Source: an uncultured Nitrospirales bacterium
Lineage (GTDB): Bacteria > Nitrospirota > Nitrospiria > Nitrospirales > UBA8639
Reading direction: 5' to 3'
DNA length: 64,000 nucleotides
Assembly: GCA_958295805.1 (NCBI GenBank)
Contig: OY282373.1
Span: 2,203,001-2,267,000 of the forward strand
The translations under genes were made by a program, and so were the position numbers. The first letter of the stretch is position 1. Each line of letters opens with the position of its first letter. The notes under the pieces were generated by a model. The model was not told the DNA's origin, made no database searches, and saw nothing but the letters and a program-made list of their open reading frames with translations. Shown here piece by piece: positions 1 through 64,000 of this stretch.

Positions 1-289
1 TCGCGTCTTCGTCAGCCTCCGCGGACCCTGACGGATGGCCAGGATGTTCCTGATTTTTCTTCGTTTCTCGAAGGGCTTGACGGGCTTCTTCCCCGATTAA
101 ATAGTCCACGTTGCCGCCCAACACTTCTTCAAGGGCCAGGGACGTTTCTTTTGTAAATTTACTCGTGTGTGATCGTTTCGTCCCACGCATGAGCTGTTTC
201 GCACGTTGGGCCGAGACCAGGACCACACGATAGCGTGAATCAAACGTGCCGGATCTCTCGTCCGGCAGCAGTGGAAGGGTATCAATCAT
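1..289 (-). CDS. rpoZ: RNA polymerase omega subunit (partial at left edge)
   Basis: The frame starting with ATG at 289-287 reads about 96 residues without a stop to the window edge, so the 3' end is missing. The conserved omega core is visible: a SRYRVVLVSAQRAKQLM stretch near residues 18-34, then an ALEEVLGG segment and a DYLIGEEAR segment. Omega is the small RNA polymerase subunit that assists beta' folding and core assembly. It lies downstream of gmk on the same strand, separated by about 33 bp; the gmk-rpoZ pairing is common in bacteria and supports the call. The C-terminal tail is rich in Glu, Asp, Ser and Pro and looks disordered. Confidence 0.85.
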   Translation of the reverse strand, partial: MIDTLPLLPDERSGTFDSRYRVVLVSAQRAKQLMRGTKRSHTSKFTKETSLALEEVLGGNVDYLIGEEARQALRETKKNQEHPGHPSGSAEADEDA

Positions 290-322
290 GATGGAAACTC
301 CTTTGCGTGAATTACCAACCGC

Positions 323-964
323 TTATATGGCCATCTCTCTCATCGTCAATGGGTCTCTTGATCCGTCGTCCACAAACCAGTCGTCACTCAATCGACTGGT
401 TTTGATCCGTTCGGCCAGAATGATGGACTCTAATTCCTTCGTCGCCTGCCGGAGGTCCTCGTTCCGAATGAGGTAGTGATACGCTTTGACGTTGGCAATT
501 TCATTTCTGGCTCCTTGGAGACGCCGTTGGATGTCTTCCGGCGTCTCTGCACCCCGTTGAGCAAGCCGGGTTTTGAGAACGTCAAGCGACGGCGGAGCCA
601 CAAACACGAAGACGGCCTTCTGAAATCGCTCCATGATTTGCTTCGCCCCCTGGGTATCGATTTCCAACAACACGTCCAACCCCCTGTCCATGGCCTCCAG
701 CAACGGCCGTTTGGGGGTCCCGTATTGACGGCCGTAGACTTCCGCCCACTCAACAAACGCGTCCTCCCTCACCATGGCGTGAAATTTCTCCTGTTCCACA
801 AACCAATACTCGACGCCGTCTCGCTCGCCGGACCTCGGTTTTCTCGTCGTATAGGAGATCGACAGCGTGGTCCTCGGCACGCGCTCAATCATATTTTTGC
901 ACAGCGTACTTTTCCCCACGCCGGAAGGCCCCGACACAACCACCGATATCCCCTTCCCTCGCAT
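323..964 (-). CDS. gmk: Guanylate kinase
   Basis: Phosphorylates GMP to GDP with ATP in the cytoplasm. The protein begins MRGKGISVVV and has the P-loop SGPSGVGKST near residues 10-19. The GMP-binding SYTTRKPRSGERDGVEY stretch follows, then EIDTQGA and the lid region RRLQGARNEI. The ATG at 964 gives 213 residues, the usual family length, and is preceded by an AGAGGA Shine-Dalgarno about 7 nt upstream. A longer in-frame reading to 1048 would run into the upstream yicC-type gene, so the shorter start is preferred. It sits between the yicC-type gene and rpoZ, probably in one transcription unit. Confidence 0.93.
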   Translation of the reverse strand: MRGKGISVVVSGPSGVGKSTLCKNMIERVPRTTLSISYTTRKPRSGERDGVEYWFVEQEKFHAMVREDAFVEWAEVYGRQYGTPKRPLLEAMDRGLDVLLEIDTQGAKQIMERFQKAVFVFVAPPSLDVLKTRLAQRGAETPEDIQRRLQGARNEIANVKAYHYLIRNEDLRQATKELESIILAERIKTSRLSDDWFVDDGSRDPLTMREMAI

Positions 965-1004
965 CAGATCATCCTCTCCACGCGACTCCGCCTCACGCGG
1001 TGAA

Positions 1005-1883
1005 CTATTCCACATTTTGCACCTGCTCACGAATTTTTTCCAGTTCACTTTTGAGCGTCACGACGTGCGTGGAGATTTCGGCGCTGTTGACCTTGGAGCC
1101 GATCGTATTGACCTCTCGCCCCATCTCCTGCAACAAAAAATCCAACTGCCGTCCGACCGGCTCCCGTTTTTTGACCATGTCGTCAAATTGCGTGACGTGA
1201 CTGTGAAGCCGGGTGAGTTCTTCCGTCACGTCGCACCGGTCCGCCAAGAGGACACATTCCTGGGTGAGTCGCGTCTCGTCACCGTTTGTCGAGCCGGACA
1301 ATTCCTGAACGCGCGCGCGCATCCGGTCCCGGAGCCCTTTCATCACGCGGGGGAACCCGCGCCGGATGGATTGATGAATCCTCCGAACGTGCGTCAACCG
1401 TTTGACAATGTCGCGTTGCAGGATTTTTCCCTCTTTGGACCTCATGCGATCAAGGTCGGCCACCGCGCCCGATACCAGCCGCGTCACCGCCCGACTCACG
1501 TTCCCGTCGTCAAGCGGGAATTCCACCACCCGAAAGATGTCCCGGAACGAGGCCAACAGATCGATGTCGATCCGGCCCTCTACCTGAAAGTCCTTCTGTA
1601 ACGTTTTGAGCGCCTGATAATATTGACGAGCAACGGGACGATCAAGGATAACGTGCGTCCTGCGTTCTTCTCCTCCCGCACAGGTGACGGTCACTTCGAT
1701 TCGCCCTCGCCGACACGTTTGAGCGACGAGCGCCTTGAGACCCTCTTCCCATTCAAACCGCCCTTTGGGCAATCGGGTCACGATCTCCCGAAATCGATGG
1801 TTCACCGATCGGACTTCCGCCACAATGGTCAGCCCTCGATGGGTCCCTTCCCGTTTTCCAAACCCGGTCATGCTTTTCAACAT
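1005..1883 (-). CDS. yicC: YicC family endoribonuclease-like protein
   Basis: A 292-residue protein with the diagnostic YicC N-terminus MLKSMTGFG followed by EVRSVNHRF. The C-terminal DUF1732-type region includes FLLQEMGREVNTIGSK. YicC proteins are reported to be endoribonucleases or RNase adaptors; the exact role here is inferred from the family. The ATG at 1883 gives the usual family length; a longer reading adds ten residues before MLKSMTGFG. The start lies inside the last codons of nth (nth stop at 1877-1879), so the two genes overlap by 7 nt and are probably translationally coupled. gmk follows about 40 bp downstream. Confidence 0.9.
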   Translation of the reverse strand: MLKSMTGFGKREGTHRGLTIVAEVRSVNHRFREIVTRLPKGRFEWEEGLKALVAQTCRRGRIEVTVTCAGGEERRTHVILDRPVARQYYQALKTLQKDFQVEGRIDIDLLASFRDIFRVVEFPLDDGNVSRAVTRLVSGAVADLDRMRSKEGKILQRDIVKRLTHVRRIHQSIRRGFPRVMKGLRDRMRARVQELSGSTNGDETRLTQECVLLADRCDVTEELTRLHSHVTQFDDMVKKREPVGRQLDFLLQEMGREVNTIGSKVNSAEISTHVVTLKSELEKIREQVQNVE

Positions 1884-2530
1884 GGACGCAGACGCTTTCC
1901 TTCCCAGTGACAATCTTCATAAATCACACAGGCCTCACACTTGGGTTTCCGAGCCAGGCACGTGTAGCGGCCATGGAGCAAAATCCTCTGCGAGCCTTCG
2001 GTCCACTCTCGTTCGGGCCAGACGGTTTGCAAGTCAAACTCGATTTTGGTCGGGTCAGTGTGTCGCGTGAGTGCTAATCGACGTGAGACCCGTTTCACGT
2101 GCGTATCAACGACAATCGACGGTACGCCCAAACAGGCGCCTAAGATCACGTTGGCCGTTTTGCGCCCAATGCCCGGCAACGACGTTAAGGCTTCCATGGT
2201 CCTCGGCACTTCTCCGCCGAACCGTTCGACCAAAGCCCGACTGCACTTCACGAGATGTTGCGCCTTGCTCCGATAAAATCCCGTCGGTCTGATGAGTGCT
2301 TCAAGCCGCGGGGGGGAGGCGTCGGCCAATTCCTCGGGTCCCGGATAGGTCTTGAACAAAGCCGGCGTCACGCCGTTCACCCGTTCATCTGTACATTGGG
2401 CCGATAAGATCGTCGCCACCAGCAATTCGAACGGCGTGGTATAGCTGAGTTCCACCGACGCAGTCGGGCTCTGTTTTCTCAAGCGGTTGAGAATCCGACC
2501 GGCACGAGTTTTGGCGGACATTGGCGACAT
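1877..2530 (-). CDS. nth: Endonuclease III (DNA glycosylase/AP lyase)
   Basis: Base excision repair enzyme for oxidised pyrimidines, 217 residues. The helix-hairpin-helix LPGIGRKTANVIL carries the catalytic Lys, and VVDTHVKRVSRRL carries the catalytic Asp. The C-terminal iron-sulfur cluster loop is complete with spacing C-x6-C-x2-C-x5-C (CLARKPKCEACVIYEDC). The start is either MSPMSAK at 2530 or the second Met three residues later. The stop overlaps the yicC-type start by 7 nt. hflX ends 45 bp upstream on the same strand, so these genes may be co-transcribed. Confidence 0.93.
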   Translation of the reverse strand: MSPMSAKTRAGRILNRLRKQSPTASVELSYTTPFELLVATILSAQCTDERVNGVTPALFKTYPGPEELADASPPRLEALIRPTGFYRSKAQHLVKCSRALVERFGGEVPRTMEALTSLPGIGRKTANVILGACLGVPSIVVDTHVKRVSRRLALTRHTDPTKIEFDLQTVWPEREWTEGSQRILLHGRYTCLARKPKCEACVIYEDCHWEGKRLRPC

Positions 2531-2575
2531 ACCGCGTCTTCTCCTGAAAGCCCCTTCATTGACTGTGAAAAATCC

Positions 2576-4264
2576 TCAGGACACCAAGACGGATGAGGAT
2601 TCCGCCCTCCATGCCGCCTCCGCCGCCAACGTGGAACGCCGTCTTGAGCCCAAGGCGTCGGCAATGGCGTATCGAAGCGACTCGACGGTCTCCTGGGACA
2701 CCGCGGAGACACACAGTGCCCCGGAACGTCGAGCCAGAATGGTCACGTCATCCGGCTGCAATCGATCGCATTTATTCATGACCAGCACCCGTGGCACGTG
2801 CGACAACTCCAAGTCACACAACACGGCGTCAACCGTGCGCATGTGTTGCTCCCTGTCCCACGCCGTCGCGTCCACGACCTGCACCAGCAAATCCGCTTGG
2901 CGGAGTTCGTCCAGCGTCGTCCGAAAGGCCTCCAGCAAATCTTGAGGAAGATTCCGAATGAACCCGACGGTGTCGGTCAGGATCACGGTGTGACCCGAGG
3001 GGAGCCGAAGTCGTCGATTGACGGTATCCAAGGTGTCGAACGGCCGATCGTTGGCCGACGCGTGACCATTCGTCAAGGCGTTCAGCAGAGTGGATTTTCC
3101 GGCGTTCGTATAGCCGACGATCGAGACAATCGGCATACCGTGGCGAACCCGTTTGGTCCGTTGCTGTTCTCGTTGAGCCCCCACGTGTTTCAGTTCCCGC
3201 TCGAGATGATGAATCCGATCGCGGGCCCGTCTCAGATCGGTCTCCAGCTTGGTTTCGCCGGGGCCTCGTGCGCCGATGCCGCCGCCTAAACGGGAAAACG
3301 CCGTGCCGGACTGAGCCAGCCGGGGCAACAGATATTTGAGTTGCGCGAGTTCCACTTGAATTTTCCCCGCACAGGAATGTGCCCGTCGGGCGAACACGTC
3401 GAGAATCAACTGCGTGCGATCAATGACCTTCATGTCCGTCATCTCGGACAACGAACGAATGTGGGTCGGGGTCAAGTCTCGATCAAACATCAACAGATCC
3501 GCCCCGCTTTGCAGGGCTTGGATAATCACTTCGGTCATCTTCCCCATGCCCAACACGTACTTCGGATTGACGTGCCGCAATCGTTGCACCACGGTCCCGA
3601 GGACCTGAATCCCCTGCGACGTCGCTAATTCTCTGCATTCCAGCAGTCGTTCTTCCTGATCCGCCGGACTCCCCTCCAGGCCGCTGACCAGCAAGGCGCT
3701 GGGGGTGCCGTCCGTTCGGCGAAGCGCAGGCGTGGCTTTGGAAATCTCCGCTTCAAGCGAAAGCACGAATTGATCGCACCGGCATTGAAACGTCTGAAAA
3801 CTTTGCGGAGCCCATTCTTCATACGCCTTGCCTTGCGGATTAGGCGGCAGCAGATGGGCTAACGCGAGAGAAACCGGTTCGCCCCGTTCTCCCACGCCAA
3901 GCACCGCCATTAAATCCAGACGAAGCATGGCCAGATCAGTGAGGTCGTCTTTGGTCAACGGCTGATTGTGAAGGTGCGTATGGACGAATCGAACGCCGCG
4001 CAATAACCGCGACCCCGACCGACTCCGCGCCAGCAGCGGAATCACCAATTGCCGGTCCGTCCCGATGACGACGGACTCAACGATCCCTCGACGATTAATC
4101 AACAGCCCCATTTGCCGACGAATTTCATGAGACAGTTCCGTACAGGAACGGGCCAACTCGGGAGAAATGACCGCGTCAACCGGGACGCGCCGGCGATACA
4201 ACCGTTCCAGCCGAGTGATCTGATTTGGTTTCAAGCCGGTCACATGTCCAAGAACCTGTGGCAT
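2576..4264 (-). CDS. hflX: GTPase HflX, long N-terminal form
   Basis: Ribosome-associated GTPase (known to split stalled ribosomes under stress in studied bacteria). At 562 residues it is well over 100 residues longer than E. coli HflX because of an N-terminal extension of about 170 residues. The HflX core shows ALQSGADLLMFDRDLTPT, then the glycine-rich GGGIGARGPGETKLE, then a G domain with G1 GYTNAGKST, G3 DTVGF and G4 NKCD. The start ATG at 4264 lies 27 bp after the tsaD stop. The extension begins MPQVLGHVTGLKPNQ; similar long forms exist in other phyla, so it is probably genuine rather than a mis-set start. Confidence 0.9.
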   Translation of the reverse strand: MPQVLGHVTGLKPNQITRLERLYRRRVPVDAVISPELARSCTELSHEIRRQMGLLINRRGIVESVVIGTDRQLVIPLLARSRSGSRLLRGVRFVHTHLHNQPLTKDDLTDLAMLRLDLMAVLGVGERGEPVSLALAHLLPPNPQGKAYEEWAPQSFQTFQCRCDQFVLSLEAEISKATPALRRTDGTPSALLVSGLEGSPADQEERLLECRELATSQGIQVLGTVVQRLRHVNPKYVLGMGKMTEVIIQALQSGADLLMFDRDLTPTHIRSLSEMTDMKVIDRTQLILDVFARRAHSCAGKIQVELAQLKYLLPRLAQSGTAFSRLGGGIGARGPGETKLETDLRRARDRIHHLERELKHVGAQREQQRTKRVRHGMPIVSIVGYTNAGKSTLLNALTNGHASANDRPFDTLDTVNRRLRLPSGHTVILTDTVGFIRNLPQDLLEAFRTTLDELRQADLLVQVVDATAWDREQHMRTVDAVLCDLELSHVPRVLVMNKCDRLQPDDVTILARRSGALCVSAVSQETVESLRYAIADALGSRRRSTLAAEAAWRAESSSVLVS

Positions 4265-4290
4265 AGAAGAGCCGTCTCTCTCCGACCGAC

Positions 4291-5385
4291 TTAATTCCTC
4301 ACGCCGGAACGCTGGCCCGGGGGAACGGACTCCAGCCCCAGACTTGGCTGCGCGTCAACGTCCCACGACGACCACCGTTGACGGTGATGGGCCCACCATC
4401 CGGCAAGAGCGATCATTGCGGCGTTATCCGTGCAAAAATCCACGCGCGGCAACGCCAGACGAACGCCTTCCTTTTCCGATCGAGATCGTAACACGGCTCG
4501 CAAGCGAGAATTCGCGGAAACCCCGCCGACCACGGCCAGGCCTGATACGTGACAACGCCGAACCGCCCGAAACGATTTTTCGACCAGCACGTCCACAATG
4601 GCTTCCTGGTACCCCGCGGCAACGTGCGCGAGAGCAGGCAGAGCCTTTCCTTGTCGTTGCTGATCCCGTAAATAGTACAACAATGCGGTTTTCAGTCCGC
4701 TGAAACTGAAGTGGAATCCTTCTCGATTCAAATACGGGCGCGGGAACCGGACGACCGATGGATCGCCGGATTGCGCCAAGCGATCCAATGCCGGGCCACC
4801 CGGGTAGGGCAACCCGAGCATCTTGGCCCCTTTGTCAAAGGCTTCCCCCGCGGCATCATCAAGAGTCCTGCCCAACAGTTCATACTCTCCACGTTCGTGT
4901 ATGAGGTACAAATGCGTATGTCCCCCGGAAACCACCAGCGCAATACAGGGCGTCACGAAATCCGGTTCTTCCAACCACGCAGACGCGATGTGGCCTTCCA
5001 AATGATGGACGCCGATGCACGGAACGCCTAAGGCATACGCAAGGGCTTTGCCGAAACTGACCCCGACGACCAGTGCGCCGGCAAGTCCCGGACCGCGCGT
5101 GACCGCGATCACTTGAACGTCGGCCCAAGCGAGACCGGCCAGCTCAAGCGCGGCGTGCGTCACCTCTTCAATCGTCTCAACGTGCTTTCTCGATGCCAGT
5201 TCCGGGACCACGCCGCCGAACCGTCCATGCACCTCGTGTTGGGAAGCGACGACGTTCGACAACACACGGCCTTGGAGGGACAACGCCGCGGCAGCCGTTT
5301 CATCGCACGAGGTTTCAATACCCAGAAGACTCGGGGTCCGTGAGACCGCTGGATGACCGGATGGGCCTAAGCCGTTTTGACTCAT
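4291..5385 (-). CDS. tsaD: tRNA N6-adenosine threonylcarbamoyltransferase
   Basis: Catalyses the last step of t6A37 tRNA modification with TsaB and TsaE. Visible motifs are LLGIETSCDET near the N-terminus, the metal-binding HHLEGHIASAW, and VVSGGHTHLYL. The frame is open to 5427, but the first 14 codons of that reading overlap a hairpin that looks like the clpC terminator. ATG at 5385 (MSQNGLG) gives 364 residues, closer to the usual family length, and is preferred. hflX follows 27 bp downstream on the same strand. Confidence 0.92.
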   Translation of the reverse strand: MSQNGLGPSGHPAVSRTPSLLGIETSCDETAAAALSLQGRVLSNVVASQHEVHGRFGGVVPELASRKHVETIEEVTHAALELAGLAWADVQVIAVTRGPGLAGALVVGVSFGKALAYALGVPCIGVHHLEGHIASAWLEEPDFVTPCIALVVSGGHTHLYLIHERGEYELLGRTLDDAAGEAFDKGAKMLGLPYPGGPALDRLAQSGDPSVVRFPRPYLNREGFHFSFSGLKTALLYYLRDQQRQGKALPALAHVAAGYQEAIVDVLVEKSFRAVRRCHVSGLAVVGGVSANSRLRAVLRSRSEKEGVRLALPRVDFCTDNAAMIALAGWWAHHRQRWSSWDVDAQPSLGLESVPPGQRSGVRN

Positions 5386-5404
5386 CACCGTCGGAAGGTC
5401 GGCA

Positions 5405-5450
5405 TAAAAAACAACGACTCCCGCCACGTGACGTAACGAGAGTCGTTTAT
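5405..5450 (-). terminator. Probable Rho-independent terminator of clpC
   Basis: Read on the minus strand, an AACGACTCTCG arm, a short loop and a CGGGAGTCGTT arm are followed by GTTTTTT. This is a stem with a U-run about 65 nt after the clpC stop codon. It overlaps the extreme 5' end of the longest tsaD reading, which argues for the shorter tsaD start. Confidence 0.65.
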
Positions 5451-5514
5451 GAATGGAAGGAAAACAATCTGCAACGAACCGTTGTCTGACGATCCACGAG
5501 GCGTCACCGAACGG

Positions 5515-7944
5515 CTATACGCCCGCCATCGCCTCCTCTTCAACAAAAATCGGAGCGTTCTCCCGCAGCACGACTTTCAGTTTCCTGGCTTCCTTAAATC
5601 GCCCCTTGATGAGTTCCTCGGACAAGGGATCGCCCAGGAGCTTTTGTATGGTGCGCCGCATGGGTCTCGCCCCATATTTCGGTTGATATCCTTCATCAAT
5701 CAACCATTGCTTCACGTCCTCGCCGATGACCAATTCAATGTCACGTTCAGCCAATCGATCGTTCAACTCCCGAATCAGAATATCAACGATGTTCAACAGA
5801 TGCACTTTTTCCAAGGGATGGAAGACCACGTACTCATCGATTCGATTCAAAAATTCCGGGCTGAAGTTGCGTTTCAATTCTTCCACGACGTCGGCCTTCA
5901 TTCGCGCATGGCTGTCGACCTCTTCCGTTTTTTGGAATCCCAAGGACACGCCCTTTTGAATAAGCTTGGTGCCCAAATTGGACGTCATCACAAGCAGGGT
6001 GTTTTTGAAATCCACTTTCCGGCCCAGACTGTCCGTCAAGATCCCTTCATCCAGAACCTGTAAGAGGACGTTGAAAATATCGGGATGGGCTTTTTCGATT
6101 TCATCGAATAAGACCACGGAGTAGGGACGACGCCGCACCTTCTCGGTCAACTGGCCGCCTTCCTCATACCCGACGTAGCCCGGAGGCGCTCCAAACAATC
6201 GGGAACTTGTAAACTTTTCCTGGTACTCGGACATGTCGATTCGGATTAAGGCATCTTCGGTGTTGAATAAAAATTCCGCCAAGGCACGCGCCAGTTCGGT
6301 TTTCCCGACGCCGGTCGGACCTAAGAAAATAAAGGAGCCAATCGGTTTGCGGGTATCCTTGAGTCCGACCCGCGATCGCCGAATAGCCCGACACACGGCC
6401 GAAATCGCTTCTTCCTGTCCCACGATCCGTTTGTGAAGGAAGTCTTCCATGTGAAGCAGTTTTTCCGATTCTTCTTCTTCGAGTTTGAACAGCGGAATGC
6501 CCGTGATCTTGGACACCACGAAGCTGACTTCTTCGGCCCCGATCACGGGCTTGTGCTGTTCCTGGTTCTTTTTCCAATCACGTTTGGCATCTTCCAACAG
6601 TTTGCGAAGGCGCTCTTCTTCTTCACGATATTTCACGGCTTCTTCAAAATTCTGTAAGCCGATGGTGACTTCCTTGTCGCGAGCCACGCGCTTGAGTTCC
6701 TGTTCCAATGACTTCAATTCAGGAGGCAGGGCATAGGATTGCAACTTTGCCCGCGAACCGGTTTCATCAATCAAATCAATCGCCTTATCGGGAAGGAAAC
6801 GATCGGTGATGTAGCGATCCGTCAACTTGACGGCTTCAACCACCGCGTCATCGCTGATCTCCACGCCGTGATGCTCTTCATAGCGATCCCGCAATCCCTG
6901 AATAATCTTAATGGTCTCTTCAACGGAAGGCGGGTTCACGTAAATCGGTTGAAACCGGCGCTTCAAGGCACCGTCTTTTTCAATGTACTTACGATATTCA
7001 TCAAGGGTCGTCGCCCCGATGCACTGAATTTCGCCGCGAGACAACGCCGGCTTGAGCATGTTGGCGGCATCAATCGACCCTTCGGCCGCGCCGGCCCCGA
7101 CCAAGGTGTGCAACTCATCAATGAACAGAATCACGTTGCCGGACTGGGCAATTTCTTTCATCACCACCTTGAGTCGTTCTTCAAATTGCCCGCGGTACTT
7201 CGTGCCGGCCACGAGCGACCCCAGATCCAGGGCAATCACCCGTCGGTTCAATAAATTATCAGGGACGTCCATGGAAACGATTCGCTGGGCCAACCCTTCG
7301 ACAATCGCGGTTTTTCCGACGCCCGATTCGCCGATCAAAGCAGGGTTGTTTTTTGAGCGACGGCTCAAAATCTGAAGGACGCGTTCGATTTCATCGCCAC
7401 GGCCGATGACCGGATCCAACATGGATTCCTGTGCCAATTGCGTGAGGTCTCTTCCAAATTCCTCAAGGGCGGGCGTGCTGCTTTTTTTGTCACGCTCCCG
7501 CGTCCCCGATTTCCGCAGGAAGGTCACGGTCAATTGACGAGCCGTGAGCAGATTCCCTCCTAAACTGCGAAGAACCTTGCCGCCGACCCCTTCTTCTTCG
7601 CGCAACAATCCCAACAGGAGGTGTTCGCTGCCGATGTGATTATGTCCGAGCAACCGCGCCTCTTCGACGCCGTATTCAATCACTTTTTTCACGCGAGGGC
7701 TGAATGGAATTTCCCCAAAGGTCACGGTCGTGCCACCGCCGGGTAAATTGCGTTCAACCTCTAACCGAATCTGCTCGGGTGAGAGGCCCATTTTCTTGAT
7801 AATCATCAGGGCAATGCCGTCCGACTCGCGGAGAATGGCCAGCACCAGATGTTCCGTCCCAAGATAGTCGTTTTGATGGCGTTCAGCCTCTTCGCGGGCC
7901 AGGATAATGATCTTACGCCCTCTATCCGTGAATCGCTCGAACAT
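5515..7944 (-). CDS. clpC: AAA+ protease unfoldase ClpC
   Basis: ATP-dependent unfoldase that feeds substrates to ClpP, 809 residues, normal ClpC length. The N-terminal double Clp-N repeat begins [20 protein letters not shown]. The first AAA+ module has Walker [13 protein letters not shown]-like linker ([16 protein letters not shown]) marks ClpC rather than ClpA or ClpB. The second AAA+ module has GPTGVGKT and [11 protein letters not shown] strong GAAGGAGGGG Shine-Dalgarno precedes the ATG. No CtsR or McsA/B genes are adjacent. It is divergent from nadK. Confidence 0.95.
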
Positions 7945-8234
7945 GTTCCCCTCCTTCAGGGTAACCGGGAGATGACTCCATTGTCGTTAGGCAAATCCCG
8001 CAAGCACGTGGACGGTAGTCTATCGATCCAATCAGAAGACTGTCAAGGCAGGACCGCGTGACGCGGACGAAGCGTTCCGGCGTTCACGCGTCGGCAAGAG
8101 ATCGTGAATCTCTGCGCGTTTCATCATTGACTCAAGCCGGGGGCGGCGATACAATTTTTTCCATTCCCATCGCCAAACGTCTACGCCGTTTCGCAATCAG
8201 CCTTGGTTGAACTTCGTCAATTCATGAGGCGACC
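7945..8234. promoter_or_regulatory. Divergent clpC/nadK intergenic region
   Basis: About 290 bp with no convincing ORF lie between the divergent clpC and nadK start codons, so promoters for both are expected here. No CIRCE or CtsR-type operator is obvious by eye. The clpC ribosome-binding site (GAAGGAGGGG, minus strand) is at 7949-7960. Confidence 0.5.
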
Positions 8235-9086
8235 TTGACGATCATCGGCATTTTAACCAAGCCAACCTTTCCCCAGATTACGTCCATCCTTGAGGAGTTG
8301 ACTGACTGGCTCCGTAAGAAACAGAAAACGGTCCTCGTTGGTTCATGTTCCAAAAAAGATTCTCCTGAAGGCCTGCAAGCGATTGATGACCACATTGCCG
8401 CTCAGACGGAACTCGTCCTCGTCCTTGGCGGGGACGGGACGATGTTACGGGCAGCCCGACTGGTCGAAAAACGATCCGTCCCGATCTTAGGGGTCAATCT
8501 AGGCAGCCTCGGGTTTCTGACGGAAACAACGCTGGACAAGATGTACGACTCCCTGGAAAAAGTGTTTGCCCAAGAATTCTATTTGGACGGCCGACTCCGA
8601 CTCCAGGCCCATCTCCGGCATCACGCCGGCGAACGCCATGAAGGAACGGCGCTGAACGACGTGGTGATCAGCAAAGGCACCTTGGGGCGGATGATCAACA
8701 CCAACATTCAGGTGGATAAACGATTCGTGACGAGTCTTCGGGGAGACGGCCTGATTATCTCCTCCCCGACCGGGTCCACCGCGTATTCAATGTCCGCGGG
8801 TGGTCCGATTGTCGATCCGGCTTTGGAAACGTTGGTGCTCACGCCAATCAGTCCGCACACGCTGACCCATCGGCCCCTTCTTGTCCCAAGCCAAGTGGTC
8901 CTGGAAATTCAACTGACCAGCAGGGAGGGCGGCACCGTGACGTTTGACGGCCAAACCGGGATTCCCATGGAGCATGACAATATCGTTACCATCAGCGCCT
9001 CACCCCATCGAACCCGCCTGGTCCGCTTCCCCGACCGGACTCATTACGACGTCTTACGGAATACACTCAAATGGGGAGACGGATGA
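8235..9086 (+). CDS. nadK: NAD kinase
   Basis: Phosphorylates NAD to NADP. The 283-residue protein shows the signature VLVLGGDGTMLRAAR near residue 73. LGVNLGSLGFLTE follows, then the NE/D-type ALNDVVISKG stretch and the GDGLIISSPTGSTAYSMSAGGP motif. The start is TTG at 8235 with GAGG six bases upstream; no in-frame ATG fits better before the conserved IIGILTKP strand. It is convergent with the small ORF at 9102-9470, with only about 15 bp between stops. Confidence 0.94.
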   Translation: MTIIGILTKPTFPQITSILEELTDWLRKKQKTVLVGSCSKKDSPEGLQAIDDHIAAQTELVLVLGGDGTMLRAARLVEKRSVPILGVNLGSLGFLTETTLDKMYDSLEKVFAQEFYLDGRLRLQAHLRHHAGERHEGTALNDVVISKGTLGRMINTNIQVDKRFVTSLRGDGLIISSPTGSTAYSMSAGGPIVDPALETLVLTPISPHTLTHRPLLVPSQVVLEIQLTSREGGTVTFDGQTGIPMEHDNIVTISASPHRTRLVRFPDRTHYDVLRNTLKWGDG

Positions 9087-9101
9087 CCACCATCCGGCGG
9101 A

Positions 9102-9470
9102 TCACGGATGGCACTCATGACACTCGGTCCGTTCGTGCTCCGCGCGAAATTCATCCGACGTTAACGGAAACGTCTGATGGCACAGCGCACATTGACGGAT
9201 CTCAAAAAACGCTTCTCCATCTTCATGAATCTCGCACGGCAGCAACAGATCAAGCGGATCATAGCCCAGGGTTTTTCCATCGGGAAACTTCACGACCGCC
9301 AACCGGACGTTGAAATGTTGAAAGACACCTTCTTTGCCCTTGCGGTCGTCACCGTGCCCGACCACGCAAACGGGTTGGCCGGGCTTGCGGACCCGAAGGT
9401 CTTTCAACGTTCGATGGGAATCCGCGGCCACTTCAAATTGAGTCGCGTCTGGAGCGAGTGGGGGCGCCAT
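9102..9470 (-). CDS. Small cysteine-containing protein, unknown function
   Basis: The frame reads to 9542, but Met at 9470 (MAPPLAPD) is a sensible start and gives 122 residues. The C-terminus carries two CxxCH motifs, CALCH and CHECH, about 20 residues apart. No signal peptide is seen, so despite the haem-c-like pattern a zinc-binding knuckle is more likely than a cytochrome. The middle part reads as a small beta-rich domain (QPVCVVGHGDDRKGKEGVF). It is convergent with nadK and divergent from the ArsC-like gene. No family recognised. Confidence 0.6.
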   Translation of the reverse strand: MAPPLAPDATQFEVAADSHRTLKDLRVRKPGQPVCVVGHGDDRKGKEGVFQHFNVRLAVVKFPDGKTLGYDPLDLLLPCEIHEDGEAFFEIRQCALCHQTFPLTSDEFRAEHERTECHECHP

Positions 9471-9589
9471 AACCGTTTTCTCGTTGCTTTGCACGCGATG
9501 GATGAGAACGATGCCGTCCCCTTCAGCTTGTAACACGCACAAAAAACATCGTCAAGAAACCGTGGATGTTTCTGGACAAGGAGCAAATC

Positions 9590-9940
9590 ATGGCCCACGT
9601 GACCATCTATCAAAAGCCAACGTGTTCGACGTGTCGAAAGGTCATCAAGCTGGTCAAGGAGAGCGGCCAGCCCTTTTCGGCCGTCAATTATTACGAGACG
9701 CCGTTGACCGAAACAAAACTCAAAGCTTTACTCAAGAAAGCCGGCCTGACGGCCAAAGACGTGATGCGCACCAAGGAAGAGATATATCAAACCTTGGACT
9801 TGTCCAACGCCGACAAGTCTGAAGACGAATTGATCGGGCTCATCGTCAAACATCCCGACCTTCTACAACGCCCGTTGGTTGAAAAAGGCGAAACCGTGAT
9901 TCTGGCCCGTCCGCCGGAAACGGTAGAAACACTCCTTTAG
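9590..9940 (+). CDS. ArsC/Spx-family thioredoxin-fold protein
   Basis: A 116-residue protein with the family N-terminus VTIYQKPTCSTCRKVI, which includes a CxxC. The middle shows KALLKKAG and VMRTKEE, and RPLVEKGE is the conserved cis-Pro region near residue 95. The family contains glutaredoxin-dependent arsenate reductases and uncharacterised YffB-type reductases; the sequence does not settle which. The start MAHVTIYQ at 9590 has AAGGAGC upstream and fits better than the in-frame Met eight codons earlier. No arsenic operon genes are nearby. It is convergent with the J-domain gene. Confidence 0.75.
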   Translation: MAHVTIYQKPTCSTCRKVIKLVKESGQPFSAVNYYETPLTETKLKALLKKAGLTAKDVMRTKEEIYQTLDLSNADKSEDELIGLIVKHPDLLQRPLVEKGETVILARPPETVETLL

Positions 9941-10000
9941 ACTCCTCTCCAGCCTTGGAGACAAGGCCGTGCAAGGGGCATTTCCGATGGTCCCGCCGTC

Positions 10001-10630
10001 TCAAGAATGCGGATGCTTCCGATGTTCCGGGCCATCAGCGTCGGTGCGGGCAATGCTGGAGTCGGCGCGGAGGTATTGATAGGCCTCAATGATGCGACGC
10101 AACTCGGGCTCGGCACTCCGGTCCCCATTGTTAATATCCGGATGAAGTTTTTTGGCGCGCTGGCGAAAGGCCCGGGTAACGGCGGCCATGGATGAACCGA
10201 ATTCCAAACCCAAAGCGTTGTACGCTTCATCATGAGAATGAATCGTTCCTTGGGGTGCCGGGAAGTCGCCGCCGCCACCCGTCGCGCGTTGAAAGAAGTT
10301 AAACAGATTGATTGTTCGCCGTCGTCGTTTCGGGCGCTGGTAGATTTCACTATCAAAATCTTCAAATCGATCCTCAATAAATTCCAACCGGGCTTCTAAT
10401 CGCTGGGCATGAGTGAGTTCCTGAACGTCAAGCAATTCTTCCTCAATGAGATCAACCATCCGCTCAATCTCCATGAGCCCTTTTTCAACCTGAAGAAAAC
10501 TCTCGGCGCGTTCCAGCATCATCGTGTCGATGGCCACGTCCAGGCTGCTTTCGGCCTTCGCCTTCAATTCGACGATCCGCCGACGCATACCCGAGCAATA
10601 ACGCGTCTTGGCCCGTTCATCAAACGGCAT
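10001..10630 (-). CDS. J-domain (DnaJ-like) protein
   Basis: A 209-residue protein with a C-terminal J-domain-like segment: YNALGLEFGSSMAAVTRAFRQRAKKLHPDINNG, including the HPD tripeptide required to stimulate Hsp70. The N-terminal part is charged and helical (MVDLIEEELLDVQELTHAQRL...), probably coiled coil. There is no Gly/Phe linker or zinc finger, so it is a class C type J protein with an unknown client. The start MPFDERAK at 10630 has a GGGAGGGG-type ribosome-binding site. A longer frame reaches 10717 but lacks support. Confidence 0.75.
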   Translation of the reverse strand: MPFDERAKTRYCSGMRRRIVELKAKAESSLDVAIDTMMLERAESFLQVEKGLMEIERMVDLIEEELLDVQELTHAQRLEARLEFIEDRFEDFDSEIYQRPKRRRRTINLFNFFQRATGGGGDFPAPQGTIHSHDEAYNALGLEFGSSMAAVTRAFRQRAKKLHPDINNGDRSAEPELRRIIEAYQYLRADSSIARTDADGPEHRKHPHS

Positions 10631-10882
10631 GGCCCCTCCCACGGAGTGTGCTGGCCATAGGCATCGTGCAGGACGCTTCAGACCAGTCAGTTCATTGATG
10701 AGGCCGCATTGTAGCACAAAACCATCTCCACCTCCCGTTGTTGAAGGAGAGACGTCTCATTGTTGATGGCCGATGTGATTGCCGACGATTCTGCCTGAAT
10801 GGTAGAGTGCAACCTGCTCAACGTCCATGCGCGTTTGCCGTCACCGTTATTACAAATCCATCTCTGAAAAAGGAGAAGTGCC

Positions 10883-11386
10883 GTGAGAAGAAATTTGTCA
10901 CGTGTGGCAATGGTTACGGGGTTATTCTTGGGGTCCGTGGCGTCGGTCTGGGCCGTCAATCCAGCCGGATATGGGCAAGCCGGCGGAGAATACGACATCA
11001 CCATCCCCCGAGTTCCCGCGGGCGAACTCGCCAAGGCGAAAAAGGTCAAGCCACCGTTTGAGCCGACCCCCGACGTTCTGGCGGAAGGCAAACAGATTTT
11101 TCTGGGAATGGGCGGATGCGTCAGTTGCCACGGACCGGAAGGGAAAGGAAACGGCTCGGCCGCGACCATTCTCCCCATCCAGCCGCGTAACTTCACGAAT
11201 CCAAAATTCCATAGATTACGTACCCCCGGTGAACTGATGTGGGTCCTGAAGAACGGCAGCATGGGCCAATCCGGTCGCGTGCCTGGAACCGGAATGCTGC
11301 CCGTGGTCCAGCCCAAAGGATTCATTACGGAGGAGCAAGGGTGGAAGGCGTTGCTCTACGAACTCAGCCTGGGAAAAAAGAAGTAA
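10883..11386 (+). CDS. Periplasmic c-type cytochrome, monohaem
   Basis: A 167-residue exported protein. The signal peptide is MRRNLSRVAMVTGLFLGSVASVWA with a likely AxA-type cleavage after VWA. One CVSCH haem motif lies near residue 78, followed by GPEGKGNGSA. A later GMLP (residue 138) may provide the Met axial ligand. The start is GTG at 10883 with AAGGAGAA 6-8 bases upstream. A role in respiratory electron transfer is the family expectation; the partner is not visible. dnaE follows 65 bp later. Confidence 0.85.
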   Translation: MRRNLSRVAMVTGLFLGSVASVWAVNPAGYGQAGGEYDITIPRVPAGELAKAKKVKPPFEPTPDVLAEGKQIFLGMGGCVSCHGPEGKGNGSAATILPIQPRNFTNPKFHRLRTPGELMWVLKNGSMGQSGRVPGTGMLPVVQPKGFITEEQGWKALLYELSLGKKK

Positions 11387-11451
11387 AACCGAAGCAGAAC
11401 GTCTCCCGAATCTCCTCATCCGCGCAGATTTGAAATAAAGGAAAAGCCTCC

Positions 11452-14400
11452 GTGTCGTTTGTTCACTTGCACGTCCACACTCAGTACAGCCTGCTGGACG
11501 GCGCGAATCAACTGAATCCGCTCCTCACGCAAATCCGGCAGTTTGACCAGCCGGCCGTGGCCATTACCGATCACGGCAATCTCTTCGGGGCCATTGACTT
11601 CTACGAGAAAGCCAAGGCCCACGGCGTCAAACCCATCATCGGGTGCGAAGCCTATCTCGCGCCCGGCAGTCGGCGACAACGTGAAGGACTCCTCGCCCAC
11701 AACGATTACTATCACTTGATCCTCCTGGCCACGAACCTCAAGGGCTATCAGAATCTGATCAGACTGTCGAGCAAGGCGTATCTCGAAGGGTTCTATTACA
11801 AACCCCGAATGGATAAGGAATTGTTGCAAGACCATCACGAGGGACTTATTGCCTTATCCGGCTGCTTGAGCGGCGAAGTGCCCTATCTGATTGGGCAGCA
11901 GGACATGGAAGCGGCCACGCGAACGGCCGGCGAATACCGCGAAATCTTCGGGCACGATTCCTATTATCTCGAAGTCCAGGCGAATGGGCTGGAGCACCAA
12001 CGAATCGCCAACCGCGGTCTCGTGGACATTCATAAGAAACTCGGCATTCCGTTAGCCGGGACGAATGACTGTCACTACCTGAACAAAGAAGACGCCCGCC
12101 CACATGAAATCATGCTCTGCCTGCAAACCGGCAAGACGTTACAGGACGCCAACCGCATGAAGTTCGACACGGATCAACTGTACGTGAAGTCCACGGCAGA
12201 GATGGTCGCTGAATTTTCAGAACTCCCGGAAGCCGCGAGGAACACCTGTCGCATTGCAGAACAGTGCAATATCAACCTGAGCTTTGAGACCTCCTATCTC
12301 CCCCACTACCAGGTACCCGAGGGATTCACGCGGGAACGCTACCTTGAAACAATCGCCAAGGAGGGGCTGGCCCAGAGACTGGCGTCTCGCCCGTCCAGCG
12401 TTCCGATCGAAGCGTACCAGCTTCGCCTTCAGGAAGAATTAGCCGTGCTGACGCACATGGGCTACGCCGGGTACTTCCTGATCGTGTGGGACATCATCAA
12501 ATTTGCCCGCTCACGCGGCATCCCCGTCGGCCCGGGACGAGGCTCGGCAGCCGGCAGTCTGATCGCGTACGCGCTGTCGATCACGGATTTGGATCCGCTC
12601 GCGTACAACCTGCTGTTTGAACGGTTTCTCAATCCCGAACGGGTCACCATGCCGGATATTGACATGGACTTCTGCATGGACCGACGAGGAGAAGTGATCA
12701 ACTACGTGATCGAGAAATACGGGGAAGACCACGTCTGCCAGATCATCACCTTCGGAACGTTGGGCGCGAAAGCCGCCATACGCGACGTGGGGCGAGTGAT
12801 GAACGTTCCCTACGCCGAAGTGGATCGCGTCGCCAAACTCGTTCCGCCTCAACTCAACATCACCCTCAAGGACGCGTTGGCTCAGGAGCCGAAACTCCAG
12901 GAGTTGGCGGACACGGACGCACGGATGCAGGAGTTGCTGACGACCGCGCAAGCCCTGGAAGGATTAGCGCGACACGCCTCAACGCACGCCGCGGGCGTGG
13001 TGATTTCACAGCAACCCCTGATCGAACACGTGCCGTTGTATAAAACGGCCAACGACGAAATCGTCACGCAATATTCGATGACGGACATCGAAAAAGTGGG
13101 CTTGGTGAAGTTTGATTTTCTGGGGCTGAAAACGCTCACCACGATTCATCGTGCCGTCGGCATCGTCAACCACGGTCGCGCGCCGCAGGAACGGCTCGAC
13201 GTCGAACGCCTGTCGCTGAATGATCCCACGACCTATGCGCTGCTGGCCTCGGGCAAAACCACGGGAATCTTCCAACTGGAAAGTTCCGGCATGCGGAGTC
13301 TGCTGCTGCGCATCAAACCCGAATGCTTTGAAGATCTGATCGCGATTCTCGCCCTCTATCGTCCGGGCCCGTTGGAAAGCGGAATGGTGGATGACTTCAT
13401 TGCACGCAAACGTGATCCTTCCAAGATCGTCTACGACCCGCCGGAGCTGGAACCGATTCTCAAAGAAACCTACGGGGTGATCGTCTACCAGGAGCAAGTC
13501 ATGGCCATTGCCAATCGCATGGCCGGATTCAGTTTGGGCCAAGCGGATTTGCTGCGCAGAGCCATGGGGAAGAAAAAACACGAGGAGATGGCCAAGCAAA
13601 AGGAGCGGTTCATCGAGGGGGCGACCACCAATGGATTCACGAGCCGGAAAGCAGAAAAAATCTTTGATCAGATGGCCTATTTTGCCGGCTACGGCTTTAA
13701 TAAATCCCATTCCGCGGCCTATGCCCTCGTCACGTTTCAGACCGCCTATTTGAAAGCCCATCATCCCACGGCGTTCATGGCCGCGTTACTCACCAGCGAA
13801 ACGGGGAACACCGATAAGATGGTGGGCTATTTCAGCGAATGTCGGGAACTGGGCATCCGCATCCTTCCGCCGGACGTGAACGAGAGCCAGAAAAACTTTA
13901 CGGTCGTGGAGGACGGTATTCGCTTCGGGTTGGCGGCCATCAAGAACGTCGGCGGCAGCGCGATTGAATCCATCATTGCCCGTCGAGAAGAAGGCCGTCC
14001 CTTCTCGTCGTTCATGGATTTTTGCTGCCGCATCGATTTGCAAAAAGTCAACAAGCGCGTCCTGGAAGGGTTGCTCAAGGTCGGCGCGTTTGACTCCATG
14101 GGCGCGAAGCGGGCGCAACTCATGGCGATCATGGAACGCGCGCTCGATGAAGCCAATGCGATCCAACAAGCGCGCGCGTTGGGCCAGACGTCCTTATTCG
14201 ACGCCGGTGACGAAGGACCCGCGTCCTCGGAGGGGGAAGCGTTGGCGCGACCGCTCCCCGCCATTGACGAATGGCAACAAGCTCTCATGCTCCAATTTGA
14301 ACGAGAACTGACCGGATTCTATATCACGGCCCATCCGCTGGCCCAACACGCTGAAGCCGTTCGCTTACTGTCCACGCACACCACGTTGACCGTCCATGAC

Positions 14401-14910
14401 GCGGCGGAAGGCAGAGAAGTGAAAGTGTGCGGGGTCATCAGCCACGTCAGAGCCACAACCACGAAAAAAGGCAATCGGATGGCTTACGTTCAATTAGAAG
14501 ACCTTCAGGGACTGGTGGAAATCATCGTGTTTCCGGAACTCCATCAGAGTTGTTCGACGTTTCTCGTGGCTGATACCGTCGTCCACGTGACGGGCACGGT
14601 GGATCACATGGACAGCGGATCCCGGATCAAAGCCACTAAGTTGGAGCCGCTGCAAGACTTACAAACAAAAACCGTCAAACGGGTGATGATTCGCCTCATG
14701 GAAGCCCCTGATGCCTGGAACAATCTGCCCAAGCTGCAAGAAGCGTTGCACCGTCACCCGGGACCGACCCCGGTGGCGTTTCAGTTCCACCTCGAATCCC
14801 GCGTGCAGGTTGAAAGTGCCCCTTTGCCGAACGTCACCGTCTTGCCCAGTTCGAACCTGGTGTACGACGTGGAACAAATTCTTGGGAACGCCACCGTCAC
14901 GTTTTATTAA
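11452..14910 (+). CDS. dnaE: DNA polymerase III alpha subunit
   Basis: Replicative polymerase, 1152 residues. The N-terminal PHP domain begins FVHLHVHTQYSLLDGA. The palm region has GPGRGSAAGSLIAYAL and the catalytic acidic motif PDIDMDF. The helical fingers and HhH region follow with GYGFNKSHSAAYALVTFQTAYLKA. The OB fold has GVISHVRATTTKKGNRMAYVQLED. Start GTG at 11452 with AAGGAAAA upstream matches the conserved first residue of the PHP domain. Length and motif order are those of DnaE1. Confidence 0.95.
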   Translation: MSFVHLHVHTQYSLLDGANQLNPLLTQIRQFDQPAVAITDHGNLFGAIDFYEKAKAHGVKPIIGCEAYLAPGSRRQREGLLAHNDYYHLILLATNLKGYQNLIRLSSKAYLEGFYYKPRMDKELLQDHHEGLIALSGCLSGEVPYLIGQQDMEAATRTAGEYREIFGHDSYYLEVQANGLEHQRIANRGLVDIHKKLGIPLAGTNDCHYLNKEDARPHEIMLCLQTGKTLQDANRMKFDTDQLYVKSTAEMVAEFSELPEAARNTCRIAEQCNINLSFETSYLPHYQVPEGFTRERYLETIAKEGLAQRLASRPSSVPIEAYQLRLQEELAVLTHMGYAGYFLIVWDIIKFARSRGIPVGPGRGSAAGSLIAYALSITDLDPLAYNLLFERFLNPERVTMPDIDMDFCMDRRGEVINYVIEKYGEDHVCQIITFGTLGAKAAIRDVGRVMNVPYAEVDRVAKLVPPQLNITLKDALAQEPKLQELADTDARMQELLTTAQALEGLARHASTHAAGVVISQQPLIEHVPLYKTANDEIVTQYSMTDIEKVGLVKFDFLGLKTLTTIHRAVGIVNHGRAPQERLDVERLSLNDPTTYALLASGKTTGIFQLESSGMRSLLLRIKPECFEDLIAILALYRPGPLESGMVDDFIARKRDPSKIVYDPPELEPILKETYGVIVYQEQVMAIANRMAGFSLGQADLLRRAMGKKKHEEMAKQKERFIEGATTNGFTSRKAEKIFDQMAYFAGYGFNKSHSAAYALVTFQTAYLKAHHPTAFMAALLTSETGNTDKMVGYFSECRELGIRILPPDVNESQKNFTVVEDGIRFGLAAIKNVGGSAIESIIARREEGRPFSSFMDFCCRIDLQKVNKRVLEGLLKVGAFDSMGAKRAQLMAIMERALDEANAIQQARALGQTSLFDAGDEGPASSEGEALARPLPAIDEWQQALMLQFERELTGFYITAHPLAQHAEAVRLLSTHTTLTVHDAAEGREVKVCGVISHVRATTTKKGNRMAYVQLEDLQGLVEIIVFPELHQSCSTFLVADTVVHVTGTVDHMDSGSRIKATKLEPLQDLQTKTVKRVMIRLMEAPDAWNNLPKLQEALHRHPGPTPVAFQFHLESRVQVESAPLPNVTVLPSSNLVYDVEQILGNATVTFY

Positions 14911-14933
14911 CGTGCTCACGCCCCTCGTCTGCC

Positions 14934-15887
14934 ATGCGTGATTTTCTGGAATTCGAAGAGCCGCTCAGAGCCCTTGAGGAGCGCATTGAAAAACTGACGA
15001 AATCGAGTTCGAAGAAACAATCCGTGGCGCGGCTGATCCGCCTCCTCCAAACGCGGGTGGCAAAACACGAGCGGGACCTGTTTGGAGCCCTGACGCCCTG
15101 GCAACGGGTTCAAATTGCCCGTCATCCGCAGCGCCCCTCCATGCTGCACTATCTCGATCACACGTGTCAGAACTTTCTGGAACTCCACGGCGACCGAACG
15201 TTTGGCGACGACAAAGCCATTGTCGGGGGATTCGCCACGTTTCAGGATCACTCCATTTGCGTCATCGGTCACGAAAAAGGCCAGGGGTTCAAGGATCGAG
15301 TGAAACGCAATTTCGGGATGCCCAATCCGGAAGGCTATCGAAAAGCGCGACGGCTGATGCAACTGGCCGAAAAATTCAACCGTCCGATCGTGACCTTCAT
15401 CGATACGCCGGGCGCCTATCCGGGCGTGGGCGCCGAGGAGCGGGGTCAAGCCGAAGCCATTGCCAGAAACTTGTTCGTGATGGCTCGGCTCAGGGTCCCC
15501 ATTGTCGCGATCATCACCGGAGAAGGCGGAAGCGGCGGAGCCTTGGCGTTAGGGGTCGCCGACCGCGTCGTGATGCTGGAACATTCGATTTACTCGGTTA
15601 TTTCTCCGGAAGGGTGCGCGGCGATTCTTTGGGAAAATCCCGCCAAGACGCAAGAAGCGGCCGCCGCGCTCAAAATGACGGCCGCCGAACTGCTCAACGC
15701 AGGGGTCATTGACGACGTCGTACCCGAACCACTCGGCGGCGCACATCGCGACGTTGCAGCCACCAGTCAATCGCTGACGACCACCCTCCAGACCCATCTC
15801 AGTCACCTGACTCGCCTGTCACCGGAAATCCTCTTGGAAAACCGGGACCACAAATTCCGCCGGATGCTCGCGCTGGCCGACTCCTGA
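14934..15887 (+). CDS. accA: Acetyl-CoA carboxylase carboxyltransferase alpha subunit
   Basis: First committed step of fatty-acid synthesis, with AccD, BirA-modified AccB and AccC. The 317-residue protein matches the E. coli length and begins MRDFLEFEEP. It has RPSMLHYLDHTCQNFLELHGDR, FIDTPGAYPGVGAEERGQ, and GEGGSGGALALGVADRV, then YSVISPEGCAAILW. accD is not in the window. It follows dnaE by 23 bp, a common dnaE-accA arrangement, and is the last clear housekeeping gene before the island. Confidence 0.95.
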   Translation: MRDFLEFEEPLRALEERIEKLTKSSSKKQSVARLIRLLQTRVAKHERDLFGALTPWQRVQIARHPQRPSMLHYLDHTCQNFLELHGDRTFGDDKAIVGGFATFQDHSICVIGHEKGQGFKDRVKRNFGMPNPEGYRKARRLMQLAEKFNRPIVTFIDTPGAYPGVGAEERGQAEAIARNLFVMARLRVPIVAIITGEGGSGGALALGVADRVVMLEHSIYSVISPEGCAAILWENPAKTQEAAAALKMTAAELLNAGVIDDVVPEPLGGAHRDVAATSQSLTTTLQTHLSHLTRLSPEILLENRDHKFRRMLALADS

Positions 15888-16123
15888 GCCTATTGACCGC
15901 TGGGCCTCCCCTGCCGCTCGACTCCACAAAGAAAAACCCGAAGGGCCTGCCCGGCGTTCGGTTCACCCGCGGGAAAAGTGTCAGCGCGACCCAAGTTCTG
16001 CCATGGCAACAGAGAGGAAATTCCAATGAACGCTCGCATGTCGGATCGGTCAAACTCTTCGAGTGGGCGCTGAACGCTGAGCGGGAGGAGGAACCGGCCT
16101 GCGCCGGCCGCTGACTACTATCT

Positions 16124-16166
16124 CCCGGGGAGGCCGCCGCTACGTCAGGCGGTGGATTCCCCGGGG
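16124..16166. repeat. GC-rich hairpin element
   Basis: Outer arms CCCGGGGA and TCCCCGGG enclose a second CCGCCGC/GCGGTGG pairing around a TACGTCA-type loop. It is followed by a T-rich stretch about 15 nt later. It could be a terminator, an end of a lost mobile element, or a structured RNA; the sequence does not decide. Confidence 0.45.
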
Positions 16167-16302
16167 CATCCTAGATGCGGCCTTTCTTTGTTTAGAGTCT
16201 ATCGCCGATTCCAGGAACGCAGGGCCGGATTTGCGGTTGCGGAACTGCGGGAAACCATCTTGACAACCATCCTTTGGTGATATGTAATATCAACTGCTGT
16301 GT

Positions 16303-16832
16303 GCCGTCTGCGCCGGGAAGGTGTCCACTTGGTCGCCTTGCCCTTGGGCACGCTGCCCTAACCGACGAAGCCCGGCGGGTCGAACCTCACCAATCTGGCC
16401 CTCTTGGCGAGGGAATGAGAAAATTGCGAAATTCCCCTTTGTCACCCTGCCCCTTTTGTCACTCTGAGCGAAGCGAAGGGTCTCACCGCCCAAGCCGGGA
16501 TTCTTCCCTTCGAGGCTCAGGGCAGGCGCTTCGCTCAGAATGACAGACAGAATGACCAGCGGCGGCCCGCTCTGGGAGATATGACATGACCGCTTTGATA
16601 CGGATACAAGGGATTACGGAAAGGCAGCAATCCGACGCATCCCCGGCCCCCACCCCCCGCAAGCGGATGATGATCATCGATCCCCCTTTCAAGCGCCTCT
16701 ACCACGACACGGCCTCGCTGGTGAAATTCCCCCTGGCCCTTGGCTATCTCTCGGGGGCGGTCTTGAAGTGGACGGATTGGGAGGTCCAGGCCTACAACGC
16801 TGATTTCAACCCGAAGAAAAAAGCGATCGCCC
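16303..16832 (+). repeat. Long direct repeat, left copy
   Basis: Nearly identical by eye to 62615-63138 in the same orientation, with small indels. It covers the 3' end of a methyltransferase gene, a palindromic dispersed repeat and the first about 80 codons of the B12-radical SAM gene. In this copy the methyltransferase end is decayed and the radical SAM gene is intact; in the right copy it is the reverse. Confidence 0.9.
16458..16544. repeat. Palindromic dispersed repeat, copy 1
   Basis: Outer arms GTCACTCTGAGCGAAGCG (16458-16475) and CGCTTCGCTCAGAATGAC (16527-16544) are complementary at 17 of 18 positions. The GTCATTCTGAGCGAAGCG type of intergenic repeat is familiar from many environmental bacterial genomes. 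A second copy lies at 62769-62854. Confidence 0.75.
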
Positions 16833-18361
16833 TAGACAACGTCACCCGCATTCAAGAAGGAATGGCCCGTTACCTGCGTACCTTGGAAGACCCGTCGGCG
16901 CCCATCTGGGCAGAAATACGGTCGGCCATCACGGAGTTCGATCCGGGCGTCGTTGGCATCAGTTCCAAGACCCAGAACTTCCCGTCTGCGATGAAGATTG
17001 CGCGCATCGCCAAGGAACATAATCCCGACACACTGGTCGTCCTGGGCGGCCCCCATGCCACCTTGTCCACCAAGGCTGCGCTGGATTGCCCGGATATCGA
17101 CGTGGCGGTGTTGGGCGAAGGGGAGATGACGCTAGTCGAGCTGCTCAAGGTCTGGGAAAACGGCGCGCCGCTGAGTGAGGTGACGGGGCTGGCCTACCGT
17201 CAGGACGGTCGCACGGTGTTCACGCCATCGCGCGCCAACATGCCCGACCTTGACGAACTGCCTTTTCCGGCGGAAGCCGCGCCGCGAGTGCTTCGGGGCT
17301 ACGAGAGCTATCCGGCCGAAGCCTTCGGATACGTCTTCTCGGCTCGCGGCTGCCCTTACGCTTGCACCTTCTGCGAGTCCAAGGCCATCTGGACGCAAAG
17401 GACCCGCTGGCGCTCACCGGAAAACGTGGTGCGGGAACTCAAGTTACTGATGGAGCGAGGCATCCAGTACGTCTACTTCGACGATGATACCTTCGGAATC
17501 AACCCCCGTTATATCGAGAAACTGTGCAGTTTGATCGAAACCGAGTGTCCCGGACTCAAATGGGGCTGCGAGATCACGGTGGGCGTCGTCAAGGAGCGGT
17601 CGGCCGAATGGATGCGACGTTCCGGCTGCGTGCGGGTCAATATCGGTATCGAGTCGGGAAACAACCGGATACTGCACAGCGTCAAGAAAGGGCACACCAT
17701 CGAACAGGCGTATCCGGCGGTGGACCTCTGCCGGCGGAAGGATATCGAAGTCGGCGCCTTCTTTATGGTGGGTTTCCCGGAGGAAACGGAAGAGACGCTG
17801 CAAGACACCCTGACGGCCATCAAGAAAATTCACGCCGATAACATCATGCTGAGCATCTTCACTCCCTATCCGGGCTCCGAGCTGTTCCAGGTGTGCAAGG
17901 AGCTTGGGGTGGTGGACGATGACTTTGACATCACGCTTTACAACCATCAGAGCCCGGAAAACTGCTTCACCGCCTTCATCCCGCCGGAGCGTTTCAAGGA
18001 ACTGGTCCGAGAGGCGGTCGCAGTTGTCGGGCGCAAAAACAGCCGCGGCCGGTGGCACCGGGTAGCCCTGATGCTGCGCCAGCGCGACTTCCATCGCACG
18101 AAGCAGATGGCACGGCACTTCCTCCTCACCCGCGCGGCGTGGTATTTCGAGCGCGTCTTCAGACACCGCCGGCTCGTAGGATCGCCCTGGCAGCCTTGGA
18201 GAGGACGATTGCGGACTGAAATAATTCCAGAAAATTCTGGGGGGGGGGGGGGGGGGGGGGTAGTGAAGGTACTGCTCATCGGTGAGCATCTAACCCCCGG
18301 CAGTGCCATCAACAGAACCAGAACGCTGTTTGCCAAAACGGTCCGGCAACTGGATCGGTAG
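16586..18361 (+). CDS. B12-binding radical SAM protein, reading through a G22 tract
   Basis: The N-terminal B12-binding-like domain (about residues 28-200) has GGPHATL and LGEGEMTLVEL. The radical SAM core has the CxxxCxxC cluster motif GCPYACTFCE (Cys 256, 260, 263). The family includes methyltransferases and other modifiers of secondary metabolites or glycans; the substrate is unknown. ATG at 16586 has GGGAGAT upstream; Met at 16667 (MMIIDPPF) is an alternative. Near residue 552 the frame enters 22 consecutive G residues, reads seven glycines and continues into the start of a broken glycosyltransferase before stopping at 18361. The true C-terminus is therefore uncertain and may depend on tract length. 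Confidence 0.8.
   Translation: MTALIRIQGITERQQSDASPAPTPRKRMMIIDPPFKRLYHDTASLVKFPLALGYLSGAVLKWTDWEVQAYNADFNPKKKAIALDNVTRIQEGMARYLRTLEDPSAPIWAEIRSAITEFDPGVVGISSKTQNFPSAMKIARIAKEHNPDTLVVLGGPHATLSTKAALDCPDIDVAVLGEGEMTLVELLKVWENGAPLSEVTGLAYRQDGRTVFTPSRANMPDLDELPFPAEAAPRVLRGYESYPAEAFGYVFSARGCPYACTFCESKAIWTQRTRWRSPENVVRELKLLMERGIQYVYFDDDTFGINPRYIEKLCSLIETECPGLKWGCEITVGVVKERSAEWMRRSGCVRVNIGIESGNNRILHSVKKGHTIEQAYPAVDLCRRKDIEVGAFFMVGFPEETEETLQDTLTAIKKIHADNIMLSIFTPYPGSELFQVCKELGVVDDDFDITLYNHQSPENCFTAFIPPERFKELVREAVAVVGRKNSRGRWHRVALMLRQRDFHRTKQMARHFLLTRAAWYFERVFRHRRLVGSPWQPWRGRLRTEIIPENSGGGGGGGVVKVLLIGEHLTPGSAINRTRTLFAKTVRQLDR
18239..18260 (+). repeat. Homopolymer of 22 G residues, candidate phase-variation tract
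   Basis: An uninterrupted G22 run inside the radical SAM frame, immediately before a GTG codon (18263) that begins a GT4-like sequence. With 22 G the frames are fused; plus or minus one G would end or shift the upstream frame. Confidence 0.7.
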
Positions 18362-18985
18362 GGGTTCAATCTGACTGTCCTCAATTTGCAGCGGCCTATG
18401 AGCAACCAAGAGAGAGAGAGGTGTAGCAATTTTGACCGGGCGCCATCTCGCGCTGCCCCTTCCCCCCGACTCCGCTTGAGAAAGCGTATCTCGGTGGGCA
18501 TGATGATGCTGGCGCATCTGATTTGGGAAGGGCTGAAGCACATTCGCCGCTCCGAGGTCGTATTTCTCAACACTGGCTTCACACCCCTGTACATCATCGT
18601 GACTATCTGTGTATGGCCTATGTCGAAAGTCGCGCGACGGCACTTGACCCTGTGGTACTTGGGCGGTGAATCGCACCGGCTCTTCAGAGATGTTCCCTTA
18701 TTTCGCTGGCTGGCCCACAGGACTTTTCTGCGTTGTCCGCTGGTCTATGCCGAGACGTGGCAAACGCTGCGGGAGTTCGACGGCTAGGCCAACTTCCAGT
18801 GGCTCCCCAACACGTGAGACATTGCGGCCCCGGCGGAGAAACGCCGCGGCGAAATTCGCAAGCTGATCTTCGCCGCCCGACTGCGCATGGACAAAGGACT
18901 GGCGGAGGCCCTTGAGGCCTGCCGCTCACTGCCCGAGGGTTGCCATCTCCGCAGTGTTCTTGTTCACTGCTATTTGGGATATCCA
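18263..18985 (+). pseudogene. Degraded GT4 glycosyltransferase
   Basis: Starts VKVLLIGEHLTPG and is collinear with the intact GT4 at 20654-21754 through FRLLLMGPLP, ELDRRGF, LVYEERQTL and RKLIFMGQLRKEKGLAEAL equivalents. It is interrupted by TAG after RQLDR (18359), by TAG after LREFDG (18785) and by TGA shortly after NFQWLPNT. Homology ends near GCHLR, before the GT4 catalytic E-x7-E region, so the gene is both truncated and stop-ridden. It lies directly behind the G22 tract. Confidence 0.8.
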
Positions 18986-18987
18986 TA

Positions 18988-19716
18988 ATGATTATTTCGG
19001 TCCATGTGCCAAGGACGGCAGGCAACAGTTTCGGGCTGGCCCTCGAGCATCGCTTTGGAGAGCGTCTGCTGAGCGACTACAATAATGACCGGCCTGACGG
19101 TCTGCCTGTCTACACTTGGCCAAGACGCTGGCGCAGTCGCGCTTGGGTGCGCTCTCATGCGAGCGATCTGACTGCGAGCTACGACGCTGTCCACGGGCAC
19201 TTCACCGCATCCAAATACTTCCCCATCTTGCGGAGGGATTTGTGCATCTTCTTACGCGAACCGACAGATCGGACGATCTCGAATTACCGCAAAGATTTAA
19301 GCTCTGCCGCATTCTCGCGGTATGACAGATACATAGCCAAACTGCTGACACTCAGCCAGTACGCATCGCTGCCCACACAGTCCCGCATCTATGCGATCTA
19401 TACCAACGGCCTGCCAATGGAACAGTTCGCCTTCGTCGGAATAACGGAAGAATACGAAGCCAGCCTTGCCCTCTTCGAGGGGATCTTCGGTGTGAGCCTT
19501 CCGAAATACCATATCAATGTCCACCTACATGCCGTGCGCATGCGAGCTGCGGCAGGTAAGCCTTCCGAAATACCATATCAACGTCAACAAGAGGTTCCGG
19601 ACGATTTCAGCCTCCGCGAGAGGAAAGCGGTCAGAGCCGCTCAACGGGCGAATTATGTGATTTATGATGAAGCCCGGCGAAGGTTCGACGCCTTGTATTC
19701 CCGGCACGTTCGGTAA
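18988..19716 (+). CDS. Sulfotransferase-like protein
   Basis: A 242-residue protein with the 5'-PSB-like N-terminus IISVHVPRTAGNSF and a 3'-PB-like segment LREPTDRTISNY near residue 90. These are the two PAPS-binding features of the sulfotransferase family, so sulfation of a glycan is the likely role. The start is ATG at 18988, since the longer reading from 18940 begins inside the degraded GT4. A 22-bp sequence (GCCTTCCGAAATACCATATC...) occurs twice inside the gene, 64 bp apart (19496 and 19560), which suggests a local duplication that shifted frame near residue 175. The last 40 residues still look coding. Confidence 0.7.
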   Translation: MIISVHVPRTAGNSFGLALEHRFGERLLSDYNNDRPDGLPVYTWPRRWRSRAWVRSHASDLTASYDAVHGHFTASKYFPILRRDLCIFLREPTDRTISNYRKDLSSAAFSRYDRYIAKLLTLSQYASLPTQSRIYAIYTNGLPMEQFAFVGITEEYEASLALFEGIFGVSLPKYHINVHLHAVRMRAAAGKPSEIPYQRQQEVPDDFSLRERKAVRAAQRANYVIYDEARRRFDALYSRHVR

Positions 19717-19727
19717 ACAGGAGCAAA

Positions 19728-20657
19728 ATGGACATTCTGCATCACCTGATCCGCTATGTACCCCGGCCGATCAAGAATACGTACAGTCACCTTTTCGGTG
19801 ACAAGAAGTGGTTCTTGGTCGTGAACGCCGGCCGTCACCTGGTCGATTCCGTAATGACCGGAGAGGCGCCCGCGGTGCAGATGAAAGTGCATCATGCTCC
19901 GCCCGGTCGTTTCTGGGCCGACCCCATTCCCATAGTTGTCGACGGCAAGGTTTGGGTGTTCTTCGAAGATTATTCTTTCGCGTCAAAGAAAGCCGTCATA
20001 TCGTGCGCCCCGGTGTCCGCCGACGTCGACCTGGGTGAAGTCACCACCGCGTTGGAGTGTCCATACCATCTCTCCTACCCGTTTGTCTTCGAGCATCAGG
20101 GCCAGTTCTACATGATTCCCGAAACCTGGGCCAAGAATCGGATTGACCTGTGGCGCTGCCGCCGCTTCCCCGACGATTGGAGCCGGGAACGGACGCTGCT
20201 GGACGGCGTGAGCATGGGCGACCCGACTCTGCACCGGCAGGATGGAAAACTGTGGCTGTTCGGCACGGTGAGCGAGGTGAAGACGCAGATCAATGACGAG
20301 CTGCACATCTATGTGGCGGACGCCCTGGACGGTGCGTGGCGGCCCCACCCGGCCAATCCGGTGGTGTCTGACCGCCGCCGGGCCCGGCCGGCCGGCCGGC
20401 TGTTTTTCCGCGACGGCCACCTGATTCGCCCGGGGCAGGATTGCAGCAGAGGCTACGGACGCGCGGTAGTCCTCAACCGGGTGGATGCGCTGAACGAGCG
20501 CGCCTATGCCGAAACCCCCATCGGACGCATTGACGCCTCCGGGCTGCCCGGCAACCGGGGTACGCACACGGTCAATTACGCCGGCGGCCTCGAATTCCTG
20601 GACGGACGCACGAGGGTGCGCAGAGAAAGGGAGCAGAGCCTGGAGGAAGGCGGTTGA
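19728..20657 (+). CDS. Beta-propeller-type protein related to GINT1 N-terminal/GH43-like domains
   Basis: A 309-residue protein with repeated blade-like segments, including HAPPGRFWADPIPIVVDGK with FFEDY near residues 55-80. HLSYPFVFEHQGQFYMIPET and GDPTLHRQDGKLWLFGT follow. Such sequences accompany formyltransferase or glycosyltransferase genes in polysaccharide loci and resemble the domain at the N-terminus of plant glucosamine inositolphosphorylceramide transferase. The activity is unproven. The C-terminus (RTRVRREREQSLEEGG) looks divergent. Its TGA overlaps the TTG start of the next GT4 gene (TTGA), so the two are coupled. Confidence 0.65.
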   Translation: MDILHHLIRYVPRPIKNTYSHLFGDKKWFLVVNAGRHLVDSVMTGEAPAVQMKVHHAPPGRFWADPIPIVVDGKVWVFFEDYSFASKKAVISCAPVSADVDLGEVTTALECPYHLSYPFVFEHQGQFYMIPETWAKNRIDLWRCRRFPDDWSRERTLLDGVSMGDPTLHRQDGKLWLFGTVSEVKTQINDELHIYVADALDGAWRPHPANPVVSDRRRARPAGRLFFRDGHLIRPGQDCSRGYGRAVVLNRVDALNERAYAETPIGRIDASGLPGNRGTHTVNYAGGLEFLDGRTRVRREREQSLEEGG

Positions 20658-21754
20658 GCCTGAAAGAGGCGAAAAAGGGAAGGTTCAGGCTGCTGCTCAT
20701 GGGCCCGCTGCCCGCCAAGTCGGCGTCCCTTGGAGAACCCATTGGCGGGGCCAGGGTGACGTTTGCGGAAGCAGTCCGAGAGTTGGACCGGCGAGGCTTC
20801 GACCTTGACGTCATCAACACGGCCAGGCCGCGGCCCAATCTGCCCCTTTGGAAAATTCTGAGTTACGAGTTTCTCACCTTCGCGCGGGTGGTCTGGACAA
20901 TCCTGTGGAGGGCCCGACGCTCCGACCTGGTATTCCTTCACATGTCGGCCTATTCTGCACTGTTGGCGGCGTCCACCATCTGGGCCCTCCTGTGCCGGGT
21001 GCTGCGCCGCCCCCTGGCGCTACGGTTCTTTGGGGACAGCCTCTACTTCACCTACCATCGTTATGGGCCGGCTCGCCGCTGGCTGATGGACCGGACGTGT
21101 CTCCGTGCCGCGCTGGTGTATGAGGAACGGCAGACGCTCCGGGCGTTCAGCAGCAAGGACAACTTCCGCTGGCTGGCCAACACCAGGGACATCATCCCCG
21201 CGGAAATCAGACAAGACCGGGATCATGTCCGCAAGCTGATATTCATGGGCCAACTCAGGAAGGAAAAGGGGCTGGCCGAGGCCCTGGCGGCCTGCCGTTC
21301 CCTGCCCGAGGACTGCCATCTCCGAGTGTTTGGCCCCCGTATGCCCAACACCGACTTTTCCCTGTTCGACGGCCACCCCAGGGCGACCTACGGCGGGGTG
21401 CTGGAGCCGGAGGAGGTGCCCCGCGTCCTCGCCGAACACGACCTGCTGCTCTTCCTCAGCTACATGAGAAGCGAGGGCACTCCGGGAGTCATCATAGAAG
21501 CCTTCCAGTGCGGCGTGCCGGTTATAGCCACCTCGATAGGCGGAGTCCCCGAACAGGTGGAACACGAAAAGAGTGGGCTGCTGGTGGAACCTCGCTCCGT
21601 CCCGGAGTTGAAGGCGGCAATCCAGCAGCTGATTGACGACCCGGCTCTGTACCGGCGGCTTTGCGCCGGGGCCGGGCAGCGCGGCGAGTTCTTCCGCAGC
21701 GGGCGCCATTTCGACCGGTTGGCTGAGGAGCTGCGGGGCCTGGCCCGCAAATGA
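20654..21754 (+). CDS. GT4 family glycosyltransferase
   Basis: A 366-residue GT-B fold enzyme. The N-terminal domain shows LLLMGPLPAKSASLGEPIGGA with a Gly-rich acceptor loop. The C-terminal domain shows KLIFMGQLRKEKGLAEAL and YGGVLEPEEVPRVLAEHDLLL. It ends in the catalytic-region E-x7-E block EAFQCGVPVIATSIGGVPE. It transfers a sugar, probably from a nucleotide donor, onto a lipid-linked intermediate at the inner membrane. The start is TTG at 20654, overlapping the previous stop. It is paralogous to the genes at 29403 and 42238 and to the pseudogene at 18263. Confidence 0.85.
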   Translation: MSLKEAKKGRFRLLLMGPLPAKSASLGEPIGGARVTFAEAVRELDRRGFDLDVINTARPRPNLPLWKILSYEFLTFARVVWTILWRARRSDLVFLHMSAYSALLAASTIWALLCRVLRRPLALRFFGDSLYFTYHRYGPARRWLMDRTCLRAALVYEERQTLRAFSSKDNFRWLANTRDIIPAEIRQDRDHVRKLIFMGQLRKEKGLAEALAACRSLPEDCHLRVFGPRMPNTDFSLFDGHPRATYGGVLEPEEVPRVLAEHDLLLFLSYMRSEGTPGVIIEAFQCGVPVIATSIGGVPEQVEHEKSGLLVEPRSVPELKAAIQQLIDDPALYRRLCAGAGQRGEFFRSGRHFDRLAEELRGLARK

Positions 21755-21813
21755 GCAAGGTGCTGTCTCAGTTGCGTCCGGTCTCGGACCGGCACGTGGG
21801 GTGGAACAAATAG
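21751..21813 (+). pseudogene. 5' fragment resembling the start of wzx at 22820
   Basis: A 20-codon ORF beginning with ATG that overlaps the GT4 stop (ATGA). Its SQLRPVSDRHV matches AQLLPASDRRA near the start of the flippase at 22820. At DNA level CAGTTGCGTCCGGTCTCGG and CAGTTGCTTCCGGCCTCGG (from 22844) differ at only two positions. It looks like a stub of a flippase gene left when the methyltransferase was placed between GT and wzx. Confidence 0.55.
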
Positions 21814-21881
21814 CGCCATCCTGAGAGTGCTACTATACACAATACACAAAGTACAAAACTACCTCACGGGAGGAGAGCCAG

Positions 21882-22739
21882 ATGTTTGGTAAGACGATTG
21901 ATTACAGGCTGCTTCGGCTATTCGCGCATGACAGGCACCCCGAAGCGGAGGAACTTCGTCAGCTTGAGCGTAATCTGAGCATCGAATCTGCGGCGGCTCG
22001 CTTCGAAAAATGGAATCGCCGCCTGGACAACGAAATTCCCATTGATCCGGCTATGCGCTACCTGGAGGTCGGGTGCGGCATGGGGGAGATGTCCTTGGCG
22101 CTGGCGCAGCGCGGGTGCCGACACGTGACGGGTCTTGATAAAGACGCGTATTACATCGAAATCGCCAAGCGCTGTGCCCGGAAGAGGCAGTTGCAGGACA
22201 ACGTCACATTCGAGTGCATGAATGTTCATGATCTACCGAACGAGAAGGCGTATGACATCGTCCTTTCTCACGAGATGCTTGAGCACGTGGAACGCCCTGG
22301 CGATCACCTCCGCCGTATAGACGGCGTCCTCAAGTCAAGCGTCGTGGGGGGAGGTGGGGGAGTGATAATTCTAGCATTTGGCCCGCTGTTTCATTCACCG
22401 TTCGGGGTCCACATGAACCGGTTTTTCAGATTCCGCATACCGTGGATGGGAGTCCTGTTTTCGGAAGACGCGCTGATGCGTCTCAGGCGCGAGTTCTGGC
22501 GACCTGTAGCGGATGAGGCCGAGTCGTTCGAAGATACGCGGGAAGGATTGAACAAAATGAAGTTTTCGGAGTTTCTTCGCTACGTCGAAGAAATAGGGTG
22601 GAGAACGGAACGGTTGATTGTGAACCCACAGTTGAAACGCTGGCCTGCGCTCTGGCGACTTTCCAACCTGTTGTTGCGCGTCCCTTTCTTGCGCGACTAC
22701 CTTGCGGCTTCCGTATATGCGATTTACCGGCGGCCGTAG
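21882..22739 (+). CDS. SAM-dependent methyltransferase (class I)
   Basis: A 285-residue Rossmann methyltransferase. Motif I is YLEVGCGMGEMSLAL near residues 60-74, and the acidic strand-2 end is VTGLDKDAY. FECMNVHDLP and the post-motif LSHEMLEHVERPGDHL (UbiE/COQ5-like) follow. A G-rich stretch (G6 A GG T G5, 22346-22360) encodes VVGGGGGV where relatives usually have a short PGG, so length change there could affect the protein. GGGAGGAGAG precedes the ATG. The substrate is probably a sugar of the island's glycan. Confidence 0.8.
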   Translation: MFGKTIDYRLLRLFAHDRHPEAEELRQLERNLSIESAAARFEKWNRRLDNEIPIDPAMRYLEVGCGMGEMSLALAQRGCRHVTGLDKDAYYIEIAKRCARKRQLQDNVTFECMNVHDLPNEKAYDIVLSHEMLEHVERPGDHLRRIDGVLKSSVVGGGGGVIILAFGPLFHSPFGVHMNRFFRFRIPWMGVLFSEDALMRLRREFWRPVADEAESFEDTREGLNKMKFSEFLRYVEEIGWRTERLIVNPQLKRWPALWRLSNLLLRVPFLRDYLAASVYAIYRRP

Positions 22740-22819
22740 ATGGCAGGGATCCAGTGCGCGGCGGCGCGCGCAAGCCCCTGCGTGGTCGGCCTGCTGGAAT
22801 GACTCTGGAGTAGTGGAGC

Positions 22820-24151
22820 TTGAATCATCCTCTAATCGCCCAGTTGCTTCCGGCCTCGGACCGGCGCGCAGCGCGGCAGACCCTTCAGATGGGCGCCATT
22901 ACGGCGGTCCAACTCTTGGGCGGACTGGCCCAGTTGACCCTCTCCGCCCGAATACTTGGACCGGAAGGCTTCGGCATCCTGGCCGTCATCATCGCCGTCG
23001 CCGCGCTCATCCACGGTCTCTTGACCGTACCTGGCGGTGAAGCCGTTACAACGTTCGTCACGCGGGCCGTGGCAGAGGAAAGGCCGCACGAGGCGTCCCG
23101 CATACTGCGTTTCACCATGGCCACGTCACTGGGGCTGTCGCTCATCGCCTACGCCGTTATTGCCGTCCTTGCCCTCATGGCAGGCAGCCTGTTGGGGATT
23201 GAGAACGCCCACCGGGACATAGTGCTCATGTACGGCGTTGTGGGCATCTTCCTGGCTACTCGGACCGAAAGCCTGGCGGTCCTGCGGTTGTCCGACCGGG
23301 TATCCCTGGGGTTGGTCATCAGTCTGGCGGGCGTTCTGACCCGGATCGCCCTGCTCGGAATAGTATGGGTGAAGGGGGGCGGGCTGTTCGAGGTGGTCGT
23401 GGCGCATATTGCCGGTGTCGCGGTGAGCGGGACCGGGATGCTCGTTGCCGCGACAGTATCGGCGCCACGGGCGGGGATACCTGGTTTCCTGAGTTCGTTA
23501 TCGCTCAAAGTCCCGCCTGACGTGGTGCGCTTCCAGACCGGCGTATTCGGGAGGTCCACCCTCTCGGCATTGGCCTATCACGTGGACACTCTCCTGGTGG
23601 CGCAATTTACCGGCGCCGCGGACGTCGGACTGTACCGGGCGGCGAGGCAGATTACCGAAACCGGACACTATCCGTTTCAACCACTAAAGGATGGCGTGCA
23701 GGTCCAATACAGCAAGCAATGGTACTCGGGCCAGGGCGGGGCGCTGCGCCGCACCTCGCTGCGGTTCGGCCTGGTGTCGTTCGCGTCGGCGGTCGCGCTA
23801 TTCGGGCTGCTTGCCATCTTCCATCAACCCATCGCCTCGTTCCTCCTGGGAGAGGAGTTCTCAGGCGTCGCCCCCCTCCTGCTGATTATGATTTTCGGTG
23901 CCTTCACCGTGAACAGCATTTCCGCGCTTACCGTACTGCCGGCAGCGGTTGGGCGCGTCTGGCCGTTGCTGGCGGCAGAAATGGGCGGTTTGGCGGTTTT
24001 CGTCGCCGTCATCGTATGGCTGGTTCCGCTGCACGGCGCCGAGGGCGCGGCCTGGGCCAATACGACCTACTACAGCGTCATCGCCCTAATTCTAATCCCC
24101 TTCATCATCTCCACCCTGCAACAAAGCCGCCGTCTACAGCAGAAACCGTAG
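22820..24151 (+). CDS. Wzx-type polysaccharide flippase
   Basis: A 443-residue integral membrane protein with about 12-14 hydrophobic segments. The N-terminal pattern (GAITAVQLLGGLAQLTLSARILGPEGFGILAV) is typical of the MATE-like polysaccharide transporter family. It would move undecaprenyl-linked oligosaccharide across the inner membrane. The start is TTG at 22820; GGAG motifs lie close upstream. Downstream, the next gene is broken at its beginning. Confidence 0.82.
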   Translation: MNHPLIAQLLPASDRRAARQTLQMGAITAVQLLGGLAQLTLSARILGPEGFGILAVIIAVAALIHGLLTVPGGEAVTTFVTRAVAEERPHEASRILRFTMATSLGLSLIAYAVIAVLALMAGSLLGIENAHRDIVLMYGVVGIFLATRTESLAVLRLSDRVSLGLVISLAGVLTRIALLGIVWVKGGGLFEVVVAHIAGVAVSGTGMLVAATVSAPRAGIPGFLSSLSLKVPPDVVRFQTGVFGRSTLSALAYHVDTLLVAQFTGAADVGLYRAARQITETGHYPFQPLKDGVQVQYSKQWYSGQGGALRRTSLRFGLVSFASAVALFGLLAIFHQPIASFLLGEEFSGVAPLLLIMIFGAFTVNSISALTVLPAAVGRVWPLLAAEMGGLAVFVAVIVWLVPLHGAEGAAWANTTYYSVIALILIPFIISTLQQSRRLQQKP

Positions 24152-24355
24152 AGAGCGAAGGATGCCCCTCCCCACGGAAAAACTCACCGCGCGCTACGGC
24201 TGGTCGGCTGGAACGTGCTGTTTCTCATGGCGGGCTTGGCGCTGATTAGCGTCGTCGGTGAAGCGTACTTCCGGCTGACCGTGCCTTTCGTGGAGAACGA
24301 CCATCCCCGCACCTAGTCTTCAACTGTTGGGGGGATATTTCTACCCAACGCGGAG

Positions 24356-25873
24356 GTGCGCCATACGAACGGCCTTGACTTCTGGACCATCTCTCGCACG
24401 AACAGTCTGGGGTTTCCCGACCGCGAACCCCCGAGTTCCGAGCGCGCCGCCGCAAGCTGCCATATCGCCATGATCGGCGATTCCTTTGTGGAGGCGAGAG
24501 AGGTGCCCATCGCCGACAAGTTCCACGTCCGGCTGGAGGAGTTGGCCGCCCGCGAGCTGCCCAACTTGAACGTGACGACCTCGGCATTTGGTCGGACCAA
24601 CACCGGGCAAATCAACCAACTGCCGTTCTACGACCAATTCGCTCGGCGTCTCCGTCCCGATCTGCTCGTGCTCGTCTTCGTCCCAAACGACTTCATGGAC
24701 AATTCGCCACCTCTGAGCGCGCTGATTTCGGGACGGGACCCGGATCGGGATGCGTACCTTACCGTCGCAAGAGAGCCGGACGGAACTTTTAGACGCCGCC
24801 CGCCGGACCCTGGTTGGTGGGAGAACACGTTGCCACGCCTGCCCCCTTTGCCGAAGTCTTGGCTCCATGCGCTATGGGCCGACGTAACCGAGGAGTCTTG
24901 GGCCGCCAGTTGGCTGGACACCAAGATGAGCGTCATGTTTCCGCCCGATGCCGAGCGTCAGGATCCGCAACTCATCGCATGGGCAGAGTTCCTGAGCCGG
25001 CGTCCAAGCTACGCATCGTTGCTTGATGGATGGCGACCGACGACGCGGGGGAACATCCGCCCGATGTTCGCGAAAAAGAACCTGCCGCCCGTCTTTGAGG
25101 AAGCCCTGGAGTTCACGGCCTTCGCGCTGGATCAGTTCAAGGCGCGCGCCGAGCGCGACGGTGTCTCTCTGGCCATCCTGGCCGTTCACTTGATGGGCAG
25201 AGGAGACAATCTCCCGCTGTTCGAGCGCATGAACGCCATGGCCGCGGCACGGGGGATTCCCGTGATCGACCAGCACAATTACATCGTCCGACAAGGCGGG
25301 CGTCTCCAGGACGCGAACTTCGCCCACGACTTTCACTGGAACGCCACCGGCCACCGGTGGGCAGCGGAAGCCCTGCTCGAATCTCTGAAGCAGAACCAGG
25401 AGGTCTGTGCGGCGCGAAAGGCTTTCGAGCCTCTCCCCTCTCTACGCCCCTACTACCTGGCGGCGTATGAATCCATCACGTCCGGCGAACCGGCGGCCCG
25501 CTCCGACTTCGACCTCTACCTTGGCGAGAACACGTTGACCTATCTCAAGTCACCGTGCGGCGCGCCGGATACACAGGCGCATTTCTTTCTGCACGTCGTC
25601 CCGGAAGACGTGGAGGACTTGCCGGCCCACCGCCTGAAGTACGGCTTCGACAATCTGGATTTCCACTACAACGACGACGGCTCAATGCCGGCTCTGGTCT
25701 TTGGCGACAGATGCATGGTGGAGCGTCGGCTGCCCGATTATCCCATTGCCAGCGTCAGAACCGGGCAGTACACCCCCGGCAAAGGCGAAATCTGGAAAGC
25801 GGAGTTTCCCATCCGTACGGTCAGGGGCGAGGCCGCTGCCCGGTCCGCGCCAGGCAGGGCGCCCGGCCGCTGA
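24356..25873 (+). CDS. SGNH-type protein with recurrent C-terminal domain; 5' end damaged
   Basis: The 505-codon frame has an SGNH hydrolase/AlgX-like core. The nucleophile block is AMIGDSFVEA (residues 39-48), the Asn block is VFVPNDFMDN, and the C-terminal block is HDFHWNATGHR with Asp325 and His327. An acyl- or acetyl-transfer or hydrolysis role on polysaccharide is likely. Residues 382-486 (25499-25813) form the recurrent FFLH...DLPxHR...YGFDNLDF...RTGQY domain also seen at 34047, 37492 and 63410. Upstream, 24162-24355 encodes an N-terminal anchor (VGWNVLFLMAGLALISVVGEAYFRL) interrupted by an apparent frameshift and by TAG at 24314-24316, so the gene may be a pseudogene or may start late at the GTG. 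Confidence 0.7.
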   Translation: MRHTNGLDFWTISRTNSLGFPDREPPSSERAAASCHIAMIGDSFVEAREVPIADKFHVRLEELAARELPNLNVTTSAFGRTNTGQINQLPFYDQFARRLRPDLLVLVFVPNDFMDNSPPLSALISGRDPDRDAYLTVAREPDGTFRRRPPDPGWWENTLPRLPPLPKSWLHALWADVTEESWAASWLDTKMSVMFPPDAERQDPQLIAWAEFLSRRPSYASLLDGWRPTTRGNIRPMFAKKNLPPVFEEALEFTAFALDQFKARAERDGVSLAILAVHLMGRGDNLPLFERMNAMAAARGIPVIDQHNYIVRQGGRLQDANFAHDFHWNATGHRWAAEALLESLKQNQEVCAARKAFEPLPSLRPYYLAAYESITSGEPAARSDFDLYLGENTLTYLKSPCGAPDTQAHFFLHVVPEDVEDLPAHRLKYGFDNLDFHYNDDGSMPALVFGDRCMVERRLPDYPIASVRTGQYTPGKGEIWKAEFPIRTVRGEAAARSAPGRAPGR

Positions 25874-26196
25874 TTGCCTCCGGTGCGGGAGTGCTGTAGA
25901 ATTTTTGTCCATGAGTGAAGCCCTTGCCTTCGACAGCCGTCATTTCGTCAAGCACCTGACCGAGGAGAAAGCAACGAAACCGAAGTCACGTCTCGCCAAT
26001 GCCGGAATACTTGCCTGAAAACCAGGGGTTCTCCGATCAATTCTCAACCCTGAAGATCGTGATATGGCGCGTGATGGATTGCCGCGTTGCGTGGACGCGC
26101 CGTCGTCCGGCATATTGACGGGTTTCATGACGATAGAGAAACGAAAAGAGACTTGAACCTTGTGAGACACAAGGTCGAAACCGGGGAGATCATTCT
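25874..26196. other. Intergenic region with a DUF1640-like stub
   Basis: A 35-codon ORF (25911-26018) reads MSEALAFDSRHFVKHLTEEK, resembling the start of DUF1640/CCDC90-type coiled-coil proteins, but it stops early and looks like a remnant. TGTAGAAT is a plausible minus-10-like box just upstream. The remaining about 180 bp before the isomerase gene show no clear feature. Confidence 0.45.
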
Positions 26197-26787
26197 ATGA
26201 GCCATCCTGGAAAAGAAGCTCTATCCTGGCTGCGGAGCCTCGCCAAGTTACTTGACGAATCAACGTGCCGATACCAGGGAGATCCCGTATCACTGGACCA
26301 GGGTCTGCAAACCCTGCTACAGATCTGGTCGAGACAGATCGCTCACGACCGTTCGGTTTTCTGGATTGGCAACGGCGGCAGTGCGGCGCTGGTTTCGCAC
26401 CTGTCTCAGGATTTGCTCAACAACTGCGGGGTCAGATCTCTGACGTTCAACGATCCTTCGCTGATGACCTGTATGTCGAACGACTATGGGTATGAGCAGG
26501 TCTTCAAACGTCCCTTGCTGGCCCTCGCCCGTGAACGGGACGTTCTGATGGCGGTGTCAAGCTCTGGAATGTCGACGAACGTCGTGGATGCCGCCCGAGC
26601 TGCTCTCGAGATCGGGATGGACCTGGTGACGTTCTCGGCATTCTCGGCCGACAACCACTTGCACCAGCTACAATCCACACTTTCCTTCCATACGCCGACC
26701 GAGATCTACGGCCACGCCGAACTCACCCATGAAGCGTTGATTCACGCCGCCGTCGACATGTTTTCTCGATGGGAAGGGGGAAGATGA
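26197..26787 (+). CDS. SIS-domain phosphoheptose isomerase-like protein
   Basis: A 196-residue SIS-domain protein. FWIGNGGSAALVSHLSQDL near residue 50 and MAVSSSGMSTNVVDAARAAL near residue 110 are the sugar-phosphate-binding loops of GmhA-type sedoheptulose-7-phosphate isomerases. The stop overlaps the start of the next gene (ATGA at 26784-26787), a GHMP kinase of the heptose-7-phosphate type, which supports the heptose assignment. The final GmhA His/Glu set is not fully matched by eye, so the exact substrate is inferred. Confidence 0.78.
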   Translation: MSHPGKEALSWLRSLAKLLDESTCRYQGDPVSLDQGLQTLLQIWSRQIAHDRSVFWIGNGGSAALVSHLSQDLLNNCGVRSLTFNDPSLMTCMSNDYGYEQVFKRPLLALARERDVLMAVSSSGMSTNVVDAARAALEIGMDLVTFSAFSADNHLHQLQSTLSFHTPTEIYGHAELTHEALIHAAVDMFSRWEGGR

Positions 26788-27779
26788 TCATCACTCGCAC
26801 CCCTTATAAAGCCAGCTTGATGGGAGGCGGAACGGATTTCCCGGCTTTTTTTCGCGAACGCGGCGGCCTGGTCATCAGTGCTGCGCTGAACAAGCATTTT
26901 TATATCAGCATGGCTCATCGTTTTGACGACAATATATGCTTGTCTTACTCCAGGACGGAGACGGTTCAGACTTCGAGAGACTTGAAGCATGACATAGTGC
27001 GTACGGTCCTTGCGCGGTACAATCTTCATTCCGGATTGGAGATCGGGATGATCGGTGAGGTCCCCGGGGGAACCGGCTTGGGGTCAAGCAGCGCCGTGAC
27101 CGTTGGGTTGCTGCACGCAGTTCGAACCTTTTTGGGCTTGGAGTGCAGCGCGGATACGCTGGCAAAAGAATCGGTGATTATCGAGACTGAACTGTTGAAA
27201 AAACCCATTGGATGGCAAGATCAATATGGGGTAGCGTTCCCCGCCTTGAAGAAGATACGGTTCAATCGAGATGATACGGTGCAAGTGGAACCGATAGCCC
27301 TGGCGCCCGAGAACCGAACGGCACTGGAAGCTCACTCCCTGCTCGTGTATACGGGCAAGACGAGAAACGCGGAGGCGGTGTTGTCAGGCCAGTTATCAAA
27401 TATGGATGCCAATCAATCCGGTCTTGAGACGATCCGCAGTCTTGCCCACGACATGATGACGGCACTTCAAGACAGTCCGCTCGACTTGCCGTTGATGGGA
27501 TCGATGCTCAGTGAGAACTGGATGATCAAGCGTACGTTTGCTGACAACGTCGCCAATCCGGAAATCGATGAACTGTACCAATCAGGGATCGCGTCAGGGG
27601 CGTGGGGCGGGAAACTGCTTGGCGCCGGCGGTTGCGGTTTCCTGCTCTTCCTGGTGCCGGCAGAACGGCAGGCGGCCATGCTCTCCCGCATGGGAAACCC
27701 GCCGGCATTCCCGTTGGTGCTGGATTCGACCGGCTCGCAGCTCATATATGAAAGCAAGAGCCGCCGGAGTGGTTTCTGA
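26784..27779 (+). CDS. hddA: GHMP kinase, D-glycero-alpha-D-manno-heptose-7-phosphate kinase type
   Basis: A 331-residue GHMP-family kinase. The N-terminus is MIITRTPYKASLMGGGTDFPAFF, typical of HddA. The ATP-binding motif 2 is PGGTGLGSSSAVTVG near residue 95, and motif 3 is LLGAGGCGFLLFL near residue 280. The start ATG at 26784 overlaps the isomerase stop by 4 nt. Together they would make heptose 7-phosphate and its 1,7-bisphosphate for an activated heptose donor. The expected phosphatase (GmhB) and guanylyltransferase (HddC) are not in the window. Confidence 0.8.
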   Translation: MIITRTPYKASLMGGGTDFPAFFRERGGLVISAALNKHFYISMAHRFDDNICLSYSRTETVQTSRDLKHDIVRTVLARYNLHSGLEIGMIGEVPGGTGLGSSSAVTVGLLHAVRTFLGLECSADTLAKESVIIETELLKKPIGWQDQYGVAFPALKKIRFNRDDTVQVEPIALAPENRTALEAHSLLVYTGKTRNAEAVLSGQLSNMDANQSGLETIRSLAHDMMTALQDSPLDLPLMGSMLSENWMIKRTFADNVANPEIDELYQSGIASGAWGGKLLGAGGCGFLLFLVPAERQAAMLSRMGNPPAFPLVLDSTGSQLIYESKSRRSGF

Positions 27780-27790
27780 TACAGGACGAT

Positions 27791-28849
27791 ATGATGAGAG
27801 CGTTCCGTAAACCGCAGTCCGCGGTGTTCCTGTACCGGGACGGTATGATTAATCGACCGGAAACATCATCATCGATACGGATTTCCGAAGAACGCAATGG
27901 AATGCGCCTGGTTTCCGTGTCGGCAGATGTATCCGCTAACAGGAAGGAATGGGAGACCGCCTATTCGCTTGAACTCATTGAGCACATCCTGCGGGTCAAG
28001 GGACCGGCCTGGCTCTGCGACGAGATCATGAGAGACGAGGATCCTTCTACATGTGAGAGCTTTATTCGTTGGAACATTCTGACCTATCTGGATCGAGAAG
28101 ACTTCGCCGGGCGCCGTCTGCTCGACTTTGGCTCGGGCCATGGGGCATCGACCATGGTGCTCTCGCGGATGTTTCCGCAGACCCGGATAGTGGGTGTAGA
28201 ACTCGTATCCGAGTGTGTGGAGGTCGCCCGGAAGCGAGCAGAATTCTACGGTGTGACCGACCGCGTCAGGTTTGCCCTGTCTCCCGATTCGAACAGTCTG
28301 CCGGCCGGCATCGGTGGTGATTTTGATTACGTCGTACTCTCGGGCGTATATGAGCATCTGTTGCCGGAGGAAAGGCAGTCAGTCCTCCCCCTCGTCTGGT
28401 CGAGACTGCGACAAGGAGGCATGCTCTTCATCTTCGAAACTCCTCACCGATGGTTTCCCATCGAATCGCACACGACCGTCTTGCCGTTCATCAACTACCT
28501 GCCCGACCGTGTGGCTCATTGGTCTGCCCGCCACTTTTCGCGTTCGTACCGAGTAAAACCGGACATATCATGGACGGATCTATTGCGAGAGGGTATACGT
28601 GGAGGAACCGTGCGGGAGATCGTGTCAATTCTGGATGGACGGGGTGCCGAACTTCTTAGCCCCTCGTACGATGGCGCGACCAGAGACCAGATTGATCTCT
28701 GGTATCAACACGTCGTCGATAGCGCCGATGGACGGAAGTTGTTGACAAGACGCCTTGCGATGCTGGTTCTCAAGGGGATCAAGGCAGTGACGGGTTACGC
28801 GTTGAGTCCTTATCTGGGTGTTGCTTTCAGGAAATATGAGTCTCCTTGA
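27791..28849 (+). CDS. SAM-dependent methyltransferase
   Basis: A 352-residue protein with motif I LLDFGSGHGASTMVL near residue 110, strand 2 VGVELVSECVEVARKRA, and post-I YVVLSGVYEHLLPEERQ. The closing MLFIFETPHRWFPIESH is typical of Methyltransf_11/23-type enzymes. It follows the heptose kinase by 11 bp, so the product may be a methylated heptose or another sugar of the same pathway (inference). The exact start is uncertain, as further Met codons lie in the first 40 residues. Confidence 0.75.
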   Translation: MMRAFRKPQSAVFLYRDGMINRPETSSSIRISEERNGMRLVSVSADVSANRKEWETAYSLELIEHILRVKGPAWLCDEIMRDEDPSTCESFIRWNILTYLDREDFAGRRLLDFGSGHGASTMVLSRMFPQTRIVGVELVSECVEVARKRAEFYGVTDRVRFALSPDSNSLPAGIGGDFDYVVLSGVYEHLLPEERQSVLPLVWSRLRQGGMLFIFETPHRWFPIESHTTVLPFINYLPDRVAHWSARHFSRSYRVKPDISWTDLLREGIRGGTVREIVSILDGRGAELLSPSYDGATRDQIDLWYQHVVDSADGRKLLTRRLAMLVLKGIKAVTGYALSPYLGVAFRKYESP

Positions 28850-29078
28850 ACACATGTGGGTCAGGGGCGGGGCCAGTTCGCGGTTGGGGTATCAGCCCGC
28901 CCGAGGATGCTTTCGAGCGACGTCGCAATCACCAGACCGTCCACCCCGAGTTTCTTTGCCAGCCTGACCATCTCTCCGTCATTCCTGCGTGTCGGCACGT
29001 GGTGTACGCAACAGTTGTATAACATTTCTACCCATACATGCGTTCGCTGCACAAAGTACGGGGTTTTCAGACCGAAAC

Positions 29079-29125
29079 AGCGTGTGGCTCAAGTTCACTG
29101 CCAGTGAGGGTAAGCCACACACGCT
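29079..29125. terminator. Strong hairpin, possible bidirectional terminator
   Basis: Arms AGCGTGTGGCT and AGCCACACACGCT (two-base bulge) enclose a TCACTG/CAGTGA inner stem. It lies between convergent genes. A weak TTTTC follows on the plus side. Confidence 0.45.
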
Positions 29126-29143
29126 AACGGTTTTCTTCAGGCT

Positions 29144-29171
29144 GTCATTCCCGCGAAAGCGGGGAAATGAC
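29144..29171. repeat. REP-like palindrome
   Basis: GTCATTCCCGC-GAAA-GCGGGGAAATGAC matches the common intergenic palindrome type GTCATTCCCGCGAAAGCGGG known from many Gram-negative genomes. Confidence 0.65.
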
Positions 29172-29402
29172 GGGTCTTTGATTTATGCAACAATCGGGTG
29201 TACCTGTGCGGAGATTCGGAGTGTGGCGAACCTCACCCCGCGTAGGCGGACGCGCCGGCGAGCGCCAGAACGCGATCGTGGAGAACCGGCCGAAGGCGGA
29301 GCCGGATTCCTGATCACGTGACTCGATGCTTGATACCATGGCGTCCACCCTCCGCACGATCTCACCCGGAGAATCGGGTCTGTCGCCGCTGCGCGGAGTC
29401 TG

Positions 29403-30461
29403 CTACAGGCCGCGCAGGTCCGCAGCCATGCGGTCGTGCCATTTCGCGCTGCGGAAGTCTTCTCCCCGGCGTTTGGCGCCATCGCAGAGCCGCCGGTACA
29501 GATCGGGGTCGTCCAGCAACCGCTTGATGGCGGACCGCACCTCGCCAGCGGATCGGGGCTCCACGAGCAGCCCGTTCTCTTCGTGCCCGACAAGCTCCGG
29601 AACGGCGCGCCACCTTGCGGCGATGACGGGCAGGCCGCACTGGAAGGCTTCGAGGATGACGCCGGGATAGCCCTCCCCTGGGTAATAGCTTGGGAACAGC
29701 AGCAAGTCGTGTTCGCTCAGAACCCGGGGCACGTCCTCCGGCTCCAGCACGCCGCCATAGGTCGCCTTGGGATGGGCCTCGAACAGGGACCAATCCGTGT
29801 CGGACATGCCGGGTCCGAAGACCTGAAGATGACACGGCTCGGGCAGGTGGCGGCACGCATTGAGTGCCTCGGCCAGCCCCTTGGTCATGTGCAGTCGGCC
29901 GAAGAAGATCAGCTTCCTGATCTCCGCGCGCCTGACCATGGCGGGCACCTGGACGTTTCTCGTGCCGGGAAACCAGCGAAAATTGGGCCGGTGTTCGAAG
30001 TTCCGGTACGACTGCCGCGTCTCGACGTACACCAACGAACAGCGCATCCAGGTCCGCTCGGCCAGCCAGCGGGCCACGGCGCCGTATCCGTCATACACCA
30101 GACCCAGGTCACCACCGGAAAGCCTCATCACCAGAGGCCGGTGCGCCATCCTGCAGATCGCCCAGATGGACGACGCGAGGACCAGCGCTGAATGGGGGGC
30201 TATGACGAGGAACGCGACCTGGGAGCGTCGGATCTTCATCACGATTCCCTGGATGGCCCGTAGGAACCTCACAAGGCGAATGACCTGGAATCTCCACGGG
30301 GAGATGTTGGTCACATCGCCTGACGTGTCAAGGACCTCCAGCACGAACCCCCGCTGGCCCAATTCACGAACCGAGTCGCCGGCCAGCAGCCTGTGCCCGC
30401 CGATCACGTTGGTGGCCGACGCCCCGGATCCCAGCGGGGCGATGAGCAGAATCTTCGTCAT
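29403..30461 (-). CDS. GT4 family glycosyltransferase
   Basis: A 352-residue GT-B enzyme starting MTKILLIAPLGSGASATNVIGG. It contains KLIFFGRLHMTKGLAEAL, YGGVLEPEDVPRVLSEHDLLLFPSYYPGE and the catalytic block EAFQCGLPVIAARWRAVPE. The ATG at 30461 is preceded by TGGAGGT. It is closely related to the GT4 genes at 20654 and 42238. Its 5' side abuts a flippase fragment, so it was probably once the gene after an intact wzx, as at 42238-44528. Confidence 0.85.
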   Translation of the reverse strand: MTKILLIAPLGSGASATNVIGGHRLLAGDSVRELGQRGFVLEVLDTSGDVTNISPWRFQVIRLVRFLRAIQGIVMKIRRSQVAFLVIAPHSALVLASSIWAICRMAHRPLVMRLSGGDLGLVYDGYGAVARWLAERTWMRCSLVYVETRQSYRNFEHRPNFRWFPGTRNVQVPAMVRRAEIRKLIFFGRLHMTKGLAEALNACRHLPEPCHLQVFGPGMSDTDWSLFEAHPKATYGGVLEPEDVPRVLSEHDLLLFPSYYPGEGYPGVILEAFQCGLPVIAARWRAVPELVGHEENGLLVEPRSAGEVRSAIKRLLDDPDLYRRLCDGAKRRGEDFRSAKWHDRMAADLRGL

Positions 30462-30469
30462 CTTGACCT

Positions 30470-30780
30470 CCACTGACGGCCGAGCCGCTGTGGATCATCG
30501 AGATCGCCAATCCTCCGCCGGCGAGACAGATCGTCAGGGCGGAGGACACGCCCTATCTGCCTCGCCAGGACCAAATACTGCGCGCCCGACTGGACGCCGG
30601 GCGTGAAGAGCATCCCCAGCAGAGTGCCGAACACGAGGCAGACGGCATAGCTGCCCCGTCCTTCTGGCAACAGCCAAGCGAGCAGCCCCTGGACGAGCAG
30701 ACCGGGGGCGACGAGGCCGATGCGAGGGATTGCGAACAATATGGCGATGTCCTGGCCGCCGGTCAAGGCGAAGGGGCCCC
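30470..30780 (-). pseudogene. Truncated Wzx flippase fragment
   Basis: From TGGQDIAILFA through LPEGRGSYAVCLVFGTLLGMLFTPGVQSGAQYLVLARQ the reading is collinear with residues of the flippase at 43359-44528 (TGGQDVSVMFA...LPEGRGAYAVCIAFGTLLGVLLTPG). After the LARQ equivalent the frame shifts and continues as SSALTICLAGGGLA before homology ends. Only about 100 codons remain. The 5' end overlaps the 3' end of the GT2 gene, so a deletion or recombination joined them. Confidence 0.75.
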
Positions 30781-32808
30781 GGTCTCGGTCGAACCGACCC
30801 GAACCGAGAGAAAGAAACCGATTCCCCAGCTCAGGTGCATGGTTACGAGGACCAGCGGGAGCAGGAGCGCGGCGTACGAACGGCGACGGATGCCGACCGT
30901 CAGAGAGCCGAGCACCAGGATGAGGCCGTACGTGAGCAGCACTACCGTTATCGCCCAGAAGACGCTGGCGATGCCGCCGACCACGGCCAGGAGCGGCGCG
31001 ATGATCAATCCCAGCAGCAACAGCGGGCTGGCGAGATGCCGGGGCAGCAGGGAGGCCGGATGTCGTCGCGCCACGACCCGCTTCCATCGGCCGTAATCGA
31101 AATATTGCCGAGCGAGAGCCCCCAAGGTGCCGCGGGGCTGGTAGTCAACCACGAGTTCGGGATCGAACCACACCATTTCCCCGCGCGCCCGCAGCCGCCA
31201 GTTGAGTTCGTAGTCCTGATTTCGAACGAAGGTAGGGTCGACGCCGTCCACTTCCTCCAACGCATCACGCCGGAACGCGCCCAGGAAGACGGTGTCGACG
31301 GGCCCCTCCACGCCGCCCAGTCGGTAGCGGGCGCCGCCAGCCCCCAGGGGAGTGGTCATCGCCATCGCCACCGCGCACTCGAAGAACGTGGTGCCGACCG
31401 GATGTTGCCGGCCGCCGACGTTGGCCGCCCCCGTCCTTTGCAATATGCTCACCACGCGGCGCAGATATCCGGGTGGGAACACCGTATGGGCGTCGCACCG
31501 CACGAGGATCTCTCCGGTTGCCGCCCCGTGCGCCGCGCGCAACCCGAAGCCGGCGGTCTGTTCCGGATTGGGAACCAGTCTCACCGTCGGGTACAGCCGC
31601 CGAACCAGATCGGACGTGGCCGCGGTGTCGGATCCGTCGGCGACGATGACCTCTACCGAACCCTTGTAGTCCTGAAACAACACCGAGTCGATCGCCGCCC
31701 CGATGGTCGCCTCGGCGTTCCGAGCCGGGATGACAACCGACACCGACGGCAAGACAGCGGGGACGCTGCGAAAAAGCCCCCAGCGCGCCACCAGTTCCCT
31801 CTTGGTCCGAATATGGGTAAAGAAACCGATTCCCCAGCTCAGGTGCATGGTTGCGAGGACCAGCGGGAGCAGGAGCGCGGCGTACGAACGGCGACGGATG
31901 CCGACCGTCAGAGAGCCGAGCACCAGGGTGAGGACGTACGTGAGCGGCACTGTCATTGTCGCCCAAAAGACGCTGACGATGTTGCCGACCACGGCCAGGA
32001 GCGGCGCGATGATCAATCCCAGCAGCAACAGCGGGCTGGCGAGATGCCGGGGCAGCAGGGAGGCCGGATGTCGTCGCGCCACGACCTGCTTCCATCGGCC
32101 GTAATTGAAATATTGCCGAGCGAGAGCCCCCAAGGTGTCGCGGGGCTGGTAGTCAACCACGAGTTCGGGATCGAACCACACCATTTCCCCGCGCGCCCGC
32201 AGCCGCCAGTTGAGTTCGTAGTCCTCGGCCCCCCCAAGGGTAGGGTCGACGCCGCGCACCTTCTCCAACACATCGCGCCGGAACGCGCCCAGGAAGACAG
32301 TGTCGACGGGACCCTCCGCGCCGCCCAGTCGGTGGCGGGCGCCGCCAGCCCCCAAGGGAGTGGTCATCGCCATCGCCACCGCGCGCCCGAAGAACGTGGT
32401 GCCGACCGGCCGTTGCCGGCCGCCGACGTTGGCCGCCCCCGTCCTTTGCAACGTGCTCACCACGCGACTCAAATATCCGGGTGGGAACACCGTATGGGCG
32501 TCGCACCGCACGAGGATCTCTCCGGTTGCCTCCTTGTACGCTGCTTGGATTCCGAACGTGATGATCTGTTCAGGATTGGAAACCAGTCTCACCGTCGGGT
32601 ACAGCCGCCGAACCAGATCGGACGTGGCCGCAGTGTCGGATCCGTCGGCGACGATGACCTCTACCGAACCCTTGTAGTCCTGAGACAACACCGAGTCGAC
32701 CGCCGCCCCGATGGTCGCCTCATCGTTCCGAACCGGGATGAGAACCGACACCGACGGCAAGGGAATCGCAGTGGTCGACTGCGGGATGAGAATAGGACTC
32801 TTCTTCAT
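30763..32808 (-). CDS. Fused tandem GT2 glycosyltransferase (two ExoA-like domains)
   Basis: Two complete ExoA-like GT2 modules in one frame, 681 residues from Met at 32808 (the frame extends to 32874). Each module begins LPSVSVxIPxRNxEATIGAA and has IVADGSDTA, CDAHTVFPPGYL (the acidic donor motif), FLGAFRRD and QDYELNWRLRARGE-type segments. Each ends in about three hydrophobic helices (SPLLLLGLIIAPLLAVVG). The two copies are nearly identical at DNA level with a period of exactly 1008 bp (30811-31753 and 31819-32761). Recent duplication and in-frame fusion is likely. Both modules keep their catalytic motifs. Confidence 0.82.
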   Translation of the reverse strand: MKKSPILIPQSTTAIPLPSVSVLIPVRNDEATIGAAVDSVLSQDYKGSVEVIVADGSDTAATSDLVRRLYPTVRLVSNPEQIITFGIQAAYKEATGEILVRCDAHTVFPPGYLSRVVSTLQRTGAANVGGRQRPVGTTFFGRAVAMAMTTPLGAGGARHRLGGAEGPVDTVFLGAFRRDVLEKVRGVDPTLGGAEDYELNWRLRARGEMVWFDPELVVDYQPRDTLGALARQYFNYGRWKQVVARRHPASLLPRHLASPLLLLGLIIAPLLAVVGNIVSVFWATMTVPLTYVLTLVLGSLTVGIRRRSYAALLLPLVLATMHLSWGIGFFTHIRTKRELVARWGLFRSVPAVLPSVSVVIPARNAEATIGAAIDSVLFQDYKGSVEVIVADGSDTAATSDLVRRLYPTVRLVPNPEQTAGFGLRAAHGAATGEILVRCDAHTVFPPGYLRRVVSILQRTGAANVGGRQHPVGTTFFECAVAMAMTTPLGAGGARYRLGGVEGPVDTVFLGAFRRDALEEVDGVDPTFVRNQDYELNWRLRARGEMVWFDPELVVDYQPRGTLGALARQYFDYGRWKRVVARRHPASLLPRHLASPLLLLGLIIAPLLAVVGGIASVFWAITVVLLTYGLILVLGSLTVGIRRRSYAALLLPLVLVTMHLSWGIGFFLSVRVGSTETGAPSP
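30811..31753. repeat. Tandem repeat of GT2 module, copy 1
   Basis: Nearly identical to 31819-32761 at a constant offset of 1008 bp (336 codons), with no net indel between the ends. Confidence 0.85.
31819..32761. repeat. Tandem repeat of GT2 module, copy 2
   Basis: Partner of 30811-31753. Differences are scattered substitutions, with a denser patch around 32530-32580 (the region after CDAHTVFPPGYL and ATGEI). Confidence 0.85.
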
Positions 32809-32874
32809 GTCCCGTGACTTCAATGTATCGATCCGGCCGCCACCGGGAGCATTCCGTTTATCACAAGATGCCAC

Positions 32875-33281
32875 GGCCGGTGCGGTTCCCTTTGCCGCTA
32901 CCGAGCAGGACCCTGGACCAACCGACCGCGGCTCGGATCGAAGCGGTTCACCGAAGACGCACCATCAGCTTCGACGGCCCTGCCGCGTGATGCCCAGCTC
33001 GCCCGGGCGACGTCGTGCCGGCCGAGGGCATCAAGCACCAGCGTCCGCTCCAAGTCCGCGCTCCCCGGCGGGCGTCAGCCGGCGTTCGGCGACAGTCTGG
33101 CGGAATGCCGCCGGGAAGGCGTTCGGATCCTGCGGAGACTGCCACTCCTTGTGCGCTCATCACAGAGAGCAAGCTGCACACAAGTGGTGCAGCCCCGCTG
33201 CGGCGACAAGCAGGCACACGAACGCCGCAAGAGCCAGCCGTTCCGGAGAAACGCGCATGGGGTGGGAGGGGACAGGAATGC
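32875..33281. other. Intergenic remnant region
   Basis: No intact gene. On the minus strand a 41-codon ORF from 33285 to 33160, overlapping the upstream stop as ATGA, has a single hydrophobic segment (LALAAFVCLLVAAAGL) and looks like the N-terminal stub of a membrane protein. Further down, short readings such as LERTLVLDALGRHDVARA resemble a Fis-type helix-turn-helix of a sigma-54 regulator but are broken by frameshifts. Confidence 0.35.
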
Positions 33282-34051
33282 TCATTTGCGTTCTTTCCAA
33301 GGGAACTCCCCTTCCCAGAGGCTATCGAAACCGGCGTCCATCCGCAAGCCGCTGACCGGAACTCCGGTGCGGATTTCTCCGCCCTGGCCCCGGATGGTCT
33401 GGGCCAGCCTGTCGGCCAGGGCGGCGAGGCCGCCCTTGTAGTAGGCCAGTCGTTCCCCGCTGCCCCTGCCGCGGCTGCCGCCCCGCAGCTTAAGCTTGTT
33501 CCAGAACCAGACCGCCGCCACTTCTTCCGCCAGATCGCCGAACTTGCCCCGCAGGAGCGGCTCCCACACCACCCGATAGACCCGCTCGCCGCCCATCTCG
33601 CGCAGCCAGTCCGCGGCGGTGCGGTCTTCGAGGGCGCGTCAGTCCTTCACCCGACGCGCCCACAATGCCAGCAGCCCGAGCCGGAGGCGGTCCGGAACGG
33701 CAGGGGCAAGAAGCGCAGCAGGTCAAGGGGCGTCGAGAGCTTGAAGAAGTCGTGGGCGTAGTACGTGCCAATCCGGGTAGGGCGCAGTACCACCTCGGCT
33801 GACCGGCACAGCTCCGCGATGAGTTCCATCACGTGGACGTCGTTGGTGAACCAGTGGTGGTAGAACTTCTCAAGCCGCGCGCCGCCGGCGGCGAAGCTGC
33901 CGGCGCGGCCGCTGACTTCGGCATCGCGCTCCAGCACCGTGGCGCGGACGCCGCGCCGGCCCAACTCGTAGGCCGCGGCGAGCCCGCAGAAGCCGCCGCC
34001 GATCACCTCGACGTGGGGCCGGGAGACGCCGGCCATCGTCCGGCTACTCAT
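33282..34051 (-). pseudogene. FAD/NAD(P)-binding oxidoreductase (amine-oxidase type), broken
   Basis: Starts ATGAGTAGC overlapping the upstream stop and encodes HVEVIGGGFCGLAAAYELGRRG (dinucleotide-binding GxGxxG type) and VLERDAEV. KFYHHWFTNDVHVMELI follows. Near 33690 a frameshift is needed to continue as DRLRLGLLALWARRVKD, and a TGA follows where relatives would have Trp. The last part (GERVYRVVWEPLLRGKFG, YYKGGLAALADRLA) then ends abruptly in FDSLWEGEF, which resembles the end of the recurrent C-terminal domain. It is therefore frameshifted, nonsense-mutated and chimeric. Confidence 0.8.
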
Positions 34052-36344
34052 CGAAGCGAACTTCCCCTTCCCAGAGGTGTGTGTAGGAGCCGTCCTCGCG
34101 GACAAGGTACTGGCCGGTGCGGATGCCGGCGATGTCATAGGCGGGAAGTTCGCGCACGGCTACGGGGCGCTCGGTTAGCAGAAGGTCGTAGTCTTTGAAG
34201 CGGAAGTCGAGGGTGTCGAACCCATGCCGCTTTCTGTGGTCGGGAAGGTCGTCCACGTCAACCGGGATGAGGTGCAGAAAGAAACGCATGCCGGCGGTGC
34301 TGCTGGGCTGCACAGGCAGGGAGGGCACGGTCATCGCCTTGATCCGATTGCCACGGCTGTCGGTGTAGTCCACATAGGCCCGCAGTTGCTGGCCAACATC
34401 CGCGGTGGTGGGTGTGTACAGTGTGTACTCGTAGGTGGATCCTGGACGGCCGGAGCCGGAGACATTGGTCCAGCCTTCGGCATCGCCGCCGCGCTCCCAC
34501 TGCCAGGGGCTCCGGTCTGTGAAGCCCGCGCGATGCGCGGCAGGGGACAACGCGACGTAGAACGGCTTACCCGCTATCGGTATGTCCTGTCTGATGAATT
34601 GGGCGGCTCTATCCTCGCCTTGGCGCCCGACGTAAATCAGGCTGTTCCCGTTACGATACACATCAAAATAGCCATCGCGACGGATTACAAGTTCAGATTC
34701 CTGAATCATCTCGTCTATCTGCGCTGAATAGCCGCGCTGGCGGTAGAGAAAAATCTGCCTGTTTTCGGGCGTCAGCAGAGCGGGGACGGCGACTCGTTGG
34801 CGCGAGATGAAAAAATCGTATGCGAAGCTATCAGGCCACACAGGCCACGAGCGTCCAATCATTCTTCCTGCAAGATAATAATTTACCCCCCCCCCACCCC
34901 CCGCAAACCAACGGTAGGATATGGGGACAAAAACGCTCTGTCCCGCCTCTGTTATTGTCCTGATATGCTCAAAATCGGCAACGACCGCTTCCTGAAATTC
35001 GGACGCCTGCTGGTCGTGACCAACGCGCCCCATCTGGAAGCTGGAAAGAACGAAGATCAGCAGCGCGGCCGCGGAGAGACCGACAAGAAGACGGTCGCCG
35101 AATAACCGGCGTAGGCACAACAGCCCTATTGAGAAGAGTACCAACGGAACGCCGATATAGAAGACGCTCTCATAATCATGCATAAAGACATGATGGCGCA
35201 TCGGCAATGCCCAGCAGAAGCCGGACAGCACCAAGGTGGCCAGCAGCATTTTGTAGCGGGCAACCAGCAGCCCCAGGACGACGACACTGGACGCCAACGC
35301 GCCAATAATCACACCGAGGTAGTCCTTGTCCTCATAGATGTCGGTGTTGTCAAACGGACTGACATAGAACGGCAGCGTGGCTCTGGCGATATGGTAGAAC
35401 TGATTCTCCAGGAAGTTCTCCCATGCCAGAGCCTCGGCGTAGCGCTCGTTGAACTCGTCATCCGCTCCAAGGCGATAGGTTATGGACTTCACCGTCGGCA
35501 GTTCAGTCAGCGGGACCTCACCGTCAAACGCCCGGTATTCGTTGCCCTGGTTGAAGAAGAGCACCGCCATGCCGAAAAGCAGGGTGACGACGCCCAGCGT
35601 CAGGTAGCGGCTGAACGGCGGCGCGGCGACGCAGCGCTTGATTCGACCTGCCAAACTCGGAGGGGCAGATAGCCGGCGCGCCCGGTTCAGTTCGCGTAGC
35701 AGGCCAAGAACGATAAACGGCAGCAGCAGCGCATAGACGTGCCAGCCCAACAGCAGCGCCGCGCACGCCTTGATGAGCAACTGCCGGAAGCGGCCCTCCT
35801 GGACAAAAAGAACCATGCCGTGGACGGTCAGCAGCACGCCGAAAAGGGAGAGCCCATTTTCGGTAGCGAGCATATCGTTGTAATACAGCAAGTAGTACGA
35901 CGAGAACGCCAGCAGAGTGGCAGTTAAGGCAATCCAGCGGTTGGCGGTCAGCCGGCAGAGGGACAGGTAGGCCAGCACCGCGCTACCGGCGAAGAAGAGC
36001 AGAAACACCACGCGGGCGGCATGGATTCGCGCCGAAAAGTCATTCCCGAACGGCAATATGGCCAGTTTGATGAGCGCATAGCCGCCAAGCGGAAAACGAT
36101 TGTATGGAGCGTAGGAAGGGGTGCCGTCTTTATCCAGGGTTTGATTATGGAACATCAGAAGGTTGTGTTCGGGGGATAAATTTGCGGCTACCACCAATTG
36201 GTACGCCGATAGCGTATTGTGGAACCCGGGCCGGTAGAACTGTCCCCGGTCGTTGCCGAACAGGAACACCGTTGACAGCGCCGACAGGAGTAGCAGCAGC
36301 GGCAACGATGGGCGGAAGGAGGGTTTGACCTTCTTGAAGATCAT
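34044..36344 (-). CDS. GT-C type membrane protein with Ig-like insert and recurrent C-terminal domain
   Basis: A 766-residue protein. Residues 1-470 contain about 11 hydrophobic helices with a short acidic first loop, as in polyprenyl-phosphate-dependent GT-C enzymes of the ArnT/PMT type; the donor is unknown. Residues 560-572 (FDVYRNGNSLIYV) start the recurrent domain. It is split by an Ig-like module at about 597-677 (WQWERGGDAEGWTNV, YTPTTADVGQQLRAYV) and resumes at FFLHLIPVDVDDLPDHRKRHGFDTLDF to the end. In the periplasmic part, G10 and G6 tracts separated by T (34886-34902) encode a run of glycines after YRWFA. The oxidoreductase pseudogene overlaps its stop. Confidence 0.75.
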   Translation of the reverse strand: MIFKKVKPSFRPSLPLLLLLSALSTVFLFGNDRGQFYRPGFHNTLSAYQLVVAANLSPEHNLLMFHNQTLDKDGTPSYAPYNRFPLGGYALIKLAILPFGNDFSARIHAARVVFLLFFAGSAVLAYLSLCRLTANRWIALTATLLAFSSYYLLYYNDMLATENGLSLFGVLLTVHGMVLFVQEGRFRQLLIKACAALLLGWHVYALLLPFIVLGLLRELNRARRLSAPPSLAGRIKRCVAAPPFSRYLTLGVVTLLFGMAVLFFNQGNEYRAFDGEVPLTELPTVKSITYRLGADDEFNERYAEALAWENFLENQFYHIARATLPFYVSPFDNTDIYEDKDYLGVIIGALASSVVVLGLLVARYKMLLATLVLSGFCWALPMRHHVFMHDYESVFYIGVPLVLFSIGLLCLRRLFGDRLLVGLSAAALLIFVLSSFQMGRVGHDQQASEFQEAVVADFEHIRTITEAGQSVFVPISYRWFAGGGGGVNYYLAGRMIGRSWPVWPDSFAYDFFISRQRVAVPALLTPENRQIFLYRQRGYSAQIDEMIQESELVIRRDGYFDVYRNGNSLIYVGRQGEDRAAQFIRQDIPIAGKPFYVALSPAAHRAGFTDRSPWQWERGGDAEGWTNVSGSGRPGSTYEYTLYTPTTADVGQQLRAYVDYTDSRGNRIKAMTVPSLPVQPSSTAGMRFFLHLIPVDVDDLPDHRKRHGFDTLDFRFKDYDLLLTERPVAVRELPAYDIAGIRTGQYLVREDGSYTHLWEGEVRFDE
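34886..34902 (-). repeat. In-frame G-rich tract (G6 T G10 on the minus strand)
   Basis: C10 A C6 on the plus strand. It encodes AGGGGGV in the GT-C protein. Homopolymers of ten are prone to slippage and would shift the frame, removing the C-terminal domain. Confidence 0.6.
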
Positions 36345-36375
36345 GTCGCAGAAACCTCAGGGGGCGCCGGCCCGG

Positions 36376-39300
36376 CTACGGGCACGGGCGAAGTACGTAG
36401 GGCCGCTCGTTGGGCTTCAGCGAAAGCGCGACCGCCGCCGTGTCGAAGACACGTTCATCCAGCAATTCACCGTCCTGGGAAACGGTGAATGGTCTGCCAA
36501 CCCAATCCGTTGGCTGGTCGAACAGTATCGTCAGCGGTTGGTTGAACCTGACGTTGTCCAGACCGTCGGATAGTGTAATCTCGATGCTTTCGGTTCCGGC
36601 GCTGCCCTCAACCGGTTCAACCGTTATCACGGCATTCTCTCTTTCCCGGACATACAGGGTTATGTCGTTCATCGGCGCCGTCCAGAAATCACGCGCCGCG
36701 ATTGATTGAACGTCTTTGCGGAATTCATCCCAATCGTACCATCCCCACCACTCAGGGTGTCCGATGGCGTGGTACGTCAAGATGACCCACGCGGTCAGCG
36801 TCAATGCTTCATCCAGGATAGGCACCAACTCGTCATTGTCGTTGATACAGTCCTCGCACCCCTGAAACTCGATGCTTTGCATCGCCAACGCCCGCAAGCC
36901 GAACCAATTATCCGGCGCTGACTGGTCCCCCGGGAGATGGTACCATCCGGCGGGTCTTGCGCTCCCCCGCGCAAGGTGGAGGAAATATCGACCTATCCGT
37001 GCCGGGAGGTTGTTGAATTTGCCGGGGTTCGCGGTCTGTAGTCTGCCGCTCAGAAATCCGGCAGCCTCCAGAGCTCGTTGCGTTTCTTCTTCTTGCCCGG
37101 CGCTTCTCGGATAGGCATAGGCGACGGGCTTCATTCCCCAATCTTTCATGGTGTCATAGTTGGTTCGGAACGATTCGAGGGCCTCTTCGTAAGACAACTC
37201 GTCGTGGTCGATGTGATGGTGCCCATGCCCAAAATAGCCGAACCCCTTGGGAACCAGCTCCGACATCAGATAGACAATCCGCTCATCGTCAGGCCCGCTG
37301 AATATGCGATCACCGTGAATGGTATTTCCGGTCACCATTTCATAGCCCATGACGAGGCCCTGCTCCATCACGTAGCTGTCTATGTCCGGTTCCCTTCCGG
37401 GGGTGGGCCAGTCATCGTTGGTAATCGAGATGGCGGCGGCGTGGTTGTCCAACCACTTTGCGACTGATGCGTTCAGAGGTGCCGCCGGGGGCGTGAACTC
37501 CTCCTTCCAGACCTGCCCTTGGCCGGGGACGAACTGGCCGGTCCGGATTTCGGAGATAGCGTATTCCGGGATAGGGACTTTCGCCATGCACTTGCCGTCA
37601 AATATCACGCCGCGCTCCTCGAAATCGAAGTCCAGCTTGTCGAAGCCGTATTGCTTGCGATGGTCGGGAAGGTCAACCACGTCGGCGGGAATCAGGTGCA
37701 GAAAGAACATCGCCTCCGTGTCGGCGCGGGCGCACGGCTCCCTGACGTACACCAGCCGGTTCTCGTTGAGATACACGTCAAAGCCGGAGCGGACTGCCGG
37801 CTCGCCGGATGCGAGGGCCTCCCAGGCGGACTGACGCGCGCCGGCGCTGTCAAAGGCTGCATTCACCCTGAAGATGGCGCCGTCGGCCAGTTCCGCCACC
37901 GGCTCCAACGGGAGCGGCGCTTCCATGTCGAAGAGGGTGCAAGTTATCTGGCCGGGTTCGCGCCCGCTGACCCATACGACGTGCTCTTCGGGCTCTCCGT
38001 ACTGCCGGGATTTCAGGACAGCCCGCTCGAACCAGTGCCGGCACATGTTCCCCGGGTTCCGCCGCGGCACCGGCACCCAACTCACCAGCGTTCCCGGAAC
38101 GCCCGCGTTCCAGCGGAGTACGTTGGGGTCGTTGCTGTAGTACCGGCCGGAGACGGGGTTCGCGCGCACATACGCCACCAGTTCGGAATCCTCCCAATAC
38201 GTCGTATTGAAACTCTTGCCGATGTACCCCGATTCCAGCGCTTCGGCGGTCAACCGCAGATTCTGCTGCACCGAGACGCCGATGTGCCAGGAGCCGCCGA
38301 CAAGCGCGAGAGCGACCAGCGCCCACCGGACCGCGGACATCCTGCCCGACGGCTTGCTGCGCAGGAGTGCGTCCAGCCAGAACGCCGCGACGAACAGCAG
38401 CGGGACATAGACCGGCGTGAGGAACCGGCTATCTATGATCGGGTTGACCGTGAGCGGCGCCACCACGGCGATGATCGCAAGGTACATCAGCGCGAAGACC
38501 CCGAAGACGAAAGACGCTCTTCCCGGACGGGGGGTGATGAGGAGAAGCGCTGCCAGCAGCAGCAACAGGCCGGCAATCAGCCACGGCGAGAGCTGCAACT
38601 GCCAGTGGTGGGCCGGGGACAGCGGGCCGGCCCACTCGTGGAACACCACGACGATCTGGCCCAGCGAATCGAACAGGGACTGTCCCGACGGACCCTGTCC
38701 CGCCGCTTCGGTCCTGACCCCGAAGAGGGTTCCCGAGGCCAGTTGGTTGCGCGCCATCGCCACCGCGAGCGGGAGCGACGAGATCGCACCGAAGGCCAAG
38801 GCATGCTTCAACCGCTGGCGTACCGGAACGTTCCGGCGCGAAAGGAGCATGAGGACTCCAGAGATGATGAGCGTAACTCCGATGTACCTCGTCAGTGCGG
38901 CCAGCGCGGCGAATACGGCGGAAAGCACGAGGGCCGGCGCGCCGCTTCTCCGGTTCAGGAACGACTCCAGCGGCATCAGGGCGAGGAGGGTGAACAGGAT
39001 GAAGAGGGGTTCGCTTACGAGGGTCGAAGCGAAATGAGCGAGAGGGAGGGATGCCATCACCGCCACCGCTACGCCCAGCGCGATCGGCCGTGACTCGAGA
39101 CGCCGGCTCAGCCAGAGCCCAGACGCCAGGATGAGCAGGCCGAAGGCCGTTGCGTTCAGGAACCGGCCCCCGTCCATGGGCTCAAGGCCGAACAGACTCA
39201 GGAACGCCATTGCCATGGAGAAGAAAGGCGCAAAGATCACCATCTGCCCGACGCCAGGACTCAGCAGGCCCTCCCCGGCGGCCAGACTCTCGGCTGCCGA

Positions 39301-39462
39301 CAGGTAGTTGAAGGCGTAGTCGAGCGACGCGCCGTAGGTGGATGTGCGGACGAGGATATGCGCCGTGCCCAAGGCTGCGACGAGTGCGATCAGCGCGGGA
39401 AGCCAAAAGGTTCCCCTCATCCCTATGCGCCCATTTGGCAGCGTCGTCCAAATCTTCTTCAT
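36376..39462 (-). CDS. GT-C membrane protein fused to recurrent domain and polysaccharide deacetylase
   Basis: Read from Met at 39462 (MKKIWTTLPNG, 1028 residues); the frame extends 19 codons further, overlapping the sulfotransferase. About residues 15-400 contain some ten hydrophobic helices of GT-C type. The recurrent domain spans about 559-657 (37492-37788): SGFDVYLNENRLVYV, FFLHLIPADVVDLPDHRKQYGFDKLDF, RTGQF. The C-terminal part is carbohydrate-esterase-4-like: SITNDDW as the Asp-Asp motif, HGHHHIDHDEL as the metal-binding His motif, and VAYAYPRS. A beta-rich tail follows. One polypeptide may thus carry sugar transfer and deacetylation functions. Confidence 0.75.
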   Translation of the reverse strand: MKKIWTTLPNGRIGMRGTFWLPALIALVAALGTAHILVRTSTYGASLDYAFNYLSAAESLAAGEGLLSPGVGQMVIFAPFFSMAMAFLSLFGLEPMDGGRFLNATAFGLLILASGLWLSRRLESRPIALGVAVAVMASLPLAHFASTLVSEPLFILFTLLALMPLESFLNRRSGAPALVLSAVFAALAALTRYIGVTLIISGVLMLLSRRNVPVRQRLKHALAFGAISSLPLAVAMARNQLASGTLFGVRTEAAGQGPSGQSLFDSLGQIVVVFHEWAGPLSPAHHWQLQLSPWLIAGLLLLLAALLLITPRPGRASFVFGVFALMYLAIIAVVAPLTVNPIIDSRFLTPVYVPLLFVAAFWLDALLRSKPSGRMSAVRWALVALALVGGSWHIGVSVQQNLRLTAEALESGYIGKSFNTTYWEDSELVAYVRANPVSGRYYSNDPNVLRWNAGVPGTLVSWVPVPRRNPGNMCRHWFERAVLKSRQYGEPEEHVVWVSGREPGQITCTLFDMEAPLPLEPVAELADGAIFRVNAAFDSAGARQSAWEALASGEPAVRSGFDVYLNENRLVYVREPCARADTEAMFFLHLIPADVVDLPDHRKQYGFDKLDFDFEERGVIFDGKCMAKVPIPEYAISEIRTGQFVPGQGQVWKEEFTPPAAPLNASVAKWLDNHAAAISITNDDWPTPGREPDIDSYVMEQGLVMGYEMVTGNTIHGDRIFSGPDDERIVYLMSELVPKGFGYFGHGHHHIDHDELSYEEALESFRTNYDTMKDWGMKPVAYAYPRSAGQEEETQRALEAAGFLSGRLQTANPGKFNNLPARIGRYFLHLARGSARPAGWYHLPGDQSAPDNWFGLRALAMQSIEFQGCEDCINDNDELVPILDEALTLTAWVILTYHAIGHPEWWGWYDWDEFRKDVQSIAARDFWTAPMNDITLYVRERENAVITVEPVEGSAGTESIEITLSDGLDNVRFNQPLTILFDQPTDWVGRPFTVSQDGELLDERVFDTAAVALSLKPNERPYVLRPCP

Positions 39463-39475
39463 CAGCGTGGCGTTG

Positions 39476-40474
39476 TCACGGCGTGAGCCCTGGAAGGGCT
39501 CCATCATCGGAAATGGCATCGTCGGGATGCTCGGCTTTTCGCAAGTATATCCCCTCTCCCACCTGCCGGGAGGAATCCTTGATCATCCAACGGCACGCAA
39601 CGGCCGAAGCGTCCAATCTCTTCAGGGATTCTTCAGAGAGGCGGGGCCTTTGTGCATCGTCGGCCAAGGGAACGAAGAACGCCTTGTTGACCACCTGGTT
39701 CTCCTTGATTCGCTGCAATAGACGCCTGCAGCCAAGATGGCGCAGAGCAAAGCCGCACCAGTGCCCGAAGGCCGAGAGCCACAAGGACCTGGGGCCAACC
39801 GCCTGGTTCACGGCTTGTCGTGGAGTACGGTCGAACTTCGGCACTCCGCAGAGGGAAGGCAAGACATCCATCACGGCGTCTGTATCCTTGGTAAGAACAG
39901 AAAAAGAGAGTGCCAGGACGTCGGCATTGGTCCGGAAAACATCTGCCAGGCGTTCGGGGGTCAATCGATCGCGTACCACCGCGGCCTCCAGCCGCCGCGC
40001 GCCCAAGAACGCTGAAAGCTCTGCCCGGCTTCTGCGGAACTGCATCATCGAAATTGCGCGGTCCCGGTGGTCTCTGAGCAGCACCACCAGCAATATCCTG
40101 AAACCCTCTTCCCTCAGAGCGTCGACGCCGCGGGACAGCTTGGCATCGGCATAGGCCAAATTAGCCACGTCACACAGGAGTTGACCCCGCCCCCACCCAT
40201 CCAACCGTTTCCGGTCCCGTCTGAACGCCCTTGGAGAGCGGTAGTAGTACCGCTCCTTGATTTCAGGGAAGACGAAGCTGGGATGGCCTCTCAAGAGCCG
40301 GTACAGGAACTCGCTCCCCGACCGCCCAGGCCCCACGACAAGTAGATAGTCGTACACGTTTAGACTGCCTTCCCAAGGCGCTGGCGGATTGCCGCGCCAC
40401 CGGATTGTCGTCCGATAGCCCCCGCGGTCTCGCTGGCGTTGTCCTCCGCTGCCTCGGGCGATGGCCACATGCAT
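39476..40474 (-). CDS. Sulfotransferase
   Basis: A 332-residue protein if started at Met 40474, just after the ligase stop. The PAPS-binding P-loop-like motif YLLVVGPGRSGSEFLYRLLRGHP lies near residue 45. A 3'-phosphate-binding segment RILLVVLLRDHRDRAISMM follows near residue 135. The family sulfates carbohydrates or peptides; here a glycan is likely from context. The long frame upstream to 40660 overlaps the ligase and is not supported. It sits between the Ig-ligase and the GT-C/deacetylase gene on the same strand. Confidence 0.78.
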   Translation of the reverse strand: MHVAIARGSGGQRQRDRGGYRTTIRWRGNPPAPWEGSLNVYDYLLVVGPGRSGSEFLYRLLRGHPSFVFPEIKERYYYRSPRAFRRDRKRLDGWGRGQLLCDVANLAYADAKLSRGVDALREEGFRILLVVLLRDHRDRAISMMQFRRSRAELSAFLGARRLEAAVVRDRLTPERLADVFRTNADVLALSFSVLTKDTDAVMDVLPSLCGVPKFDRTPRQAVNQAVGPRSLWLSAFGHWCGFALRHLGCRRLLQRIKENQVVNKAFFVPLADDAQRPRLSEESLKRLDASAVACRWMIKDSSRQVGEGIYLRKAEHPDDAISDDGALPGLTP

Positions 40475-40479
40475 GTCAT

Positions 40480-42222
40480 TCACGCCGCGGTTGGGTCTCT
40501 TTGCCTCTGAACGAGGAACGCCGCCGTGGCGCAGGCCAGGCCGACAAGGAAATTGGCGACCACTGTGGTGAGTAAATAGTGATACGGCAGGCCGTACAGG
40601 GCAATCACAACAACCCATCCGACGACCAGATCTCTGCCCAGGGATTTCGGCACAATCCAAAACAACCGCATCAAGAAGAACAGAGCGAGCAAGTACAATG
40701 CCAATGGAATCATGCCCGCTTCGCCAACCAGTAGCAGGTACGCATTGTGGACTCCAGCCGGTTTCCCGTGGAATCCGATGGGGGCGCCTTCAATATGGTG
40801 GAATTGAAACAAGCCGTGACCTGCGATGGGCGATTCCAGTACCTTGTTGAAACCCACTCTCCACAAGAGCATTCGTCTCGACAGCTTTCTCCAACTGCTA
40901 TTGTTCGCATCGGCTTCGCCTCTGAAAGCCTCCACGGTCTCGCCTGGTTCCTTCAGTAGAGGGAGCGGCGCGTTGGCATCCGTCGCGGTCGCTGCGGATG
41001 CTGCCATAATCGGGCCTATGATCTCCGTCTGTGCCCGGTGCGTCCTGCCGTTCTTCTCGTAGGACACCCAGGCGCGCAAGAACTTGCCCCCATCTTCCTC
41101 CGCCGGGGTGTAGTTGGGTGAAAGCGCGCCTTCGATGTTGGTCCAAGTCGCGTCGTCGGGCATATTGACATCGCCGGGCCGGGCGTCGGCCCGCTGCCAT
41201 CGCCAGGAATTTGCCGGGTAGTCGTCAGCCCGGTTTGGCTTGTTGTTAACCAGAAAAACGGTGATCGTGTCTCCCACCCGCTTCGCTTCGTACGGGTCAT
41301 CAATCCAGGCTTGGTGGGTATTCACGACCGGCGCCCCCGGAATGAGCCAAACCAGGACGCCGACCATACACAGAACAGTCAGGCCAGTGTGCAAGAGGTC
41401 TTGTCTCAGGCGACGGACATGCAGCAGCAGGAACAGAATCAGTATCCCGCCCAGAACAAGAATCGCTGTAAAGGAAAACGATGCGAGTCCCGCGGCGCAG
41501 CCCAGGACCAGGGCCAGATACCCAAGGGGGCGTTGCCGTCCGTTGGATTGAAATGCCAACGCCAGCACTGCCGTCATACAAGTGATGAAGCCCACCTGGT
41601 TGGGGTCGCCAACAATGCCCGTCAGGCGATAGGGATGCCGGTACTCCAGCAGCATGCCCATATCGTGCAGCCACGGCGAGGCCAGAACGGAGGCGCAGGT
41701 TGCCGCCAGAATCACGAGCGTCCACTTCAACAACCGCTCGGCCCCGCTTCGTTCCAGCACCGCGCGGCCACCGGCCGCGGCCGCCACGAACACGCCGAAT
41801 TGGAGGACCCGATACTTCAATTTCCCGACCATTTCGGGCTGCGAGATCGCCTCGACGCCCAGCACGGCAGCGCCGATCGACAGATAGGATGCCACCGTAG
41901 CGAACAACAACATGCCGGGCGTTCCGCCAAGTGCCCCCCGGAGAGAAACGAGAGAACCGGACTTCAGCCAGGCAATCACGCACCGGGCCCCAACCAGGCC
42001 CACCAAGAGGACACAGCAGGCCATGGTAGTCCGTGCAATGACCACCTCGACCTGTGGCATCCCCCAAAGATGCGCGTACCTCAGGTTGGTCAGAGCGATG
42101 ACCGCCAATGTCCAGAACGCGACTGCGCTTAGCGTGGTCCGGAGCGACTCGGTTCGGCGGGCGATGCAGGCGACCGATGCGGACTCGAGTCTCCTCCAGA
42201 GTAACGGAACAAGCTGCAACAT
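40480..42222 (-). CDS. O-antigen ligase/polymerase-type protein with Ig-like insert
   Basis: A 580-residue Wzy_C/WaaL-like membrane protein. The N-terminal half has about nine helices and the conserved TGIVGDPNQVGF. The C-terminal part has SPIAGHGLFQFHHIEG, HNAYLLLVGEAG and three last helices. Between them, in the large periplasmic loop, residues 312-405 (41008-41289) form an Ig-like domain: SWRWQRADA, TWTNIEGA, NYTPAEEDGGKFLRAWVSYE. A paralogue (55023-61103) carries leucine-rich repeats at this position. AAGGT lies upstream of the ATG, 15 bp after the GT4 stop. It joins or polymerises glycan at the periplasmic face. Confidence 0.82.
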   Translation of the reverse strand: MLQLVPLLWRRLESASVACIARRTESLRTTLSAVAFWTLAVIALTNLRYAHLWGMPQVEVVIARTTMACCVLLVGLVGARCVIAWLKSGSLVSLRGALGGTPGMLLFATVASYLSIGAAVLGVEAISQPEMVGKLKYRVLQFGVFVAAAAGGRAVLERSGAERLLKWTLVILAATCASVLASPWLHDMGMLLEYRHPYRLTGIVGDPNQVGFITCMTAVLALAFQSNGRQRPLGYLALVLGCAAGLASFSFTAILVLGGILILFLLLHVRRLRQDLLHTGLTVLCMVGVLVWLIPGAPVVNTHQAWIDDPYEAKRVGDTITVFLVNNKPNRADDYPANSWRWQRADARPGDVNMPDDATWTNIEGALSPNYTPAEEDGGKFLRAWVSYEKNGRTHRAQTEIIGPIMAASAATATDANAPLPLLKEPGETVEAFRGEADANNSSWRKLSRRMLLWRVGFNKVLESPIAGHGLFQFHHIEGAPIGFHGKPAGVHNAYLLLVGEAGMIPLALYLLALFFLMRLFWIVPKSLGRDLVVGWVVVIALYGLPYHYLLTTVVANFLVGLACATAAFLVQRQRDPTAA

Positions 42223-42237
42223 ACGTTTACCTTTCGG

Positions 42238-43362
42238 TCATGGCACTTTGGCCAGCCACCCGTGCGGAGTCTGTTTCCGGCACAAGCTGCGCAGTTCGGC
42301 GGCCACGCGGTCGTACCAGTCGGCGCTCCGAAAGTGGTCCCCGCGCCGTCTTGCTCCCTCGCAGAGCCGCCGGTACAACTCGGGCTCGTCCAGCAACCGC
42401 TTGATCGCGGACTCGACCTCTGCTGCCGAACGGGGTTCCACCAGCAGCCCGCTCTCCTCGTGTTCGACCAGCTCGGAAACGCCTCCCCACCTGGCGGCGA
42501 CGACGGGAAGGCCGCACTGGAAGGCTTCGAGGATAGCGCCGGGGTAGCCCTCGCTCCGGTAGTAGCTGGGATACACCAGCAGGTCGTGTTCACTGAGGAC
42601 CCCTGGTATTTCCGCCGGGTCCAGGACGCCGCCGTAGGTCGCCCTGGGATGGTCCTCGAACAAGGAGAAGTCCGTGTCGGACATGCCGGGGCCGAAGACG
42701 TTGAGATGACAACTCTCCGGCAGGCGGCGGCACGCTTCGAGGGCTTCGGCCAGCCCCTTGTCCATGTCCAAACGAGCGACGAAAATCAGCTTTTCCACCC
42801 TGTCGCGCCCGGTCCGGGCGAGCGCCTCTATGCCTCTCGTATTCGGGAACCACTTGAAGTTGTCCCGGTCGCCGAAGCTGCGGCGCAGGTACTGCGTCTC
42901 CACGTACACCAGCGAAGAGCGCATATAGGTCCGATCGGCCAGCCACCGCGCCACCGTGCCATATCCCAAGTAATCCGCCATCATGTTGCCCCCGGTGATG
43001 CGCACCACAAAGGGCCTGCGCGTCATCTTGCAGACGGCCCATAGGAACGATGCCAGGCTCAGCGCCGAATAGGGCGCGATGATGAGGAACACGATGTCGG
43101 AGCGCCATATCTTCCTTGCGGCTCCCCAGGCTACTCTCAGGAACCTCGCCAGACGATTGGCCCTGATTTTCCAGGCGGACAGATTGGTCACGCCCCCCGA
43201 CGTGTCAATGACGTCCACCTCGAATCCACGCGCCCCCAATTCCTGCACCTGCTCGTCGGCCATCACCTTGTTGCCCCCGACCACGTTGGTATCGGACGCC
43301 CCGGTCTTCTGTATCGGAGCGATGAGCAGGATGCTGGGTGCTCGGCGCTCTTTCCCGGTCAA
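42238..43362 (-). CDS. GT4 family glycosyltransferase
   Basis: A 374-residue GT-B enzyme starting from TTG at 43362, which overlaps the wzx stop (TTGA). Motifs are SILLIAPIQKTGASDTNVVGG, KLIFVARLDMDKGLAEAL, YGGVLDPAEIPGVLSEHDLLV and EAFQCGLPVVAARWGGVSE. It is close to the GT4 at 29403 and related to the one at 20654. The order wzx, GT4, ligase, sulfotransferase suggests one operon. Confidence 0.86.
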   Translation of the reverse strand: MTGKERRAPSILLIAPIQKTGASDTNVVGGNKVMADEQVQELGARGFEVDVIDTSGGVTNLSAWKIRANRLARFLRVAWGAARKIWRSDIVFLIIAPYSALSLASFLWAVCKMTRRPFVVRITGGNMMADYLGYGTVARWLADRTYMRSSLVYVETQYLRRSFGDRDNFKWFPNTRGIEALARTGRDRVEKLIFVARLDMDKGLAEALEACRRLPESCHLNVFGPGMSDTDFSLFEDHPRATYGGVLDPAEIPGVLSEHDLLVYPSYYRSEGYPGAILEAFQCGLPVVAARWGGVSELVEHEESGLLVEPRSAAEVESAIKRLLDEPELYRRLCEGARRRGDHFRSADWYDRVAAELRSLCRKQTPHGWLAKVP

Positions 43363-44528
43363 CGTGATGCCTGCTCTTTCTGGAGTTGAGTACAGGCGGC
43401 GGAGCTACCCCTGGTCCAGCCGGACAGCGCGGACCGCCCTGCGGTCCACAGGAAGCTCGCGTCGCTGCGCCGCGGCAGCCAGACCGCGAGCAGACCCGTT
43501 CCAGTCGTTCTGTGGAAAACGATGGAGAGGAACGAACATCCGCACATCATGCCGATGGTCATGCCCCACGCCGCCGCCTCGACGCCTAGTCTCGGGTAGA
43601 GCAGGAGCAGCGCGTCGCCCACCGAGTTGGAGACCAGCATGAACCCCAGCATGAGCGCGCTCGCGGCTGCAAACAGCCCAATTTCGCCCTCGCTGGCGAG
43701 CAATCCCAGGATGACGACGCCGAAGTGAGGTTCGACGGCGTGGCCGAGCCGCGCGGCATGGTATTTCAAGCCATAGCCGAGAACGCGGCTGATGTTCAAG
43801 CGGTCCGGCAGTTCGAAGGCCAGCCCGTCATGCCGCCACAGGTACTGCAGGCAGGCGGCTATCATGACGCCATGCCCAGCGGCAAAGGCGATGATGGCGC
43901 CGTCCACCCCAAGCCCCAGGCTCCGGACGAGGACCAGGAGCGTGAGCACGTTCGCCGCGATGCGGAGCATGGAAAAGACTGCCAAGCGCCTGAAGCGCCG
44001 CAGCGCGACGAGTTGGTGGTCAAGCGCGATGGAGATGGCCGTGAAGGGGATCAGCGCAAGCGACAGCAGGAACGTATGGGTCTCTGCCTTTTGAAAGAAG
44101 GCGAGGCCGCTGTATATCAGCGGGACCGCCAGCGCGGCGGCCAGCCCTCCGCCGGCGAAGCAAATGATCAGGGCTGAGGACACGCCTTGCGAGACGCTCA
44201 TCTGCCGCACCGCCACGAAATACTGCGCGCCCTGTTGTGCGCCGGGCGTGAGGAGCACACCAAGCAGAGTCCCGAACGCGATGCAGACGGCGTAGGCACC
44301 CCTTCCTTCGGGAAGCAGCATGTAGGCGAGCAGACCCTGTATCAGCAGGGTCAGACCCGCCATGCCGACCAGGGTCGCAAACATGACGGACACGTCCTGC
44401 CCGCCGGTTGTGGCCGGCGATTCCGACGCATCTGTCGTTGCCGGCTTCGATTGGAGCATGACGCGGCTTGGTGAACCGGACGCCGGACTTCGAGCCAAGC
44501 GGCGCTTGCCAATGGGTTCAGCGTTCAT
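43359..44528 (-). CDS. Wzx-type polysaccharide flippase
   Basis: A 389-residue membrane protein with about 10-12 helices, somewhat short for the family. It starts MNAEPIGKRRLARSPASGS, then has a Ser/Thr/Ala linker and TGGQDVSVMFATLVGMAGL as the first helix. The frame is open further upstream, but that part holds a decayed transposase. The same leader (MNSEPIGKRRMARSPASGS) begins the unrelated leucine-rich-repeat ligase at 61103, so a shared 5' segment has been recombined onto two different genes. The stop overlaps the GT4 start. Confidence 0.82.
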   Translation of the reverse strand: MNAEPIGKRRLARSPASGSPSRVMLQSKPATTDASESPATTGGQDVSVMFATLVGMAGLTLLIQGLLAYMLLPEGRGAYAVCIAFGTLLGVLLTPGAQQGAQYFVAVRQMSVSQGVSSALIICFAGGGLAAALAVPLIYSGLAFFQKAETHTFLLSLALIPFTAISIALDHQLVALRRFRRLAVFSMLRIAANVLTLLVLVRSLGLGVDGAIIAFAAGHGVMIAACLQYLWRHDGLAFELPDRLNISRVLGYGLKYHAARLGHAVEPHFGVVILGLLASEGEIGLFAAASALMLGFMLVSNSVGDALLLLYPRLGVEAAAWGMTIGMMCGCSFLSIVFHRTTGTGLLAVWLPRRSDASFLWTAGRSALSGWTRGSSAACTQLQKEQASR

Positions 44529-45297
44529 TGATCTCTTTTCAATGACGTCCTTAACTTCAAGAATGCCCTGAATATCGGGGATGTCCCGTTCGCTGTTGAA
44601 CTTGGAGTTGGCGAGTTCCTGTGAGGTGGATTCTAAGCGGTCTTGTGGGGCTGGTGCAAGCTCTCGGATCAGTTGTACCAGTTGTCCAAGGCGAGGATGA
44701 ACCGGCCACGTCGCGGACGCCGCGGAGGCGCCGGAAGCGGTGCTCGGCATTGAGCAACGCGGCGCTGACCCATCGCCGGACAGCCCCTGCTTGACCAGTT
44801 CCGCCAGCAGGGCGCGGGCTACGGGGCCGTTCTCCGTGGACCCTCGGCGAAGTCCCAACATCGGGCTTGGCTTCCCGGCCTGCGGCTGCCATGCTTCGCC
44901 ATGGTGGCTTCTCCTTCGTTGGTTCACACCCCTGTCCTACCACGGGACAGGTGAAGGAGTCGTCACCTCTCTCAGATCAAGTTCAACGGTCTATGGGATG
45001 TCCCCAGGAATTTGCCAGTCTCATCCATGGTGCGGTACAGTCGGGAGTTGACATTCTGGACGATGGTTTCTGTTTTCGTCCGGAATCGGAACAGAAGGAT
45101 TTGGCCGTCGCGGAATACGGGAACACCATCGTGACACTGGATTTCGTCTTCAACGAGGTTGATGAACGGCTGGGGATACGGGACGTCGTACACAGACCAG
45201 CCCACTGGTGGAATCACCAGGAACGCTCTTTCTCCCGATTCACATTTTCGTCGCAATCTATAGAGGGTTGGGTGCTGGAGTTGGCGCAGGACACGTG
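44529..45297. other. Region with IS256-like transposase remnant and unassigned ORF
   Basis: On the minus strand, 44800-44930 reads LGLRRGSTENGPVARALLAELVKQGL, resembling the GSTEN...LL..LV.RGL stretch of IS256/Mutator-type transposases; the rest is frameshifted. From about 45352 to 44972 (minus) a 126-codon ORF includes [19 protein letters not shown] and DGVPVFRDGQILLFRFR; it reads like real protein but belongs to no family I recognise and overlaps the next gene's start. Confidence 0.4.
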
Positions 45298-46278
45298 ATG
45301 AATCGTCGAAACCGAGTGCTGGTGACCGGGGGGGCAGGATTTCTCGGGTCACATCTGTGCGAACGGCTGCTTGCGGAGGATTGCGAAGTCCTCTGCGTCG
45401 ATAATTACTTCACGGGGTCACGAGACAACGTCACCGCCATGTTGTCGAATCCGCGTTTCGAGGACGTCAGACACGACATCACGTTTCCGCTCTACGTTGA
45501 GGTGGACCAGATCTACAATCTAGGCTGCCCGGCTTCGCCGACTCACTATCAATTCGATCCCGTGCAGACCACCAAAGTCAACGTGCATGGCGCGATCAAT
45601 ATGCTGGGGCTCGCAAAGCGGGTGCGAGCGTCCATTCTCCAGGCATCAACCAGCGAAGTGTACGGCGATTCCCATGTGCATCCGCAAACGGAGGACTATT
45701 GGGGCAACGTCAACCCAACCGGGCCGCGCGCATGCTACGACGAGGGCAAGCGTTGCGCCGAGACGTTGTTCTTCGACTACCGACGCCAGCACGGTATGCC
45801 GATCAAGATCGCGCGGATATTCAATACCTACGGACCGCGCATGTTGGTTGGTGATGGCCGCGTCGTGTCCACCTTCGTGGTGCATGCCCTGCGCGGCGAG
45901 CCACTCACGGTTTACGGTGATGGCGATCAAACCCGTTCCTTCTGCTACGTAGACGACATGATTGATGGCTTGGTGAAGTTGATGAACACACCCCACGAAG
46001 TCACCGGGCCGATCAATCTTGGCCATACGAGGGAGATCACCATTCTGGAACTCGCAGGCATGATCATTCGTCTGACCGGCTCGAAATCGGGCATCATCCA
46101 TAAGGAGTTGCCGAAAGACGACCCGCGGCGTCGGCAACCCGACGTGACGAAGGCCAAGGACGTTCTCGGCTGGGCGCCTTCTACGCCGTTGGAAACGGGA
46201 ATCGAGCAGACGATCGGTTTTTTCGATCGTCTGCTGAATACGGAGCCTATCTCTTCCCGCTCATCTGGTGACGGATGA
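45298..46278 (+). CDS. UDP-glucuronate decarboxylase (UDP-xylose synthase type)
   Basis: A 326-residue extended short-chain dehydrogenase. NAD binding is [38 protein letters not shown] is characteristic of UXS enzymes. Catalysis is by STSEVYGD with YDEGK (YxxxK). [13 protein letters not shown] and the C-terminal [16 protein letters not shown] complete the family pattern. It converts UDP-glucuronate to UDP-xylose, a donor for the island's glycan. ATG at 45298 is chosen because the conserved domain begins eight residues later. A UDP-glucose dehydrogenase is not in the window. Confidence 0.88.
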
Positions 46279-46630
46279 GATACGGGCCTCGGCGCCATGG
46301 TTCCGTTGTCGTAGGAGTCGCCACGCTTCCCACCGAGAGCGCGAGGCACATTTGCCGGCATTGTGGGCCTGGGCATGGGTTGCCCTTGTGCTATGGCTGA
46401 CGGCCGGAGGATTGCGGGCCCTGGCGGTGCCGACCGCACTGATCCTCACCGTCGAAATCCTGGCCCGGGGCGTGGTGGTGGTCCCAGCGATGTACCACGC
46501 ACCTTCTTCTGTGCGTCCCTTGTCCATTTCCTGGGCCTTCGCGCACCTGCCCTTCGATGCCTTGGGAACGCCCGGACGGTACATTCGGAACAGGCTGGGA
46601 TGGTTGTCGGCATCGCACGACCCGCGTTGA
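46268..46630 (+). CDS. Small membrane protein, uncertain
   Basis: GTG at 46268 overlaps the end of the decarboxylase gene. The 120-codon frame has one or two hydrophobic stretches ([40 protein letters not shown]) and a tail [20 protein letters not shown]. It reads like the last part of a larger membrane protein, so it could be a fragment. No family recognised. The 67 bp after it lead to asnB. Confidence 0.35.
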
Positions 46631-46697
46631 CCGTTACAATCTGCGGCAATCGGCCTGACTGACCACTGCCAGCGACGAAATCCATTGAGCGCATGAC

Positions 46698-48704
46698 ATG
46701 TGCGGCATAGCCGGTTTTCTAGGAGGCGGACGTTTCAATCCGGAAGAGGCGTCATCGACCGCACGCGGGATGGCGGACGCCGTTGCGCATCGAGGTCCCG
46801 ACGATGCCGGGGTCTGGATCGACCGTGAGGCCGAGACCGCACTGGCCTACCGGCGTCTGGCCGTCATCGATCCGTCGCCGGCCGGCCGCCAGCCGATGCG
46901 GTCCGCCTCGGGGCGGAGCGTCATCGTCTTCAATGGCGAGATCTACAACCACCTTGACCTCAGGCGGCAGATCGAGGCCCAGCGCCCGGACGCCTTGTCC
47001 TGGAGGGGGCATTCCGATACCGAAACGCTGCTAGCCGCCATTGAGTGTTGGGGGTTGGAGGAGGCGTTGCAGGCGGCCACCGGCATGTTCGCCTTCGCGT
47101 TCTGGGACCGGGAGAAAAGGACGCTCTGTCTGGCCCGCGACCGGATGGGCGAAAAACCGCTCTATTACGGCTGGCAGAATGGCGTACTCCTGTTCGGGTC
47201 CGAGCTGAAGGCGCTCGCGGCGCATCCTGCATTCGAGGGAGACGTCGACAGGGACGCGCTCACCTTGCTCCTGCGCCACGGCTACATTGCATCCCCCTGG
47301 TCGATCTACAAGGGAGTGCGAAAGCTGCCGGCGGGCACGTACCTCAAGGTGGCGGCCGGCGCTTCACGAGAGCAGCGTGCCGGCGAACTGCCGGAACCGC
47401 GGCGTTACTGGTCGTTGCGGGACGTGGTGGCGGCAGGCCTGGCGCAGCCGTTCGAGGGTACACCCGAAGACGCGGTGGACGCCCTGCACGGCCTGTTGCT
47501 CCGAGCAGTGCGCGGGCAGATGGCCGCGGACGTCCCGCTCGGCGCCTTCCTCTCCGGCGGGACCGACTCCTCCACCGTCGTCGCATTGATGCAAGCTCAA
47601 TCCATGCGGCCGGTACGAACGTTCGCCATCGGATTCGACGAATCCGAATACAACGAAGCGGAGCACGCCAAGGCCGTGGCCGGCCACCTCCGGACCGAAC
47701 ACACCGAACTGTACGTATCGCCACAGGATGCGCTCGACGTCATTCCCCGCTTGCCTGACCTCTTCGACGAACCTTTTGCCGACTCCTCGCAGATCCCGAC
47801 CTTCCTGGTTGCCGGGATGGCCCGCCGGCACGTCACCGTCGCCCTGTCCGGAGACGGCGGCGACGAGCTGTTCGGCGGTTATGGGTACTACGTCTCGACG
47901 CCCCAGAGATGGCGCCTGCTGTCCAGTGTGCCGTTGCCGTTGCGCCGATTCGTCGCCGACACGATCATGGCCGCTCAGGCGCATGGAGCGGACAGTTTGC
48001 TGGACCGTGTCCTTAGGAAGCTGCCAATGGACCGCGTGCGACACCGGCTACAAGCCAAAGCGCACACGCTGGCGCTGTTGGCCAGTTGCCGGACGCAGGA
48101 AGAACTCCACTGGCTCTCTCTCTCTCACTGGCGGAATCCGTCCTCGGTCGTGCGCGGAGCGTACGAACCCGAAACCGCCCTGAACGAATCTGCAAACTGG
48201 CCCGATGCGCTCGAATTCGCAGAGCGATTGATGGCGGTTGACAGCCTGAGTTACCTTCCGGATGACATTCTCGTCAAGGTGGACAGGGCGGCGATGGGCG
48301 TGAGTCTCGAGACGCGTGCGCCATTCCTGGACCGTCACGTCATGGAGTTCGTCTGGCGGTTGCCGCTGTCTTTCAGGATCCGTAACGCTCGGAGCAAGTG
48401 GGTGTTGCGGCAGGTGCTCTACAAGTACGTGCCGATGCGGCTCGTCGAACGGCCGAAGGCGGGATTCGTCATACCGCTCGCCTCGTGGCTGCGTGGTCCG
48501 CTCAAGGATTGGGCGGAGACATTGTTGGACGCCGGACGGCTGCGGGCAGAAGGTTTTTTCGACCCGCGGCCGGTCCGCCGGAAGTGGCATGAATTTCTGA
48601 ATGCGCATGAGCAATGCGAGCCCCACCTCTGGAACATTCTGATGTTTCAGGCGTGGCTGGACCGCAGTCGACGGGAACTCTGGACCAAGCATACCGCGCC
48701 ATGA
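46698..48704 (+). CDS. asnB: Asparagine synthase (glutamine-hydrolysing) family amidotransferase
   Basis: A 668-residue class II amidotransferase with the N-terminal nucleophile Cys2 in MCGIAGFLGGG. The glutaminase domain has AHRGPDDAGVW and FNGEIYNH. The synthetase domain has the PP-loop AFLSGGTDSSTVVAL near residue 285, then LSGDGGDELFGGYGYY and LPDDILVKVDRAAMGVSLETRAPFLD. In polysaccharide loci such enzymes often amidate uronic acids or other sugar acids instead of making free asparagine (inference). It is transcribed away from the converging wzx at 48791. Confidence 0.88.
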   Translation: MCGIAGFLGGGRFNPEEASSTARGMADAVAHRGPDDAGVWIDREAETALAYRRLAVIDPSPAGRQPMRSASGRSVIVFNGEIYNHLDLRRQIEAQRPDALSWRGHSDTETLLAAIECWGLEEALQAATGMFAFAFWDREKRTLCLARDRMGEKPLYYGWQNGVLLFGSELKALAAHPAFEGDVDRDALTLLLRHGYIASPWSIYKGVRKLPAGTYLKVAAGASREQRAGELPEPRRYWSLRDVVAAGLAQPFEGTPEDAVDALHGLLLRAVRGQMAADVPLGAFLSGGTDSSTVVALMQAQSMRPVRTFAIGFDESEYNEAEHAKAVAGHLRTEHTELYVSPQDALDVIPRLPDLFDEPFADSSQIPTFLVAGMARRHVTVALSGDGGDELFGGYGYYVSTPQRWRLLSSVPLPLRRFVADTIMAAQAHGADSLLDRVLRKLPMDRVRHRLQAKAHTLALLASCRTQEELHWLSLSHWRNPSSVVRGAYEPETALNESANWPDALEFAERLMAVDSLSYLPDDILVKVDRAAMGVSLETRAPFLDRHVMEFVWRLPLSFRIRNARSKWVLRQVLYKYVPMRLVERPKAGFVIPLASWLRGPLKDWAETLLDAGRLRAEGFFDPRPVRRKWHEFLNAHEQCEPHLWNILMFQAWLDRSRRELWTKHTAP

Positions 48705-48790
48705 GAGCCCGCACACCGCCGCCCGAGCCGAGCCGTGCAGTTCGATGCGAGCGGCGCCATGGACGAGGTGGTCAAGGATGGCCTGCGAGG

Positions 48791-50122
48791 TTACCCGCTG
48801 CCGAGCGCGGCACGGAATGCCCGCCAGAAGGAGACCGCGTCGCCGGGTCGCGGCAGCCAGATTGAGAGCCAGCGCATTCGAGTCGCTCTTGTGAACGCCG
48901 CCGCGAGAAGGACGAGTCGGCAAATCATGCCCAAGGTCAGCCCCCAGGCTGCGGCTGAGACGCCGACCACCGGATAGAGCACGGGAATCGCAATCAGATT
49001 CGCAGCCAGTCCCAGGGAGACCGCCCAGGAACAGATGCCCGGGCGGTCGATACCCTTGAAATAAGTTCCGAGTATGCCGGCGCAGGCATAGGCGAGCACT
49101 CCAGGGGCAATGATCCACAGGAGCGGGACCGCCGGCAGGAAGGCCTCGGAAAAGAGGATCCGAACCAGCGGCGTACTGATCGCGAGCACGGCAAGAATCG
49201 CGGCCACGGTGCCGCATGACACGACACGCAGGCAGAGCGTCGTCAATTCCGGGCGGCCGCTGCCCGCGATACGGGGCAGCAGCGCGTTGCCGACCGCGTC
49301 GGAGATCATGCGCAGTCGAAACACGAGCGCGCTCGCCGTTGCGAACAGGCCGATTTCCGCCTGACTCGCGAACAGCCCGAGAATGAGAACGCCGGCGCTC
49401 ATTTCCAGTGCGCTGCCTATGCCCGCGGGATGGAATCGCAGACCGTAGCCGACGATTCGCGCAGAGACGGCGCGGAACGGATTGGTCAGAACCAGCCCGT
49501 GACGGCGCCGCAGGTACCACGCACACAAGAGCACCGTGCAACCATGCGCGCCGACGACCGCCGCGACGGCACCCTCCACCCCGAGCCGCCCGACCCGGAC
49601 GAGGACCAGCAGAACGAGGATATTCACGGTGAGATGCACCAGGGTGAACACCGCGAGATGTCCGAAGCGCCGGAGCCCGGCAAGTTGATACTCCATGGCG
49701 CCTGAGAACGCCATGACGGGTACCAGGGCAAACGCCAAGTAGAACGAGCGCGTCTCTGCCTTGTGAAAGAAGGCGATATCGCTGTGGACGAACGGCACCG
49801 TCAATGCAACCGCCGAGGCCCCGCCGACGAGGCAAATCGCCAGGGTGGCGCCGACGCCTTCTGAAACGGTCGCCTGCTTCGTCATGACGAAATACTTCGC
49901 GCCTTCTCGCGCCCCCGGAGTAAAGAGCACGCCGAGAACACCTGCGAACGCGACGCACAGGGCAAAGCTGCCGCGTCCTTCCGGCAACAGCGTGTAGGCC
50001 AGGAGACTCTGGATCGCGAGGCCGAAGATGACCGTGCCGACACCGGTCGCGAACACGAGGGCGGCATCCTGTCCGCCGGTCGTGCGCGGACCGAGTGGAC
50101 TGTCCGGCTCTTCCGGTATCAT
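48791..50122 (-). CDS. Wzx-type polysaccharide flippase
   Basis: A 443-residue membrane protein, ATG at 50122 (MIPEEPDSPLGPRTTGGQDAALVFATGVG). It has about 12 helices with LPEGRGSFALCVAFAGVLGVLFTPGAREGAKYFVMTKQ early on and GVLAYACAGILGTYFKGIDRPGICS late. The upstream in-frame extension to 50161 is unsupported. Its first 37 codons and the upstream AGTCGAAGC sequence are duplicated at 51150-51275, on the other side of the methyltransferase gene. Confidence 0.84.
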   Translation of the reverse strand: MIPEEPDSPLGPRTTGGQDAALVFATGVGTVIFGLAIQSLLAYTLLPEGRGSFALCVAFAGVLGVLFTPGAREGAKYFVMTKQATVSEGVGATLAICLVGGASAVALTVPFVHSDIAFFHKAETRSFYLAFALVPVMAFSGAMEYQLAGLRRFGHLAVFTLVHLTVNILVLLVLVRVGRLGVEGAVAAVVGAHGCTVLLCAWYLRRRHGLVLTNPFRAVSARIVGYGLRFHPAGIGSALEMSAGVLILGLFASQAEIGLFATASALVFRLRMISDAVGNALLPRIAGSGRPELTTLCLRVVSCGTVAAILAVLAISTPLVRILFSEAFLPAVPLLWIIAPGVLAYACAGILGTYFKGIDRPGICSWAVSLGLAANLIAIPVLYPVVGVSAAAWGLTLGMICRLVLLAAAFTRATRMRWLSIWLPRPGDAVSFWRAFRAALGSG

Positions 50123-50185
50123 GGCTTCGACTGCTCTAACTAGCGGACAGATTTCTCTCACGGGCTATCGTCCGTAGAGCGAATG

Positions 50186-51136
50186 TCACTTCAATGCCTG
50201 GATAAGGACACCGCTGGTGGTCAGATCCGTTTGGGAAATAGGCCGGAATCGCGGTGCGACCTGCTTCTCGTTGATCTTCGTCGGCAGTGGAAGCCGTTGC
50301 TCAACGACGACGTTAAACCCGGCCAACTGCATGAACCGCAGGTGTTGCGACACAGGGAGGCGGTTGATTGATGGATGCGATCGCCTGCCGCGGATCAGCC
50401 ACCAAGTGAGATCAGAATAAGTCCAATGCCCATTCCAATCCTTGGCGGTGTTGTGGCAACGAAAATCGATTTGGTGCGACATGAGACCGCCTGGCTTGAG
50501 CCATTGGTACATCCCGTCGTAGCAATGGCCCAAATCATCGACGTGTTCGAGCACCGCCTGGGAAAAGATCATATCTATCGAGCTGGATTCGATCACCTCA
50601 AGGTCATGCCACGGCACCTTGTAGTGGATGCACGAATCGTCCGCGCCAGCCGAGGCGACCGACTTCCGTAGGCGGGCGATCCTGTTTGTTTCGAGCGCGC
50701 GGTTGAACCGTTCGGCTGTCAGCACTTGGTCGGGAAACTGGTAAGAGTCGAGATTCGGCTTGACCTCGGGAAACTCTTCTTCGCCGGGGATTTGCTCTCG
50801 GCTGCGGAACAGATCGACTAACTGGTCAAATATCGCCAAGTTTCTCTCGGTGGTGCCTCCGTACTCGACAACATCCAAGGCGCAATAACTTTCTGCCCCT
50901 GAAATGAGTGCCGCAAGGCCGGTGCCTATCGAACTACCCGGGACCAGCTCTGCAACCACCCGCGGGTCGGTTTGCAGGCCGTTCTCGTGTACCGTGACCA
51001 AATGGCGCAGCCAAACTGAATAGCAGTACCTGGCCGAATGCGTGCCCGTTTCAGACATTGGTTTTGCAAACACCGCATAGAGTCCTGGGATAAATGTCAA
51101 GATTCCTTTGATCAACATTTTGAGGTTGGCTTGCAT
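50186..51136 (-). CDS. SAM-dependent methyltransferase
   Basis: A 316-residue protein. The SAM-site region is unusual (VAELVPGSSIGTGLAALISGAESYCALDVVEY near residues 60-95). The conserved IDMIFSQAVLEHVDDLGHCYDGMYQWLKPGGLMSHQIDF follows near residue 190. The C-terminus carries HLRFMQLAGFNVVVEQR. It is probably a sugar methyltransferase. It is flanked by a duplicated wzx start on its 5' side and the intact wzx on its 3' side. Its first codons overlap the end of the wzx fragment. Confidence 0.72.
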   Translation of the reverse strand: MQANLKMLIKGILTFIPGLYAVFAKPMSETGTHSARYCYSVWLRHLVTVHENGLQTDPRVVAELVPGSSIGTGLAALISGAESYCALDVVEYGGTTERNLAIFDQLVDLFRSREQIPGEEEFPEVKPNLDSYQFPDQVLTAERFNRALETNRIARLRKSVASAGADDSCIHYKVPWHDLEVIESSSIDMIFSQAVLEHVDDLGHCYDGMYQWLKPGGLMSHQIDFRCHNTAKDWNGHWTYSDLTWWLIRGRRSHPSINRLPVSQHLRFMQLAGFNVVVEQRLPLPTKINEKQVAPRFRPISQTDLTTSGVLIQALK

Positions 51137-51275
51137 TTTTTCAGATTCCTCCTGATCGCGAGGCCGAAGATAACCATGCCGACACCGGTCGCGAACACGA
51201 GGGCGGCATCCTGTCCGCCGGTCGTGCGCGGACCGAGTGGACTGTCCGGCTCTTTCGGTGTCATAGCTTCGACAC
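51112..51275 (-). pseudogene. 5' fragment of wzx duplicated upstream of the methyltransferase
   Basis: ATG at 51264 begins MTPKEPDSPLGPRTTGGQDAALVFATGVG, nearly identical to the start of the flippase at 50122. Identity ends after FGLAI; the frame then runs RRNLKKCKPTSKC and stops at 51112, inside the methyltransferase start. Upstream bases GTCGAAGC are also shared. It is a duplication of about 120 bp flanking an insertion. Confidence 0.82.
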
Positions 51276-51277
51276 TT

Positions 51278-52519
51278 CTAACGCCGCGCCAGCTCTTCGA
51301 ACAGCGCGACATAGGCGTCGGCGGCCTTCTCGGGGGAGAAGTCGGCGGCGCGTGCCCGAAGTGCTTCCTCCGTCGGCCTCTCGCCGCGCAGCGTGGCGAC
51401 CAGCGCCAGCGCCAGCGCGGGCGCGTCGCCCACCGGCGGCAGGTCGCCCCAACCCCCGAGGATTTCGCGCGGACCGCAGGGCGTGTCGGTGCTGACCACC
51501 GGCGTGCCACAGGCCAGCGCCTCAAGGATCACCCCCGGCAGACCCTCCGAGCGTGAGGAGAGCGCGAGCAGCCCCGCCCGCCGCATGTAGCGGTACGGGT
51601 TCTCGTCGAAGTCCACGAAGCCGAGAGCTCCTTCCACGCCATGGCCCCGCGCCAGGGACTTGAGCCTTGCCCGGTAGGGCGCCGAGAGCTTGCCGAGGAT
51701 GACCAGCCGCGAGTCCACCTCGCGCCGCACCAGCCCGAACGCCTCCACCAGGGTGGGGTAGTCCTTCGAGGGCGCCTCGCGCCCGACGCTCAGGACCACC
51801 GGCGGCGCGCCGTCCGCGAACCAGGGGTGTGTGACTGCGTCTTGCGCCAGCCGCCGTATGCTGTCGGCGGGAATGGGGTTGTAGATGGTGCGAACGCGCT
51901 TGGCGTCCACCGCCAACGATCGCCGCACGGACTCGGCCACGCCCCTGGACACCGCCACCACCGCGTCGGCCAGCGGATAGAGCGTCCGGGAAGCGGCCAG
52001 CCATTCCGGCGCATAGTAGTCCTCGGGGACGTTGCGCACGGTGACCACCACCGGAACGGCCCGCTCCGTCAACTCCGCGGCGCAGACCGCGGCGGCGTCG
52101 GCGCCCGGCAGCGCCGATACCAGCACATGAGGACGCGCCTCGCGAACGTACCGCGCAATCATGGTGGCATACGCATAAACACGGTGACGCCTTCGAACCG
52201 GCAGGTGGAGACCCTTCCGGCCAAGCACCAGCCAACTCCGTGCGACCCCGAAGGGATTGACGGTCATCGCTTCCACGTGGACTCCCGACCGCTGCATCGC
52301 CCGCAGGAGATTCCTGTCGGTGCCGGGAATCCGCGCCCTCCAGACACGTATCCCGCCAGGGACCGCGGCCCGATAGTCTCCCGCCAACCGGGGGATCACC
52401 AGGTCCGCCCGGTGCCCTCGCTCAATGAGCGCCGCCGCCAAGTTGAGCGTGGTGCGCTCTGCCCCGCCGCCGTCCAGTCCGGTCAGCAGGAAGCCGATAT
52501 GGAGCTTGTCCGAACTCAC
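51278..52519 (-). CDS. GT4 family glycosyltransferase, tandem copy C
   Basis: A 413-residue GT-B enzyme starting from GTG at 52519, which overlaps the previous stop as GTGA. The N-terminal loop is IGFLLTGLDGGGAERTTLNLAAALIERGH, the middle VLSVGREAPSKDYPTLVEAF, and the donor-side block EALACGTPVVSTDTPCGPREIL with its E-x7-E-type spacing. Related enzymes transfer hexoses in capsule and O-antigen synthesis. It is strongly similar to its two neighbours along its whole length, with the most divergence in the N-terminal acceptor half (e.g. RVWRARIPGTDRNLL versus RVYRARIPGIERKFL). Confidence 0.88.
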   Translation of the reverse strand: MSSDKLHIGFLLTGLDGGGAERTTLNLAAALIERGHRADLVIPRLAGDYRAAVPGGIRVWRARIPGTDRNLLRAMQRSGVHVEAMTVNPFGVARSWLVLGRKGLHLPVRRRHRVYAYATMIARYVREARPHVLVSALPGADAAAVCAAELTERAVPVVVTVRNVPEDYYAPEWLAASRTLYPLADAVVAVSRGVAESVRRSLAVDAKRVRTIYNPIPADSIRRLAQDAVTHPWFADGAPPVVLSVGREAPSKDYPTLVEAFGLVRREVDSRLVILGKLSAPYRARLKSLARGHGVEGALGFVDFDENPYRYMRRAGLLALSSRSEGLPGVILEALACGTPVVSTDTPCGPREILGGWGDLPPVGDAPALALALVATLRGERPTEEALRARAADFSPEKAADAYVALFEELARR

Positions 52520-53775
52520 CGCGCGCGTGCCCTCACCAGCTTCTCGAACAGCGCGACATAGGCGTCGGTGGCCTTCTCCATGGAAAAGTCGGCGGCGCGT
52601 GCCCGAAGTGCCTCCTCCGCCGGTCGCGCGCCGCGCAGCGTCGCGACCAGCGCCCGCGCCAGCGCCGGCGCGTCGCCCACCGGCGGCAGGTCGCCCCAGC
52701 CCCCGAGGATCTCGCGTGGACCGTAGGGCGCGTCGGTGCTGACCACCGGCGTGCCGCAGGCCAACGCCTCGAGGATCACCATCGGCAGTCCCTCCCAACG
52801 CGAGGAGAGCGCGAGCAGCCCCGCGCGTCTCATGTAGCGGTACGGATTCTCGTCGAAGCCCACGAAGCCGAGGTCTCCCTCCACGCCAAGGCTCCGCGCC
52901 AGAGACCGCAGCCTCGCCCGGTAGGGCGCCGAGAGCTTGCCGAGGATGACCAGCCGCGAGTCCACCTCGCGGCGCGCCAGCCCGAACGCCTCCACCAGGG
53001 TGGGGTGGTCCTTCTGCGGCGCCTCGCGCCCGACGCTCAGGACCACCGGCGGCTCGCCGTCCGCGAACCAGGGGTGCGTGATTTCCTCTTGCGCCAGCCT
53101 TCGTATGCTGTCGGCGGGAATGGGGCTGTGGATGGTGCGAACGCGCTCGGCGCCCACCCCCAACGATCGCCGCACGGACTCGGCCACGCCCTTGGACACC
53201 GCCACCACCGCGTCGGCCAGCGGATAGAGTGTCCTGGATGCTTCCAGCCATTCCGGCGTATAGTCCGCGGTGACGTTGTTCCACACCGTGGTCACCACCG
53301 GAACGGCCCGGTCCATCAACTCCGCGGCGCAGACCGCGATGGTGTTGGGGCCCGGCAGCCCCGAGATCAGCACATGGGGGCGTACTTCGCGAGTGTACTG
53401 CGCTAGAAAATGGGCGCAGGGATAGATGGAGCGCATGCCGCTTCCGCGTATCACGGGTATCGCGGGGTACCTGCGCGCGAGCACCAGCCAGGTTCGCGCG
53501 GCCTTGATGGGATTGACGGTCATCGCCTCCACTTGGACTCCCGCCCGTTGCACCGCCCGCAGGAACTTCCTCTCGATGCCGGGAATCCGCGCCCGATAGA
53601 CGCGCATCCCGAGAGGGATCGCGGCCCGGTAGTCTCCCTCGAGCTTGGGGATCACCAAGTCCGCCCGGTGCCCGCGCGCGATGAGCGCCGCCGCCAGGTT
53701 GAGCATGACGCGCTCCGCCCCGCCGCCGTGCAGGCCGGTCAGCAGGAAGCCGATGTGGAGCTTGTTCGAACTCAC
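52516..53775 (-). CDS. GT4 family glycosyltransferase, tandem copy B
   Basis: A 419-residue paralogue of the genes on both sides. It starts at GTG 53775 (SSNKLHIGFLLTGLHGGGAERVMLNL), which overlaps the stop of copy A as GTGA, and ends in the GTGA of copy C. It has SVGREAPQKDHPTLVEAF, GFDENPYRYMRRAGLLALSS and EALACGTPVVSTDAPYGPREIL. A long alternative frame through this area is a shifted-frame artefact of the repeated sequence. Confidence 0.88.
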   Translation of the reverse strand: MSSNKLHIGFLLTGLHGGGAERVMLNLAAALIARGHRADLVIPKLEGDYRAAIPLGMRVYRARIPGIERKFLRAVQRAGVQVEAMTVNPIKAARTWLVLARRYPAIPVIRGSGMRSIYPCAHFLAQYTREVRPHVLISGLPGPNTIAVCAAELMDRAVPVVTTVWNNVTADYTPEWLEASRTLYPLADAVVAVSKGVAESVRRSLGVGAERVRTIHSPIPADSIRRLAQEEITHPWFADGEPPVVLSVGREAPQKDHPTLVEAFGLARREVDSRLVILGKLSAPYRARLRSLARSLGVEGDLGFVGFDENPYRYMRRAGLLALSSRWEGLPMVILEALACGTPVVSTDAPYGPREILGGWGDLPPVGDAPALARALVATLRGARPAEEALRARAADFSMEKATDAYVALFEKLVRARAR

Positions 53776-55019
53776 CGAGCGCGCCCCCTCGCCAGCTTCT
53801 CGAACAGCGCGACATAGGCGTCGGCGGCCTTCTCGAGGGAAAAGTCGGCGGCGCGCGATCGCAGCGCCTCCTCCGCCGGTCGCGCGCCCCGCAGCGTCGC
53901 GACCAGCGCCCGCGCCAGCGCGGGCGCGTCCCCCACCGGCGGCAGGTCGCCCCAACGCCCAAGGATCTCGCGCGGACCGTAGGGCGCGTCGGTGCTGACC
54001 ACCGGCGTACCGCATGCCAGCGCCTCGAGAATCACCGCCGGCAGACCCTCCCAGCGCGAGGAGAGCGCGAGCAGCCCCGCCCGCCGCATGTAGCGGTACG
54101 GGTTCTCGTCAAAGTCCACGAAGCCGAGGTCTTCCTCCACGCCATGGCCCCGCGCCAGAGACTTGAGCCTCGCCCGGTAGGGCGCCGAGAACTTGCCGAG
54201 GATGACCAGCCGCGCATCCGCCTCGCGCCGCGCCCGCCCGAAGGCCTCCACTAGGGTGGGGTAGTCCTTCTGGGGCGACTCGCGCCCGACGCTCAGGACC
54301 ACCGGCGGCTCGCCGGCCGCGAACCAGGGGTGCGCCACCTCCGCCTCCGCCAGCCGACGTATCCTGCCGGCGGACACGCCGACGTAGATGGTGCGAACAC
54401 GCTCGGCGTCCACCGCCAATGATCGGTGCATGGATTCCGCCACGCCCCTGGACACCGCCACCACCGCGTCGGCCAGTGGATAGAGCGTCCGGGACGCGGC
54501 CAGCCACTCCGGCGGATAGTCCGCGGGGGCGTTGTGTACCGTGACCACCACTGGAACGCCCCGGTCCGCTAACTCCGCAGCGCAGACAGCGGCGGCGTCG
54601 GCGCTCGGCAGTGCTGACACCAACACATGAGGACGTGCCTCGCTCAGGTAACGGTTCAGAATGTGGACGGAAGCATGTAGAGAGCGCTTGCGCCGGACGC
54701 GGACGCCGGGGTGCTTGCGGCCAAGAACCAGTCCGATCCATGCGACCGCGAACGGGTTCACGCCAAGCGCGGTCACTGCTGCGCCCGACCGTTGGACTTC
54801 CCGCAGGAATGTCCTGTCGGTATGCGGAAGCCGCCCCCGATACAGTCGCACGCCACGGGGAATCGCGGCCAGGTAGTCTCCCGCGAAGCAGGGGATCACC
54901 AGGTCCGCCCGGTGGCCGCGCTCAATGAGCCACTGCGCCAGATGCAAAGTGTGACGCTCTGCTCCGCCCCCGTGCAGGCTGGGCAATACGAACCCGACGT
55001 GGAGTCTGCCGTCACCCAC
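53772..55019 (-). CDS. GT4 family glycosyltransferase, tandem copy A
   Basis: A 415-residue GT-B enzyme and the first of three tandem paralogues. GTG at 55019 lies 3 bp after the ligase stop. Motifs are VGFVLPSLHGGGAERHTLHL, VLSVGRESPQKDYPTLVEAF, LGFVDFDENPYRYMRRAG and EALACGTPVVSTDAPYGPREIL. The sugar specificity cannot be read from sequence. Tight coupling of ligase and three GTs suggests one transcript. Confidence 0.88.
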   Translation of the reverse strand: MGDGRLHVGFVLPSLHGGGAERHTLHLAQWLIERGHRADLVIPCFAGDYLAAIPRGVRLYRGRLPHTDRTFLREVQRSGAAVTALGVNPFAVAWIGLVLGRKHPGVRVRRKRSLHASVHILNRYLSEARPHVLVSALPSADAAAVCAAELADRGVPVVVTVHNAPADYPPEWLAASRTLYPLADAVVAVSRGVAESMHRSLAVDAERVRTIYVGVSAGRIRRLAEAEVAHPWFAAGEPPVVLSVGRESPQKDYPTLVEAFGRARREADARLVILGKFSAPYRARLKSLARGHGVEEDLGFVDFDENPYRYMRRAGLLALSSRWEGLPAVILEALACGTPVVSTDAPYGPREILGRWGDLPPVGDAPALARALVATLRGARPAEEALRSRAADFSLEKAADAYVALFEKLARGRAR

Positions 55020-55022
55020 CGG

Positions 55023-58000
55023 TCACGCCTCCACAACGTGTCGGTCGCCGTCGTCGTATGCCGCCCCTGTCGCGACGCACAACCCGGCGAGAAACATGAA
55101 CGCACCGATGCCGAGCAGATGCTGGAAGGTCATGCAGTACAGGGCGATGACGATGACCCCGGCTACGGTTGCATCCCGGGCAAGCGACTTGGGCGCACCC
55201 CACTGCGCACGCAGCAGAAGGACAAGGGCGGACACGAACAACAGCAGAGGGACGATGCCCGCCTCGCCCAGCAAGGTCAGGTACAGGTTGTGGGGGCCCA
55301 GCGGCCTGCCGTGATGTCCGATGGGGGCGCCCTCCATGTATTCCAACGCCCCCAGGCCGTGACCAAAGACAGGCGCCTCCATGGCCTTCTCGAAACCCAG
55401 TCTCCAGAGCAGCGGTCTGTCCATCTCCAGGACAGTGCAGATGAGGCTGTCATCAATGTCGTGGCTGCGCAGACGTTGCAGTTCCTGCGGCATGCAGCCG
55501 CGGAAGTCGTTACCGGCGACGGCCAGGGAGAGATGCTTGATTCTGGCCAATGCGGGCGGGATGGAACCGGTGAGTCGGTTGTCGGCCAGCCACAGTTGCC
55601 TGAGATTCAACAGATTGGCGAGTTCGGGCGGGATGGGGCCGGTCAGGCGATTGCCGTTGAGCGACAGCATGGTCAGACGGGTCAGGGTCCCCAGTTCCGG
55701 TGGAATGGGGCCGGTGAGTCGGTTGCCGTTGAGCCGCAGCCTAAAGAGATGGTTCAGTTCGCTCAGTTCCGGGGGAATCCGCCCCGTCAGGTTCATGTCT
55801 TGCAAGTCCAGAGTGCCGACGCGACCAGATCGCGTGACGGTCACGCCCTGCCAGGACGAGACGGGCCGAGCATAGCTCCAGTTCAGCACCGCGTCGCCGG
55901 CCAGGATGTCGCGCAGGCGCATCAGACGCGCGCCGTCTTCGAACAGGTCCGGTTTGGTCCAGGGCGACGACTCGCAGAGCAGATCGGCGGAATCCAGATC
56001 GTTGTGCCGTACCTGCACCGTACGCGACGCGGTCGGGATGCAGCCGGCGAATGCGTTGCCGCCCAGACGGAGTACCACAAGACGATTCAACCAGCCAAGT
56101 TCCTCGGGGATTCTTCCGTGCAGACGATTGTTCTCGAGCCGCAGTTCTTCCAGACGCCCCAGGTTGCTGAGCTGCGGATTGACGTGGCCCTGCAGGAGGT
56201 TGTCCTCCAACGCGAGTACGCGCAGGTTGGTCAAGGTGGTGAATTGCCGCGTAAAACCGGTGAGTTCGTTGTTCCCGAGACGCAGCAAAACGAGTCCCTG
56301 CAACGTGCCCAGCTCTTCCGGGATCGCGCCGGTCAGCGCATTGTTCTCCAGATTCAGGGTCCGAAGCCCGGACAGGGCGCCCAGTTCCGGCGGGATGGAT
56401 CCTCCCAGCCGATTGTGGCCAAGCCGCAGTACGGCAAGGGCGTCCAGAGCCGACAACTCCGCGGGAATCCGCCCGTTCAGGCCCGTATGTGACAGATCCA
56501 GGGCGATCACGCGCAGCCCTTCCACGGCCTCGCCGGCGATGGCGGGAAAGCCGACGGTAACGCCCCGCCAATAGCCGATGGGGACCGCGTCGCTCCAGTT
56601 CAGTTCGACATCGCCGGCCAGCACGTCCCGAGCGTCCAGCAACGTGGCGCAGTCGTCATTCAGGCGCGACAGTGCTGCGGGGAGGGATTGACAGAGCCGG
56701 TTCCGGTCGAGAACCCTGCTGCGACCGCGATCCGGCGCCGGCAGTTCGCCAGCCTCGTCGTCATCATCCAGGCGCAACACGACCAGCTCGGGTAGCGCGG
56801 CCACCGAGGGAGGTGCTGGGCCGATCAGACTGTTCCCGTGCAGCCACAAGTCGGTAAGCCTCAACAGCTTGCCCAGTTCCGGCGGTACGGAACCGGCTAG
56901 GAGGTTGCCGTCCAACGCCAGCACGCGCAGATCGACGAGGTTGCCGAGATCGGGCGGAATGTCGCCGGCAAGCCGGTTGCGGCCCAGGCGCAGCGAGACG
57001 AGTCCGGCAAGCTGCCCCAACTCCGCGGGGATGCGTCCGTTCAACCCCATTTGGGTCAGGTCCAGCGCCGTCACGCGGCCCTGCGAACGGTCCATGACGA
57101 CGCCCAGCCAGTCATCGACGGGCACCTCCTCGCGCCAGTTAAGCGGCGCATCTCCCGCGAGGGCGTCCTTCACCCTCAGCAACAGGGCGCAATCGGCGGG
57201 CAGGCCCGGATCGATTTTCCTCGGCCGGCAGAAAACCGGCGTGTCGAGGTCATGGTCGGCAACCTCGTGGAGCGCCGGCGGAAAGGGCCGATTCAGGTCG
57301 TTGCCGGCGAGGCGCAGGAAACGGAGATTGCCCAGTCCTTCCAGTTCCGGAGGTACGGAGCCAGTGAGCCGGTTGTGACTCAGGTTCAGCGCGACGAGGT
57401 CGGTCAATTTTCCCAGCTCCGCGAACAGGCGCCCGTTCAGTCCCGCGCGCGGCAATTCCAGGGCAGTCACGCGCTTCGGCGCACCGTCGACGCTGACGCC
57501 CTGCCAGAACTCGATGGGTATGTCCTCGCTCCAGTTGAGCGGCGCGTCGCCGGCCAGGACGTCCCGGCTCGCCAGCAACAGGGCGCATTCGGCTTGCAGA
57601 TCGGAACCGGCGCCGGAGGAGGGTCGACAGAACAGGCGCCTTCCCGCATCCGGACGATCCCGGTTCGTGCGGTCCGCTGCCTCTGCCGTTTCCGCGTCGC
57701 CGAGCGGCCGACGACGGCTCGGGTCGTCGAGAGCAATGTTGACGTTGGTGATCCCAAATAGACGCCGAGGGTAGGGGCGGTCCAGATCGTTGACGGAGAG
57801 GCGCAGGAGGGTCAGCTTCTTCAGCCCCTGGAGTTCCGGCGGCACGGGGCCGCTCAGGCGGTTGTGCTTCAGCCACAATTCCTTGAGATGCGACAGTTTC
57901 CCCAGTTCCGGCGGAATCGGGCCGCTCAAGGCGTTGAAGGAGAGCACCAGGCGCTCCAGGTTGGTCAAATTCCCCAGTTCGGGAGGCACCGGACCGGTGA

Positions 58001-61000
58001 GCCGGTTGCGGTTCAGAGCAAGCGACACGAGTTGGCTCAATCGTCCCAGCGCCGGCGGGATGCGCCCGTTCAGACCTGAACTTGCAAGTTCGAGCCTCGT
58101 CACGCGGCCCAGCGAGCCGCCGATGGTGACGCCCTGCCACAACTTGATGGGGAGATGCTCGCTCCAGTTGAGCCGCGCTTCACCGGCGAGGATGTCCCTG
58201 CTCGCCAGCAGGAGCGCACAATCTGCGCGCAAACCGGGATTGTCGGCAGGAGCAGCGGGGCAGGTCGCTTCCCCGCCGGCTGCTGAACGCAGTTCGGGCG
58301 GGAGGGAACCGGTCAGGCGGTTGCCGCTCAGCCAGAGTTCCCTGATGCTCGACAGCTTCGCCAGTTCCGGTGGGATGGGGCCGGACAGGTCGTTGGCGGC
58401 AAGCCCGAGCATTTCCAGGTCGGTCAGTTTCCCCAGCTCGGGCGGTATGGCGCCGGCCAACACGTTGCCGTCAAGCACCAGGGACCGCAAGCCGGCGAGA
58501 TGCCCCAACGCCGCGGGAACGCGCCCATTCAGTCTCATTTTGGGCAGCTCCAGCGCAATGATACGACCTTCCGGACCGCCCACGGTCACGCCCTGCCATT
58601 CGCCGATCGGCAAGGCCACGCTCCAGTTGAGCTGCGCGTTGCCGGCCAGCGTGTCTTTCATCGCCAATAGCCGCGCACAGTCGTCAAGCAACGCGGAGCT
58701 GATTCGCGACGATGGCAGACAAACCGCGGAACTGAGCAAGTCGTGTTCCGGGACCGCCAGCAGTTCCAGCGGAACGGGGCCGGTCAGGGCGTTGCGGCCC
58801 AGGAACAGGCCGCGCAGGTTGACGAGTTGCCCCAACTCCGGCGGAATCGAACCGGTGAGCTGATTGGCGGACAGGTTCAACCACACGAGGCCATCCAGGC
58901 TGCCGAGCTCCGGCGGAATGCGCCCGGTGAGTTCCCTCGCCTCCAGATTGAGCACGACCACACGTCTCGGCGAACCGGACGCGGACATACCTTGCCATTC
59001 GTCGATCGGCAAGGTCACGCTCCAGTTGAGCTCGGCTTCGCCGGCCAACGTCTCCTTTAGCGCCAGGAGCAACGTGCAGTCGTCGAACAACAGCGGACTG
59101 GGAGGCAATGGCGGCCGGCAAAACACGAGATGACTGAGATCGTGTTCGAGAATATCGGACACTGCCGGCGACACAGGGCCGGTCAAGCGATTCTCTCTCA
59201 GCCACAAGGACTCGAGCCGACGGAGTTGTCCCAGTTCTGCGGGGACGGTGCCGGTCAGGGCGTTGCGGTCCAGGCTCAATGCACGCAAAGCGACAAGGCG
59301 CCCCAACTCGGGCGGAACCGGACCGGTGAGACGATTGGCGGCCAAGTTCAAATTGACGAGGCCATCCAGCCTGCCGAGTTCCGGGGGAATGCGTCCGTTC
59401 AGCCCTTTCGAGTCCAGAATGAGCTCGGTCACACGTTCCTGGGGACCGCCCACGGTCACGCCTTGCCACAAGCCGATGGGGATCGCTTGGTGCCAGTTGA
59501 GCGACGCGTCGCCGGCCAGCGTGTCCTTCACTTCCAGCAGCACCGTGCAGTCGTCGAACAGCGCCGGGCTCGTTGACGACAGCGGCAGGCAGAGCCGCGT
59601 ACCGGCCAGATCGTGGTTGGCGACGGCGGTGAGTTCGGGAGGAATAGAGTCGAAATCGTTGCTCGAGAGACGCAGGACGGACAGGTCGAGCCCTCCGAGA
59701 GCGGCCGGGACTGGGCCGGTCAAGCGGTTGTGTTTCAGCCACAGCTCCTCGAGGTTATCGAGCTTCGCCAGTTCCGGCGGGATGCCCCCGGTCAAGGTGT
59801 TGTAGCTCAGAACCAGACGCTCGAGGCTCGCCAGATTGCCCAACTCGGGCGGAATGTGGCCGGTGAGCCGATTTCGTTGAAGGGACAGCGAAACGAGGCG
59901 ATCCAGGCGGCCCAGATCCGAGGGGATACGGCCGTTCAATCCCAGTCCCGCCAAGTCCAGCCGGGTGACGCGTCCCTCCGGGCCCTCCACTGTCACGCCC
60001 TGCCAGTGGTTTACGTGCACGGTGCTACTCCAGTTCAAGACAACGTCCCCGGCCAGGATGTCCCTCGTTGCCAGCAGGACGGCGCAGTCCGCGCCGGGAT
60101 CGTCGGTCGGCGAAGGGTCGCAGAACAGGCTCCCCTCATACACAAAGTCGGGAAGGAGCCGCAATCTCGACCACTCGGAAAAACCGCCGATGAAACCCAC
60201 AACGCCGACGAGTACTGCAATCCCGATCAATCCTGTGGCGGCCAAAGCGAAGACGAAGGTCCTCGGTTTGCTGCGGACGTTGATCAACAGGAACACGACC
60301 GCCAGCGCACCGAGTACGACCAACGCTGTTCGGGACATCGTCGCCAAGCTGGCGGCGACGCCGACGGTCAGGCCCAGCCAGCCGAGCGTGCGCGGCCCGC
60401 CGTTGGTGAGCAACGCCGCGGCCAACCCCACCGTCATGCAAGTGGCCAAGCTGGCGTCGTTGGGATCGACGAAAGCGCCGGTCCGGCGAAATGGAAGCCG
60501 GTAAGGCGGCAGGATGCCGAGATCGCGCAGGACCGGCGAAGCGAGAATGATGGCGCAACCCGAAATCAGGATGACCAGCACCCCCTGCAACAAGCGCTCG
60601 GCCCCGGTTCGTTCCAGCACCGCGCGGCCACCGACCGCGGCCGCCACGAGTACGCCGAAATGGAGGACGTGATACCTCAGGCTCCCGGCCGTATCCGGTT
60701 CCCGGATCGCTTCGACGCCCAGCACGGCGGCGCCGATCGCCAGATAGGACGCCACCGCGGCGAACAGCAACATGCCGGGCGTTCCGCCAAGCGTCCTCCG
60801 GATGGGGGCGAGAGAGCCGGACTTCCGCCAGGCCGTCACGCACCGGGCTCCAACCAGGCCCAACAAGATGACACTGCAGGCCATGGTAGCCCGTGCAATG
60901 CTCACCTCGACCTGCGGCAGCCCCCAAAGATGCAGAGACCTCAGGTTGGTCAGCGCGATGACCGCCAGTGTCCAGAACGCGACTGCGATCAGCATGGTCT

Positions 61001-61103
61001 GGAGCGACTCGCTTCGGCACAGCAGCGAGGCCGGACGTCGGAACAGTGAACCGGACGCTGGACTTCGAGCCATGCGGCGTTTGCCAATGGGTTCAGAGTT
61101 CAT
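55023..61103 (-). CDS. O-antigen ligase/polymerase-type protein with giant leucine-rich-repeat ectodomain
   Basis: A 2026-residue protein. Residues 1-310 hold about nine membrane helices, similar to the ligase at 40480 (LWGLPQVEVSIARATMAC, LGGTPGMLLFA). Residues 1896-2026 are the C-terminal ligase part (WRLGFEKAMEAPVFGHGLG, HNLYLTLLGEAG, last helices). Between them about 1570 residues (322-1890) form nine super-repeats. Each begins with a cap like CALLLASRDILAGEARLNW with W.GVTV, resembling plant LRRNT_2, then has 3-7 plant-type repeats of pattern LxxNxLTGxIPPELGxLxx, about 41 in all. The ectodomain should lie in the periplasm or protrude. Start MNSEPIGKRR at 61103 shares its leader with the wzx at 44528. 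Confidence 0.85.
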   Translation of the reverse strand: MNSEPIGKRRMARSPASGSLFRRPASLLCRSESLQTMLIAVAFWTLAVIALTNLRSLHLWGLPQVEVSIARATMACSVILLGLVGARCVTAWRKSGSLAPIRRTLGGTPGMLLFAAVASYLAIGAAVLGVEAIREPDTAGSLRYHVLHFGVLVAAAVGGRAVLERTGAERLLQGVLVILISGCAIILASPVLRDLGILPPYRLPFRRTGAFVDPNDASLATCMTVGLAAALLTNGGPRTLGWLGLTVGVAASLATMSRTALVVLGALAVVFLLINVRSKPRTFVFALAATGLIGIAVLVGVVGFIGGFSEWSRLRLLPDFVYEGSLFCDPSPTDDPGADCAVLLATRDILAGDVVLNWSSTVHVNHWQGVTVEGPEGRVTRLDLAGLGLNGRIPSDLGRLDRLVSLSLQRNRLTGHIPPELGNLASLERLVLSYNTLTGGIPPELAKLDNLEELWLKHNRLTGPVPAALGGLDLSVLRLSSNDFDSIPPELTAVANHDLAGTRLCLPLSSTSPALFDDCTVLLEVKDTLAGDASLNWHQAIPIGLWQGVTVGGPQERVTELILDSKGLNGRIPPELGRLDGLVNLNLAANRLTGPVPPELGRLVALRALSLDRNALTGTVPAELGQLRRLESLWLRENRLTGPVSPAVSDILEHDLSHLVFCRPPLPPSPLLFDDCTLLLALKETLAGEAELNWSVTLPIDEWQGMSASGSPRRVVVLNLEARELTGRIPPELGSLDGLVWLNLSANQLTGSIPPELGQLVNLRGLFLGRNALTGPVPLELLAVPEHDLLSSAVCLPSSRISSALLDDCARLLAMKDTLAGNAQLNWSVALPIGEWQGVTVGGPEGRIIALELPKMRLNGRVPAALGHLAGLRSLVLDGNVLAGAIPPELGKLTDLEMLGLAANDLSGPIPPELAKLSSIRELWLSGNRLTGSLPPELRSAAGGEATCPAAPADNPGLRADCALLLASRDILAGEARLNWSEHLPIKLWQGVTIGGSLGRVTRLELASSGLNGRIPPALGRLSQLVSLALNRNRLTGPVPPELGNLTNLERLVLSFNALSGPIPPELGKLSHLKELWLKHNRLSGPVPPELQGLKKLTLLRLSVNDLDRPYPRRLFGITNVNIALDDPSRRRPLGDAETAEAADRTNRDRPDAGRRLFCRPSSGAGSDLQAECALLLASRDVLAGDAPLNWSEDIPIEFWQGVSVDGAPKRVTALELPRAGLNGRLFAELGKLTDLVALNLSHNRLTGSVPPELEGLGNLRFLRLAGNDLNRPFPPALHEVADHDLDTPVFCRPRKIDPGLPADCALLLRVKDALAGDAPLNWREEVPVDDWLGVVMDRSQGRVTALDLTQMGLNGRIPAELGQLAGLVSLRLGRNRLAGDIPPDLGNLVDLRVLALDGNLLAGSVPPELGKLLRLTDLWLHGNSLIGPAPPSVAALPELVVLRLDDDDEAGELPAPDRGRSRVLDRNRLCQSLPAALSRLNDDCATLLDARDVLAGDVELNWSDAVPIGYWRGVTVGFPAIAGEAVEGLRVIALDLSHTGLNGRIPAELSALDALAVLRLGHNRLGGSIPPELGALSGLRTLNLENNALTGAIPEELGTLQGLVLLRLGNNELTGFTRQFTTLTNLRVLALEDNLLQGHVNPQLSNLGRLEELRLENNRLHGRIPEELGWLNRLVVLRLGGNAFAGCIPTASRTVQVRHNDLDSADLLCESSPWTKPDLFEDGARLMRLRDILAGDAVLNWSYARPVSSWQGVTVTRSGRVGTLDLQDMNLTGRIPPELSELNHLFRLRLNGNRLTGPIPPELGTLTRLTMLSLNGNRLTGPIPPELANLLNLRQLWLADNRLTGSIPPALARIKHLSLAVAGNDFRGCMPQELQRLRSHDIDDSLICTVLEMDRPLLWRLGFEKAMEAPVFGHGLGALEYMEGAPIGHHGRPLGPHNLYLTLLGEAGIVPLLLFVSALVLLLRAQWGAPKSLARDATVAGVIVIALYCMTFQHLLGIGAFMFLAGLCVATGAAYDDGDRHVVEA
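55434..60140 (-). repeat. Nine-unit leucine-rich super-repeat region
   Basis: Codons 322-1890 of the ligase. The cap motif (D/E-x-LAG-x-x-x-LNW ... W-x-GV) recurs nine times. Unit ends often read HDL...C.P.....DC, placing a Cys pair at each junction that may form disulfides. Units differ in the number of 24-residue repeats (3 to 7), so gain and loss of repeats is evident. Confidence 0.85.
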
Positions 61104-61614
61104 TTATCTCTTCAATGATGTCCTGAATATCGGGGGAAGGGGGACGGAATGAAGAAGCCATCCCCCCAGCTCAGGTGCATGGTCGCCAGCACCAGCGGAA
61201 GGAGGACGCGGCCGCCGCGTCCCGTCGCCGAAAGACCACGACCGCGTGTTCTTGGGCAGGTACAAGGGATGCCTGTGTCCTGCCGTTCCGGTCAATCCCA
61301 AATGGGATGGCACCGTGACACCCAAAACACTTCGGGTTACCTCCGCCGAACGGTTCAGGTAGAAGCCGTGCTCTCCCTCTGCCAGTATCACTGCTTCGCC
61401 ACGCGAGCCGCTATACAAGTTCCAGCTTGAACCTCAGCATACGGTTAGTCTAGTTTGATGTCTGGGAAACTGCAAGAGGGAGAAGGGTGGGTTCCGGACC
61501 AGCTTTGTAACGGCGGGACATAGGATACGGCAAGCGTGAGGACCTGATGGCTGTGGCGTGCCTACGGCGGCGCTTGGTCTCACACCAAATGCCATCCGGC
61601 AGGGACGATACGCT
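61104..61614. other. Upstream region of the LRR ligase with GT2 remnant
   Basis: Just upstream of the ligase start the minus strand matches the bases upstream of wzx at 44528 (ATGTCCTGAATATCGGGG type). At 61150-61205 it carries a remnant of the 3' end of the GT2 module (TMHLSWG equivalent). From 61418 a frame reading EAVILAEGEHGFYLNRS belongs to nothing I recognise. No intact gene; a promoter for the ligase operon could be here. Confidence 0.5.
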
Positions 61615-61803
61615 ATGACAACGACCACTTCAGCCCAGAACGCTGCCGCCAGGGGTACTGAAGACTTCGGCCCCTTGCGCCCGCTGTCGGTCAACATCCG
61701 GCCCATCCTGGAATCCGTGGGCGGGCTGCTCATTGATGTCCAGATTGACGACTGGTTCGAGGGTTTCGACTTGGCCAACGAGGGGCGCGGCTTCCTCGTC
61801 TGA
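61615..61803 (+). CDS. Hypothetical 62-residue protein
   Basis: ATG at 61615 begins MTTTTSAQNAAARG; the rest reads LSVNIRPILESVGGLLIDVQIDDWFEGFDLANEG. It is acidic towards the C-terminus, with no signal peptide or membrane segment. GGGACGAT lies about 9 bases upstream. It precedes the methyltransferase gene by 54 bp. It may be a small real gene or a fragment of a larger one; no family recognised. Confidence 0.35.
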   Translation: MTTTTSAQNAAARGTEDFGPLRPLSVNIRPILESVGGLLIDVQIDDWFEGFDLANEGRGFLV

Positions 61804-61857
61804 AAGATGTGCTAAGAAGCTGATAACCACGCTCAAGGAAGCAACGGCAACCCAACG

Positions 61858-62730
61858 GTGACTCCCCGCGTAGATATGAGAATATTGAAAAGGCTGGTCC
61901 GCACTATCCTCCCGGCGCGGATGCACAGTGAGCTCCGCCGGGTGGCCCATACCCTGCGGCTCAACCGGGTGCCTGTGATGGCGGCGGACGTTGCCCCGCT
62001 TCCCATGGCGGCGGAGATTTCATTCCCGGATATGCTCCGGGGCGACGGCATAGCCGACGGCTGGGAAAAGGCGAAAACCTCGATCAATGAAATCTTCGAA
62101 GACGTGCCGGGGAGTCACGCCATCGACCCCGACAGCCGCCGGGCAATCTACCACCTGATTCGCCGTTTGCAACCGCGCTCCGTTCTGGAAATCGGCACCA
62201 ACCGCGGCGCATCCACCTTACACGCCGCCATGGCAATGCGGGAGTACCGGAATGTCGGCCACCCGCCCCGTCTGGTCACCGTGGATTTGTTCGACGTCAA
62301 CAATCCTGCCACCGCCGAGGCGAAACGATACCGCATCTCCACTCCGCCCCGGGAGATGCTGGCCCGGCTGGACTGTGCCGACGTGGTCGAATTTTCCATC
62401 GCCCGGTCCACGGACTATCTGACCGGGCGCGAAACGGAGTTCGATTTCATCATCCTGGACCACGCCCCCGCCGCGGACGTCGCTTACCGGGACATCGTGC
62501 TGGCCATCAGGGCGCTGCGCCCGAGCGGACAACTGTTGATTCATTCCTACTTTCCGGGCAGGAACCCCCTGCGGCCTGGGGAGCGCGTTAACTCTGACTC
62601 CTACCTCGCCGTGCGCCGTCTGCGCCGGGAAGGTGCCCGCCTAGTCGCCTTGCCCCTGGGCACACTGCCCTGGCCGACGGAACCCGGCGGGTCGAACCTC
62701 ACCAGTCTGGCCCTCTTGGCGAAGGAATGA
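61858..62730 (+). CDS. SAM-dependent O-methyltransferase-like protein
   Basis: A 290-residue protein of the CmcI/Methyltransf_24 type. Motif I is SVLEIGTNRGASTLHAAMAM near residue 100, the acidic strand LVTVDLFDVNNP follows, and FDFIILDHAPAADVAYRDIV comes near residue 200. LAIRALRPSGQLLIHSYFPG closes the domain. The start is GTG at 61858 or ATG at 61876; neither has a strong ribosome-binding site. Its last about 110 bp recur as a decayed copy at 16303-16413 within the long direct repeat. Confidence 0.75.
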   Translation: MTPRVDMRILKRLVRTILPARMHSELRRVAHTLRLNRVPVMAADVAPLPMAAEISFPDMLRGDGIADGWEKAKTSINEIFEDVPGSHAIDPDSRRAIYHLIRRLQPRSVLEIGTNRGASTLHAAMAMREYRNVGHPPRLVTVDLFDVNNPATAEAKRYRISTPPREMLARLDCADVVEFSIARSTDYLTGRETEFDFIILDHAPAADVAYRDIVLAIRALRPSGQLLIHSYFPGRNPLRPGERVNSDSYLAVRRLRREGARLVALPLGTLPWPTEPGGSNLTSLALLAKE

Positions 62731-62768
62731 GAAAATTGCGAAATTCCCCCTTGTCACCCTACCCCTTT

Positions 62769-62854
62769 GTCACCCTGAGCGAAACGAAGGGGCTCACCGC
62801 CCAAGCCGGGATTCTTCCTTCGAGGCTCAGGGCAGGCGCTTCGCTCAGAATGAC
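62769..62854. repeat. Palindromic dispersed repeat, copy 2
   Basis: Arms GTCACCCTGAGCGAAACG and CGCTTCGCTCAGAATGAC; same element as 16458-16544 with a few substitutions. Confidence 0.75.
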
Positions 62855-62895
62855 AGACAGAATGACCAGCGGCGGCCCGCTCTGGGAGATATGAC

Positions 62896-63138
62896 ATGAC
62901 CGGTTTGATACGGATACGGGAGATTACGGAAAGGCAGTAATCCGAAGCATCCCCGGCCCCCCCCGCAAGCGGATGATAATCATTGATCCCCCTTTCAAGC
63001 GCCTCTACCACGACACGGCCTCGCTGGTGAAATTCCCCCTGGCCCTTGGCTATCTCTCGGGGGCGGTCTTGAAGTGGACGGATTGGGAGGTCCAGGCCTA
63101 CAACGCCGATTTCAACCCGAAGAAGAAAGCGACCGCCC
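62896..63138 (+). pseudogene. 5' fragment of the B12-radical SAM gene
   Basis: The ATG at 62896 equivalent to the intact gene's start at 16586 is followed by a TAA 15 codons later (CAGTAA instead of CAGCAA). Met at 62973 (MIIIDPPFKRLYHDTASLVKF) restores the frame until the joint at 63138, after which the reading is unrelated. About 55 codons of true homology remain after that Met. Confidence 0.82.
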
Positions 63139-63417
63139 GCAATGCCAGCAGCCCAAGCCGAAGGCGGTCCGGGGCTGGCACAGTTCCTTGATGAGTTCCA
63201 TCACGTGGACGTCGTTGGTGAACCAGTGATAGAACTTCTTGAGCCGCGTGCCGGCGGCAGTGCCGGCGAGGCCGCCGATTTCGGCGTCGCGCTCCAGCAC
63301 CGTGGCGCGGACGCCGCGCCGGCCCAGCTCCCAGGCCGCGGCGAGCCCGCAGAAGCCGCCGCCGATCACCGCGACGTGGGGCCGGGAGGCGCCGGCCGTC
63401 GCCCGGCTACTCATCGA
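63139..63417 (-). pseudogene. Oxidoreductase fragment, second copy with internal deletion
   Basis: Reads AVIGGGFCGLAAAWELGRRG and VLERDAEIGGLAGT, then KFYHWFTNDVHVMELI, closely matching the pseudogene at 33282-34051. About 110 bp present in that copy (TYYAHDFFKLSTPLDLLRF region) are missing here, and the fragment ends at the repeat joint. Its start overlaps the stop of the upstream gene, as in the other copy. Confidence 0.75.
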
Positions 63418-64000
63418 AGCGAATTTCCCCTCCCCAGAGGTGTGTGGTGGAGCCGTCCTCGTTGACGAGGAACTGGCCGGTGCGGATGCGGGTGATGGCG
63501 TAGTCAGGAAGTTCTCGCCAAGCAATGCACCGCTCGGGCGGGCGAAACCCGGAGCTACGGTTGACACCGTCGTTGAAGCGGAAGTCGAAGCCGCCGAAGC
63601 CGTACTGCTTTCTGTGGTCAGGAAGGTCGTTCTCGTCCGCCGGGACGACATGCACGAAGAAGGTCTCCTGCACGTCCTCTGCGCCGCACGGCTCCTTGAC
63701 ATAGATCAGCATGTCCTCGCTGAGGTAGACGTCGAAGGTGGAGCGGATTGACGGCGTACGAGTCAAGATTGCCTCCAAATCTCTCACCACATCGGTAGCG
63801 TGGCGGTTTATCAAGGCTTCCGTATCTTCAATCAGATAAACGTCGTGGAATCCGCCAGACACGACCTGCTCAACCGAAAGCCCGGACATATCCGGTGGCC
63901 AGGTATTAACAAACCAGATTCTTCCGTCTACGATGCCGGACCAGTAGGCCAAGTCAGCCATCTCACGGAGACACGGATTGGAGGAGGAGGTCCCGCACCA
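63407..64000 (-). CDS. Protein with recurrent C-terminal domain (partial at right edge)
   Basis: The frame is open from 63407 to the window edge, so the N-terminal part is outside. The visible N-terminal piece (WSGIVDGRIWFVNTWPPD, GGFHDVYLIEDTEALIN) looks like the periplasmic part of a GT-C membrane protein by analogy with 34044. The recurrent domain covers 63410-63736: FDVYLSEDMLIYVKEPC, FFVHVVPADENDLPDHRKQYGFGGFDF, RTGQF, THLWGGEIRFDE. Its last residues match those of the 34044 protein almost exactly, and an oxidoreductase fragment follows in both cases. Confidence 0.7.
   Translation of the reverse strand, partial: WCGTSSSNPCLREMADLAYWSGIVDGRIWFVNTWPPDMSGLSVEQVVSGGFHDVYLIEDTEALINRHATDVVRDLEAILTRTPSIRSTFDVYLSEDMLIYVKEPCGAEDVQETFFVHVVPADENDLPDHRKQYGFGGFDFRFNDGVNRSSGFRPPERCIAWRELPDYAITRIRTGQFLVNEDGSTTHLWGGEIRFDE

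Follow-up and report, generated by a model that had tools for sequence, protein, structure and literature searches.

In the assembly, a run of 22 uninterrupted G residues occupies positions 18239-18260 (+) of the window, by which we mean the whole 64,000-nucleotide stretch of DNA that was analysed. Comparison with a single homologue suggests that the run stands in frame near the 5' end of what was once the coding sequence of a GT4 glycosyltransferase; this gene has since decayed, and the radical SAM gene upstream, having lost its stop codon, reads into the run. We consider it probable (roughly 60%) that this G22 is what is left of a poly-G switch that once controlled the glycosyltransferase, one of a set of long runs, others of which appear to be active. 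In the living gene, gain or loss of Gs by strand slippage would have decided whether the rest of the GT4 was read in the frame of its start codon, and a step in the making of a surface glycan would have gone on or off with it. We infer that such switching took place in the past; since the gene is now broken the site has not been filed as a functional phase-variable locus, although it is built like one.

Table 1. Coordinates of the G22-associated features and of the glycan cluster in the window
Feature	Position	Strand	Remark
B12-binding radical SAM ORF, 591 codons, reads through the run	16586..18361	+	
TGG in place of the radical SAM stop	18188..18190	+	TGA in L113, L106, L103, L117
Former GT4 leader ATA ATT CCA GAA AAT TCT	18221..18238	+	comparison with L122
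GT4 glycosyltransferase relic, C-terminal part missing	18221..18950	+	alignment to L122 GT4, 373 aa
TAGTG	18261..18265	+	radical SAM frame reads TAG with 21 or 24 Gs, GTG with 22
Sulfotransferase-like ORF	18988..19716	+	homologue directly behind G19 in L127
GINT1_N-like protein	19728..20657	+	
Intact GT4 glycosyltransferase	20654..21754	+	
Methyltransferase	21882..22739	+	
Flippase-like polysaccharide biosynthesis protein	22820..24151	+	

The G22 run and its neighbouring genes

A sequence-only reading of this DNA had placed the run at 18239-18265. It correctly saw a G22 in frame within the 16586-18361 ORF; the last five bases of its interval are TAGTG, and the GTG that it put directly after the run is present (18263-18265) but stands two bases 3' of it. 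Nine consecutive Gs occur 16 times in the window against a mean of 1.46 in shuffled sequence, 14 of these occurrences falling within G22 itself, and the second-longest run of G or C is a C10, no other G-run exceeding seven. The length of G22 is therefore beyond chance.

The GT4 gene was characterized by comparison with its homologue in locus L122, which opens with ATG ATT CCA GAA AAT CTT AGA GTT AAG and carries no run. In the window the start codon has been lost (ATA for ATG) and the leader is followed by G22 and then TAGTGAAG, giving a former protein start of IIPENS, seven glycines and VVKVLLIGEH. The two proteins align in a single frame from residue 1 of L122 to about residue 230, the run adding seven glycines, and this alignment puts G22 directly after the sixth codon of the former GT4 gene, in frame at a length of 22. 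The start would consequently have lain before the run and not 3' of it, where it had been sought. Three in-frame stops (18359-18361, 18785-18787 and 18815-18817) interrupt the body, and homology to L122 ceases near 18950. Over 228 codons the differences from L122 number 64, 46 and 75 at the first, second and third codon positions, from which it appears that traces of selection remain. The search for GT4 starts took in 28 genomes and matched 24, the start itself being covered only in G073 (L122); with a single such homologue, gain of the run in the window and loss from L122 look the same.

The radical SAM frame enters G22 only because the TGA of its orthologues is TGG in the window. With 22 Gs this frame encodes seven glycines and 33 further residues; with 21 a TAG follows the seven glycines immediately, and with 23 they are followed by a tail of eight residues. 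The conserved part of the protein is intact in every phase of the run, and slippage today can only alter its non-conserved tail. The proposal that slippage by one base acts as a switch thus fails for the radical SAM core, which is off at none of the lengths worked out (21, 22 and 23). Nor do we find a radical SAM gene fused to an intact glycosyltransferase: the GT4 is broken, and the upstream stop was lost by substitution. What survives of the earlier interpretation is a slippage-prone class of runs found genome-wide and a glycan cluster around this one, together with the description of the downstream GT4 as stop-ridden; its own caveat, that the switch may be a relic, fits best with a GT4 that lacks a start codon, contains three stops and has lost its C-terminal part. 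Of the NCBIfam families listed as matching the radical SAM protein, all scored far below their curated cut-offs.

Several other features of the window were recorded. The C10, at 34886-34895, adjoins another C-rich stretch. Within the methyltransferase gene an interrupted G-rich stretch, GGGGGGAGGTGGGGG, lies at 22346-22360; locus L123 carries a G8 with similar flanks, and the stretch is possibly a decayed run. At 62860-63143 the radical SAM gene recurs as an N-terminal fragment (92% over residues 20-84), preceded by a 290-codon ORF that also precedes the radical SAM gene in several other loci. An ORF of 2026 codons at 55023-61103 (-) contains, as read by eye, many leucine-rich repeats.

Distribution of the glycan cluster

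Downstream of the relic lie the genes listed in Table 1, the first of which resembles a sulfotransferase in its motif; a family search with this ORF gave no match. None of the 13 other genomes of the genus contains a close match to the radical SAM gene, the best being partial and at about 30% identity. A scan of named genomes located it at 30 loci, 28 of them at 76-89% identity and two at 56-57%. According to the record titles the hosts comprise Latescibacteria, Pseudomonadales, other Gammaproteobacteria, Binatia, Dehalococcoidia, Bryobacterales, Entotheonella, Caldilineaceae, Vicinamibacterales and Longimicrobiales. Pieces of the cluster (window 16550-24157) shared with loci L101-L130 are mostly 75-90% identical at the DNA level, and the order of the genes is modular, with gains, losses and inversions from locus to locus. 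The simplest reading of these comparisons is that the cluster has moved by transfer among unlike hosts. Twenty-five of the 30 records belong to one accession series, OY282352 to OY282565, which, judging from the taxa, would represent sponge symbionts.

Long G and C runs within and across genomes

The genome from which the window derives is a single contig of 2,904,372 bases (99.85% complete). It contains 25 runs of G or C of at least nine, eight of which are at least 14 long (15, 16, 18, 19, 19, 19, 22 and 22); in 181 kb of its sequence no run of A or T reached nine. Within this genome a switch that still works is most likely to be found in L035 (4900-7400), about 86 kb from the run of the window. 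Here a module of some 190 bp, which includes a ribosome site and ATG, is present twice: one copy leads through a C22 in frame into one gene, and the other carries a C16 that is out of frame with another. Pfam gave no match for either downstream protein. In L031 a G19 and a T are followed by an ATG, which opens an ORF that is at least 1,335 codons long and encodes an Ig-like domain. Of the remaining runs, a G15 followed by TAA closes a sugar transferase ORF (L032), and the others lie within the 3' part of a transposase-like ORF (L033), at the end of a 222-codon ORF (L034) and between ORFs on the + strand (L036); we conclude that the long runs of this genome are not all of one class. Loci L046 and L047 of the same genome show three copies of one stretch bearing a G10, near-identical on both sides and about 7 kb apart.

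Runs of at least 14 (with the preceding base) were found in 14 of 59 genomes, namely 10 of 14 in the genus, this genome included, and 4 of 45 others; those of the relatives often stand at contig ends and may be junk (L057, L063, L068). At least one run of 14 or more was present in 16 of the 19 genomes examined, with up to 32 per genome. Runs of 14-31 are long for the poly-G/C contingency class.

For the analysis of placement 84 distinct runs of at least 14 were pooled, eight from this genome and the rest from other MAGs; they come from the window and from loci L031-L036, L101-L130 and L161-L220. The set is not random: G060, G066, G072 and G075 were chosen for their richness in runs and contributed 20 of 32, 23 of 29, 14 of 15 and 10 of 13 runs counted, respectively, while G063 is represented by one stretch, and G076 and the remainder of G071 by none. 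Excluded were runs near the end of a locus and those whose flanks were identical to another's. The counts on all 84 runs, of start placement and of the adjoining bases alike, include paralogues; removal of shared flanks leaves 65 runs.

In this pool, paralogues included, a Shine-Dalgarno (SD) sequence plus ATG precedes the run by at most 30 nt in the C-sense in 21 of 84 cases, against 3.7% at shifted sites (p = 9e-12). By genome the figures are 10 of 20 in G060, 2 of 8 in the genome of the window (p = 0.068) and 2 of 23 in G066 (p = 0.16). In the G-sense the same arrangement occurs before 2 of 84 runs, which is no excess; the run of the window is read in the G-sense, and this counts against simply equating it with the main C-sense class. 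Among the 21 sites, 11 have open frames of at least 88 codons and ten have none above 62, the latter speaking against the switch reading; six are in frame as assembled. Pfam analysis of ten downstream frames revealed Calx-beta in two and a PMT glycosyltransferase domain in one, with nothing in seven.

Three further ideas were considered and rejected. A G-run stands just before an ATG, where it might act as a ribosome site, in 27 of 84 cases versus 13.7% before filtering, and in 10 of 84 versus 8.0% (p = 0.14) once CATG ATGs and runs with a C-sense ATG are dropped. As regular gene ends G-runs were likewise not sustained: a stop triplet follows 23 of the 84, yet among the frames listed there is no general long upstream ORF, L032 and L034 being the exceptions. 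Loss of mismatch repair does not account for the long runs either, as MutS1 and MutL were above cut-off in all 16 genomes examined. Some phase-variable species lack mismatch repair, but such a lack is not a requirement.

Alternative explanations and known contingency loci

The run might instead mark a recombination joint, at which the end of a gene or a start module has been attached to various downstream genes, its length being incidental. We regard this as unlikely, though it fares best among the alternatives. A long G-run stands at the radical SAM 3' junction in 3 of 31 loci (the window and the 30 others), and the downstream genes differ: in L127 a G19 at the same junction has the sulfotransferase-like gene directly 3', and in L119 a G21 leads into a GINT1_N-like sequence. 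Within the genome of the window, the homology shared by the copies in L035, and that shared by L033 and L048, extends no further than the run. Against this, several sets of paralogous runs have both flanks alike, with lengths that are unequal (22/25, 14/23, 20/22 and 17/22/26) or equal (17/17 and 24/24); the unequal ones count in favour of switches elsewhere. In the window the GT4 leader and body both match one homologue across the run, and hence no joint is needed there.

That the run still acts as a switch on the C-terminus of the radical SAM protein, by slippage that adds or removes a tail or fuses the next gene, seems to us decidedly improbable. The ORF does pass through the run at 22 Gs, and in L119 radical SAM and GINT1_N-like sequences form a single 857-codon ORF through the G21 (L119 5986-8559). 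However, in 26 of the 27 loci detected by script (L114, L126 and L130 were not) the radical SAM ORF ends at a stop of its own, outside any run; the tail is not conserved, and the GT4 fused to it is broken.

A sequencing or assembly artefact is less probable still. It would agree with the frequent position of the relatives' runs at contig ends or in junk-like sequence, and with the flank signature. In the 65 runs free of shared flanks the Gs are preceded by C in 47 cases, by T in 16 and by A in two; YRR follows the G-run in 36 (22.7% for short G-runs; p = 1e-8) and a stop triplet in 18 (versus 3.7%; p = 1.5e-11). In the genome of the window T precedes the run in eight of eight. Such a signature may reflect either a sequence-directed origin or a context-dependent error. 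Run lengths from the assembler metaMDBG may also be inexact; PMC12648040 gives this assembler for a comparable sponge metagenome, to which no link of the present records is shown. On the other hand, eight runs lie inside one contig, the run is common to paralogous sites, and an artefact would not favour SD plus ATG on the C-sense strand. Least probable of all is neutral growth of the run in a gene already dead, with no past switch: the GT4 is now a relic and its run is of the G-sense class that shows no excess behind starts, but the body has kept its frame from one side of the run to the other, altered by substitutions only, and two of the seven other long runs in the genome are placed like switches.

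The preferred reading, a relic switch of the GT4 gene, can be set beside known systems. The poly-G/C contingency loci of Campylobacter jejuni, Neisseria and Helicobacter undergo translational phase variation driven by slippage (see the 2025 review PMC11868660). The present runs resemble them in that there are several per genome, and in that a long run of G or C probably lay near the 5' end of the coding sequence of a surface-glycan gene, where its length would set the body in or out of frame. They differ in that the gene at the window site is dead, the genomes retain mismatch repair genes, most placement at starts in the MAGs is in the C-sense, and the organisms, all uncultured, represent several phyla. 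A second parallel comes from Campylobacter autotransporter genes with poly-G tracts, a class of surface genes for which PMC7168839 reports lineage-linked decay. The decay of a surface gene with a poly-G tract is the shared feature; here the gene is of another kind and from another phylum, and the preceding gene reads into the relic.

A wider scheme, in which we place little confidence, would trace the long poly-G/C runs of uncultured and probably host-associated bacteria from several phyla, with their common flanks (KC, G-run, YRR), to a sequence-directed process. Such runs would act as slippage switches and also as joints for the exchange of start modules among surface genes, some of these genes having spread from phylum to phylum.

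Among the titles and opening lines of abstracts in the open-licence PMC literature we found no treatment of such loci in these bacteria. The site in the window matters less in itself; it illustrates how a switch may decay and be read into by the preceding gene. Of greater consequence are the sets of long runs, up to 32 per uncultured MAG and associated with start codons in the pool, which make the wider question testable.

Follow-up and report, generated by a model that had tools for sequence, protein, structure and literature searches.

What would a membrane enzyme of glycan transfer do with a long array of plant-type leucine-rich repeats (LRRs)? This question is raised by P0001, a gene in the window, by which we mean the whole 64,000-nucleotide stretch of an uncultured Nitrospirales genome that was analysed here (Table 1). 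In Pfam searches the product matches LRR_1 (2.2e-79), LRR_8 (3.7e-56) and, at residues 1894-1957, Wzy_C (3.7e-07). Hydrophobic segments are confined to both ends of the protein (residues 34-302 and 1948-2014), with a polar stretch of ~1,590 residues between them, and the LRR insert (residues ~323-1893) makes up 77% of the whole. The initial annotation had placed Wzy_C ligase ends and an LRR middle in one frame, which is confirmed by Pfam, by hydrophobicity and by the open 2026-residue frame. The Wzy_C domain (PF04932) is split by the insert; its score of 30.5 bits fell just below the cut-off of 31.7 when proteins were scanned, whereas in the genome scan it reached 36.3 bits and passed the cut-off, with 40.4 bits for the paralogue P0002 and 36.0 for a relative carrying two LRR units. 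Misassembly, which could have produced such a protein, is ruled out, as the window genome is a single contig and divergent long copies lie in other chromosomes. Searches of other genomes found ten other long copies (2003-2388 aa), giving 11 over several phylum-level lineages, so the fusion is real, as had been proposed.

Table 1. Coordinates of the LRR-ligase gene, its parts and the surrounding glycan genes within the window.
Feature	Coordinates	Strand	Remarks
P0001, LRR-ligase gene, 2026 aa	55023..61103	-	ORF, ATG start, zero internal stops
N-terminal ligase half, residues 1-322	60138..61103	-	nine predicted membrane helices; contains Arg258
Arg258 (SRT motif)	60330..60332	-	E. coli WaaL R215 position, by motif order and spacing
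LRR unit 1, residues 323-501	59601..60137	-	
LRR unit 2, residues 502-658	59130..59600	-	
LRR unit 3, residues 659-791	58731..59129	-	
LRR unit 4, residues 792-944	58272..58730	-	
LRR unit 5, residues 945-1155	57639..58271	-	
LRR unit 6, residues 1156-1287	57243..57638	-	
LRR unit 7, residues 1288-1467	56703..57242	-	
LRR unit 8, residues 1468-1706	55986..56702	-	
LRR unit 9, residues 1707-1893	55425..55985	-	includes Cys1870/Cys1889
C-terminal ligase half, residues 1894-2026 and stop	55023..55424	-	Arg1896, GxG, HN...E.G, three membrane helices
Arg1896 (R...W)	55416..55418	-	E. coli WaaL R288 position, by motif order and spacing
His1938 (HN)	55290..55292	-	E. coli WaaL H338 position, by motif order and spacing
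GT4 glycosyltransferase	53772..55019	-	adjoins ligase
GT4 glycosyltransferase	52516..54015	-	
GT4 glycosyltransferase	51278..52561	-	
Methyltransferase	50186..51136	-	glycan locus
Asparagine-synthase-like gene	46698..48704	+	asnB type
NDP-sugar epimerase/dehydratase	45208..46278	+	
Wzx-type flippase (Polysacc_synt)	43359..44927	-	
GT4 glycosyltransferase	42238..43362	-	
Paralogue P0002, 580 aa	40480..42222	-	same chassis; ~130-residue non-LRR loop at same site
PMT_2-like membrane glycosyltransferase	36376..39519	-	below cut-off
Methyltransferase	61858..62730	+	common to carriers at 81-91% DNA identity

When aligned with ordinary Wzy_C proteins of related genomes, both halves of P0001 join as one ligase, and the insert has the SR motif before it and the R...W / GxG / HN...E.G segment after it, which puts it between both catalytic-type arginines. 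The three residues at the positions of R215, R288 and H338, the key residues of E. coli WaaL (PMC3643930), are unchanged in all ten aligned long copies, and the first arginine is nearly invariant across an alignment of 32 sequences. That alignment, which includes distant Wzy_C proteins, was used for an AlphaFold model (mean pLDDT 74.9) of a two-unit relative (L031:15373-17709, 779 aa) that stands in for the nine-unit P0001; in a model from nine close sequences only, the membrane part was poor, and the distant Wzy_C proteins improved it. The top structural match of the modelled chassis is the cryo-EM structure of WaaL, 7TPG (Z 24.3, 365 of 403 residues). The model of this close relative and the retained Arg/Arg/His thus support the ligase identity given in the initial annotation, as a predicted WaaL-type GT-C fold with twelve membrane helices. 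Sequence cannot separate a ligase, a protein O-ligase and a polymerase. PglL/PilO-type O-oligosaccharyltransferases share the Wzy_C superfamily and the catalytic residues (PMC3643930); P0001 differs from them in its LRR insert and in giving no match to PglL_A (PF15864) at E<=0.01, and neither P0002 nor the two-unit form matched that profile at E<=1.

Counted from the N-terminus, the loops on the cytoplasmic side are Lys/Arg-rich, those on the periplasmic side mostly are not, and the insert comes after helix nine. This positive-inside pattern, together with conserved cysteine pairs, supports the periplasmic placement proposed for the insert and rules out cytoplasmic LRRs. All 18 cap-type cysteines are kept in the ten aligned long copies, and C1870/C1889 are gained or lost together (both in six copies, neither in four), which is how disulfide partners behave.

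The insert is built of nine units, 132-239 residues long, in each of which a cap with cysteines and a LAGD..LNW...W.GV motif come before plant-type LRRs that fit the consensus LxxLxLxxNxLTGxIPxxLGxL. The cap cysteines are spaced as C-x(11-13)-C in eight of the units, the ninth having one of the two. Under a strict pattern there are 29 repeats, under a relaxed one 34; the opening repeat of each unit, in which the Asn is usually substituted, raises the total to about 42, in line with the nine super-repeats and about 41 LRRs estimated at the outset. The description of the cap as LRRNT_2-like stands in part: the LRRNT_2 Pfam model found no match in P0001 at E<=0.01, but the modelled cap and LRRs align from the N-terminus with plant SERK/BAK1 ectodomains (2.1-2.2 A over ~160 residues). 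The best PDB sequence matches of the P0001 LRRs are also plant receptors, and Foldseek with the two-unit model gave only LRR proteins among the matches listed. By contrast, the idea of a single periplasmic solenoid has to be given up, since the array is made of nine separately capped short LRR domains.

The ligase is embedded in a glycan locus that contains two Wzy_C proteins, and the window genome has three further Wzy_C genes. Among the annotated ORFs, a set that leaves small frames aside, no pilin or comparable acceptor protein lies next to it. lpxC is present in seven of the eight genomes compared, namely the window genome and six other tested LRR-ligase genomes; the Dehalococcoidia genome, in which the non-LRR loop form is the sole form found, gave no lpxC match. 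The island has a GC content of 0.60-0.70, against 0.53-0.58 in the left flank, which holds housekeeping genes (dnaE, accA). The window and the two stretches to its right yielded no tRNA, and thus gave no sign of a tRNA-borne insertion site.

A contig scan recovered relatives in chromosomes labelled Gammaproteobacteria, Pseudomonadales, Vicinamibacterales, Candidatus Entotheonella and Dehalococcoidia; because it was built on just six short peptide patterns, its count of carriers is a minimum. The named carriers of the ten long copies beyond P0001 are Gammaproteobacteria, Pseudomonadales, Vicinamibacterales and Entotheonella, and one of these ten, added by a later search, has an open frame of 2185 aa. 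Those relatives of the window genome that were examined, at the level of order and class, lack the ligase. Between carriers, the ligase and the neighbouring glycan genes are mostly 85-92% identical in DNA, with lower values in the two Pseudomonadales and in the Dehalococcoidia. We gauged the relatedness of the genomes by RpoB, rRNA being found in four of the eight; RpoB of the carriers is 58-69% identical to that of the window genome in protein and 59-65% in DNA. The similarity of the locus in such distant genomes makes its transfer between phyla well supported, and a near-identical gene with its glycan neighbours in several phyla suggests that one surface-glycan toolkit was shared recently. 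Judging from their taxa, the carriers would be sponge symbionts. Whether unrelated bacteria display a common surface glycan is a question that this locus raises.

Among the loci fetched, the chassis comes in three forms: LRR proteins with nine units or longer (2003-2388 aa), two-unit LRR proteins (772-864 aa) and proteins with a non-LRR loop (529-580 aa). The non-LRR form, with a loop of ~130 residues, has three members, P0002 and one record each from Entotheonella and Dehalococcoidia, and in all three the SR arginine is absent; in P0002 the residue at the R215 position is replaced (SFT). The P0002 chassis is 65% identical to that of P0001 in the N half and 53% in the C half, and its N-terminus is closer to the LRR-type chassis than its own class is, which suggests recombination between loop forms. 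An Ig domain in the P0002 loop was considered and is unconfirmed (best Pfam E 0.21, zero PDB relatives). The two-unit form mostly retains unit 1, the unit 2 cap and, in several members, unit 9 repeats. A distant relative (34-37% identical), from a genome of the same class as the Vicinamibacterales record, has a short loop of ~30 residues, so the LRR insert is probably derived. As the same chassis carries nine-LRR, two-LRR, ~130-residue or short loops, the loop is an exchangeable module. Neither this loop-exchange family nor the fact that phyla share the locus had been noticed in the initial annotation.

How the array might serve the enzyme can be put as follows. An inner-membrane GT-C ligase carries nine cysteine-capped LRR domains in place of its large periplasmic loop; the neighbouring glycosyltransferases and Wzx would supply an undecaprenyl-pyrophosphate-linked glycan, which the ligase would transfer to a periplasmic acceptor; and the LRR array would bind and position either this acceptor, which may be a protein or some specific lipid A-core/glycolipid, or a partner of the enzyme. 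If the array positions acceptor or partner in this way, the type of loop would set the acceptor choice. We give about an even chance to this reading of a WaaL-type glycan ligase whose exchangeable periplasmic LRR loop selects or positions acceptor or partner, which draws on sequence and on the model. The LRRs might also act on something besides the acceptor, or as a scaffold only. We could speculate further that the ligase is gated by recognition, with the LRRs choosing the glycan recipient, and that the phyla of a host community share the locus and with it closely related surface glycans, but this extended version seems unlikely.

The choice of enzyme and the weight given to catalysis bear on this proposal. 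A Wzy-type polymerase, in which the LRRs hold or select repeat units and transfer falls to P0002 or to a ligase elsewhere, would fit the presence of Wzx beside the two Wzy_C proteins and the additional Wzy_C genes of the genome, as the Wzy_C profile matches both Wzy and WaaL proteins; however, the closest solved fold found is that of WaaL with its three key residues, which is not decisive, and we regard a polymerase as quite unlikely. Alternatively, the ligase fold could mainly hold a periplasmic LRR array for recognition or adhesion, with catalysis secondary. The sheer share of the protein taken by the insert agrees with such an anchor, as does LRR identity between copies as high as chassis identity; the constancy of the three catalytic-type residues, the position of the gene within a glycan locus and the dN/dS of the C half, the lowest in the protein (0.25-0.41), make it distinctly improbable. 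Between the window copy and its four closest copies, dS is about 0.15-0.24.

The fast evolution of the LRR region (dN/dS 0.46-0.68) and the presence of pseudogene-like fragments (L035, L053) would suit a hitch-hiking module, with LRR units that a permissive loop tolerates and that have no specific role. Nevertheless, the frame is open in eleven long copies across phyla, the cysteines are invariant, the LRR consensus is maintained, and each of the nine units has its homologue, in unchanged order, throughout the ten aligned copies at a per-unit identity of 58-89%; we therefore hold mere tolerance to be highly improbable. The same conserved order would be expected of a device for chain length or spacing, in which a rigid stack of nine or two units holds the glycan, growing or complete, or sets the distance for outer-membrane export and the number of units matters rather than a ligand, and the coexistence of nine-unit and two-unit size classes within the same genomes also speaks for it. 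Two long copies are extended by insertions of 24-212 residues, so length is not strictly fixed, and LRRs of this type serve in plant receptors generally as recognition modules; a spacer is thus very doubtful. Returning to the preferred reading, of a loop that selects or positions acceptor or partner, exposed strand positions of the LRRs vary only a little more than the remaining exposed sites (p=0.04), an enrichment that gives no strong sign of a diversifying, arms-race-like binding face. A further point against this reading is that the chassis, too, changes rapidly (dN/dS 0.51-0.85 in the N half).

In the literature searched we found no description of an O-antigen ligase with LRRs, as the initial annotation had supposed, and the six papers that mention both feature neither in title or abstract; this is weak evidence, most subscription journals lying outside the search. 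The LRR-ligase belongs to a known enzyme family, and its unusual LRR loop is the new feature. It resembles WaaL (PDB 7TPG) in chassis fold, twelve predicted helices, Arg/Arg/His and a periplasmic loop preceding the R288-type arginine, but the WaaL loop has a few tens of residues, whereas that of P0001 has ~1,590 and nine capped LRR domains. Sequence says little about which acceptor a member of the WaaL/PglL/Wzy superfamily uses, and one chassis with nine-LRR, two-LRR, other and short loops offers a ready-made set of domain swaps for the study of loop function.

With plant SERK/BAK1, ERL1, FLS2 and PGIP the protein shares the repeat consensus and the cysteine-bearing N-cap; unlike the plant LRR receptors, it is bacterial and bears nine short capped units serially in an enzyme loop, not on a kinase. 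The same plan of cap and plant-type LRR unit occurs in secreted bacterial LRR proteins, L112 (1604 aa), which is multi-unit, and L006, from a genus-mate; these differ from P0001 in having neither membrane chassis nor ligase halves, and in carrying other spacer domains between or after the units.

The SR arginine (at the position of E. coli WaaL R215, Arg258 in the LRR-ligase) is nearly invariant elsewhere but is absent from the non-LRR loop paralogues, which carry SFT or SYT instead. Since they lack this residue, these paralogues may catalyse a reaction different from that of the other forms. Among the long LRR-ligases, the copy at locus L032 has two added insertions, of 130 and 212 residues, and that at L057 has one of 152 residues; it is possible that these extra insertions are unit duplications.

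The GC-rich glycan island starts after accA and extends past the right edge of the window. Many of its genes are found again in chromosomes of other phyla, in shuffled order and with DNA identities of 70-94%. DNA resembling the gene of a 766-residue protein without a Pfam match occurs in several copies in a Dehalococcoidia genome.

A separate glycan locus in the same genome as the window contains a second LRR gene, directly upstream of a gene that appears Wzz-like by eye, and a nearby Wzy_C gene (441 aa).

Coordinates of the features discussed (L-numbers, fetched DNA stretches)
Feature	Coordinates	Remark
accA	window 14.9-15.9 kb	
Glycan island	window 16000-64000	
766-residue protein	window 34047-36344	
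Non-LRR loop paralogue	window 40480-42222	
Non-LRR loop paralogue	L056:1227-2813	
Non-LRR loop paralogue	L036:7971-9614	
Integrase-core/transposase-like gene	L068:3813-5114	~20 kb right of window end
LRR protein, 673 aa	L004:361-2382	G000:C1 (the genome's single contig) near 1,135 kb; LRR type differs from that of the LRR-ligase
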